From Mycobacteriales bacterium (GTDB taxonomy: Bacteria > Actinomycetota > Actinomycetes > Mycobacteriales > CADCTP01), in NCBI GenBank assembly GCA_035995165.1, contig DASYKU010000146.1, positions 1-36,116 on the forward strand: 36,116 nt of DNA. The letters run 5' to 3'. Shown one piece after another: positions 1-36,116 of this stretch. How positions within the stretch are numbered: position 1 is the first letter of the stretch; each line of letters starts with the position of its first letter. The position numbers were made by a program, and so were the translations under genes. Below the pieces are notes generated by a model. The model did no database searches and was not told the DNA's origin. It was given only the letters and a program-made list of their open reading frames with translations.

Positions 1-273
1 GCCCTCGCGGTGGGCGACCCGCCACCGCCGCCGGATCTCGCCCCCGACGGTGGCCGCCGGCTGGGTCGTGTCCTGGCCGACCTCACGCCGGCGCAGCGAG
101 CAGATCCGGCAACCGTCCGGGCCGCGGTCACGACCGCGTACGGGCCACCGGCGACCGTCCTGATCAGAACCGGCACGGTGATCGTCCGCTTCGACTTCCA
201 GTGCCTGGTCGCCACCGTGCCGGCGCGCGGTGCGCCGGTCGTGCGATCGGGCCAGCAGGAGAATTGCCTGTAG
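1..273 (+). CDS. Hypothetical protein, C-terminal part
   Basis: The reading frame is open at the left edge of the window and stops at TAG 271-273, so this is probably the 3' end of a longer gene. A GTG at position 10 could also start an 87-residue protein. The visible part has a proline-rich stretch, a helical segment (LADLTPAQRADPATVRAAV) and a beta-rich end (TVLIRTGTVIVRFDF). It has two cysteines and no motif I recognise. Codon third positions are GC-rich as in the neighbours, which supports real coding. No function can be assigned. Confidence 0.4.
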   Translation, partial: ALAVGDPPPPPDLAPDGGRRLGRVLADLTPAQRADPATVRAAVTTAYGPPATVLIRTGTVIVRFDFQCLVATVPARGAPVVRSGQQENCL

Positions 274-310
274 CTCGCCGACGTGCTCTTGCGACCAACT
301 CCGCGTGGCC

Positions 311-1099
311 ATGTGCCAGCCTGCTGGTGTGCCGGAAGGGGAAGTCCCGTTGGTCGGGGGCAATGCGACCGCGGCGGTGGTCCGGGTGGGAGACACGGTG
401 CGCCGACCAGTGGGTCCGTGGACGCCGGCAGTCCATGCGCTGCTGAACCACCTGCACGCGGTGGGGTTCACGGCGGCACCACGGGCGCTCGGCATCGACG
501 ACCGGGGCAGAGAGGTGCTGAGCTATGTCCCCGGAGAGGCCGCGCACCCCGGCCGCCCGGACGTGCTCGAATCCGACCGCGGGCTCGTCCGGGTGGGTCG
601 GTTGATCCGGGACTTCCACGACGCCGTTGCGGGATTCGTGCCGCCGCCGGAGCCGCGGTGGCAGGTGCTCATCCCCGCGGACGGGACGGAGATCATCGGC
701 CACCACGACCTCGCTCCATGGAACCTCGTGGTCGGTGACCGGTGGGTGTTCATCGACTGGGACACCGCCGCGCCGGGGACCCGGCTGTGGGATCTTGCGT
801 ACGCGGCGCACGGCTTCGTCCCGCTGTCCGCCGATCCGCAGCGGTCCCGCCGGGACGCGGCCGCGCGGCTCGGCCTGTTCGTCGACGCGTACGGGCTCGA
901 CGACGCCCAGCGCCGCGGGCTCCTGACGCGGCTGGCGCCTCGGACCCGATCCATGGCCGACTTCCTCGCTGCGCAGGCGGCGCTGGGCAACCAGCCGTGG
1001 ACCCGGCTGTGGTACGAGGGCCACGGGCGCTCCTGGTCCGCCGACGCCGCCTACATCGAACGCCACACCGCCGACTGGACCCGCGCGCTGCTCGGCTGA
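311..1099 (+). CDS. Aminoglycoside phosphotransferase (APH) family protein
   Basis: A 262-residue protein of the APH/choline kinase fold, which transfers phosphate from ATP to a hydroxyl of a small molecule. The catalytic loop HHDLAPWN (131-138) fits the H-x-D-x4-N pattern, with Asp133 as catalytic base. IDWD (148-151) takes the place of the metal-binding DFD. The N-lobe is short (about 100 residues before the loop) and no clear Gly-rich ATP loop is visible, so the phosphate donor side is less certain. The start is ambiguous: ATG 311 has no clear ribosome-binding site, GTG 329 is in frame, and TTG 350 lies just after a GGAAGGGGAAG-like site. Proteins of this group in actinomycetes are often annotated as resistance kinases, but no resistance phenotype can be claimed here. 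It stands alone and converges on the regulator at 1173-1817. Confidence 0.85.
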   Translation: MCQPAGVPEGEVPLVGGNATAAVVRVGDTVRRPVGPWTPAVHALLNHLHAVGFTAAPRALGIDDRGREVLSYVPGEAAHPGRPDVLESDRGLVRVGRLIRDFHDAVAGFVPPPEPRWQVLIPADGTEIIGHHDLAPWNLVVGDRWVFIDWDTAAPGTRLWDLAYAAHGFVPLSADPQRSRRDAAARLGLFVDAYGLDDAQRRGLLTRLAPRTRSMADFLAAQAALGNQPWTRLWYEGHGRSWSADAAYIERHTADWTRALLG

Positions 1100-1163
1100 C
1101 CACCGTCCAGCGCACGGCCGTGTTGACAGCACGCAGGCGAGCAGCACGAGAACCCTCAGGCTG

Positions 1164-1183
1164 CCGGCGGCCCTAGCCGCCGG
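1164..1183. terminator. Small hairpin between convergent genes
   Basis: CCGGCGG (1164-1170) and CCGCCGG (1177-1183) can form a 7-bp stem with a 6-nt loop that contains the stop codon of the TetR gene. It lies 64 nt after the APH stop. There is no T-tract on either strand, so a role as a bidirectional terminator is only a suggestion. Confidence 0.25.
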
Positions 1184-1817
1184 TGGGTGTCGACCAGACG
1201 GTCCGGTCGTCCCGGTCCGAGGCCTCGATGAGGGCCTGCTGCAGGCGGTCGGCAGTGGCGACGTCGGGTTGGCGCGCCGCGAGGACGTCGGCGTAGAGGA
1301 ACGACTCCCCTAGCCGGACCAGTGCGTAGGCGAGGGCGCCCGGCTCGATGAGCGGCACCAGGCCGAACTCGGCCATGTCGCGCCGCAGCAGCGCCTCCAC
1401 GAAGGTCACGATCCCGGTCTGCACGCGGCCGAGCGGGTTCGTGAGCACCCGCAGGGCCAGCGCCGGCTCGTCGTCGAGCAGCCGGCGCAGGCCCGGTGAC
1501 CGGGACACGATGGCGTTGACGTGCCGGCCGGTGCCGGGCGTGTGCAGCTCCCCCGCCGGTCGCTCGGCTTCCCACCGCTGCGCGGCGATCACCAGCGTGC
1601 GCTCGGTCAGCACCCACAGGGCCTTGCTGAGCAAGTCTTCTCGCCCGCCCCCGCGGCGGAACACGGTCACCCGGGACACCCCCAGCTCGTCGGCGAGACC
1701 CTGCATGTCCAGCCGCCGGCCGTCGTGCACCCAGCGTGCGGCCCGGTTCACGACCCGGTCCTCCGCCGGGCCGGCCAGCCGCGGGAACCGCATCGGCCGG
1801 CCACCGTGAGTCGCCAT
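1173..1817 (-). CDS. TetR family transcriptional regulator, QsdR-like
   Basis: A 214-residue one-component repressor. The N-terminal helix-turn-helix spans about residues 20-65 (MQGLADELGVSRVTVFRR), with the TetR-type recognition helix. The C-terminal ligand domain (EPGALAYALVRLGESFLY) resembles the QsdR-type TetR C-terminal domain, which is common in actinobacterial degradation loci. ATG 1817 lies 7 nt after the stop of the aldehyde dehydrogenase gene, so the two are very likely one transcript and the regulator would control its own synthesis. The candidate operator is the inverted repeat at 3351-3379 in the divergent promoter region. The in-frame reading can be extended upstream, but that would overlap the dehydrogenase extensively, so ATG 1817 is preferred. 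Confidence 0.85.
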   Translation of the reverse strand: MATHGGRPMRFPRLAGPAEDRVVNRAARWVHDGRRLDMQGLADELGVSRVTVFRRGGGREDLLSKALWVLTERTLVIAAQRWEAERPAGELHTPGTGRHVNAIVSRSPGLRRLLDDEPALALRVLTNPLGRVQTGIVTFVEALLRRDMAEFGLVPLIEPGALAYALVRLGESFLYADVLAARQPDVATADRLQQALIEASDRDDRTVWSTPTGG

Positions 1818-1824
1818 CGGGGAC

Positions 1825-3315
1825 TCAGACGCTCCCGGGCGCCGACGCCTCGGGCGGCACCGCGCCACCGACCACGCTGTCCACGATCGCCTGCGCCATC
1901 GGCCCGTACGGCGGCAGGAACGCGTCGGCCAGGTCGCCGGTCCCGCGCACGACCACGCCGCGCGGGTTGGAGAACTCCCGGAAACCCTCGATCCCGTGGT
2001 GCCGCCCGTTGCCGCTCTGTCCGATACCGCCGAAGCCCAGGGCCGGCATGGCGCCCTGCACGGCACAGACGTTGACGCAGGCGCCCCCCGAGGTGGTCCG
2101 GGTCAGCACGTGCTCGGCCAGCTGCGGGTCCTTGCTGAAGACGTAGAGGCCGAGGGGCCGTTCGCCGGCGTTCAGGGCGGCCAGCGCCTCGTCCAGGTCG
2201 TCGTACGGGATCACCGGCAGGATCGGTCCGAAGATCTCCTCCCGCATGATCCGGAGGTCCGCGGGCGGGTCGATGACCAGCGTCAGCGGCAGCCGCCGGG
2301 TCCCGGTGGGATCCCCGTCGCCGCCGAGCGTCACCAGCCGCGCGCCGGCGGCCCGGGCTTCGTCGACCAGCGCGGAGATCCGGGCGAGGTGCCGCTCGGT
2401 GATGATCCCGGTGCAGTCGGCGGAGGACGCGTAGTCCGGCAGCTCCTGGGTCAGGTAGTGCTCGGCGTGCGTGACGAAGTCCTCGACCTGCGCCCGCGGG
2501 ACAAGCACGTGGTCGACCGAGATGCACATCTGGCCGTTCTTGACGAGCTTCGTGCCCACGACGCCGCGCACGCTGCCGGCGTCGACGCTGTCCACGGTGA
2601 GGATGGCCGGGCACTTGCCGCCCAGCTCCAGCGTCACCGGGACCAGGTTCTCGGCCGCGGCCAGCGCGACCTCGCGGCCGACCGCCGGGCTGCCGGTGTA
2701 GAGCAGGTGGTCCCACCGCAGCGTCGGGAATTCCTTGGCCAGCGCCAGGCCGCCGACCGAGACCGCGACCAGGTCCTCGGGGAAGGTCTCGGCGACAATG
2801 TGCCGCAGCAGCCCGGCACAGGCCGGCGTGTAGTCCGAGGGCTTGATGATCACCCGGTTGCCCGCGGCGAGCATCTCCACCAGCGGGCCCAGCGACAGGT
2901 CGAACGGGAAGTTCCACGGGACGATGTTGCCGACGACGCCCTTGGGCTGGAACCGGACGCCGGCCTGCGCGGTGCCGTAGAACGCCGGTTCGACGTGCCG
3001 GTCGTCCTCGGCCATCCAGCCGTCGAGCTGCTCCGCCGCGTACGCCGCCCGGCCGGCGACCCCGAGGACCTCGACGAGATCGGTGAACAGCTCCGGATGG
3101 GCTCCGAAATCGGCGCTCATCGCCGCCCGGATCTCCGCCCGGTGGCTGAGCACCATGCCCGCCAGCGCCATCAGGTTGGCTCGGCGCGCGGCCACGTCCG
3201 GGTAGGGATCGGCCAGGAAAGCCTTGCGCTGCAGGGCGTACAGCCGATGAAGCTCCGCGACCGCCGGGCCGTCGTCGACCTGGGAGTCCTGCTGCGGGCT
3301 GACGAGCGTGGTCAT
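1825..3315 (-). CDS. NAD(P)-dependent aldehyde dehydrogenase, coniferyl-aldehyde-dehydrogenase-like
   Basis: A 496-residue ALDH-superfamily enzyme that oxidises an aldehyde to the acid. The expected residues are present: Asn135 in the VPWNFP segment (oxyanion), Glu230 in ELGGK (general base) and nucleophile Cys264 in the sequence NGQMCISVDHVLVP. The QMCISVDHVLVP context is typical of the coniferyl aldehyde dehydrogenase branch rather than the betaine/retinal branches, which usually have GQ-x-C-x-A. ATG 3315 is preceded by GGAGG at good spacing. The gene is divergent from the flavin monooxygenase at 3432 and is followed by its probable regulator. I infer that it oxidises an aldehyde formed downstream of the monooxygenase product; the substrate is not visible from sequence. 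Confidence 0.92.
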   Translation of the reverse strand: MTTLVSPQQDSQVDDGPAVAELHRLYALQRKAFLADPYPDVAARRANLMALAGMVLSHRAEIRAAMSADFGAHPELFTDLVEVLGVAGRAAYAAEQLDGWMAEDDRHVEPAFYGTAQAGVRFQPKGVVGNIVPWNFPFDLSLGPLVEMLAAGNRVIIKPSDYTPACAGLLRHIVAETFPEDLVAVSVGGLALAKEFPTLRWDHLLYTGSPAVGREVALAAAENLVPVTLELGGKCPAILTVDSVDAGSVRGVVGTKLVKNGQMCISVDHVLVPRAQVEDFVTHAEHYLTQELPDYASSADCTGIITERHLARISALVDEARAAGARLVTLGGDGDPTGTRRLPLTLVIDPPADLRIMREEIFGPILPVIPYDDLDEALAALNAGERPLGLYVFSKDPQLAEHVLTRTTSGGACVNVCAVQGAMPALGFGGIGQSGNGRHHGIEGFREFSNPRGVVVRGTGDLADAFLPPYGPMAQAIVDSVVGGAVPPEASAPGSV

Positions 3316-3350
3316 CGTTCCTCCAGGGGCCGGCCGGCGACCGAGCTGCT

Positions 3351-3379
3351 CGTGAAACATGTTGCGAAAGTGTTGCACG
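3351..3379. promoter_or_regulatory. Candidate TetR/QsdR operator in divergent promoter
   Basis: CGTGAAACA (3351-3359) and TGTTGCACG (3371-3379) form an inverted repeat with an 11-nt spacer, 8 of 9 positions paired. It sits midway between the divergent starts of the aldehyde dehydrogenase (3315) and the monooxygenase (3432), where a repressor could control both. It is also locally A/T-rich compared with the surroundings. Binding by the regulator at 1173-1817 is inferred from position only. Confidence 0.5.
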
Positions 3380-3431
3380 CGACGCGCTGGAGGTGCCATC
3401 GTTTCGTCCAGGTAACCAGACAGGGGGCACC

Positions 3432-4907
3432 ATGGCGGCGACCGACCATGTCGACGTGCTGATCGTGGGCGCCGGCCTGTCCGGGATCGGTGCCGCCTGC
3501 CGGCTGCGGATCGACGCCCCCGGCACCTCCTACGCGATCGTCGAGGCCCGCGGGGCGAGCGGCGGGACCTGGGACCTGTTCCGGTATCCGGGGGTCCGGT
3601 CGGACTCCGACATGTTCACGCTCGGATACCCGTTCCGGCCCTGGACCCAGCCGAACGCGATCGCCGACGGCGGGGACATCCTGCGCTACGTCCGGGAGAC
3701 AGCGGCGGCGTACGGCGTCGACGAGCACATCCGCTACGACACCCGGGTGATCGGGGCCGACTGGTCCGCAGCCGAGGCCCGCTGGACGGTGACGGTCGAG
3801 CACGCCGGCGCGCGTAGCACCCACACCTGCGGCTTCCTCTACCTGTGCTCGGGGTACTACCGCTACGACGAGGGCTACACCCCGAGCTGGCCGGGCCGCG
3901 CGGACTTCACCGGCACGGTGGTGCATCCGCAGCACTGGCCGGAGGATCTCGACCTCACCGGCAAGCGGGTCGTCGTCATCGGCAGCGGCGCCACCGCCGT
4001 CACGCTCGTGCCCGCGGTGGCCGACACGGCCGCACAGGTGACCATGCTGCAGCGTTCTCCGTCGTTCGTCATGTCGCTGCCGGATCGCGACCCGATCGCG
4101 GACCTGCTGCGCAGGGTGCTGCCCGCGCGCCGGGCGTACGCGGCGGTGCGCCGCAAGAACATCTGGACGGCGACGGCGATCTACCGGCTGTTCCGCCGGT
4201 ACCCCGGATGGGCCCGGGGCCTGCTGCGCAAGGGTGTCGTCAAGCGGCTGCCGGTCGGCTACGACGTGGACACCCACTTCACCCCGGCGTACGAGCCGTG
4301 GGACCAGCGGCTCTGCCTGGTGCCGGGCGGTGACTTCTTCACCGCGATCTCCTCCGGCCGGGCGGACGTCGTCACCGATCACGTCGAGCGGTTCACCTCC
4401 ACCGGCCTGCGGCTGCGTTCGGGGGCGTCCCTCGACGCCGACGTGATCGTCACCGCGACCGGGCTGACGCTGCTCCCCCTCGGCGGGCTCGAGCTGACCG
4501 TCGACGGCGAGGCCGTCGTGATACCGGAACGCGTCGCGTACAAGGGGATGATGCTCGACGGGGTGCCGAACCTGGCCTTCGCGACCGGCTACACGAACGC
4601 CTCCTGGACGCTCAAGGTCGACCTGGTCTCGGCCTACGTCGCCCGGCTGCTGGTCTTCCTGCGGCAGCGCGGGTACGCGGTCGTCACCCCGCGGCTGCCG
4701 GCCGAGCCGATGGCCACCGGACCGATCATCGAGATGACCTCCGGCTACTTCGAGCGCTCCCGCGCCGCCCTGCCGCTGCAGGGAGATCGGGCGCCGTGGC
4801 GACTGCGGCAGCACTACGCCAAGGACGCCGTTCTGTTCCGCGGTCCCGTCGATGCCCCGGAGCTGGAGTTCCGGCCGGCCCCGGCGCTGCTCGGACCGCA
4901 GGCATGA
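3432..4907 (+). CDS. Flavin-containing monooxygenase, Baeyer-Villiger type
   Basis: A 491-residue class B flavoprotein monooxygenase. FAD-binding GAGLSGIG is at 13-20, the family-typical FRYPGVRSDSDM segment at 50-61, the Baeyer-Villiger fingerprint FxGxxxHxxxWP at 159-170 (F159, G161, H165, W169, P170) and the NADPH-binding GSGATA at 184-189. Such enzymes insert oxygen next to a ketone carbonyl to give an ester or lactone, using NADPH, FAD and O2. The length fits the family (about 490-550). ATG 3432 follows AGGGGG at good spacing. It is divergent from an aldehyde dehydrogenase and overlaps a truncated dehydrogenase by ATGA, so it once led an operon with an SDR. The ketone substrate cannot be read from the sequence. 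Confidence 0.93.
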   Translation: MAATDHVDVLIVGAGLSGIGAACRLRIDAPGTSYAIVEARGASGGTWDLFRYPGVRSDSDMFTLGYPFRPWTQPNAIADGGDILRYVRETAAAYGVDEHIRYDTRVIGADWSAAEARWTVTVEHAGARSTHTCGFLYLCSGYYRYDEGYTPSWPGRADFTGTVVHPQHWPEDLDLTGKRVVVIGSGATAVTLVPAVADTAAQVTMLQRSPSFVMSLPDRDPIADLLRRVLPARRAYAAVRRKNIWTATAIYRLFRRYPGWARGLLRKGVVKRLPVGYDVDTHFTPAYEPWDQRLCLVPGGDFFTAISSGRADVVTDHVERFTSTGLRLRSGASLDADVIVTATGLTLLPLGGLELTVDGEAVVIPERVAYKGMMLDGVPNLAFATGYTNASWTLKVDLVSAYVARLLVFLRQRGYAVVTPRLPAEPMATGPIIEMTSGYFERSRAALPLQGDRAPWRLRQHYAKDAVLFRGPVDAPELEFRPAPALLGPQA

Positions 4908-5068
4908 GCATCGACACCGGACACCTCGCCGGCCGGACCGCGGTCGTCACCGGCGCCGGCTCCGGCATCGGCCGGTCGATCGCCAGGCTGCTGGCCCAGC
5001 GGGGCGCCGCGGTCCACGTGGCCGATCTCGACGGGGCCACCTACCGCTTCCTGAGTCGGGAACACTGA
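4904..5068 (+). pseudogene. Truncated short-chain dehydrogenase (SDR) remnant
   Basis: The 54-residue frame starts at ATG 4904, overlapping the monooxygenase stop by ATGA. It encodes a normal SDR N-terminus: LAGRTAVVTGAGSGIGRSIA with the TGxxxGIG cofactor loop, then the second strand VHVADLD. After about residue 44 it loses the family pattern (ATYRFLSREH) and stops. The catalytic Tyr-x3-Lys region, about 200 further residues, is absent, and the transporter gene begins 27 nt later. This fits an internal deletion that joined the SDR start to other sequence. It is very unlikely to make an active enzyme. Confidence 0.8.
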
Positions 5069-5095
5069 CCTTCACCCTCGGCAGAACGGACCGGC

Positions 5096-7216
5096 ATGTC
5101 AATCACAGCAGGGGCTGCTGACTCCTCGCCATCCATCGCGAGCAGGGGCGGGATCTGGGGGCGGCAGCTCGACCGCTATCCCGCCAACGGCTACCGGGCG
5201 CTCTATCTCGGGATCGTCGTCATCGCCACGATCGTCCTGTACTACGAGCTGTACGTGCAGGGCTCGGTCGCCACCAAGATCAGCGCCGACCTGGACATGT
5301 CGCTGGCGTACCTGATCTCCGTGTCCATCGTCGGCAACGCCGTCGGTGCGCTGGGATCCGTGGCCGCCGGACTGGCCGACCGCTGGGGCCGGGCCAACCT
5401 CGTCGTCTACGGCCTGGCCCTCACCGGCGTGCTGGTCCTCGCGCTGGCCGAGGCGTCCAACAAGACCGTCTACCTGGTGCTGTTCGCCCTCGTCAGCCTG
5501 GTCGAGGGCGTCATCCTGGTGGCCACACCGGCCCTGATCCGGGACTTCTCCCCGCAGCTGGGGCGGGCCTCGGCGATGGGATTCTGGACGCTGGGTCCGG
5601 TCGTCGGCAGCCTGGTCGTCACCGAGGTCTCCAGCCACACCCTGAACGCCCATCCGGACTGGCAGTACCAATTCCGGGTCTGCGGTGTCGTCGGGCTGGT
5701 GGTCTTCGCGATCGCGTTCATCGGCCTGCGGGAGCTCGCGCCTCGGCTGCGGGACCAGCTCATGATCAGCCTGCGGGAACGGACGCTGATCGAGGCCCGG
5801 GCCCGCGGCATCGACCCGGACGAGGCGACCAGGGGCAGCTGGCGGCAGATGCTGCGCACCGACATCATCGGGCCGGCGTTCGCGATCAGCGTGTTCCTGC
5901 TCTTCTACTACATCGCGGTCGGCCTGTTCGTGGTCTTCTTCGCGACCACGTTCGGCTACAGCGAAGCCCGCGCCAACGCCCTGGGCAACTGGTACTGGGG
6001 CTTCCAGTGCATCGCCCTGATCATCACCGGCGTTCTGTCCGACCGGCTGAAGGTGCGCAAGCCGTTCATGGTCGTCGGTGGCGTCATCAGCGCCGTCGGC
6101 GTCGCGCTGTTCGCGATCACGACCACCGACAAGTCCACCGGCTACTACCACTTCGTGTGGATCATCCTGCTGATCTCGATCGGCGGGGCGATCACGTTCG
6201 CCGCCTGGATGGCCGCCTTCACCGAGACCGTCGAGAAGCACAACCCCGCCGCCACCGCGACCGGCCTGGCGGTCTGGGGGGCGACGCTGCGTACGGTCGT
6301 CGTGTTCGCGCTGCTCGGCCTGATCGCCGCGATCCCGTCGGCGGGGATCCTGGTGGACAAGGGCGCCCGGGTCACCGCGCTGGTGTCCGGCCAGGACCCC
6401 ACCCTGTCCGCGCCGCAGAACGAGACCGTGAAAGCGGTCGCCGCCGACCCCACCATCGTGCCGAAGGTCCAGTCGCTCGCCGCTCGCTACAAGGACCAGC
6501 TCGCCACCGCGGCGAAGCTGAAGCCGGCCACCACGGGCGCGCTCACCGCGACGCCGCAGGACCCCGCGATCCAGGCCGAGGCCATCAGCGAGATCTCCGG
6601 CAAGCCGGCGGCCGACGTCGGCAGGGTCATCACACTCAGCACGCAGTACCAGGACCAGCTCGCCACCGCCGCCACCCTGGCCCCCGCCACCCTGGCCGCG
6701 CTGACCGCCGATCCCGCGGACCGGGCCACCCAGGCCCGGGCGGTCGGACAGATCGCGACCGGACTCCGCGTCCCCGCCGCTGCGGCGGCCGCCAAGCTGC
6801 AGGCCCTGGCCCGGGTCCCGGCCGCCGACCTGGCGTTCCTCGCCGCCAACGCGGCACCGGTCGCGCAGGCCGTGACCCAGCTGACCGCCCTGGGGACCGT
6901 CCCGGCCGCCGATCTCGCCTTCGTGGCCAAGTACGGCCCGGGCCTGCAGGACCCGAAGGTCGTCACTGCTCTGACCTACCTGCAGACCGAGGGCCCCGGC
7001 GTGCAGAAGGCGTCCACCGAGGCACCGGGACAATGGCAGCGCTGGTGGTGGATCTGTTTCGCCGGCCAGCTCGTGTTCTTCCCGTTCATCTGGCTGCTCA
7101 CCGGCCGGTGGAGCCCAGCGAAGGCCCGCGCCGACGCCCAGGCCCACGACGAGGCGATCAGCGGCGAACTCGCCGCTCTGGCCGGCGAGCCGGCGGCGGG
7201 CCGGCCCTCGAGCTGA
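5096..7216 (+). CDS. MFS transporter with large repeat-containing loop insertion
   Basis: A 706-residue membrane transporter; usual MFS length is 400-480. TM1 is around 35-53. The loop 2-3 signature GLADRWGRANL is at 92-102. A long central cytoplasmic loop (about 211-255) and TM helices up to about 420 follow. About 225 residues (421-645) then separate the predicted penultimate helix from the last one (WWWICFAGQLVFFPFIWLL, 650-668). With both ends cytoplasmic, this insertion would face outside. It is Ala-rich and helical, with two pairs of internal repeats: YKDQLATAAKLKPAT (465 on) with YQDQLATAATLAPAT (518 on), and VPAADLAFLAANAAP (574 on) with VPAADLAFVAKYGPG (602 on). Export or uptake of a substrate or product of the neighbouring monooxygenase pathway is inferred from position. 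ATG 5096 has only a weak ribosome-binding site. Confidence 0.88.
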   Translation: MSITAGAADSSPSIASRGGIWGRQLDRYPANGYRALYLGIVVIATIVLYYELYVQGSVATKISADLDMSLAYLISVSIVGNAVGALGSVAAGLADRWGRANLVVYGLALTGVLVLALAEASNKTVYLVLFALVSLVEGVILVATPALIRDFSPQLGRASAMGFWTLGPVVGSLVVTEVSSHTLNAHPDWQYQFRVCGVVGLVVFAIAFIGLRELAPRLRDQLMISLRERTLIEARARGIDPDEATRGSWRQMLRTDIIGPAFAISVFLLFYYIAVGLFVVFFATTFGYSEARANALGNWYWGFQCIALIITGVLSDRLKVRKPFMVVGGVISAVGVALFAITTTDKSTGYYHFVWIILLISIGGAITFAAWMAAFTETVEKHNPAATATGLAVWGATLRTVVVFALLGLIAAIPSAGILVDKGARVTALVSGQDPTLSAPQNETVKAVAADPTIVPKVQSLAARYKDQLATAAKLKPATTGALTATPQDPAIQAEAISEISGKPAADVGRVITLSTQYQDQLATAATLAPATLAALTADPADRATQARAVGQIATGLRVPAAAAAAKLQALARVPAADLAFLAANAAPVAQAVTQLTALGTVPAADLAFVAKYGPGLQDPKVVTALTYLQTEGPGVQKASTEAPGQWQRWWWICFAGQLVFFPFIWLLTGRWSPAKARADAQAHDEAISGELAALAGEPAAGRPSS

Positions 7217-7223
7217 CCCGCCG

Positions 7224-7245
7224 GACCGGTCCTCTCCGGCCGGTC
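7224..7245 (+). terminator. Weak hairpin after MFS gene
   Basis: GACCGG (7224-7229) and CCGGTC (7240-7245) can pair 8 nt after the transporter stop, with a 10-nt loop and no T-tract. It is a low-confidence terminator candidate. The rest of 7217-7457 shows no gene that I can support. Confidence 0.2.
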
Positions 7246-7457
7246 ACCGCGGCCGCCTCCGTGCTGGCGCCGACCCAGGCGCTGGCCTCGTGCCCACCGG
7301 GAGCACGTGGTGCACGAGAAGGAAGGCCGCCGCCGCTCGAATCGCTCACCCGGCGACCTCATCCTGTGTGGCAGCTCACGGCAGCTGGGTGCCCGAGCGG
7401 CGCGCGACCCGCGGCTATGAGAGTGCGTTCGTCCGATCAACTCATCAGAATCCGGGG

Positions 7458-8063
7458 GTGGACACCGCTGCGGGTTGGTCACGCTGCCTGACGCTGGCCT
7501 GGGAAAGCTTCTGCGCGCGGACCACGCCGGTCGGCGCGGTCGTCCTCGCACCGGACGGCACGATCGTGGCCGAGGGCCGCGGACGGAGGTTCGAACCGCC
7601 GATCGCCGATCGCCAGCTCGCCCACAGCCGCATCGCACACGCTGAGATCAACGCCCTCGCCGTCCTTCCCCCGACTCGCAGCTACGGGGACCACGTGCTG
7701 CTCACCACGCTGGAGCCGTGCTGCATGTGTCTGGGCGCCGCGATCCAGTCCACGATCACGTCACTGCACTACGCCGCGCCCGACCCGTACGGCGGCAGCG
7801 CCCACCTCGCCATCGACACGCCCCAGGCGCGACGCCGACCGCTGAGCCCGTACGGACCCCTCCATGACGAGCGCGGAGCATTCGCCGAGCAACTGCACCT
7901 CGTATGGTTGCTCGACGCAGCAGCGCCGGACGCCGTACTGCAGCCGCACCGCACCGTACGCCCGGACGCCTACGCCGCCGCCGTACGAGCCCGATCCCGG
8001 CTGACCGACCTACGTGCCTCACACGCACCACTGCCCGCCGCCATGGACAGCCGCCGCACCTGA
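7458..8063 (+). CDS. Zinc-dependent nucleoside/cytidine deaminase-fold protein
   Basis: A 201-residue protein of the CDA/TadA-like deaminase fold. Zinc and proton-shuttle motifs are HAE (61-63) and PCCMC (87-91), matching (H/C)AE...PCxxC. The opening (CLTLAWESFCARTTPVGAVVLAPDGTIVAEGRGR) is the normal first helix and hairpin of the TadA/guanine-deaminase branch, which is why GTG 7458 is preferred over an upstream ATG at 7290 whose extra 56 residues look non-family. After residue 100 it has a basic, Pro-rich extension of about 100 residues not needed for the core. It could act on a free base, nucleoside or nucleotide; the sequence does not decide. It is not obviously linked to the catabolic operons. 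Confidence 0.8.
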   Translation: MDTAAGWSRCLTLAWESFCARTTPVGAVVLAPDGTIVAEGRGRRFEPPIADRQLAHSRIAHAEINALAVLPPTRSYGDHVLLTTLEPCCMCLGAAIQSTITSLHYAAPDPYGGSAHLAIDTPQARRRPLSPYGPLHDERGAFAEQLHLVWLLDAAAPDAVLQPHRTVRPDAYAAAVRARSRLTDLRASHAPLPAAMDSRRT

Positions 8064-8170
8064 CCCTCGCCGGCCCGACACGACATGCTCGCTTCACGGC
8101 ACAAGCGCGCGTCCGCGCGACCAGCGGGCGGTCTCAACGGGGTCATCGCAACACTTCATGATCTTCGCTG

Positions 8171-8234
8171 TGAACCGCCCCGGCGAGTCCGAAGCCTCAG
8201 TTCGTTGACGATCCGGCCTCGCCGGGGCGGTTCA
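8171..8234. repeat. Perfect 17-bp inverted repeat
   Basis: TGAACCGCCCCGGCGAG (8171-8187) and its exact reverse complement (8218-8234) flank 30 nt. After one mismatch the stem can continue with three more pairs (8189-8191 with 8214-8216). It lies 107 nt after the deaminase stop and 74 nt before the next start. A very stable hairpin at this site suggests a transcription terminator for the deaminase gene, but no T-tract follows. A mobile repeat or a protein-binding site is also possible. Confidence 0.7.
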
Positions 8235-8307
8235 GGTAGGCCATGGTCACTATCGTTGCGGATCGCAGTGGATGTGATCGGGCGAGACGGCTGCAGGAGC
8301 TTCGAGT

Positions 8308-9231
8308 ATGGGCAGGGCTTTGCACTGGTACGAGGGTCGTGACTACGTGTCCGTCGAAGGCGCGGTGGTCGGCCGTGTTCTCGACAACGACACGCAGTCG
8401 ATACTGGGGATGATGGCCGGGCAGCCGACGGTGACAGCGACGTCCTTCGCCGCGACGATGGAATGGCACGACCACAGCTCGGAGATGGACGCCTTCATCG
8501 AGCGGAGCTTCGACGCCTGGTTGTACTTCGACAACAACGGCCCGCGAGAGGTCGGCTTCGCCATTCCTCTCGAAAAGCTGTCCACGCAGGCCGTCGCCCC
8601 CCATGTCGTCGGCGACTTCGGGCAAGGTCTCGCGGCAGATACCCGGGACGACGACCTGCTCCTGCGGTTCCGGTACTACGCCGCAGACGCCGAGCAAGCA
8701 AATCTGTACATGACCGGTCTGGGATGGCTGCAACACATCCTCCCGGTTCGCGAGGAGTTGCTCTCAGGCACGACGGAGGCACTGGAACTGGGTCGGCTCA
8801 TCGGGTTGGGCGGTAACCAGTTCAAGCTCGACCCGGACATGCCTGCCGAGTACGGGCTGTCGAGAGCGTCCCGAATCCTGGCCGCCTACCTGCTCATCGA
8901 GCCTGAAGATCTTGAACGCTGGTCAACCGAACGTGCCGGAACCCGTCGTGATGAACTGCCGTCCGGCTGGCTGTCCGGCCGTGTCGACCTCACGCCCGTG
9001 GCCCGGTGGGAGTTCGCTGCCGCAGATCCGCGCAAGTCGTTCCAGATCCGGCTCGGTCGTCTACCCGACGGCTGCGACCACGGCAGTTGGTATGTGGCGT
9101 CCACCGAGCCTCGCGGCAAGTCCCTGGCATTTCACACGGAGAGTGAGGCCCGCCAGGGCTACCACGACGAGGCGCTGCGGCTGCAGCGGCTCAACGGCCC
9201 CGGTCGATGGCAGCAGCTGATTCCGGACTGA
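8308..9231 (+). CDS. Hypothetical protein
   Basis: A 307-residue protein that I do not recognise. ATG 8308 follows CAGGAG at about 8 nt spacing. It has no signal peptide and no membrane helix. The composition is acidic and mixed alpha/beta, rich in Trp, Asp and Glu. Codon use is slightly less extreme in GC than in the catabolic operons (for example TCC/TCG/CTC mixed with GAT, CAT and TTG), which may hint at a different history. The N-terminal part (MGRALHWYEGRDYVSVEGAVVGRVLDND) and C-terminal part (SFQIRLGRLPDGCDHGSWYV) look like separate beta-rich modules. Neighbours give no functional clue. Confidence 0.7.
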   Translation: MGRALHWYEGRDYVSVEGAVVGRVLDNDTQSILGMMAGQPTVTATSFAATMEWHDHSSEMDAFIERSFDAWLYFDNNGPREVGFAIPLEKLSTQAVAPHVVGDFGQGLAADTRDDDLLLRFRYYAADAEQANLYMTGLGWLQHILPVREELLSGTTEALELGRLIGLGGNQFKLDPDMPAEYGLSRASRILAAYLLIEPEDLERWSTERAGTRRDELPSGWLSGRVDLTPVARWEFAAADPRKSFQIRLGRLPDGCDHGSWYVASTEPRGKSLAFHTESEARQGYHDEALRLQRLNGPGRWQQLIPD

Positions 9232-9566
9232 ACCAGGCCATCCGCGGAACTCGGCGCTGCCCTGGACCGGGCGGCGGCCCGGGCGGCCGGGCGGGGCTTC
9301 GCCGCGGTGACGGTGGCGTCCGCCTGGCGTTGAGCGCGGGTGACGTCCTGCCGAGATGCCATCCGGCCGGTCCTATCGAACTCGGACGGAACTTCTCGCC
9401 GCCCGCGAGGGGCATTCAGCGTCGGGGCGGTCGCCGGTACAACTGCCGCAGTCGGGACGGGGAAACTCGTATATAGTGTACGAATGGATTCGGGGCACCG
9501 TTGCATAGTCGGTGACGACTGCAGGCCTGGATCCGGGGTGGGACCGATGCGACGTGCAGGATCACA
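9232..9566. other. Intergenic region upstream of GntR gene
   Basis: 335 nt without a supportable gene. The first 220 nt are GC-rich and show nothing clear. An A/T-rich island at 9461-9490 carries the operator-like repeat listed separately and a TATAGT hexamer (9472-9477) that could be a -10 element for the regulator. No good -35 hexamer is visible. Confidence 0.5.
9467..9483. promoter_or_regulatory. Candidate GntR/FadR-type operator
   Basis: TCGTATATAGTGTACGA is an imperfect palindrome, 6 of 8 positions paired around A9475, with perfect outer arms TCGTA/TACGA. It overlaps the probable -10 TATAGT about 85-100 nt before the regulator start, which fits autoregulation. Its core TATATAGTGT is similar to TATACAGTAT read on the minus strand in the promoter of the 22-gene operon (31575-31584). 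That the GntR protein binds it is inferred. Confidence 0.45.
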
Positions 9567-10319
9567 ATGAAGCCTTCGACCGTTCATGGCATCGACCGCC
9601 CGAAGGCCGCGAGCGTCGCGGCGGCCGACTACATCCGTCGGGAGATCTTCACCGGCAACTATGCGCCTGATACCAAGGTCCCGCAGGACCAGGTCGCGCT
9701 CGCCCTGGACATCAGCCGCATCCCGGTCCGGGAGGCCTTGGTCACCCTGCACGGTGAAGGCTATGTCCGGCTGGAGGCGAACCGCGGCGCAGTGGTCGTC
9801 CCGTTCTACGCGGAGGACCTCCGCAGCTTCTTCAAGATGCGCGGCTTCTCTCTCGCCCTCGCCGCGCAGCAATGTGCGCGAATGGGCGACGCCAGCCTGC
9901 TCGGCAGTCTGCGGATTCTGGTGGCTCTTGCGGACACGAGCGACTCGGCGGACGAATTCAGCATTCACAGCGAGGCCTTCGGCAAGCAACTCGCCGACTT
10001 CGGAGGCTCACCTCGGTTGCGCGCCGCCATCGCCCGCTTCCGCAACATCGTCCCCGGCAACTTCTTTGCCGAGGTGGCCGGGACGCGCGAGATCGAGTCG
10101 GTGTGCATGCACCGGGTCACCGACGCGATCGAACAGCAGGACGTGGACGCGATCATTCCCAGCTATGCCGAGCGCGCCCATGAACACGCCGAGCGCCTCA
10201 TCGCGCTGCTGGCCGAGCGCGGCCAGCTCTATGAGCTTGACCTGGGTCAGCCGGCCAGCACGCGCACCGGTCGGCCGTCGAGCCAGCCGACGATGTCCGC
10301 TACCACCTCCCGGAAGTAG
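9567..10319 (+). CDS. GntR family transcriptional regulator (FadR/FCD type)
   Basis: A 250-residue regulator. The winged helix-turn-helix is at about 15-78 (DQVALALDISRIPVREALVTLHGEGYVRLEANRGAVV has the classic GntR pattern). An all-helical FCD-type effector domain spans about 85-225, with candidate metal/ligand residues in HSEAF and the later CMHRVTDAI segment. FCD regulators usually respond to organic acids or acyl-CoA-type metabolites. ATG 9567 follows an AGGAT site. The last 24 codons overlap, on the opposite strand, the end of the D-2-hydroxyacid dehydrogenase gene by 73 nt; this tail lies beyond the conserved domain. It is the only complete regulator gene next to the large operon, so it is the best candidate for its control. 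Confidence 0.9.
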   Translation: MKPSTVHGIDRPKAASVAAADYIRREIFTGNYAPDTKVPQDQVALALDISRIPVREALVTLHGEGYVRLEANRGAVVVPFYAEDLRSFFKMRGFSLALAAQQCARMGDASLLGSLRILVALADTSDSADEFSIHSEAFGKQLADFGGSPRLRAAIARFRNIVPGNFFAEVAGTREIESVCMHRVTDAIEQQDVDAIIPSYAERAHEHAERLIALLAERGQLYELDLGQPASTRTGRPSSQPTMSATTSRK

Positions 10320-11203
10320 ACCGCATAGCTCTGCTCGGTGACGTAGCCGAGGTGCGGCGTCGCGATCACGTTCGGCAGGTCGCGCAGGATGTGCCCGGCC
10401 GGCAGCGGCTCGGCGTCGAACACGTCCAGCGCCGCTCCGGCGATCACGCCGTCGCGCAGCGCCGCCAGCAACGCGGCCTCGTCGACGATCGGCCCCCGCG
10501 ACGTGTTGATCAGGAACCCTCTCGGCCCCAGCGACGCCAGCTCCGCGGTGCCGACGAGACCGCGCGTCCGGTCGGACAGTGTCATGTGGACGGTCACAGC
10601 GTCGGAGCGGCGGAACAGCTCGTCCTTCTCCACCCATTCGGCCCCCGCGGCGGCCGCTCGCTGCGGAGTGAGGTGCTGGCTCCAGGCCAGCGCATGCATC
10701 CCGAAGGCGCGTGCGTATCCGGCGACCTGGGTGCCGATCTTCCCGAGCCCGAGGATGCCGATCGTGCCGCCGGCGAGCTCGCGGCCGAGGCCGAGTTGCC
10801 ACCCGCCTCGGGCGACCCCCGCGGTCTCGGCCGGCAGTTGCCGGGCCAGCGCGATCAGCAGCCCCCAGGCCAGCTCGCCGGTCCCGGCGCCGGACCCGCC
10901 GGTGCCACAGACCAGCATGTTCCGCGCCCGCGCGGCATCGAGGTCGATCGCGGCGTTGCGCATGCCGGTGGTCACCAGCAGGCGCAGTCTCGGCAGCCGG
11001 GCCAGGATCCCGGCCGGGAGCGGGGTGCGCTCCCGCATCGCGACGACGACGTCCGCCTCGGCCAGCGCCGCCACCAGCGTGTCCGGATCGGCCAGATGGT
11101 CGTGCCATACGTCGAGCTCGACCCGTCCGGACAGCGGCGACCAGTCCGCGCTGTCCCGGGCGACCTTCTGGTAGTCGTCCAGGACGACGACGCGAGGCAG
11201 CAC
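10247..11203 (-). CDS. D-isomer-specific 2-hydroxyacid dehydrogenase
   Basis: A 318-residue NAD(P)-dependent enzyme that interconverts 2-oxoacids and D-2-hydroxyacids. The Rossmann loop GLGKIG is at 152-157. The catalytic triad is visible: Arg236 (INTSRG), Glu265 (DVFDAEP) and His284 (ATPHLG). GTG 11203 is preferred because GGAGAAGGGG lies just upstream, the resulting start (LPRVVVLDDYQKV) is typical of the family, and the length is normal. ATG 11254 or 11236 would add 17 or 11 residues, and the former would overlap the preceding gene. It is the last gene of the long minus-strand operon. I infer that it handles a 2-oxo or 2-hydroxy acid made by the HpcH/HpaI aldolase or related steps. Confidence 0.88.
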   Translation of the reverse strand: MLPRVVVLDDYQKVARDSADWSPLSGRVELDVWHDHLADPDTLVAALAEADVVVAMRERTPLPAGILARLPRLRLLVTTGMRNAAIDLDAARARNMLVCGTGGSGAGTGELAWGLLIALARQLPAETAGVARGGWQLGLGRELAGGTIGILGLGKIGTQVAGYARAFGMHALAWSQHLTPQRAAAAGAEWVEKDELFRRSDAVTVHMTLSDRTRGLVGTAELASLGPRGFLINTSRGPIVDEAALLAALRDGVIAGAALDVFDAEPLPAGHILRDLPNVIATPHLGYVTEQSYAVYFREVVADIVGWLDGRPVRVLAG

Positions 11204-11246
11204 TCCGACCCCTTCTCCACGGTCCACTTCGGACATCCCGTCGGCG

Positions 11247-12194
11247 TCAGGCATCCGGGACGCCCGGCGGCGCCAGCGCCTGCCAGGTGCCGACCAGGGA
11301 CGCCCAGCCGTCTGCGGCCCCGGTCAGGACCGGAGCGAGCACCGGCAGGTCGACGCCGGCGGCCCGGAAGTCCGCGACCACGGCGTGGGCCCGAGCGGCG
11401 GTGCCTATGCCGGCGAGCCGGTCGAGCATGTCCGCCGACACCGCCGCCGGATCCTGGCCGAAGTCGGTGCCGGGCCGGAACCCGCAGTTCTCGAAGCTGC
11501 GCCGATAGGCCCGCAGCCCGCCGTAGGCGACGACCTGGCGCGCCAGCTGGGACCGGGCGGCGTCCGCCTGTTCAGTCACGCTCACCGGCACGTAGGCGGC
11601 GACGGCGAGCGCGGCCGGATCGCGACCGGCCCGGCCTGCCGCCGCCCGCGCCGTCGCGGTCAGCGTCGCCGCCCGCTCCGGCGTCACCCAGTTGAGGATC
11701 ATGCCGTCCGCGCACTCGCCGGCCACCGCGGCCAGCTCCTTGGACAGCGCCGCCAGCACGATCGGCGGTCGCGCCGCGAGGTGTACGCCGTGCAGCCGAT
11801 CGGCCGGCGGGGCCGACCGGTCCAGCATCACCCGGACGGCTCTCACGGCCGCGGCCAGCTCCGGCGCGGTGGGCGGAACCCGGACCGTACGTCCGCCGGC
11901 GGCCGTCTCCGGGTGGCCCACGCCGACCCCGAGCACGAACCGGCCACCGCAGGCCTCGGCCGCTGTGGCCGCCTGCATCCCCAGCAGGATCGGGTCGCGC
12001 AACGCCAGCGACGCCACCCCGGATGCGACGGTGATCCGCTCGGTCCGCTGTCCGATCACCGCACACAGCACGATCGCGTCCCGGCCGGCCGCCTCGGGAA
12101 CCCAGACGCTGTCGTAACCGAGTGCCTCCAGCAGCGCGGCCTGGTCCAGTACGTCCGCGAGCGGTGCCCGGGCGCTGACGACCGAGCCGAGCAT
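11247..12194 (-). CDS. LLM class flavin/F420-dependent oxidoreductase
   Basis: A 315-residue luciferase-like monooxygenase-fold protein. It has the usual start (DQAALLEALGYDSVWVPEAAGRDA), the GVASLALRDPILLGMQAATAAE segment, and FVLGVGVGHPE, where F420-dependent members bind cofactor. In actinomycetes such proteins use either FMNH2 or F420H2, and the sequence alone does not decide. ATG 12194 shares its A with the stop codon of the preceding crotonase (TGATG), so translation is coupled. As part of the operon it may reduce or oxygenate an intermediate. No substrate can be assigned. Confidence 0.87.
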   Translation of the reverse strand: MLGSVVSARAPLADVLDQAALLEALGYDSVWVPEAAGRDAIVLCAVIGQRTERITVASGVASLALRDPILLGMQAATAAEACGGRFVLGVGVGHPETAAGGRTVRVPPTAPELAAAVRAVRVMLDRSAPPADRLHGVHLAARPPIVLAALSKELAAVAGECADGMILNWVTPERAATLTATARAAAGRAGRDPAALAVAAYVPVSVTEQADAARSQLARQVVAYGGLRAYRRSFENCGFRPGTDFGQDPAAVSADMLDRLAGIGTAARAHAVVADFRAAGVDLPVLAPVLTGAADGWASLVGTWQALAPPGVPDA

Positions 12195-12922
12195 CAGCGC
12201 CGTCCCAGCGCCGCGGCCACCGCGGCCCGGCGCTCGACGGCCAGGCCGAGCGCGGCCGGCCCGTCGACACCGGCGCGCAGGGCGCGCTTGGCGGCGATCG
12301 CGAGCGGCCGGGGCAGCGCGGCCAGCTGGGCGGCCAGCGCCGCGGCGGCCTTCTCCGGCTCGGGGTCGAGGCGGTGCACCAGCCCGAGCTCGACGGCCTC
12401 GGCGCCGTCGATGACCCGGCCGGTGCAGATGAGCTCCAGCGCGACCGCGCGGCCCACCGTCCGCACCAGCGACTGGGTCCCGGCCGCGCCGGGAAGCATG
12501 CCCAGCCGCGCCTCCGGCAGACTGAACCGGGTGTCCGGGTCCGCCACCCGGATGTCCGCGAGCAGCGCCAGCTCGAACCCGGACCCGTACGCGTAGCCGC
12601 GCATCGCCACGACGATCGGCAATGGGAACTCCCACAACGCCCGCCAGACGTTGCGCCTGGCCCGGATCCAGCGCTTGCGCACGACCGTGCCGGGCGCCCG
12701 GAACTCGGCGAGGTCGGCGCCGGCGGAGAAGTTCGAACCCTCCGCGGTGACGAGCACAGCGCCCACGTCCGGATGCTCGCGGCAGAGCGCGAGCCGCTCG
12801 ATCAGGCTGTCCCGCATGGCCAGGTCGAATGCGTTGACCTTGGTCTCGCCGGCCAGTGTCAGCCGCATCACCCGGCCGGCATCGCCGTCCGCGGCTTCCA
12901 GCTCGGCCCGGATCGTCCCCAT
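12194..12922 (-). CDS. Enoyl-CoA hydratase/isomerase (crotonase) 1
   Basis: A 242-residue crotonase-fold enzyme acting on acyl-CoA thioesters. The oxyanion-hole segment NFSAGADLAEF is present, as are both glutamates of true hydratases: Glu117 (YGSGFELALLAD) and Glu137 (SLPEARLGMLPGAAGTQ). Hydration of a trans-2-enoyl-CoA is therefore chemically possible, though ring-cleaving or isomerising relatives share these residues. ATG 12922 follows the stop of crotonase 2 by 5 nt. It is slightly short compared with the usual 255-265 residues because the C-terminal helix region is compact. It forms a pair with crotonase 2. Confidence 0.9.
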   Translation of the reverse strand: MGTIRAELEAADGDAGRVMRLTLAGETKVNAFDLAMRDSLIERLALCREHPDVGAVLVTAEGSNFSAGADLAEFRAPGTVVRKRWIRARRNVWRALWEFPLPIVVAMRGYAYGSGFELALLADIRVADPDTRFSLPEARLGMLPGAAGTQSLVRTVGRAVALELICTGRVIDGAEAVELGLVHRLDPEPEKAAAALAAQLAALPRPLAIAAKRALRAGVDGPAALGLAVERRAAVAAALGRR

Positions 12923-12927
12923 TGCGC

Positions 12928-13659
12928 CTACCGGCCCCGGAACGACGGCCGCCGGCGCGCGAAGAACGCGCTGAGCCCCTCGTCCCGGTCCTCGGTCAGC
13001 TGCAGGAAGGAGTTCAGGTCGGCCTCCAGCTGCATCCCGGCAGCCATGTCCAGCTCGGCGCCGCCGAGCACCGCCTCCTTGACGAATCGCAGCGCCAGCG
13101 GGGCGGCGGAATCCAGCGTGGCGCAGACCGCCTCGACCTCGGCCGCCGGATCGGCCGCGACCCGGGTGACCAGTCCGGACCGGATCGCGGCCGCGGCGTC
13201 GAGCCGATCGCCGAGCAGCAGCATGCCGCCCGCGGCGGTGACCCCGATCAGACGCGGCAGCCGCTGCGTCCCACCCCAGCACGGCAGGGCGCCGCCGTAC
13301 ACGTCCGCCAGGGCGAAGGTGGCGTCGGGCGCGGCGATGCGGATGTCGCCGGCCAGCGCGAGCTCGAGGCCACCGGAGTGGACCGCGCCGCGCAGCCGGA
13401 ACACCACCGGCACGCCGACGGCCGCGACGGCCTCGGCCGGCTGGACGGACAGCCGGGCCGAGGCCAGTCCGGCGTCCAGACCCGTGCAGAAGTCCGGTCC
13501 ACGCGCCCCGACGACCACGACGCGGACGGTGTCGTCGTCGACCACGTCGGTCAGTGCGGCGATCAGCTCGTCCACTGTGGACCGGGTCAGCCGGCCGCCG
13601 GGCAGGTCGAGCTCGACCCGTCCGCCGGTGCGCGTGACCTCCACCTCGCGTCCTGCCAT
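12928..13659 (-). CDS. Crotonase-fold enoyl-CoA hydratase/isomerase 2 (one Glu replaced)
   Basis: A 243-residue crotonase. The oxyanion segment DFCTGLDAG and Glu99 (SGGLELALAGD) are present, but the second hydratase glutamate is replaced: the expected PE pair reads AD (FALADVYGG, Asp119). Together with the GALPCWGGTQRL segment, this points to an isomerase, lyase or hydrolase variant of the superfamily rather than a standard hydratase. ATG 13659 has GGGAGG four nt upstream. It lies 20 nt after the acyl-CoA ligase and 5 nt before crotonase 1, in the same operon. Confidence 0.88.
   Translation of the reverse strand: MAGREVEVTRTGGRVELDLPGGRLTRSTVDELIAALTDVVDDDTVRVVVVGARGPDFCTGLDAGLASARLSVQPAEAVAAVGVPVVFRLRGAVHSGGLELALAGDIRIAAPDATFALADVYGGALPCWGGTQRLPRLIGVTAAGGMLLLGDRLDAAAAIRSGLVTRVAADPAAEVEAVCATLDSAAPLALRFVKEAVLGGAELDMAAGMQLEADLNSFLQLTEDRDEGLSAFFARRRPSFRGR
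13570..13582. repeat. Recurring 11-13-bp palindrome (TCCACTGTGGA type)
   Basis: GTCCACTGTGGAC is a perfect palindrome around its central T. The 11-bp core TCCAC(T/A)GTGGA recurs at 22932-22942, 30868-30877 plus flanks, and 32203-32213. A near copy is at 15213-15223. All but the near copy lie inside coding sequence of different genes and in different reading contexts. Confidence 0.6.
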
Positions 13660-13679
13660 GCTGCCTCCCTCTCGTCCCG

Positions 13680-15197
13680 CTAGGCCGTCAGTGCCCGCCG
13701 CAACAGCTTGCCGGTCGTGGTGCGCGGCAACTCTTCCACCACGACCAGCCGCTCCGGCCGCTTGTTCCGGGTCAGCCCGGCGCAGGCGGCGACCGCGTCC
13801 CCCAGCCCGAAGTCCGTACCGGGGTCGCGCAGGACCACGAAGGCGGCGACGATCTCGCCCCAGGACTCGTCCGGCAGCCCGACGACCGCACAGTCGGCGA
13901 CCCGGGAGTCGCCGAGCACGGCGTTCTCGACCTCCAGCGGGGAGATGTTCTCCCCGCCGCGGATGATGAGGTCGGACTGGCGTCCGGTGATGAACAGGTA
14001 GCCCCGCTGGTCCAGGTGACCCAGGTCGCCGGTGACGAGCCGGGTCTCGGCCGGGGACGCCGCGGCCCGCTCCCCCGCCGTCCAGTACGTCTGGACGTTG
14101 CGGCGGGAGACGATCGCGATCAGCCCGGCCCGGTCAGGACCCAGCGGGGCGCCGTCCGGGTCGAGGATCTCGATCCGGACATCGGGGACCGGCCGGCCGG
14201 CGGATCGGACCAGCTCGGCGTCCTGGGGCGTCCGGGCGGCCATGAACCGGCGATGGTCGTCCTCGTCGAGCACGGCGACGGTCGAGGTCGACTCGCTCAG
14301 GCCGTACGCGCCGCTGAAGCCCACCTCGGGCGGGAAGGCGGCCACGACCCGGTGCAGCAGCGTCGGCGGCATCGGCGCCGCGCCGTAGGAGATCGAGCGC
14401 AGGCTGGACAGGTCGGCCCTGGCGAACGCCGCCGAGTCCAGCAGCTTCGCCAGCATCGTGGGCACCAGGAACGCGTGCGTCACCCGGTGCCTGGCCACCA
14501 GCGCCAGCCACTCGGCCGGCTCGAAGCGCGGCTCCAGCACGACCGTGCGGCCGCCGTAGAGCGACGCGAGCAGGGTGCTGATGCCGGCGACGTGGAAGAG
14601 CGGTACGGACAGCAGGGTGCGCCCGACGTCCGTGCCGTCGGCCGCGTCGGTGCGGGCCAGGACGTACTCGGTGAGCGCGCCGTGGGAGAGGGCGACGCCC
14701 TTCGCCCGCGCGGTCGTGCCGCTGGTGTAGATGAGGACCGCCGGGTCCGCCTCCTCGGTCGCCACGGTCACCTCGAGCCCCCGCGACGGCGCCGATGCCT
14801 CGATCTCGGCCAGCCGGTCCAGCGTCACCACCGGTACGCCGAGCGTCGCCGCGACGTCCGCCGCGCCCGGCGCGGCCCCGGTGTCGAGCACCAGCAGGCG
14901 GACCGCGGAATCGACGAGGAGGTGACGCAGGTCCTCGGGGCCGGCCCGGTAGTTCAGCGCCGCCAGGCAGGCACCGATCGCCGCCGACCCCATCGCCGCC
15001 GAGACGAAAGGCAGGTGGTTGGCACCGAGATAGCCGACCACGTCCCCGCGGCCGATCCCCGACGCGGTCAGGAACTCGGCCGTCGCCGCGGCCCGCGACG
15101 CCAGCTCGGCGTAGCTCAGCGACCGCCCGCCCTCGACCACGGCCGGATAGTCGCCCGCCAGCAACGACGGCAGCTCCAGCAGCGTCGCGATGTTCAT
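13680..15197 (-). CDS. Acyl-CoA synthetase / AMP-dependent acid-CoA ligase
   Basis: A 505-residue ANL-superfamily enzyme that activates a carboxylic acid with ATP and CoA. Motifs: P-loop YTSGTTARAKG (157-167), YGLSES (298-303), TGD (389-391), hinge region GGENISP (414-420) and catalytic Lys497 (RTTTGK). The P-loop carries Ala where GTTGRPKG is usual (TTARAKG), an uncommon variant that should still be tested for activity. ATG 15197 has GGAGG five nt upstream. It is preceded in the operon by two desulforedoxin-like small genes and followed by the two crotonases. It probably activates the imported acid or an acid released later in the pathway. Confidence 0.93.
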   Translation of the reverse strand: MNIATLLELPSLLAGDYPAVVEGGRSLSYAELASRAAATAEFLTASGIGRGDVVGYLGANHLPFVSAAMGSAAIGACLAALNYRAGPEDLRHLLVDSAVRLLVLDTGAAPGAADVAATLGVPVVTLDRLAEIEASAPSRGLEVTVATEEADPAVLIYTSGTTARAKGVALSHGALTEYVLARTDAADGTDVGRTLLSVPLFHVAGISTLLASLYGGRTVVLEPRFEPAEWLALVARHRVTHAFLVPTMLAKLLDSAAFARADLSSLRSISYGAAPMPPTLLHRVVAAFPPEVGFSGAYGLSESTSTVAVLDEDDHRRFMAARTPQDAELVRSAGRPVPDVRIEILDPDGAPLGPDRAGLIAIVSRRNVQTYWTAGERAAASPAETRLVTGDLGHLDQRGYLFITGRQSDLIIRGGENISPLEVENAVLGDSRVADCAVVGLPDESWGEIVAAFVVLRDPGTDFGLGDAVAACAGLTRNKRPERLVVVEELPRTTTGKLLRRALTA

Positions 15198-15222
15198 CAA
15201 TCCTCCGGTGTGTCCACTGTGG

Positions 15223-15366
15223 TCAGTCCGAGGACGGCAGCTTCTTCGCCTCGTCCAGCTCCATCGGCTGCCCGCAGCAGGTCAGCACCCCGACGTCGGT
15301 CGCGACGATCACCAGGCACTGACTCCCGCAGTTCGCACAGGTCATTCGCTTGCCCAGCTCGTACAT
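15223..15366 (-). CDS. Desulforedoxin-like small metal-binding protein 2
   Basis: A 47-residue protein. Four cysteines fit the desulforedoxin / desulfoferrodoxin N-terminal pattern: CANC (10-13), then CCGQPM with adjacent Cys30-Cys31. An additional Cys17 lies between. In known members this CxxC...CC arrangement binds one Fe(SCys)4 centre in a dimer; zinc is also possible. ATG 15366 has GGGGAG upstream at about 6 nt. It is 13 nt after a second copy of the same type (15380-15496) and 25 nt before the acyl-CoA ligase. Electron transfer or metal delivery to an operon enzyme is an inference. The small size makes it easy to miss in annotation. Confidence 0.82.
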   Translation of the reverse strand: MYELGKRMTCANCGSQCLVIVATDVGVLTCCGQPMELDEAKKLPSSD

Positions 15367-15379
15367 CGGCGCTCCCCGT

Positions 15380-15496
15380 CTACTTCGGAGCCATCGGCGT
15401 GCCGCAGCACAGCACCTGGCCGTCGCCGCCCCGGGTGACCACGACCTCCCCGTTGCACTGCGCGCACTTCACCCGCGCGCCGGTCTTGTTCGCCAT
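15380..15496 (-). CDS. Desulforedoxin-like small metal-binding protein 1
   Basis: A 38-residue protein with exactly four cysteines in the desulforedoxin pattern: CAQC (11-14) and CCGTPM (Cys30, Cys31), with a Gly-rich turn between. This is almost the length of free-standing desulforedoxin (about 36 residues). ATG 15496 has GGGAG seven nt upstream and starts 2 nt after the stop of the MmgE/PrpD gene, so coupling is tight. It differs enough from its neighbour (15223-15366) that they are old paralogues, not a fresh duplication. The ligand set and size are seen directly; the bound metal (Fe or Zn) and role are inferred. Confidence 0.82.
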   Translation of the reverse strand: MANKTGARVKCAQCNGEVVVTRGGDGQVLCCGTPMAPK

Positions 15497-15498
15497 GC

Positions 15499-16830
15499 TC
15501 AGCTCCCGTCCACTCGCCAGCCGGCCAGCACCGACCGGACGTCCGCATCATCCGTCAGCAGCGCGTCGAACAGCGCCCGCGCGCCGTCCGGCGTGCCGCC
15601 GGCGAACCCGATGTCCGCCACGAACTTCGTCTCCACCGTCCGCCACAACTCGCCCGGGCCGAAGTCGTCCCGGCGGCCGTGGCCGACACCGTCGACGACC
15701 ACCAGCGGCTCGTCCGGACCGGCCGGCAGGTCCTCGATCCGGACCGTTGCCGCCACCTTCTGCACCAGCACGTCGTCGAGGACGGGCCGGTCCAGCGTGG
15801 CCAGGCCGACGTCGCCGTGGACGAGGCCGAGCGCGACGAGGAACGGCACGCTGTACTTGGCGTCCTGCAGGGTCGCCGGGTTCGCCCGCTGCGCCGGCGG
15901 CTCGCAGAGTGGTCGCGACCGGGCGTCGACCCGGATCGTCACCGCCGCGGCCAGCGGGTCGCCCGGCAACCGCCCCCGGTCCAGCACCCCGGCCACGTAC
16001 GGGTGCGAGATCCGGCAGCAGGGCCAGCGCTTCACCTCCGCGTCCAGCAGCCGCCAGCCGGAGCCGGTCAGCAGCGCGGCGCCGTCCGCGGTCAGCGGCG
16101 ATCCGAGGTAGATCCGGAACAGCCCCGCGGCACCCTCGAACACCCGGGCCGGACCGGTGATGCCGGCCCGGGCCAGGCGGCCGGCGTCGACGCCGCCGCG
16201 GGCGGCGAAGCCGGGATAGACCGCCCGCGCCGTGCCGCCCACCCCGAACGCGGCCTCCTTGCCCCCGGCCGCCTGCATGTACGCCAGGCCCAGCGCGGAG
16301 GTCAGCTCGGCGTCGGAGAGCCCGGCGGTCAGCCCGTACGCGAGGGTCGCGCCGAAGTAGCCGAACAGCTGGGTGAGGAACCAGTTCGAGGTCGGGCTGG
16401 TCAGCGCGGCCACGTCGCCGAGCCGGCAGACCAGCTCGTTGCCCAGCGCGACGGCGTCGACGACGGGGACCGCCGGGCCCTGGGCCGCCGTCTCGGCCGC
16501 CGCGCACAACGCCGCCGGCAGGGTCGCCGCGGACAGGTGGACGTGGCCGGGGTCGTACACGTCGTCGTAGTCGAGCAGGTGGATGAGCGCGCCGTTGCCG
16601 AAGGCATGCGCGCTGTCCGGACCGAGGTAGAGCCCGGTGCCCTCGGTGCCCTCGCCGATCGCGCGGGCGACGGCCCGGGCGAGGTCGGAGGTCCGGGCGG
16701 CGGCGATCGCGATGCCGGCGGAGTCGGCGACGTGCAGCCGGGTGCGCTCGAGCACCGCGGCCGGCAGGCCCGCGGCGAGCTGCCCGCGGGCCCAGGCCAC
16801 CACGTCCGCGCTGACGCTGCCGTCAGTCAT
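15499..16830 (-). CDS. MmgE/PrpD family protein
   Basis: A 443-residue protein of the fold that includes 2-methylcitrate dehydratase (PrpD), cis-aconitate decarboxylase and iminodisuccinate epimerase. The typical N-terminal helical domain has NGALIHLLDYDDVYD (about 79-93) followed by the conserved HVHLSAATLPAAL. A KEAAFG segment and the C-terminal lid region (KRWPCCRISHPYVAG) also match. ATG 16830 overlaps the ABC ATPase stop by 8 nt. In this operon it may dehydrate, decarboxylate or epimerise a polar carboxylate intermediate. PrpD proper is not claimed because no methylcitrate synthase or methylisocitrate lyase gene is present. Confidence 0.9.
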   Translation of the reverse strand: MTDGSVSADVVAWARGQLAAGLPAAVLERTRLHVADSAGIAIAAARTSDLARAVARAIGEGTEGTGLYLGPDSAHAFGNGALIHLLDYDDVYDPGHVHLSAATLPAALCAAAETAAQGPAVPVVDAVALGNELVCRLGDVAALTSPTSNWFLTQLFGYFGATLAYGLTAGLSDAELTSALGLAYMQAAGGKEAAFGVGGTARAVYPGFAARGGVDAGRLARAGITGPARVFEGAAGLFRIYLGSPLTADGAALLTGSGWRLLDAEVKRWPCCRISHPYVAGVLDRGRLPGDPLAAAVTIRVDARSRPLCEPPAQRANPATLQDAKYSVPFLVALGLVHGDVGLATLDRPVLDDVLVQKVAATVRIEDLPAGPDEPLVVVDGVGHGRRDDFGPGELWRTVETKFVADIGFAGGTPDGARALFDALLTDDADVRSVLAGWRVDGS

Positions 16831-17914
16831 CGGTGAGCACGCTGGCGTCGTCGCGGCCGAAGCTGATGACGCCGGCCTCCCCGGCCGGGACGTGGTCGTG
16901 GTCGGCCAGCGGCGAGGTGATGCGGATGCTCTGCTCGCCCACCCGGTACTGGGCCTCGCGGGTGTCACCGACCGTCGCCGACACCACGCAGCGGGCCTCG
17001 AGCACCTCCGTCCCGGACTCCGGTGACGGCGTGGTGCCGGCGTGGTGGCGGATGCGGGCGTTGCGGACGAGCAGTGCGCAGGCCTCGCCCACGGTCCAGC
17101 TCCGGGGACTGGCGGCGGTCACCCGCTGCCCCTCCACCTCGACGGTCGTGTACGACCCGTCCGTGCCGACCACCCGCGCAGCGAGCAGGACGCCGGCGTC
17201 GAGGAACCGGGCCACGTGCGCGGTCCCGGGAGAGCGCCACATCTCCCCCGGGGACGCCTGATGGACGATCTCGCCGTCCCGCATGAGGCAGACGCTGTCG
17301 GACATGCTCAGCGCCTCCTGCCGGTCGTGGGTGACGTAGAGGGCGGTGATGCCGGCCTCCTGCTGGATGCGCCGGATGTCCAGCCGCAGCTGGCTGCGCA
17401 GCCGGGCGTCGAGGTTGCTCAGCGGCTCGTCCAGCAGCAGCACCTTGGGCTCGTAGACCAGCGCCCGGGCCAGCGCCACCCGCTGCTGCTGGCCGCCGCT
17501 GAGCTGGAACGGGTACGACGCGCCGAGCGCGCCGAGGCCGACCATCTCCAGACTCTCCCGGACCCGGCGGCGGACGTCGCCTGTGGACAGTGACCGCACC
17601 CGCAGCGGGAAGCCGACGTTCTTCTCGACGGTCATGTTCGGCCACAGCGCGTAGGACTGGAAGACCATGCCGACGTCGCGCATCCGGGTCGGCAGGTCGG
17701 TGGTGTCGTTGAAGATCACCCGCTCGCCGAGCTTGATGACGCCGGCGTCGGGCCGCTCCAACCCGGCCACCGACCGCAGCGTGGTGGTCTTGCCACATCC
17801 GCTGGGCCCCAGCAGCGTGACGAACTTGCCCTCCTCGACGTCGAAGCTGACCCCGGAGAGGACCGGCGTGCGCGCGAACCGCTTGTGCAACCCGATCACG
17901 TGGATGGCCGACAT
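16823..17914 (-). CDS. ABC transporter ATP-binding protein (Fe3+/spermidine/organic acid type)
   Basis: A 363-residue nucleotide-binding subunit. Walker A is GPSGCGKTT (36-44), the Q-loop Gln86, signature LSGGQ (138-142), Walker B LLLDEP (159-164) and H-loop His196. After about residue 235 comes a TOBE-like beta domain, as in PotA/FbpC-type proteins. It starts 3 nt after the permease stop and overlaps the MmgE/PrpD start by 8 nt. It energises the importer formed with the fused permease (17918-19735) and the lipoprotein receptor (19767-20879). The family is usually labelled iron or polyamine import, but its location inside a catabolic operon argues for the pathway substrate. Confidence 0.93.
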   Translation of the reverse strand: MSAIHVIGLHKRFARTPVLSGVSFDVEEGKFVTLLGPSGCGKTTTLRSVAGLERPDAGVIKLGERVIFNDTTDLPTRMRDVGMVFQSYALWPNMTVEKNVGFPLRVRSLSTGDVRRRVRESLEMVGLGALGASYPFQLSGGQQQRVALARALVYEPKVLLLDEPLSNLDARLRSQLRLDIRRIQQEAGITALYVTHDRQEALSMSDSVCLMRDGEIVHQASPGEMWRSPGTAHVARFLDAGVLLAARVVGTDGSYTTVEVEGQRVTAASPRSWTVGEACALLVRNARIRHHAGTTPSPESGTEVLEARCVVSATVGDTREAQYRVGEQSIRITSPLADHDHVPAGEAGVISFGRDDASVLTDD

Positions 17915-17917
17915 TTC

Positions 17918-19735
17918 TCAGGACACCCCCGTTCCGACCAGGTTCTGACCGGCCGCCGGCGTCGCCGTCGCGGCCGACTCGAGGTCCAGGATCACCGTCT
18001 TCTCCTTCCCACGGGGCCGCCCGTAGGCGGCGCCCAGCAGCAACAGGCCGGCGACCACCGCGATCAGGACGCACTGCCCCAGCGCGAGAACGGCCGCGTA
18101 GCCGTACTGTCCGTCCTGCATGTAGTCGTAGATCAACACCGAGAGCGTCTTGGTGTTGCCGTTGGTGAGGATCGCCGCGGCGGAGACCTCGTTGATCGCG
18201 AACACGAACGCCAGCAGCGCACCCATGAACAGGCTGGTGCGGATCTGCGGCACCGCCACCGACAGGATCCGCCGCCAGAGCGGGGCACCGGCGACCTCGG
18301 CGGCGTTCTCCAGCTCGACCGAGGACTGCAGCACCGCCGTCTGCACGACCCGGGTCACGATCGGCAGCCAGCCCGCGAAGATCGCGATGCCGACGATGTA
18401 GATGCTGTTGTAGACCGGGCTGCCGATGTAGGTCCAGATGAGGCCCAGGGCGAGGATCGTGCCGGGCAGCCCGAGTGGCAGGTTGGCCAGGAACTGCACG
18501 ATCCGCGACAGCGGCCCGACGTGCCGGACGGTCGTGTACGCGACCAGACCGCCGATGACGACCGCCCCGACCATCGACGCTCCCGCGATCTTCAGCGAGT
18601 TCGTCACGCACTGCGCGACCGACGGATCCTGGTAGACCGCGCGGAAGTTCGCCGCGGTGAACATGTGCCAGCTCAGGTCGTTGGAGAAGAACGGCACCGC
18701 CGAGCGCAGGATCACACCCAGCAGCGGCAGGACCACCGAGATCGTCACGTACACCCAGACGATCGCGGTGCTCGTCGCCCGGGCCCGCCGGCCGGCGTTG
18801 CGGGGCCCGTGCCGGACCGCCTTGCCGGTCTGGGTGGCGAAGCGGCCCTGCGTCCGGGTCGCTCGCATGTGGACGATCAGACCGAGGGTCGCCACCACCA
18901 GCAGCAGCGTCCCGGCCGCGGCGGCCCCGTTGTAATCCAACGGGAAGCTGGTGGTGAGCGTGAAGATCACGTTCGACAGTACGTAGTGCCGATCGGGGGC
19001 GGTGAGGATCGACGGCACCGAGTAGATCTCCGAGGCCAGGACGAAGACCAGCACGAACGCCGACACCAGCGCCGGCGCCAGCAGCGGCAGGGTGACCCGC
19101 AGCGCCGTCCGCAGTGGCCGGGCCCCGGCGACCTCGGCCGCCTCGTACACGTCCGCGCCGATCCGGTCGATCGCGTCGGAGGCGAACACGAACGCGTACG
19201 GCGTGAAGTACATGCACAGCACGAACACCGCGCCCGGCACGCTGACGATGTTGATCGTGGGCAGGTGGCCCCGGTCGAGCAGGTCGTTCAGCAGCCCCGC
19301 GTTCGGCGCGAGCAGACTGACCCAGCCCACCGTGGACACCAGCGGGGAGATGAACAGCGGGGCCATCAGCGCACCCCGCAGCAGCCCGCTCGCGTGCGGC
19401 ACCGCCCGGTTGAACAGGACGGCGAGCGCGAACCCGATCGCGGTGGTGAGCACCGCGCAGGACAGCGCGACGATCGCCGTGGTCCGCATCGGGATCAGGA
19501 ACTGCCGGGTGGTGTACACCCGGCGGAGGTTGTCCAGGGTCCAGGCGTTCACCGGTGCTGTCGGCAGGTTCGTCGACAGCGCCGCCTCGATCAGATAGAC
19601 CGCCGGCACGACGATCCCCACCGCGAGCACGACGAGCAGGGCCAGCCGGGGCAGACGCTCGGTCACCCATCGAACCCGACGACTGCTGACCAACCAGGTA
19701 CGAGCGTCAGCCACGGCTGCCCTGCTTCCTCTCAT
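17918..19735 (-). CDS. ABC transporter permease, two fused membrane domains
   Basis: A 605-residue inner-membrane protein with about 12 hydrophobic segments in two homologous halves. Each half carries a BPD-type coupling helix: EAAEVAGARPLRTALRVTLP in the first and ENAAEVAGAPLWRRILSVAVP in the second. The fused arrangement is typical of the FbpB/iron-type and related organic-acid importers. A charged linker (about 312-345) joins the halves. The start ATG 19735 follows the receptor gene by 31 nt, and the stop is 3 nt before the ATPase. It makes a complete three-gene importer without needing a second permease gene. Confidence 0.93.
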   Translation of the reverse strand: MRGSRAAVADARTWLVSSRRVRWVTERLPRLALLVVLAVGIVVPAVYLIEAALSTNLPTAPVNAWTLDNLRRVYTTRQFLIPMRTTAIVALSCAVLTTAIGFALAVLFNRAVPHASGLLRGALMAPLFISPLVSTVGWVSLLAPNAGLLNDLLDRGHLPTINIVSVPGAVFVLCMYFTPYAFVFASDAIDRIGADVYEAAEVAGARPLRTALRVTLPLLAPALVSAFVLVFVLASEIYSVPSILTAPDRHYVLSNVIFTLTTSFPLDYNGAAAAGTLLLVVATLGLIVHMRATRTQGRFATQTGKAVRHGPRNAGRRARATSTAIVWVYVTISVVLPLLGVILRSAVPFFSNDLSWHMFTAANFRAVYQDPSVAQCVTNSLKIAGASMVGAVVIGGLVAYTTVRHVGPLSRIVQFLANLPLGLPGTILALGLIWTYIGSPVYNSIYIVGIAIFAGWLPIVTRVVQTAVLQSSVELENAAEVAGAPLWRRILSVAVPQIRTSLFMGALLAFVFAINEVSAAAILTNGNTKTLSVLIYDYMQDGQYGYAAVLALGQCVLIAVVAGLLLLGAAYGRPRGKEKTVILDLESAATATPAAGQNLVGTGVS

Positions 19736-19766
19736 CGCGATGTCGTCCTCGCCGCCCGGGGCGCCG

Positions 19767-20879
19767 TTACGCCGAGCCCATGGTCACGGAGAACTGCTTC
19801 TGCAAGGCCGGCAGGTTCGTCGACCAGTCCTGCGTGGTCGGGATGTAGACGGTGCCGATCGGCGCGAACCAGGGCTCGCCGGTCGGCAGCTTCCGGCTGT
19901 CGGTCACGCCGGTCATCGCGCACTTGGAGTTGATCGCGGCCGACTGCCGCAGCTCGCAGGTGCTCTTGCTGGTCATGAACGCGTACAGCAGCCGGGCCGC
20001 GTTGGGGTGCGGCGCGTTGGTGAGCACGCCGTAGAAGGCGTCCGGGAACTGCGGGGCCGGGTCCGGGTAGACGAAGCCGACCGGGGCGCCCGAGGCGACC
20101 AGCGTGATCATCGCGTCGTCGAACTCGCCGAAGACGACCGCCTGCTGGCCCGAGACGATCGCGTCCCGGCCGCCGGCCGTGCCGTCGTAGAGCTTCGGCT
20201 CCTGCGCGTGCAGCTTGTCCAGGAAGTCCTTCGAGATCTTACTGCTGCCGTAGAGGGCGGGGATCCCGCCGGCCGAGGTCGTCGGCGTCACCACGGCCAG
20301 CTTGCCCTTCCACTTCGGGTCGAAGATGCCGTTCCAGTCCCGCAGCGCCGTGGCCTCGGCCGTAGTGACCAGCTTGGTGTTGAAGGCGACCACGATGGTC
20401 TCCGGCTGCGGCGCGTAGACGCCGGGAGCGATGACGAAGTCCTTCGGGTACAGGTCGGCATCGACCGGCTTGATGTTCACGAACGCGCCGGCCTGGGACA
20501 GCTGGTCGGTCGTCGTGATGTCCGACCCCTCGAACAGGTCGGTGCTCTTCACGCCGGCCTGGAAGTCCTGCAGCACCTTGGCGCCGCCCGGGGCGCCCGC
20601 GGTGCGGGTCAGGACCACCTTGACCTTCGGGTACTGCGCGTTGAACGCCTTGATCAGAGCCTGCTCGCTGGCCAGCGGTGCGGCGTAGGTCAGGTTGACC
20701 GAGCCTTCCTTCTCGGCCGCGCTCACCAGGTCCGGTGTGACCTGCAGGACGGCACCGTCGCCCGACGAGGCGGCCGGGCTGGGGTTGCTGTTGCCGGAGG
20801 TTCGGCTGCACGAGGCGAGCGAGACGCTCACCGCTGCCGCCACGACAAGGACGAATGTTGCTCTGGCGCGGGGGATCAC
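19767..20879 (-). CDS. ABC transporter substrate-binding lipoprotein (family 1)
   Basis: A 370-residue extracellular receptor. It has a signal peptide with basic start, hydrophobic core and lipobox LASC (21-24), so Cys24 would be lipid-anchored. The mature part has the family-1 binding fold (GSVNLTYAAPLASEQALIKAFNAQYPKVKV; FDPKWKGKLAVVTP) seen in iron/thiamine/phosphonate-type receptors. No pair of tyrosines typical of ferric-ion receptors stands out, so an organic ligand is likely; this is an inference. The start is GTG 20879 with GGAGG about 5 nt upstream. It follows the UPF0173 hydrolase gene by 60 nt in the same operon. Confidence 0.92.
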   Translation of the reverse strand: MIPRARATFVLVVAAAVSVSLASCSRTSGNSNPSPAASSGDGAVLQVTPDLVSAAEKEGSVNLTYAAPLASEQALIKAFNAQYPKVKVVLTRTAGAPGGAKVLQDFQAGVKSTDLFEGSDITTTDQLSQAGAFVNIKPVDADLYPKDFVIAPGVYAPQPETIVVAFNTKLVTTAEATALRDWNGIFDPKWKGKLAVVTPTTSAGGIPALYGSSKISKDFLDKLHAQEPKLYDGTAGGRDAIVSGQQAVVFGEFDDAMITLVASGAPVGFVYPDPAPQFPDAFYGVLTNAPHPNAARLLYAFMTSKSTCELRQSAAINSKCAMTGVTDSRKLPTGEPWFAPIGTVYIPTTQDWSTNLPALQKQFSVTMGSA

Positions 20880-20939
20880 TACGGCCTCCTACACGAATTC
20901 CGCGGTACGCGGACGGCGCCGGACAGGACCGGTCGCCGA

Positions 20940-21605
20940 TCAGATTTCAAGGGTTTGTTCGCGGGCCAGGACGGTGCCCTTGCGGCCGTCCTCGGCCAGC
21001 AGCGTGACGAACCGCTCCGGGTCCTCCTGGCGCCAGTGCATCGGCACGACGAGCGCGGCATCGAGCAGCCGGGCCGCGATCACCGCGTCCTCCGGCTCCA
21101 TGACCATCTTCCCGTCGATCGGCAGCATGGCCACGTCGATGGGGGCGAACAGGGCCATGTCGCCGAACAGAGCGGTGTCACCGGCGTGGTAGAAGCGTTT
21201 TCCGTGCACGTCGACGACGAACCCGCACGGAGCACCGAGCTCGACCCGCCAGGTCTCCCCCACCGCGAGCGGTGAGTCGTGGATCGCCTGGACGCACTTG
21301 ATGCTGCCCCAGTCGAACTTGAGCCGGCCGCCGAGGTGCAGCCGCGTCACGGTCGCGCCCTCGCCGAGGTAGTGCCGCCCGGCGGACGGGGTCGTGATGA
21401 TGTCCGCCCCGAACCGCTTGGACAGCGCGATCGCGTCGCCGACGTGATCGGTGTGGTTGTGGGTCACCAGGATGTGGGTCGGGTTCAGCCCGTCGGGAAT
21501 CGTGCCGATCTCGGGGTTGCCGGTCAGCCACGGGTCGATGAGCAGCGACGTGTCGTCGAAGTTGATGGAGAAGCAGGCGTGCCCGTGGAACTTCAGGCTG
21601 GTCAT
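20940..21605 (-). CDS. UPF0173-type metallo-beta-lactamase-fold hydrolase
   Basis: A 221-residue MBL-fold metal-dependent hydrolase. Metal ligands: THNHTDH (His49, His51, Asp53, His54), His109 (AIHDS), Asp143 (HAGDTALF) and His190 (PMHW). Sequence and length match the UPF0173 family, whose members have no settled reaction. Thioesterase, lactonase or amidase activity is possible. ATG 21605 lies 18 nt after the EtfA stop. Its place between the ETF genes and the importer suggests hydrolysis of a CoA ester or lactone formed in the pathway. That role is inferred from context only. Confidence 0.88.
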   Translation of the reverse strand: MTSLKFHGHACFSINFDDTSLLIDPWLTGNPEIGTIPDGLNPTHILVTHNHTDHVGDAIALSKRFGADIITTPSAGRHYLGEGATVTRLHLGGRLKFDWGSIKCVQAIHDSPLAVGETWRVELGAPCGFVVDVHGKRFYHAGDTALFGDMALFAPIDVAMLPIDGKMVMEPEDAVIAARLLDAALVVPMHWRQEDPERFVTLLAEDGRKGTVLAREQTLEI

Positions 21606-21623
21606 GTCGAGGCCTCTCTCGGG

Positions 21624-22586
21624 TCAGTTCACGGCGGTGTGGTCGTGACTCGTCTCGATCCCCAAGCGGCCCTCCAGTTCCCGGCGGAGGGCGGTGAGGA
21701 AGTCGCCGACGTCGGCGACGACCGCGATGTCGGCGACGTCGTGCACGGCGGCGTACGGGTTCCGGTTGACGGCGATCACCGAGCAGCCGCCCCAGATCCC
21801 GCTCATGTGCTGGTTGGCCCCGGACAGGCCGAGCGCCAGGTAGGTGCGCGGCGCGACCTTCAGCCCGGTGTCGCCGAGCTTGCGGTCGGCCGCCGCGATC
21901 TTCCACTCGATCGCCTGGCGGGTCGCCGCGACCTGGGCACCGAGCAGGTCGGCGACCGCTTCGTACGATCCCGGGGTCAGTCCGGTGCAGCCGCGGCCGA
22001 TCCCGACCAGCAGGTCGGCCTCCGCGATCGCGGGCGGTCCGACCGGCCCTCCGGTCAGCCACCGGTCGTACGAGGACGGCTGGTGCGGCCGGGTCTCCGG
22101 CTGACCCGGCGTCGCGGACCCGGCCGGGAGCGCGGTCGCGGCCGAGCGGATCTCGGGCGCGATGGTGACCACGGCCGGCCCGGGTGGCAGCTCGTAGTCG
22201 TCGAGCACGTGGGTGGTCGCCCGGCGCCGGGTGAACCGCAGCGCACCGGGATCGCCGGCGACCGCGAGACAATCGGTCAGCAGGCCGGCGCCGAGCTCCC
22301 AGGCCAGCGCCGGCGCGACGGCTGACCCGGCGGCGTCGCCGTAGACGAACACCACGCCGGCCCCGGCCGCCCGCACCTGCGCGGCCACGGCTCGGACGTA
22401 CGCGGCCGACGGGAGCGGGTCGCCAGCCGGCCGGGAGAGCAGCATGACCCCGGCCGGTGCCGCGGTGCGACCGGGAGCGACGACCTCCAGTGCGGCGCCC
22501 CCGAGCGACGGCGCCAGTGCGGCCGCCGCGCGGACCGCTCGGTCCACATTGGACTCCGGAAAGACGATCATCGTGAAGCGCTGCAT
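21624..22586 (-). CDS. etfA: Electron transfer flavoprotein alpha subunit
   Basis: A 320-residue subunit carrying FAD. The C-terminal FAD domain is clear: LLVGIGRG (193-200), GDTGLKVAPRTYLALGLSGANQHMSG (the GLSGANQHMSG loop at 253-263 is equivalent to the usual GISGAIQHxxG), then the VIAVNRNPYAAVHDVADI segment. The N-terminal domain is divergent and the usual RP..GGR part is modified (GIGRGCTG). ATG 22586 has AGGAG 8 nt upstream, inside the end of the EtfB gene. It would accept electrons from the acyl-CoA dehydrogenases of this operon and pass them to the quinone pool through ETF dehydrogenase, not encoded here. Confidence 0.9.
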   Translation of the reverse strand: MQRFTMIVFPESNVDRAVRAAAALAPSLGGAALEVVAPGRTAAPAGVMLLSRPAGDPLPSAAYVRAVAAQVRAAGAGVVFVYGDAAGSAVAPALAWELGAGLLTDCLAVAGDPGALRFTRRRATTHVLDDYELPPGPAVVTIAPEIRSAATALPAGSATPGQPETRPHQPSSYDRWLTGGPVGPPAIAEADLLVGIGRGCTGLTPGSYEAVADLLGAQVAATRQAIEWKIAAADRKLGDTGLKVAPRTYLALGLSGANQHMSGIWGGCSVIAVNRNPYAAVHDVADIAVVADVGDFLTALRRELEGRLGIETSHDHTAVN

Positions 22587-22597
22587 CCCGTCCACTC

Positions 22598-23371
22598 CTA
22601 TCGACCCCCGTAGTGGCGCAGCAGTCGCTCGGCGACCTCGGCCGCGGCCTGCTCCAGCTCGCCGGGTCCGAACCGGATCCGGTCGGTCTCCGTGCTCTCG
22701 ACCCGGGTGCCGACGAGTACCGGCTCCGGCGGCATCGGCGGCCCTGCCGCCGGGGCCGGTGTCACGACCGCGACGTCGGTGGCGAACGCGGCCGCGGTGG
22801 CGTGGATCGACGGCACCGACGGCCGGTTGGTCAGACAGCGCGCGACGGACACCACGCCGCCCGCCTCGATCCGAGCCTGGTCGTGACGGCCACCGCCGTC
22901 CCAGTGGGCGGTGAACCCGTCGCCGGCAGCCTCCACTGTGGACACCCCCGCGACGCAGGGCACGTCGAGCCGGCAGGCGAGCAGGCCCGGCACCTGCCCG
23001 GTCTCCCACTGCGAGCCGCGCAGGCCGGTGAGGACCATCGTCGGCGGTCCCTCCGAGTGCACCAGGTCGGCGAGCAGACCCGCCACCACCGCCGGGGTCC
23101 CCGGCTCGGCATCGATCCGCAGCGCCCGGCCGCACCCCAGTGCCAGCGCGGCCCGCAAGCCCGCCTCGGCCCGAGCGTCGCCGACCGTGACGGCCGCGGC
23201 CTGATCGCCGAGCGCTCCGGCCAGCGCCACGGCCACGGCGACCGCGACCTCGTCATGGCGGCCCAGCCGTGCCACCGGCACCCGCGGCGTGCCCCGGCCC
23301 GCGGGCCGGGTGCCCCGCGCGGCCAGCGTCGCGGCCGGGATCCCGGCCGTCACGCACACCCACACCGTCAT
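22598..23371 (-). CDS. etfB: Electron transfer flavoprotein beta subunit
   Basis: A 257-residue AMP-binding ETF subunit. The family layout is visible: LGRHDEVAVAVAVALA, VTVGDARAEAGLRAALALGCGRALRI, and the recognition loop region that ends ...VARCLTNRPSVPSIHATAAA. ATG 23371 overlaps the aldolase stop by 4 nt (ATGA) and EtfA starts 11 nt after it. The gene order beta-alpha is usual. It is more divergent than housekeeping ETF, and a pathway-specific ETF inside a degradation operon suggests an electron load tied to the two acyl-CoA dehydrogenases at 27451-29877. Confidence 0.88.
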   Translation of the reverse strand: MTVWVCVTAGIPAATLAARGTRPAGRGTPRVPVARLGRHDEVAVAVAVALAGALGDQAAAVTVGDARAEAGLRAALALGCGRALRIDAEPGTPAVVAGLLADLVHSEGPPTMVLTGLRGSQWETGQVPGLLACRLDVPCVAGVSTVEAAGDGFTAHWDGGGRHDQARIEAGGVVSVARCLTNRPSVPSIHATAAAFATDVAVVTPAPAAGPPMPPEPVLVGTRVESTETDRIRFGPGELEQAAAEVAERLLRHYGGR

Positions 23372-24177
23372 CGCGTCTCCTCCTTGCCCAGGACGGCCTC
23401 GGCAGCGCCGTGCACGGCCGCCACCGCGGCCGACGCGGCGGCGCCCAGCAGCGACGCCTCGCTCCCGATCGGGAGCCAGCGCACTCCCTTGCCGAGCCAC
23501 TCCAGTGCCGCCGGGGCGCCCCCGACGAGCAGTCCGGGGATCACGCCGTGCGCGGCACAGCGCTCGATGAGCAGGTCGACGTACTTGGTCACCTCGGGTG
23601 CGCCGACGCGTCCGGGCAGCCCCACGTCGTGGCTGAGGTCGTTGCGCCCCACCACCGCCACGTCCAGCCCCGGTACGGACAGGATCTCGTCGATCCGATC
23701 GAACGCGGCCGCCGTCTCGAGCTGGACCGCGACGATGATCTCCTGGTTGGCCCAGGCCAGGTAGTCCGCATCGATCGGGGTGTAGTCGGTGTGCGGGCCG
23801 CTGGTGGAGACGCCGCGGGAGCCGGCCGGGGTGTACTTCGCCGCCGCCACCGCCCGTTCGACGTCGGCACCGCACTCGACGTCGGGGATCAGCACGCCCA
23901 GCGCGCCCAGGTCGAGCAGCCGGCCGATCGGGAAGTCCTTGGCCGGCGGCCGGACGATCGCGGTCACCCCGGCGGCCCGGGCCGCGGCGAGCTGCCGCGC
24001 GACCGTCTCGACGGAGAAGGACGAGTGCTCCATGTCGAGGTAGAGGAAGTCGAAGCCGGCGCCCGCGAGCACCCGGATCGCCTCCGGGCTGCCGATCGAG
24101 ACGACCCAGCTGCCGACGGCGTACCCGCGGCCCGCCAGCGCCTCCCGGGCCGACGTCCGGCCGGGCGTCGCGCTCAT
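23368..24177 (-). CDS. HpcH/HpaI family aldolase
   Basis: A 269-residue class II pyruvate/oxaloacetate-type aldolase. His51 (LDMEHSSF) is the catalytic His, Arg75/76 region (IVRPP) binds the oxoacid, and the metal ligands are Glu154 (VQLETAAAF) and Asp180 (GRNDLSHDVG). Family members reversibly split 4-hydroxy-2-oxoacids (or malyl-type CoA esters) into pyruvate and an aldehyde. Both ends overlap neighbours by 4 nt (MaoC hydratase upstream, EtfB downstream), so co-translation is likely. It follows the hydratase subunits, which fits hydration then carbon-carbon cleavage. The exact substrate is not visible. Confidence 0.92.
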   Translation of the reverse strand: MSATPGRTSAREALAGRGYAVGSWVVSIGSPEAIRVLAGAGFDFLYLDMEHSSFSVETVARQLAAARAAGVTAIVRPPAKDFPIGRLLDLGALGVLIPDVECGADVERAVAAAKYTPAGSRGVSTSGPHTDYTPIDADYLAWANQEIIVAVQLETAAAFDRIDEILSVPGLDVAVVGRNDLSHDVGLPGRVGAPEVTKYVDLLIERCAAHGVIPGLLVGGAPAALEWLGKGVRWLPIGSEASLLGAAASAAVAAVHGAAEAVLGKEETR

Positions 24178-24617
24178 GCCGGCACCCCCGCGGCGGCCGG
24201 GACGCGGACGCTCGCGGTCCCCGCCATGGTCCGCTCCCCCGCCGAGTTCTCGACCCAGACCTCGCAGTCGACCTCGTCCCGACCGTCCTCGCGCCGGGTC
24301 CCGGTGACCTGGCCGCGGCACACCAGCTCGTCCCCGACGAAGTCCATCGTGGACAGCCGTACGGAGATGCGGCTGACCGCTCCGGGCTCGCCACCGGCCC
24401 AGTCCACGAGCATCCGCACCAGCAGCGCCAGCTTGTACGGTCCGTGCACGACGATGTCGGGCAGGCCGGCCACCCCGGTCGCGAACGCGTGGTCGTAGTG
24501 GATCGGGGTGAAGTCCCCGGACGCCCCGGCCCAGCGCACCAGCGACTCCGGGGTCGGGGTCACGCGCAGCTCCGGCACCGCGTCGCCGGGGCGCACCTGG
24601 TCATGACTCAGCGGCAT
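24174..24617 (-). CDS. MaoC-type (R)-hydratase, catalytic subunit
   Basis: A 147-residue hot-dog protein. The hydratase-2 motif is intact: Asp35 and His40 in ASGDFTPIHYD, followed by the family-typical GLPDIVVHGPYKLALL helix. Such proteins add water to an enoyl-CoA. The companion hot-dog gene immediately upstream (24673-25134) lacks the His, so the pair probably forms one heteromeric enzyme like ChsH1-ChsH2 of steroid degradation. The ATG at 24617 has a weak ribosome-binding site (GGACGG), and the stop overlaps the HpcH/HpaI aldolase start by 4 nt. Confidence 0.9.
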   Translation of the reverse strand: MPLSHDQVRPGDAVPELRVTPTPESLVRWAGASGDFTPIHYDHAFATGVAGLPDIVVHGPYKLALLVRMLVDWAGGEPGAVSRISVRLSTMDFVGDELVCRGQVTGTRREDGRDEVDCEVWVENSAGERTMAGTASVRVPAAAGVPA

Positions 24618-24672
24618 CCGAACCGTCCCGTCCTCGCGGCCGGCGTCGGCCGGACCTGGTGGAAACCCATCG

Positions 24673-25134
24673 CTAGTACCTGATCCGGGTCAGCCGGAAC
24701 ACGGCGACGGTGTCCCCGCCGGCGTCGGTGAACGTCGTCTCGTAGTCCAGGAACACCATCGTTCCGAGCCGGCCCTGCTTCTCGACGATGCTGGTGACCC
24801 GCATCTGGGCGACGACCGTCTCGCCCACCCGCAGCGGCCGGACGAACTCCCACCCCAGCGAGCCGACCAGGCCGGTGGGATGCGGGACCTCGAGCGGCGG
24901 GTCCGGCCGCTCCAGGTCGGGGATGTTCTGGCCCAGCAGGGTCGGCGGGGCCCACTCGGCCGGACCGCCGGCGCCGTAGCGCGGGTTGGGGTCGCCGGTG
25001 GCCTCGGCGAACCGCCGCGCCCCCCAGGCGTCCACCCGGAACGGTGCGCTCGGCCGGCCGGCCCGGCCGACGAACGCCCGTACCTCGTCGGTGAGGTACG
25101 TCCCCGGCGGCGCGGCCACGTCCTGATCGGTCAT
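24673..25134 (-). CDS. MaoC-like hot-dog protein, non-catalytic partner
   Basis: A 153-residue hot-dog fold protein of the N-terminal-dehydratase type. At the place of the D-x4-H motif it reads ATGDPNPRYG: Asp48 and Asn50 remain but the His is replaced (Arg52), so it is unlikely to catalyse hydration alone. The segment VGSLGWEFVRPLRVGETVVAQMRV is the normal central hot-dog strand region. In the characterised ChsH1-ChsH2 hydratase two such subunits share one active site; the pairing here is inferred by analogy. It lies 28 nt after the CoA transferase and 55 nt before the catalytic partner. Confidence 0.88.
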   Translation of the reverse strand: MTDQDVAAPPGTYLTDEVRAFVGRAGRPSAPFRVDAWGARRFAEATGDPNPRYGAGGPAEWAPPTLLGQNIPDLERPDPPLEVPHPTGLVGSLGWEFVRPLRVGETVVAQMRVTSIVEKQGRLGTMVFLDYETTFTDAGGDTVAVFRLTRIRY

Positions 25135-25162
25135 GCGGTCACCTCTTTCACAAGTCGTCGGG

Positions 25163-27454
25163 TCATCCGGTCCGCCGCAGCAGGCCGCCGAGCACGGCGT
25201 CGGTGTGCTCGCCCAGGACGGGCGCCGGGCGCGGATCGAACGCGCGGCGGCCGTCCAGCACGATCGGCAGGTCGGGCAGCCGGAGCGGGCCGTAGCCGCC
25301 GCGGTCGTGCTCGACCAGCACGTGCCGGTCGGCCAGGTGCCCGTCGCCGGCGACGTCCGCGGCGTTCGACACCCGGGCCGCCCCGACCCCGCGGGCCTGC
25401 AGGACGGTCATGGCCTCGTCCGGATCCCGCTCCCGCAGCCACGTCGCCAGCGCGGCGCGGACGGTGTCGGGGTCCGCCTCGGCGACCTCCAGGACGGCCG
25501 CCAGCGCCGCGATCTCGTCCGGTCCGGACGCGTCGACCGCGAGCCAGCGGTCCTCGCCGGCGCAGCGCAGGACTCCCCGCACTCCCGGCCGTCCCGGCGC
25601 AGCCGCACCGAGCCCGTGCCGGACCAGCTCGACCGCGACGGTCGGCACCTGGCACTCCAGCATCGAGACGTCGACGTACTGGCCGCGGCCGGTACGTCCG
25701 CGCTGCACCAGCGCGGCGATGATCGCCAGCGCCTCGTGCACGCCGGAGAGCTGGTCGGTCAGCTGGCCACCCCCGGACAGCGGCTCCCCCGCGGCGTCGG
25801 TCGCACCCATGACCGTGTTCCAGCCCGCCCGGGCCATCAGCTGCGGGCCGTAGGTCACGTAGTCGCGGTGCGGGCCGGTCGCGCCGAGACCGGTCTGGGA
25901 CAGGTAGACCAGGTGCGGATGCCGGGCCAGGATCTCCGCCGGGTCGATGCCGAGCTTGCGGGCGGCCGAGCGCGAGTAGTTCTCGACCAGCACGTCGGCG
26001 CCGGCCAGCAGCTCGTCCAGCAGCGCCCGCCCCGGCGGCGTCGCCACCTCCAGCACGACGGAGTCCTTGGCGGCGTTGAGCCCGTGGTAGTAGCCGGACG
26101 CCTCCGGACCGGTGTGCCCGGTCGGGTACGGACCCGACGTCCGGGTCAGGTCGGGGTGGGTCCGGGACTCGATCTTGATGACCTCGGCGCCGAGCTGGCC
26201 CAGCACCTGGGTGGCCAGCGGGCCGCCGATGACGGTGGAGAGGTCGATGACCCGGACCGGCCGCAGCGGGCCGGCCGCGCCGTGCCCGTGCCCGGCGAGG
26301 CGCGCGGGCCGGGAAGTCCCGGCCGGCTCGGCCGAGACGGACTCGATGCTGGCGCGTTCCGGTCGCAGCACCTCCGGCGTCGGCATCGACTCCAGCCGGA
26401 ACCCCGGGCCCGGCACCGGGATCGGGCCGTGCGGCCCGGCGACGCTGCGGAACCAGTCCCGCGCGGCGAGCTGGCGGTCGGCGAGCAGGTCGGCCATCGT
26501 CTGCTCCGGGAAACAGACGATCCGCTCGGCCTGCAGCAGGTCGGTCACCTCGAGCTTGGAGCGCGCGGCGAACCAGTCGGACATCAGCGGCTTCAGCGCG
26601 TCCCAGAACATCGCCCGGGACTCACCGGTGGCGAACAGCTCGTTGTCCGCCCAGTCGGGCGTGCCCATCACCCGGACGAGCCGGCGCCACTGCTCGTCGT
26701 TGGCGCAGTGGATGTTCACGAAACCGTCGGAGCACCGCAGGAATCCGGTCGGCGCCCGCAACACGAGGCCCTGCGCAGAGCGGCTCGGGATCACGCGGGC
26801 GTACGTCCACTGCGCGACGTTGAGCCGGCCGAAGGCGACCATCGCGTCGAGCATCGCGACGTCGGCGACGTGCACGGCGCCGTCGTCGCGGGCCAGCGTC
26901 CAGCCGCAGATACCGGCGAGGGCCGCGAGCGCTCCGCCGACCAGCTCGGCGTCCAGCCCGCCGCTGGAGCGCGGCGGGGTGGCGTCGAGGTCCGCGACGC
27001 TGTTCGGGGTCCCGTACGCGAAGCCGCTGAGGCACGCGACCATCAGCTCGGTGTCGCCGCGGAAGAACCGGTACGCCCCGGTCAGCCCGAACGGCGTGAG
27101 GTCGACGACCGCAGCCGTCCCGCCACCGGCCAGCCGCGCCGGTGAGCCGCCGACCTGCTCCCAGTCGGCCGCGGTGAGGCTGGTCAGCACCACGTCCCGG
27201 CCGGCGCCGAGCCGTTCGGCCAGCGTGACCCCGGCCGCGAGGTCCTGCTGCGGCACCACCCGCTTGCCGCCGTCCAGGTAGTCCCCGGCCAGCGCGGCCA
27301 CGGCCGGGTCACCGTCCACGACGGACTGTCCGATGGGGATCTTGACCACGTCGGCGCCGCAGTCGGCCAGCAGCCGGCCGGCGTACGCGAGCCCGGCGCC
27401 GGCGCCGACCTCCAGCACCCGCAGACCCCCGAGCGGGGCGGTGTCCGCGCTCAT
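25163..27454 (-). CDS. CaiB/BaiF family CoA transferase, two tandem domains
   Basis: A 763-residue fusion of two class III CoA-transferase units (about 9-365 and 397-763). Each starts with the family pattern (GGLRVLEVGAGAGLAYAGRLL...GADVVKI; PVRVIDLSTVIGGPLATQVL...GAEVIKIE). The second has the expected catalytic aspartate, Asp567 in GGGQLTDQLSG. At the matching place the first reads GGLDAELVGG with Ala169, so its acyl-aspartyl intermediate may be lost, although Asp168 is adjacent. Class III enzymes move CoA between acids without ATP. The start overlaps the acyl-CoA dehydrogenase stop by ATGA. It probably swaps CoA between an end product and the incoming acid. Confidence 0.9.
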   Translation of the reverse strand: MSADTAPLGGLRVLEVGAGAGLAYAGRLLADCGADVVKIPIGQSVVDGDPAVAALAGDYLDGGKRVVPQQDLAAGVTLAERLGAGRDVVLTSLTAADWEQVGGSPARLAGGGTAAVVDLTPFGLTGAYRFFRGDTELMVACLSGFAYGTPNSVADLDATPPRSSGGLDAELVGGALAALAGICGWTLARDDGAVHVADVAMLDAMVAFGRLNVAQWTYARVIPSRSAQGLVLRAPTGFLRCSDGFVNIHCANDEQWRRLVRVMGTPDWADNELFATGESRAMFWDALKPLMSDWFAARSKLEVTDLLQAERIVCFPEQTMADLLADRQLAARDWFRSVAGPHGPIPVPGPGFRLESMPTPEVLRPERASIESVSAEPAGTSRPARLAGHGHGAAGPLRPVRVIDLSTVIGGPLATQVLGQLGAEVIKIESRTHPDLTRTSGPYPTGHTGPEASGYYHGLNAAKDSVVLEVATPPGRALLDELLAGADVLVENYSRSAARKLGIDPAEILARHPHLVYLSQTGLGATGPHRDYVTYGPQLMARAGWNTVMGATDAAGEPLSGGGQLTDQLSGVHEALAIIAALVQRGRTGRGQYVDVSMLECQVPTVAVELVRHGLGAAAPGRPGVRGVLRCAGEDRWLAVDASGPDEIAALAAVLEVAEADPDTVRAALATWLRERDPDEAMTVLQARGVGAARVSNAADVAGDGHLADRHVLVEHDRGGYGPLRLPDLPIVLDGRRAFDPRPAPVLGEHTDAVLGGLLRRTG

Positions 27455-28653
27455 GCCGACCCGAACAGCGCCAGCTCGGGCACCGTACGCAGGTCGTTGT
27501 CGGGCAGCTCGAACGGCGGTAGGTAGCCCAGCTCGGCGATCTCGGCCCGGCAGCCGTCCGCGGTCCCGTAGCGCTGCCCCAGCACGAGGGACTTGCGGTA
27601 GTAGAGCTGGACGTCGTTGATGTTCATGAAGCCGTAGCCGCCGTAGATGTGGCCGCCCGTGTGACCGGCCAGGTAGCTGGTGTCCGACGCGGCGCAGCGG
27701 GCGATCGCGAGCTCGCGGTCGTACGCGGCGCCCGCGGCCATCAGCCAGGCCGCCTGGTCCAGCAGCACCTGGGCCCGCTCGACCTCGGCGTAGAGGTCGA
27801 CGAGCTGGTGCTGGATGACCTGGAAGCCGCCGATGGACCGGCCGAACTGGCGCCGGGCGTGGGCGTGCCCGAGGCAGAGGTCCAGCAGCTTGCGGCTCAT
27901 CCCCACCAGCCCGGCGGTGGCACCGAGCCGGCTCAGGTCGGTCATCCGCCGCAGCAGCGGCTCGACCGCGGGACCCGGCGCGAGGCTGTCCGCGGCCGTG
28001 ACGAGCACGTCGTCGAACACCACCTGCGCCAGCGGCTCGCCGCCGGTGCTGAGCAGCCGGGTCGCCCGCAGGCCGGGCGCGTCCGCCGGGACCAGGTGCA
28101 GGCTCAGCGCCGGGGCCGCGCCGTCGGACCCGTTCTCGGACCGGGCCAGCACGGCCAGCGCGTCGGCGCCCGAGCCGTACTGGACGAAGCGCTTCTCGCC
28201 CCGCAACAGCCAGCCGCCCTCGGCCGGGACGGCCCGCATCCGTACCTGCGCCGGCTCGGCGTCGCCGGCGTCGAAGAGGGCGTCGGCGACGAGCAGCCGG
28301 CCTGCGACGACGTCCGGCAACCGGGGCGGGCCGGCGCCGACGTCGTCCAGCGCACCGGCCAGCAGGGTGCCGAGCACCGCGGTCGACGCCCACGGCCCGG
28401 GCAGCAGCGCCCGGCCGGCCTCGGCGGCGAGCACCGACCACTCGACCGGACCCTTGCCCGCGCCGCCCGCCGCGGAGGCGGCCAGGACGCCGAGCCAGCC
28501 GCGCTCGCCCAGGTCGGCGTACTGCGGCCGGGAGAAGCCGGTGTCGTCGGTCTCCATCGCCCGCACGTGTGCGGGCGGGCACACCTCCTCCAGGTAGGCC
28601 CGCGCGTAGTCGCGCAGCAGGGTCTGTTCCGGGTCGAGGTCGAAGTTCACCAT
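27451..28653 (-). CDS. Acyl-CoA dehydrogenase, subunit lacking catalytic Glu
   Basis: A 400-residue acyl-CoA dehydrogenase-fold protein (N-terminal helices, beta domain around 120-220, C-terminal helices with RRQFGRSIGGFQVIQHQLVD). Neither known position of the catalytic base holds Glu: the MCAD-type place in GGYGFMNINDVQ has Ile345, and the IVD-type place (DLSR, 239-242) has Ser241. The flavin-contact region is otherwise well kept. This is the pattern of the silent partner in alpha2-beta2 FadE pairs from steroid side-chain degradation. The neighbour at 28690-29877 has the Glu. GGAGG is only 2 nt before ATG 28653, so GTG at codon 2 might be the true start. Confidence 0.9.
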   Translation of the reverse strand: MVNFDLDPEQTLLRDYARAYLEEVCPPAHVRAMETDDTGFSRPQYADLGERGWLGVLAASAAGGAGKGPVEWSVLAAEAGRALLPGPWASTAVLGTLLAGALDDVGAGPPRLPDVVAGRLLVADALFDAGDAEPAQVRMRAVPAEGGWLLRGEKRFVQYGSGADALAVLARSENGSDGAAPALSLHLVPADAPGLRATRLLSTGGEPLAQVVFDDVLVTAADSLAPGPAVEPLLRRMTDLSRLGATAGLVGMSRKLLDLCLGHAHARRQFGRSIGGFQVIQHQLVDLYAEVERAQVLLDQAAWLMAAGAAYDRELAIARCAASDTSYLAGHTGGHIYGGYGFMNINDVQLYYRKSLVLGQRYGTADGCRAEIAELGYLPPFELPDNDLRTVPELALFGSA

Positions 28654-28689
28654 GTCCTCCGTCTCCGGGTCGGGCGGCTGGTCGGAGGG

Positions 28690-29877
28690 CTAGGCCCGGG
28701 TCCGTGGCAGGCCGAGGCCGCGGTACGCGATGACGTCCCGCTGTACCTCGGACGTCCCTTGGCCGTGCTTGTTGACGCTGTAGAGGTACTGGTGGAGCAG
28801 CCGGCCGCTGAGCGGGGCGAGCGGCGAGCCCTCCTCCAGCACGGCGTACTGGCCGAGCACGTCGATGACGAGCTTCGCCGCGTGCTGCCGGTAGTCCTTG
28901 CCGATCACGTTGGACAGTGACGGCTCGAAGGTCGGCAGCGCGCCGCTGGCCTGCATCGCGACGACCCGCCAGCACAGCAGCCGCCAGCTCTCGAACTCGA
29001 CCGCGCACTGGGCGATCCGGCTGCGGACCAGCTCGGAGTCCAGCGGACCGGAGCCGTCCTTGCCGAGCTGCCGGCAGAGGTCGAGGAACTCCTCGAACAG
29101 CCGTCGCGCCCGGCCGATGTCGGAGAGGTTCACCCGCTCGAACGAGAGCGTCGCCGTCGCCAGCGTCCAGCCCTCCCCTTCGGCGCCGACGATGCTGTCG
29201 GCCGGGACCCGGACGTCGTCGAAGAACACCTCGTTCTGCGGGTACGTGTGGGTGAAGTTGTGCAGCGGCCGGACCGTGATCCCGGGCGTCGACATCGGGA
29301 TCAGGAACATGCTCAGCCCCTGGTGCTTGCGCGGGGCGTTCGGATCGGTACGGGCCAGCAGGTAGATGTAGTCGGCCCAGGCGGCCCGGCTGGTGAAGAC
29401 CTTCTGGCCGTTGATGACGTACTCGTCGCCGTCGCGCAGCGCGCTCGTACGGACCGAGGCGAGGTCGGAGCCGGCGTTGGGCTCGCTGAATCCCTGACAC
29501 CAGACGACCTCGCCGCGGGCGATCGGCAGCAGGTAGCGCTGCTTCTGCTCCTCGGTGCCGAAGCGCATGATCGCGGGTCCGGCGATCGTCCGACCTGTCG
29601 TGTCGGCCGGCGGCACCCCGTAGTAGCCGAGTTCCTCGGCCAGGATGGCCTGCTCGACGGCGCTGGCACCGCCGCCGCCGTACTCGACCGGCCAGCCGAA
29701 GACCAGCCAGCCCTTCTCCGACAGCTGTTCCATGAACCGGCGGGCCGCGGCGAAGTACTCCTCGTCGTCCCGGCCCTCGTCGGAGCCGAGCCCGAACTCG
29801 GCCGGCAGCGACGCCCGGAGGAAGGCGGACACGCGGCCCCGGAAGGCTTCCTGCTCGGCGGTGAAACCCAGATCCAT
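28690..29877 (-). CDS. Acyl-CoA dehydrogenase, catalytic subunit
   Basis: A 395-residue FAD enzyme that introduces a 2,3 double bond into an acyl-CoA. It has the flavin/substrate segment WCQGFSEPNAGSDLASVRT (126-144), NGQKVFTS (156-163), and a Glu at the IVD/steroid-FadE position: Glu247 in TLSFERVNL. It ends with GTSEVQRDVIAYRGLGLPR, usual in this branch. With the base-less partner downstream (36 nt gap) it likely makes one heterotetramer. Electrons would go to the operon's EtfAB. ATG 29877 is 83 nt after the DUF35 gene, the largest gap in the operon. No second promoter is obvious there. Confidence 0.92.
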   Translation of the reverse strand: MDLGFTAEQEAFRGRVSAFLRASLPAEFGLGSDEGRDDEEYFAAARRFMEQLSEKGWLVFGWPVEYGGGGASAVEQAILAEELGYYGVPPADTTGRTIAGPAIMRFGTEEQKQRYLLPIARGEVVWCQGFSEPNAGSDLASVRTSALRDGDEYVINGQKVFTSRAAWADYIYLLARTDPNAPRKHQGLSMFLIPMSTPGITVRPLHNFTHTYPQNEVFFDDVRVPADSIVGAEGEGWTLATATLSFERVNLSDIGRARRLFEEFLDLCRQLGKDGSGPLDSELVRSRIAQCAVEFESWRLLCWRVVAMQASGALPTFEPSLSNVIGKDYRQHAAKLVIDVLGQYAVLEEGSPLAPLSGRLLHQYLYSVNKHGQGTSEVQRDVIAYRGLGLPRTRA

Positions 29878-29960
29878 ACCGGTGACGACCCTCTCGTGAG
29901 CGCACGAAAAGAAACCCGTGGGAATGGGAACTGCTGGGAGGGAACTGGTGCGGTGTCGGT

Positions 29961-30392
29961 TTAGGTGGGCTTGAACGCGTACATGCGGCGGTCCTCGTCG
30001 ACCGGCTCGAACACGACCGTGACCCGCTGGTCGAAGTGGACGGTCGCCGGGTCGCAGCCGACGATGTTGGCCAGCATCCGCAGCCGTGAGTCATCCTCGA
30101 GCTCGACGACCGCGATGACGTAGGGCAGATGTTCCCTGAACCAGGGGTCACCGGCGTTGTACTGCACCGACCAGGTCCGGACCCGTCCGGCGCCGGAGAC
30201 CGGATCCCAGCTGTGCTCGGGACTGCCGCAGTGCGGGCAGCGGGCCTGCGGGTAGAAGCGCAGCCGCCGGCAGGCCGCGCACCGCTGGAACGCCAGCACG
30301 CCCTGGTCCACGAGGTCCCAGAACGGCGCGGTGTCGGCGTCGACCGGCCTCATCGGCCGGATCGGGATCTCCGTCCGCGCCGCGCCGGTCAT
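29961..30392 (-). CDS. DUF35 OB-fold / zinc-ribbon protein (aldolase partner)
   Basis: A 143-residue protein. A rubredoxin-like zinc ribbon with Cys38, Cys41, Cys52 and Cys55 (CAACRRLRFYPQARCPHC) is followed by an OB-fold (GAGRVRTWSVQY...YVIAVVELEDDSRLRMLANIVG). DUF35 proteins bind thiolase-fold partners. In steroid degradation the DUF35 domain of ChsH2 is needed by the Ltp2 retro-aldolase. Here it is a free protein whose ATG overlaps the stop of the thiolase-fold gene by 4 nt, which supports a stable complex. Binding of the acyl-CoA carrier part is inferred from the family. Confidence 0.92.
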   Translation of the reverse strand: MTGAARTEIPIRPMRPVDADTAPFWDLVDQGVLAFQRCAACRRLRFYPQARCPHCGSPEHSWDPVSGAGRVRTWSVQYNAGDPWFREHLPYVIAVVELEDDSRLRMLANIVGCDPATVHFDQRVTVVFEPVDEDRRMYAFKPT

Positions 30393-31543
30393 GTTCGCTC
30401 CAGGATCATTGCGCCGCCCATGTGGCCGCCCTGCCCGGTGACGAGGGCGAGATGCGCCCCCTCGACCTGGCGGTCCCCGGCCGTGCCCTGCAACTGGCTG
30501 ACCGCCTCACAGACATGCCCCAGCCCTTGCAGGTAGGCCTCGGACAGCAGCCCGCCATGGGTGTTCGTCGGGATCTCGGCCCCCAGCCGCAGCGAGCCGG
30601 CCGCCGCGAAGGGGCCGCCCTCGCCGCGTTTGCAGAAGCCGTAGTCCTCGACCTGGGCCATCAGCGAGAACGTGAAGCAGTCGTAGATTTCGGCCACGTC
30701 GATGTCGGCCGGGGTGATGCCGGCTCGCTCGTACAGCTCCGGGGCGAGGTAGTAGCTGTAGAGGCGGGACTCGTCCTCCCAGCCGCTGCCGCCGACCGGG
30801 AAGGAGCCGGCGCCGACGGCGCTCGCCCGGATGGAGACCAGCGGCTTGCCGACACCGCGGGCGACGTCCACTGTGGACATCACCACCGCGCAGGCCCCGT
30901 CCGTCTCGATGGCGCAGTCGAAGAGGTGGAACGGCGACGCGATCATCCGCGAGGCCTGGTGTTCGGCGACGGTCAGCGACTTGCGCATCACGGCCCGCTC
31001 GTTGCGGGCGGCGTGCTCGCGCATTGTGACGGCGACCGCGGCCAGCTGCTCGGAGGTCGTCCCGAACCGCTGCATGTGCGCCTGTGCCTGCAGCGCGAAC
31101 CCGATGACCGGCGCGCGCGCCCCGACCGGGTCGATGAACTGGCCGCCGGCGCCCTGGACGTCGATGGGCTGGGCCTGCTCGCCGCCGAAGCGGTGCGATC
31201 CGGTCCGGCCGTTCATGGCCCGGTAGACGAGCACGTTCTTCGCCGTGCCGGACTCGATCGCCTGGGCTCCGACCATGACGACGGTGTTGGAGGCGTAGCC
31301 GCCGCCGTCGTACTCGAGGAAGAACCGCACGGTCGGAAGCCCGAGGGCGGAGGCCATCAGCAGCGGCCCCGGGCCGTCCCGGCGGCCGAAACAGAGCACC
31401 GCGTCGATCTCGTGCATCTGCAGGCCGGCATCGGCGACGGCCGCGTACGCGGCATCCATCGCGAGCGTCAGCGGAGTGACGCCCGAGGCACGGCTCTGGG
31501 CGGACCAGCCCGCGCCGAGGAGGACCGGGCTCTGTCGGGTCAT
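30389..31543 (-). CDS. Thiolase-fold retro-aldolase, Ltp2-like (annotated type: lipid-transfer/acetyl-CoA acetyltransferase)
   Basis: A 384-residue (386 from the earlier ATG 31549) thiolase-superfamily protein. Numbering from ATG 31549: the thiolase nucleophile Cys is replaced by Tyr85 (GGGYASNTV), the second Cys (CxG) is absent (VTGQGGHMGG), and the catalytic His loop reads EIYDCF (Tyr289) instead of HDCF. NTHGGLLSEAYLQG holds Tyr339. Two tyrosines 50 residues apart match, in spacing, those I recall as essential in the characterised steroid aldolase Ltp2 (294 and 344). A thiolase reaction is therefore unlikely; retro-aldol cleavage of a 3-hydroxyacyl-CoA is the best guess. ATG 31543 is chosen because AGGAGG is 9 nt upstream; for ATG 31549 the gap is 3 nt. 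It is the first gene of the operon. Confidence 0.9.
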   Translation of the reverse strand: MTRQSPVLLGAGWSAQSRASGVTPLTLAMDAAYAAVADAGLQMHEIDAVLCFGRRDGPGPLLMASALGLPTVRFFLEYDGGGYASNTVVMVGAQAIESGTAKNVLVYRAMNGRTGSHRFGGEQAQPIDVQGAGGQFIDPVGARAPVIGFALQAQAHMQRFGTTSEQLAAVAVTMREHAARNERAVMRKSLTVAEHQASRMIASPFHLFDCAIETDGACAVVMSTVDVARGVGKPLVSIRASAVGAGSFPVGGSGWEDESRLYSYYLAPELYERAGITPADIDVAEIYDCFTFSLMAQVEDYGFCKRGEGGPFAAAGSLRLGAEIPTNTHGGLLSEAYLQGLGHVCEAVSQLQGTAGDRQVEGAHLALVTGQGGHMGGAMILERT

Positions 31544-31567
31544 GGACATTGGCCTCCTTCCATTGCG

Positions 31568-31582
31568 GTATTGATACTGTAT
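31568..31582. promoter_or_regulatory. Candidate operator with alternating GTAT/ATAC half-sites
   Basis: GTATTGATACTGTAT contains two overlapping palindromes: GTAT-TG-ATAC (31568-31577) and ATAC-T-GTAT (31574-31582). It overlaps the -10 region of the minus-strand promoter, so a bound repressor would block it. A minus-strand core TATACAGTAT resembles the site at 9467-9483. Binding by the GntR protein is inferred. Confidence 0.45.
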
Positions 31583-31599
31583 ATATTTCGAGTGGTCAA
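31571..31599 (-). promoter_or_regulatory. Promoter of the 22-gene operon
   Basis: On the minus strand, TTGACC (31599-31594) is separated by 17 nt from TATCAA (31576-31571), close to the sigma-70/HrdB consensus. Transcription would begin near 31564, about 20 nt before the start codon at 31543. On the plus strand TATATT (31582-31587) could act as a -10 for the divergent operon, but no good -35 is visible. Confidence 0.55.
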
Positions 31600-31649
31600 C
31601 CCCATTCGTAACACGGTCGTGAAGCGCTCGTCATGGTTGGAGACCCCGT

Positions 31650-32546
31650 GTGACCAGCTCTTTCTCCGGTACGGCCGAGGCTGAGGCCTACCTCCGTGAG
31701 TCCCGCCGCTGGGGCCGCTGGGGGCCCTCCGACGAGCGCGGCGCGGCCAACCTGATCACCCCGGCGAAGCGGGCCGCGGCCGCCGCGCTGGTCCGCTCCG
31801 GCCGGGCCGTCTCGCTGGCCCGCCCGTTCGACCCGGCCGGCGGCCGGGACACCCTTGCGGTGAGCACGTTCGAGCGCGGGGGTGGCGGCGGTTGCGTCGA
31901 CGAGCTCGCGCTGCACTGCCACGGCCCGGGCGCGACCCACCTCGATGCGCTCTGCCACGTCTGGGGTGCCGACGGGATGTGGAACGGTCGCGACCCCGCG
32001 GCCGAGATAGACGCCACCGGCGTCCGCCACGGCACGCTCGGCGCGTGGCGGGACGGCCTGCTGACCCGCGGCGTGCTGCTCGACCTGCCCCGCCTGCGCG
32101 GCGAGCCGTACGTCACCCAGGACCGGCCCGTGCACGGGGCCGAGCTGACCGCCGCGGCCGCTGCCCAGGGCGTCCGGGTCGAGCCCGGGGACGCCCTGCT
32201 GATCCACAGTGGACGCGAGGAGTACGAGCGGCAGGTGGGCGTCTGGTCGGCCGACCCGTCCGTACGACCCGGCCTGGAGTCCAGCTGCCTGCGGTACTTC
32301 CACGACACCGACTGCGCCGCGCTGCTCTGGGACATGGGTGACGTCCGGCCCAACGAGCACGGGCTGCCGTTCCCCGTCCACGCCGCGGTCTTCGCGTACG
32401 GCATGGCCGTCGTCGACGCCGCCCTCCTCGAGCCGCTCGCCCGGGCCTGCCAGGAGGAGGGCCGGTGGGACTTCCTGCTCACGATGAACCCGCTCGACAT
32501 CGTCGGTGCCACCGGCTGCCTGGTGAACCCGGTCGCCGTCTTCTGA
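31650..32546 (+). CDS. Cyclase family metal-dependent hydrolase
   Basis: A 298-residue protein of the cyclase/kynurenine-formamidase-like family. The metal motif HGPGATHLDALCH (91-103; His97, Asp99, His103) is a variant of the usual HxGTHxDxPxH. DALLIHSGREEYE, the LRYFHDTDCAALLWDMGD segment and NPLDIVGATGCLVNP match the longer subgroup that starts with WGPSDERGAANLI. Members hydrolyse amides, lactones or cyclic compounds. The start is GTG 31650 with GGAG 7 nt upstream. First gene of the operon divergent from the aldolase operon; it shares a regulatory region with it, which suggests action on the same compound. Confidence 0.92.
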   Translation: MTSSFSGTAEAEAYLRESRRWGRWGPSDERGAANLITPAKRAAAAALVRSGRAVSLARPFDPAGGRDTLAVSTFERGGGGGCVDELALHCHGPGATHLDALCHVWGADGMWNGRDPAAEIDATGVRHGTLGAWRDGLLTRGVLLDLPRLRGEPYVTQDRPVHGAELTAAAAAQGVRVEPGDALLIHSGREEYERQVGVWSADPSVRPGLESSCLRYFHDTDCAALLWDMGDVRPNEHGLPFPVHAAVFAYGMAVVDAALLEPLARACQEEGRWDFLLTMNPLDIVGATGCLVNPVAVF

Positions 32547-32561
32547 CCCCTGGAGGAGCCC

Positions 32562-33365
32562 ATGACAGCCAGCCCGCAGACCCGGCCCACCGCGAGCCCG
32601 CGGCCGATCGCCCCGTACGAGCAGGTGTGGTCGCCGACCTGTCTGGCCGGCCGCGTCGCCGTCGTCACCGGCACGTCCGGCGGCGTCGGCGCGGAGGCCG
32701 TCCGGGCCCTGGCCGCGGTGGGCGCCCGGGTCTACGCGTTCAGCCGCGGCGACGGACCCGCCGACCTCCCGGCCGGCGTCACCACGCTGCACGCCGACGC
32801 CGGCGACGAGACGCAGATCCGCCGCGCGGTCGACGAGGTGGCCGCGCGCGAGGGTCACGTCGACATCGCCGTCGCGAACGCCGCCCGCTACACGACCCGG
32901 CGGTTCACCGAGCTCGACACCGGCACCTGGCTGGACGAGATCGGCGTGAACCTCAACGGCCCCTTCTACCTCTTCCGCGCGGTCCTCGACCACCTCGCCG
33001 CCGACGGCCGGGATCGCAGCCTGGTCGCGATCGGCTCGACCGCCGGCGAGCGCGGCGGCTCCCTCGGGCACGTCCCGTACGGGGTGGCGAAGTCGGGCCT
33101 GCAGGGACTGGCGAAAGGACTGGCGCGGGAGGTCGGCGAGCAGGGGGTCCGGGTCAACGTGCTCGCGCTCGGGACCGTCGCGGGCACGGTCAACGCACAG
33201 GAGGCGGTCCGGCTCAAGGGCGCCGACTACGGCCGTGCGAGCGGCCTGCGCCGGCCGGCGCACGTCTCCGAGATCGCCCACGCGATCATCTACCTCTCCT
33301 CCCCCGCGGCCTCGTTCGTGACGGGCACGGTCATGCGCATCGACGGCGGCGGGCTCTACGGCTAG
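32562..33365 (+). CDS. Short-chain dehydrogenase/reductase (SDR)
   Basis: A 267-residue classical SDR. The cofactor loop TGTSGGVG is at 36-43, the NAA segment (NAAR, 106-109) follows, and catalytic Ser159, Tyr173 and Lys177 (YGVAK) are in place. It oxidises a hydroxyl or reduces a carbonyl with NAD(P). An N-terminal extension of about 28 residues precedes the first strand. The acidic residue that would favour NAD after the second strand is missing (YAFSRGDG), so NADP is possible. ATG 32562 has GGAGGA upstream and lies 15 nt after the cyclase-family gene. Confidence 0.93.
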   Translation: MTASPQTRPTASPRPIAPYEQVWSPTCLAGRVAVVTGTSGGVGAEAVRALAAVGARVYAFSRGDGPADLPAGVTTLHADAGDETQIRRAVDEVAAREGHVDIAVANAARYTTRRFTELDTGTWLDEIGVNLNGPFYLFRAVLDHLAADGRDRSLVAIGSTAGERGGSLGHVPYGVAKSGLQGLAKGLAREVGEQGVRVNVLALGTVAGTVNAQEAVRLKGADYGRASGLRRPAHVSEIAHAIIYLSSPAASFVTGTVMRIDGGGLYG

Positions 33366-33381
33366 CGCCTATCGTCACGGC

Positions 33382-34533
33382 GTGTCACTGTCCGGCCGGC
33401 CGCTCCTACCCCGCGGTCGGTTCGCGGACTGGCTGGAGAGCGGCGTCGTCGCGCTGACCGGGCGGCCGGACGGTCCGCCGCTGGTGCCGCCGGGGCGGGC
33501 GGCCTCGGTCGCCCGGGAGCTGGCCGCGGTGCTGGCCCGGGCGGCCGGCATCGACGTGGACGGCGCGGCGCTGCTGGCCGAGCGGGCCGCGTTCACCGGC
33601 GGGGTCCGCCGCGGCGTGGTGTCGGTCGGCGGCGCCTGCCGGCTGCTGCCCACGGCGGACGGGTGGGCCGCGGTCTCGTACGCCCGCCCGGACGACCGGC
33701 AGCTGCTGGCCGCGCTCATCGGCGCGGACCTCGACGGGGACGTGTGGGAACCGGTCGCCGCGTGGCTGCGGGAGCGGCCCGGGACCGAGCTGGCCGAGCG
33801 GGCGGCGCTGCTCGGCCTGCCCGCGAACCCGGTCTCCCCCGGCGCCGGCGACCACCCGGTGCCTGCCGGGACCGTCCGGCCGGCGGCGGGGCTGCGGGTG
33901 GTCGACTTCAGCGCGCTCTGGGCCGGCCCGCTCTGCGCCCACCTGCTCGGTCTCGGGGGCGCGGACGTGATCAAGGTGGAGACACCGGACCGCCCGGACG
34001 GCGCCCGGGCCGGCCACCCCGGCTTCTACCGGCTGCTGCACGCCGGGCACCGGTCGGTCGTCCTCGATCCTCGTACGCCGCGGGACCGGGCTGCGCTCGC
34101 CGCGCTCGTCTCCGGGGCGGACGTCGTCATCGAGGCGTCCCGGCCGCGCGCGCTCGCCGGCTGGGGCCTCGGACCGGCGATGACCACGGCGACCTGGGTT
34201 TCGATCACCGCGGCCGGCCGGGCCTCGCCGCGGGTCGGCTTCGGCGACGACGTGGCCGCCGGGGCCGGGCTGGTCGCGGACGACGGCAGCGGGCCGGTGT
34301 TCTGCGGCGACGCCCTCGCCGACCCGCTGACCGGACTGGCCGCCGCCGCCCAGGCGCTCACCAGCCCACCCGGCACGCTGCTGGACGTGGCGATGGCCGC
34401 CGTCGTCGCCGGAACCCTGGACGGCACGGCATCGACGGTCGCGACCCGGGCAGCGCCCCCGCGGACCCGGACCCCGCCCGGCCCGGCCCCAGAGACCGGC
34501 GCCGACACCGACGCCGTGCTCCGGGAGCTGTGA
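33382..34533 (+). CDS. CaiB/BaiF family CoA transferase, apparently circularly permuted
   Basis: A 383-residue class III CoA-transferase homologue with its parts in unusual order. The segment TADGWAAVSYARPDDRQLLAALIG to LAERAALLGLPANPVSPG (about 91-153) looks like the C-terminal part of normal family members. The normal N-terminal start (GLRVVDFSALWAGPLCAHLLG, GGADVIKVE) begins only at about residue 170. The likely catalytic Asp314 (ALADPLTGLA) is kept, and the chain ends soon after LLDVAMAAVVAGTL. GTG 33382 has no strong ribosome-binding site and is 16 nt after the SDR stop. The stop overlaps the amidohydrolase start by GTGA. Confidence 0.85.
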   Translation: MSLSGRPLLPRGRFADWLESGVVALTGRPDGPPLVPPGRAASVARELAAVLARAAGIDVDGAALLAERAAFTGGVRRGVVSVGGACRLLPTADGWAAVSYARPDDRQLLAALIGADLDGDVWEPVAAWLRERPGTELAERAALLGLPANPVSPGAGDHPVPAGTVRPAAGLRVVDFSALWAGPLCAHLLGLGGADVIKVETPDRPDGARAGHPGFYRLLHAGHRSVVLDPRTPRDRAALAALVSGADVVIEASRPRALAGWGLGPAMTTATWVSITAAGRASPRVGFGDDVAAGAGLVADDGSGPVFCGDALADPLTGLAAAAQALTSPPGTLLDVAMAAVVAGTLDGTASTVATRAAPPRTRTPPGPAPETGADTDAVLREL

Positions 34534-35834
34534 CCCCGGTGCTGCTGCAGGACGTGCTGCTCGACGGCACACGGACCGATGTGAGGGTGGAGGCCGGGCG
34601 CGTATCCGAGATCGGCCGGCTCGACCGGGAGGCCGGCGAAGAGACCGTCACCGGTCGCGGAGGGATGCTGGCGCCCGGCTTCGTCGATGAACACCTGCAC
34701 CTGCACGCGCTGGCCGCGGCAGGCGACTCGGTCGACTGTGGGCCGCCGCACGACCGCGCCGGGCTCGCAGCCGCGTTGGCCGCAGCCCCCGGGCCCGGCG
34801 GCTGGGTCCGGGGCACGGGCTACGCCGAGTCCGTCGCCGGCGTCCTGGACGCAGCCGGGCTGGACCGCATCCACGCCGCCCGTCCCGTCCGAATCCAGCA
34901 TCGCAGCGGAGCGCTGTGGATTGTCAACAGCCGCGGAGCAGCAGCTCTGGGGCTGGCCACGGCGGACCACGCGGGCATCGAACGCGACGACGACGGCGTA
35001 CCGACGGGCCGGCTCTGGCGCGCGGACGCCTGGCTGCGCGGGCGACTGCCGACCACTGCGCCCGATCTGCGCGCGAGCGGCCGTGCCCTCGCCCGTCTCG
35101 GCGTCACCTCCGTCACCGACGCCACCCCCGACCTCGACCCGGCCCGGTACGGCGACTTCCTGGTGCTGCCGCAACGGGTCACGCTGCTCGGCGTGCCGCT
35201 CGGCCGGCGGGCGCCGGCTCCGCTGCGGACCGGTCCGTACAAGATCGTGCTGGCCGACTCCGGGCTGCCCACGTTCCCTGACCTGGTCGACACGATCCGC
35301 GCCGCCCGGTCGGCCGGACGCGCGATCGCCGTCCATTGCGTGACCCGCGAGGCACTGCTGCTCCTGCTCGCCGCGCTGGCCGAGGCGGGGCCGCCGTACC
35401 CCGGCGACCGAATCGAGCACGCCGCGGTGGTGCCGGCCGAAACGGTCCCGGAGCTGGCCCGCCGCGGCCTGCGGGTGGTCACCCAGCCCGGCTTCATCGC
35501 CGACCGCGGCGACGACTACCGGCGTGAGGTCCCGCCAGCCGAGCACGTGGACCTCTACCGGGCAGCGAGCCTGGTCGGCGCCGGCGTGGACGTCCGCTTG
35601 TCCAGCGATGCCCCCTACGGCCCGATCGACCCGGCGGCCGTGCTGGCCGCCGCCACAGAACGCCGCACCAAGGCCGGAGCTGTGCTCGGACCGGCTGAAC
35701 GCCTCACCCCGAGGGCCGCCCGCTCCGCCTACGAGGGACCTCCACTGCGGTCCGGTTGCCGTGCCGACCTGGCTCTGTACCGCCCTGATGACCCCATCCC
35801 GACCGTCTGGATCGCCGGACAACCCGTCACCTGA
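34530..35834 (+). CDS. Amidohydrolase family protein (YtcJ-like)
   Basis: A 434-residue metal-dependent hydrolase. Metal-site residues are visible: HLHLH near the start (His55, His57), Lys238 (PYKIVLADSG, possible carbamylated Lys), His269 (AIAVHC), His297 (RIEHAAV) and Asp360 (LSSDAPYG). An N- and C-terminal beta sandwich frames the barrel. Members cleave amide or related C-N bonds in exocyclic or cyclic substrates. GTG 34530 overlaps the CoA transferase stop by 4 nt, so the two are co-translated. Combined with the cyclase-family hydrolase, this operon may open an amide, lactam or similar group before the CoA-dependent steps; that is an inference. Confidence 0.88.
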   Translation: MTPVLLQDVLLDGTRTDVRVEAGRVSEIGRLDREAGEETVTGRGGMLAPGFVDEHLHLHALAAAGDSVDCGPPHDRAGLAAALAAAPGPGGWVRGTGYAESVAGVLDAAGLDRIHAARPVRIQHRSGALWIVNSRGAAALGLATADHAGIERDDDGVPTGRLWRADAWLRGRLPTTAPDLRASGRALARLGVTSVTDATPDLDPARYGDFLVLPQRVTLLGVPLGRRAPAPLRTGPYKIVLADSGLPTFPDLVDTIRAARSAGRAIAVHCVTREALLLLLAALAEAGPPYPGDRIEHAAVVPAETVPELARRGLRVVTQPGFIADRGDDYRREVPPAEHVDLYRAASLVGAGVDVRLSSDAPYGPIDPAAVLAAATERRTKAGAVLGPAERLTPRAARSAYEGPPLRSGCRADLALYRPDDPIPTVWIAGQPVT

Positions 35835-35988
35835 TCCGTGGAGGCACGATCGCCGCACCGCTGCCGGGCCGGCCACGCTCGCGGTCGGCACGCTGCGCGG
35901 TTCCGGCCAGGGCGGCATCCGGCCGCAGCCGGCTCGCCGCGCGGTCGACGGCGGCATGCTGAGGGCGTCGTGCGGGCTCCCGGCCCGT

Positions 35989-36116
35989 TCATTCCGGCGG
36001 GAGGTGTTGCTTGACCCAGATCATCGCGTGCACCCGGTCGGTGACGCCGATCCGGCCGAACGCCTTGGTCAGGTGGGCTTTCACGGTCCGTTCGGTGATG
36101 TCCAGGCGGCGGGCGA
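35989..36116 (-). CDS. LuxR-type response regulator, C-terminal fragment
   Basis: The reverse strand encodes, up to the window edge, ARRLDITERTVKAHLTKAF followed by GRIGVTDRVHAMIWVKQHLPPE and a stop (TGA, 35991-35989). This is the recognition helix and last helix of a LuxR/NarL DNA-binding domain (TVKAHLTKAFxRIGVxDRxxA). The 5' part lies outside the window, so the sensor or receiver domain is unknown. It converges on the amidohydrolase gene with 154 nt between. Nothing else is visible in that gap. Confidence 0.85.
   Translation of the reverse strand, partial: ARRLDITERTVKAHLTKAFGRIGVTDRVHAMIWVKQHLPPE

Follow-up and report, generated by a model that had tools for sequence, protein, structure and literature searches.

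Two very small genes in a set of acyl-CoA catabolic genes of a Mycobacteriales bacterium encode desulforedoxin-fold proteins, here called DxA and DxB, and we consider it fairly probable that together these constitute an accessory subunit or module dedicated to the adjoining acyl-CoA ligase. DxA/DxB-type proteins are almost confined to genomes with one branch of acyl-CoA ligases and are usually encoded beside that ligase gene. Becoming a small subunit of a neighbouring enzyme was among the roles offered by the initial annotation of this DNA, and it proved the best of them, the neighbour being the ligase.

The genes lie in a window of 36,116 nucleotides, by which we mean the whole stretch of DNA that was analysed (Table 1). 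The initial annotation had described open reading frames of 38 and 47 residues between a MmgE/PrpD gene and the ligase gene with gaps of 2, 13 and 25 nt, and this layout was confirmed: 2 nt separate MmgE/PrpD from DxA (MANKTGARVKCAQCNGEVVVTRGGDGQVLCCGTPMAPK), 13 nt separate DxA from DxB (MYELGKRMTCANCGSQCLVIVATDVGVLTCCGQPMELDEAKKLPSSD), and DxB lies 25 nt from the ligase gene when this starts at its ATG (15197), or 22 nt when it starts at its TTG (15200). Purine-rich, Shine-Dalgarno-like stretches precede DxA, DxB and the ligase gene (GGGAG, GGGGAG and GGAGG), and no terminator-like or sigma-70-like site was found between these three genes in the window sequence. Judging by their domain families, the same-strand surroundings are acyl-CoA catabolic genes with an ABC transporter in between. 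Immediately upstream of MmgE/PrpD, within the acyl-CoA operon, this transporter comprises an ATPase, a fused permease and a solute-binding protein (16823-20879, minus strand); it belongs to the Fe/2-aminoethylphosphonate/polyamine type and could import the substrate. Among the open reading frames scanned on both strands of positions 25160-27450, a stretch covered in part, no Pfam family was found.

Table 1. Features of the window and the basis for their assignment.
Feature	Position	Strand	Basis
DxA, 38-aa desulforedoxin-fold protein, CxxC...CC	15380..15496	-	ORF, Pfam PF06397
DxB, 47-aa desulforedoxin-fold protein, C-terminal PSSD tail	15223..15366	-	ORF, AF2 model
Acyl-CoA ligase, class I adenylate-forming; conserved partner gene	13680..15197	-	Pfam PF00501 + PF13193
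MmgE/PrpD family gene, directly upstream of DxA	15499..16830	-	Pfam PF03972/PF19305
Two enoyl-CoA hydratases, LLM (luciferase-like) oxidoreductase, 2-hydroxyacid dehydrogenase; downstream	10247..13659	-	Pfam
Upstream same-strand set: ABC transporter, metallo-beta-lactamase fold, ETF alpha/beta, HpcH/HpaI	16823..31549	-	Pfam
Other genes of this upstream set: MaoC-type hydratases, two acyl-CoA dehydrogenases, DUF35 + thiolase	16823..31549	-	Pfam

The view that both products are desulforedoxin-type proteins is borne out by the ligand pattern, by Pfam for DxA and by structural modelling for DxB. The desulforedoxin ligand set, Cys-x2-Cys followed by Cys-Cys, is found in both window proteins, and Pfam Desulfoferrod_N (PF06397; cut-off 23 bits) scores DxA at 29.3 bits, the window's DxB below the cut-off at 17.0 bits and a Dehalococcoidia DxB at 27.7 bits. 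An AF2 model of DxB (mean pLDDT 83.7, 29-row alignment) matched the D. gigas desulforedoxin 1DXG with a probability of 1.00, a TM of 0.92 on the target and 0.7 A, and the E-value of this match is modest (0.028) because DxB is so tiny. The Pfam results and the fit of the model to 1DXG therefore indicate that the desulforedoxin label is right. Homologues with conserved cysteines, on whose existence the initial annotation had made its case depend, were found elsewhere, with all four cysteines and a site ending in CC kept in 58 of 59 DxA orthologues. The third and fourth ligands of DxB are more varied among 63 orthologues (CC in 36, CH in 26 and CD in one), and PSSD stands at the very C-terminus in all 63, in a census whose search pattern required P[AS]SD at loci that had been identified through other stretches of the protein. 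The window's own DxB is atypical in having GKRM instead of GKRY, a hairpin longer by one residue, and no extra Cys ('LCTK') of the kind that most DxB proteins carry after CxxC.

A four-sequence DxB profile scanned against 84,980 species genomes gave 65 loci, 63 of which hold a PSSD-tailed DxB, nearly always with DxA directly upstream; the remaining two are ordinary desulfoferrodoxins, and such proteins (L120, L122 and many phylum matches) were excluded from the DxA/DxB set. Hosts of the split pair comprise Dehalococcoidia/SAR202 Chloroflexota, Deltaproteobacteria-type and Desulfobacteraceae metagenome-assembled genomes (MAGs), Nocardia, Rhodococcus and Gordonia, and Acidimicrobiales and Frankiales MAGs. 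Among Nocardiaceae, dN/dS is 0.09 for DxB and 0.12 for DxA, which denotes strong purifying selection. Given tandem homologues in several phyla and such low dN/dS, DxA and DxB are not chance open reading frames, and the suggestion that they form a conserved tandem pair stands. The accompanying remark that such centres are best known from anaerobes is true of the fold; this sub-family, however, occurs in Dehalococcoidia and Deltaproteobacteria and is also spread among actinomycete genera that are generally taken to be aerobic. In Rhodococcus phenolicus (L071, 9797-10141 and 10306-10725) two tandem copies of the pair make up a row of four small genes. Sets of loci overlap in places (e.g., L073/G021/G787 and L037/L087), so the co-occurrence counts given below were taken from genome samples rather than from loci.

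A search of the order with the DxB profile revealed a second form, a fused protein of about 100 amino acids. Its N-terminal half is matched best by the DxA profile (E 5e-9, against 2e-6 for DxB) and its C-terminal half by the DxB profile (8e-22, against 1e-9 for DxA), and by these preferences the protein is a DxA-DxB fusion in the order of the split pair. Fused proteins occur in mycobacteria, rhodococci, streptomycetes and sphingomonads, bear the annotation 'hypothetical protein' on Mycobacterium, Rhodococcus, Streptomyces, Sphingomonas and Sphingobium plasmids, and matched no Pfam or NCBIfam model. CxxC is present in none of 31 fused proteins, GKRY is kept in all 31, and all 31 end in PASD or PSSD. 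An AF2 model of the fused protein reached a pLDDT of 93.6, its least confident part being the tail (mean 76 over the last 10 residues, against 89 or more elsewhere). Since Foldseek returned no PDB relative of this model at E <=0.001 and VIA-align gave Z values of at most 2.2, the fold assignment of the fused protein rests on the DxA/DxB profile matches and not on structure. In one Dehalococcoidia locus (L100, 9732-10135), a second DxA copy with a changed third ligand (KRCG for KCCG) lies between DxA and DxB, and from its sequence this copy is possibly a snapshot of ligand loss. An apparent natural fusion with the ligase in G517 (L136/L149) was rejected, as the longer frame around the fused gene there seems to be the ligase gene upstream of it, read in a different frame.

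The constant partner among the neighbours is the ligase. In all ten annotated plasmid regions, no more than about 60 nt separate the fused gene from a class I adenylate-forming/CoA-ligase gene, which comes first in some regions and second in others. In the window, and likewise in a Frankiales MAG (6 nt), the split pair directly precedes the ligase gene; the pair follows this gene at five deltaproteobacterial loci (L104, L106, L108, L117 and L119) and in the Chloroflexota genomes G830, G857 and G848, and in G837 it is DxB itself that does so. Beyond the ligase no universal neighbour was found in Chloroflexota, where the other neighbours, judged by eye, are unrelated. The split pair of Nocardia, Rhodococcus and Gordonia adjoins SDR and CaiB/BaiF genes instead; in two genomes that were inspected for it, a related ligase lies some 10-11 kb from the pair. 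The initial annotation had also pointed to MmgE/PrpD, which we ruled out as a constant partner: the gene stands beside the small proteins in the window operon, and no such adjacency was seen in any homologous locus examined, the ten plasmid regions included. CaiB/BaiF CoA-transferase genes are often near the split pair (L060-L074, about +200 to +2600 from DxB, with a double CaiB gene in Nocardia) and are frequent at loci with a fused gene and a ligase (L158, L159, L160, L161 and L165), so that the small proteins are often flanked by acyl-CoA activating enzymes of two different kinds. At six deltaproteobacterial loci (L083 and the five named above), the pair is followed by a gene of about 320 codons that by eye resembles FMN-dependent nitronate monooxygenase/FabK.

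The neighbouring ligases are also related to one another. When the window's ligase was used as a query in six genomes with 48-112 candidates each, the best match adjoined the fused gene in five and the second-best did so in the sixth. A tree of the ligases places the linked actinobacterial and sphingomonad enzymes in a single clade (support 100/100), inside which one unlinked Acidimicrobiales ligase also falls. The window's divergent ligase (38-43% identity) is a long branch at the base of this clade (87/82), and the Chloroflexota ligases and the linked deltaproteobacterial ones make up another fully supported group of the same larger clade. In one large actinomycete genome (G035; contigs C1, C3, C6 and C16), the fused gene is present in about six copies and the clade ligase in about five, several of them adjoining, and from their sequences these appear to be paralogous ligase/partner sets within one cell.

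Co-occurrence was assessed across the phylum in an even sample of 396 genomes, with the fused/DxB profile and a mycobacterial linked ligase as queries. The small protein and a clade ligase were found in exactly the same 19 genomes (Fisher 2e-31), where the clade ligases scored 1e-136 or better in 18 and 1e-80 in the window's own genome, against 1e-78 or weaker for non-clade ligases, the cut having been drawn after this gap had been seen. Leaving out the window's genome, the small gene lies within 84 nt of the ligase gene in 16 of 18; of the two exceptions, G083 has them 24 kb from each other and G435 has them on separate contigs. Among 161 Chloroflexota genomes, nine carry a tailed DxB, and eight of these nine have the ligase, seven with a match at 1e-143 or better and the eighth (G837) with a more distant one 242 nt from DxB; in the ninth (G874) no clade ligase was seen, and the genomes of this sample without DxB gave no ligase match better than 1e-112. 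Ligase and pair are adjacent in four of the eight carriers, and several other pairs stand apart. Clade ligases are present in each of eight genomes, seven of which were picked because a sampled fused gene has no ligase beside it; several of these ligases adjoin further fused copies. Because some of the sampled genomes are MAGs, absences are soft. Over 22 linked pairs, distances among fused proteins are strongly correlated with those among their ligases (Mantel r 0.91, p 2e-4, a value uncorrected for the species tree).

A reading of the small proteins as an accessory subunit explains four observations at once: the near-perfect link to the ligase across phyla, the invariant tail, two chains that can occur as one, and a metal site that was lost while the partner was kept. 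The two chains, each with a desulforedoxin fold, would probably pair as a heterodimer resembling the homodimer of desulforedoxin. Many actinomycetes and sphingomonads have both chains fused into one protein, which would be a pseudo-dimer. The module is predicted to bind the ligase and could support its folding, its stability or solubility, or its turnover, docking via the C-terminal tail, so that the invariant P[SA]SD together with the GKRY motif would be the contact surface. The metal sites would be structural at most and dispensable, since the fused forms have lost them. Certain observations run counter to a dedicated subunit, namely the Nocardia, Rhodococcus and Gordonia pairs and several Chloroflexota pairs that lie away from the ligase, the DxB of G874, a genome in which no clade ligase was seen, and the divergence of the window's ligase, with its long branch and 87/82 support.

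An alternative is that the association exists at the level of the pathway only, with the small proteins serving another enzyme of the route (e.g., a CoA-transferase or an acyl-CoA dehydrogenase) and the ligase as a fellow traveller. Pathway-level co-inheritance would also give the observed co-occurrence, CaiB/BaiF CoA-transferases and acyl-CoA dehydrogenases are frequent neighbours, and the Nocardia pair precedes the double CaiB gene. However, across phyla it is only the ligase that adjoins on either side while the other neighbours differ, and the co-occurrence of small protein and ligase is nearly one to one, which makes this explanation unlikely. A role in electron transfer or metal donation, as envisaged by the initial annotation, fares worse. 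An Fe(SCys)4 centre that exchanges electrons with ETF/acyl-CoA dehydrogenase or LLM enzymes, or that acts as a redox sensor, would suit the desulforedoxin fold, the four cysteines of nearly all DxA orthologues and the flavoprotein oxidoreductases common in these loci. Yet the fused homologues, without a single CxxC and with cysteines at most scattered, keep both the ligase link and the tail, His is often the fourth ligand of DxB (26 of 63), and the constant partner is a non-redox enzyme; as the metal ligands are dispensable, we regard a redox function as very improbable, and metal donation as unlikely for the same loss of CxxC.

The most interesting rival is a carrier of the LysW type, in which the terminal Asp or a neighbouring Ser would be covalently loaded by the ligase and the substrate presented to later enzymes, because LysW, too, is tiny, has 'four or three' Cys that bind zinc and is loaded on the last residue of its C-terminal motif (PMC10433800). 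DxB too has three or four Cys ligands, the motif ends exactly at the C-terminus in all split and fused proteins (PSSD in 63/63 and P[AS]SD in 31/31), and the low confidence of the tail in the fused model is as expected if it were exposed. Against this, the partner is an ANL enzyme and not the ATP-grasp LysX, the motif is PSSD rather than EDWGE, and Pfam LysW (PF21344) scored the homologues at 11.6 and 10.1 bits, far from its cut-off of 27, with no match for the window proteins. Moreover, the ligase has the appearance of an ordinary CoA ligase and is surrounded by CoA-thioester enzymes, which leaves no need for a carrier, and we judge such a carrier to be quite unlikely.

If the accessory-subunit reading is correct, it has practical consequences. 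The general view is that a stand-alone acyl-CoA ligase needs no protein partner; should this clade require one, linked ligases expressed alone could seem inactive or insoluble. Degradation pathways of mycobacteria, rhodococci and sphingomonads would then miss a component that is now annotated as 'hypothetical', and the split-form proteins, at 38-47 amino acids, are easily missed. The family would, in addition, clearly exemplify how a mini-protein that binds metal can lose the metal and keep its partner. We found no paper in the open-access literature that joins a desulforedoxin with a CoA ligase, actinobacteria or acyl-CoA operons. We regard it as evenly balanced whether the module represents an undescribed class of CoA-ligase partner that began as a heterodimer with bound metal and later became a fused pseudo-dimer without it, with the P[SA]SD tail as a switch/activator within the ligase or as a covalent carrier for the adenylated substrate.

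Compared with known systems, DxA and DxB share size, CxxC...CC spacing and fold with desulforedoxin (D. gigas Dx, 1DXG, PF06397), but here there are two distinct chains from tandem genes, a link to an acyl-CoA ligase, and fused relatives without the site; DxB further differs in its conserved C-terminal PSSD tail, which is absent from Dx, and in its often histidine fourth ligand. The N-terminal domain of desulfoferrodoxin/superoxide reductase is homologous to DxA and DxB, whereas the catalytic C-terminal domain has no counterpart here, the open reading frames ending at 38 and 47 amino acids. LysW/ArgW amino-group carriers are likewise tiny, bind metal through three or four Cys and end in an invariant motif (PMC10433800), although theirs is EDWGE combined with the ATP-grasp LysX and ours PSSD combined with an ANL ligase. 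MbtH-like proteins, too, are very small and are encoded beside, and co-inherited with, an adenylate-forming enzyme. They help the adenylation domains of NRPSs to fold, stay soluble or turn over. Solved structures in which they are bound to adenylation modules have been tabulated (PMC11253843). They belong to another fold and family (the MbtH Pfam domain had no match in the window or among the split and fused proteins), and the partner here is a stand-alone CoA ligase rather than an NRPS; by analogy, nevertheless, the role of DxA and DxB may correspond to that of MbtH-like proteins.
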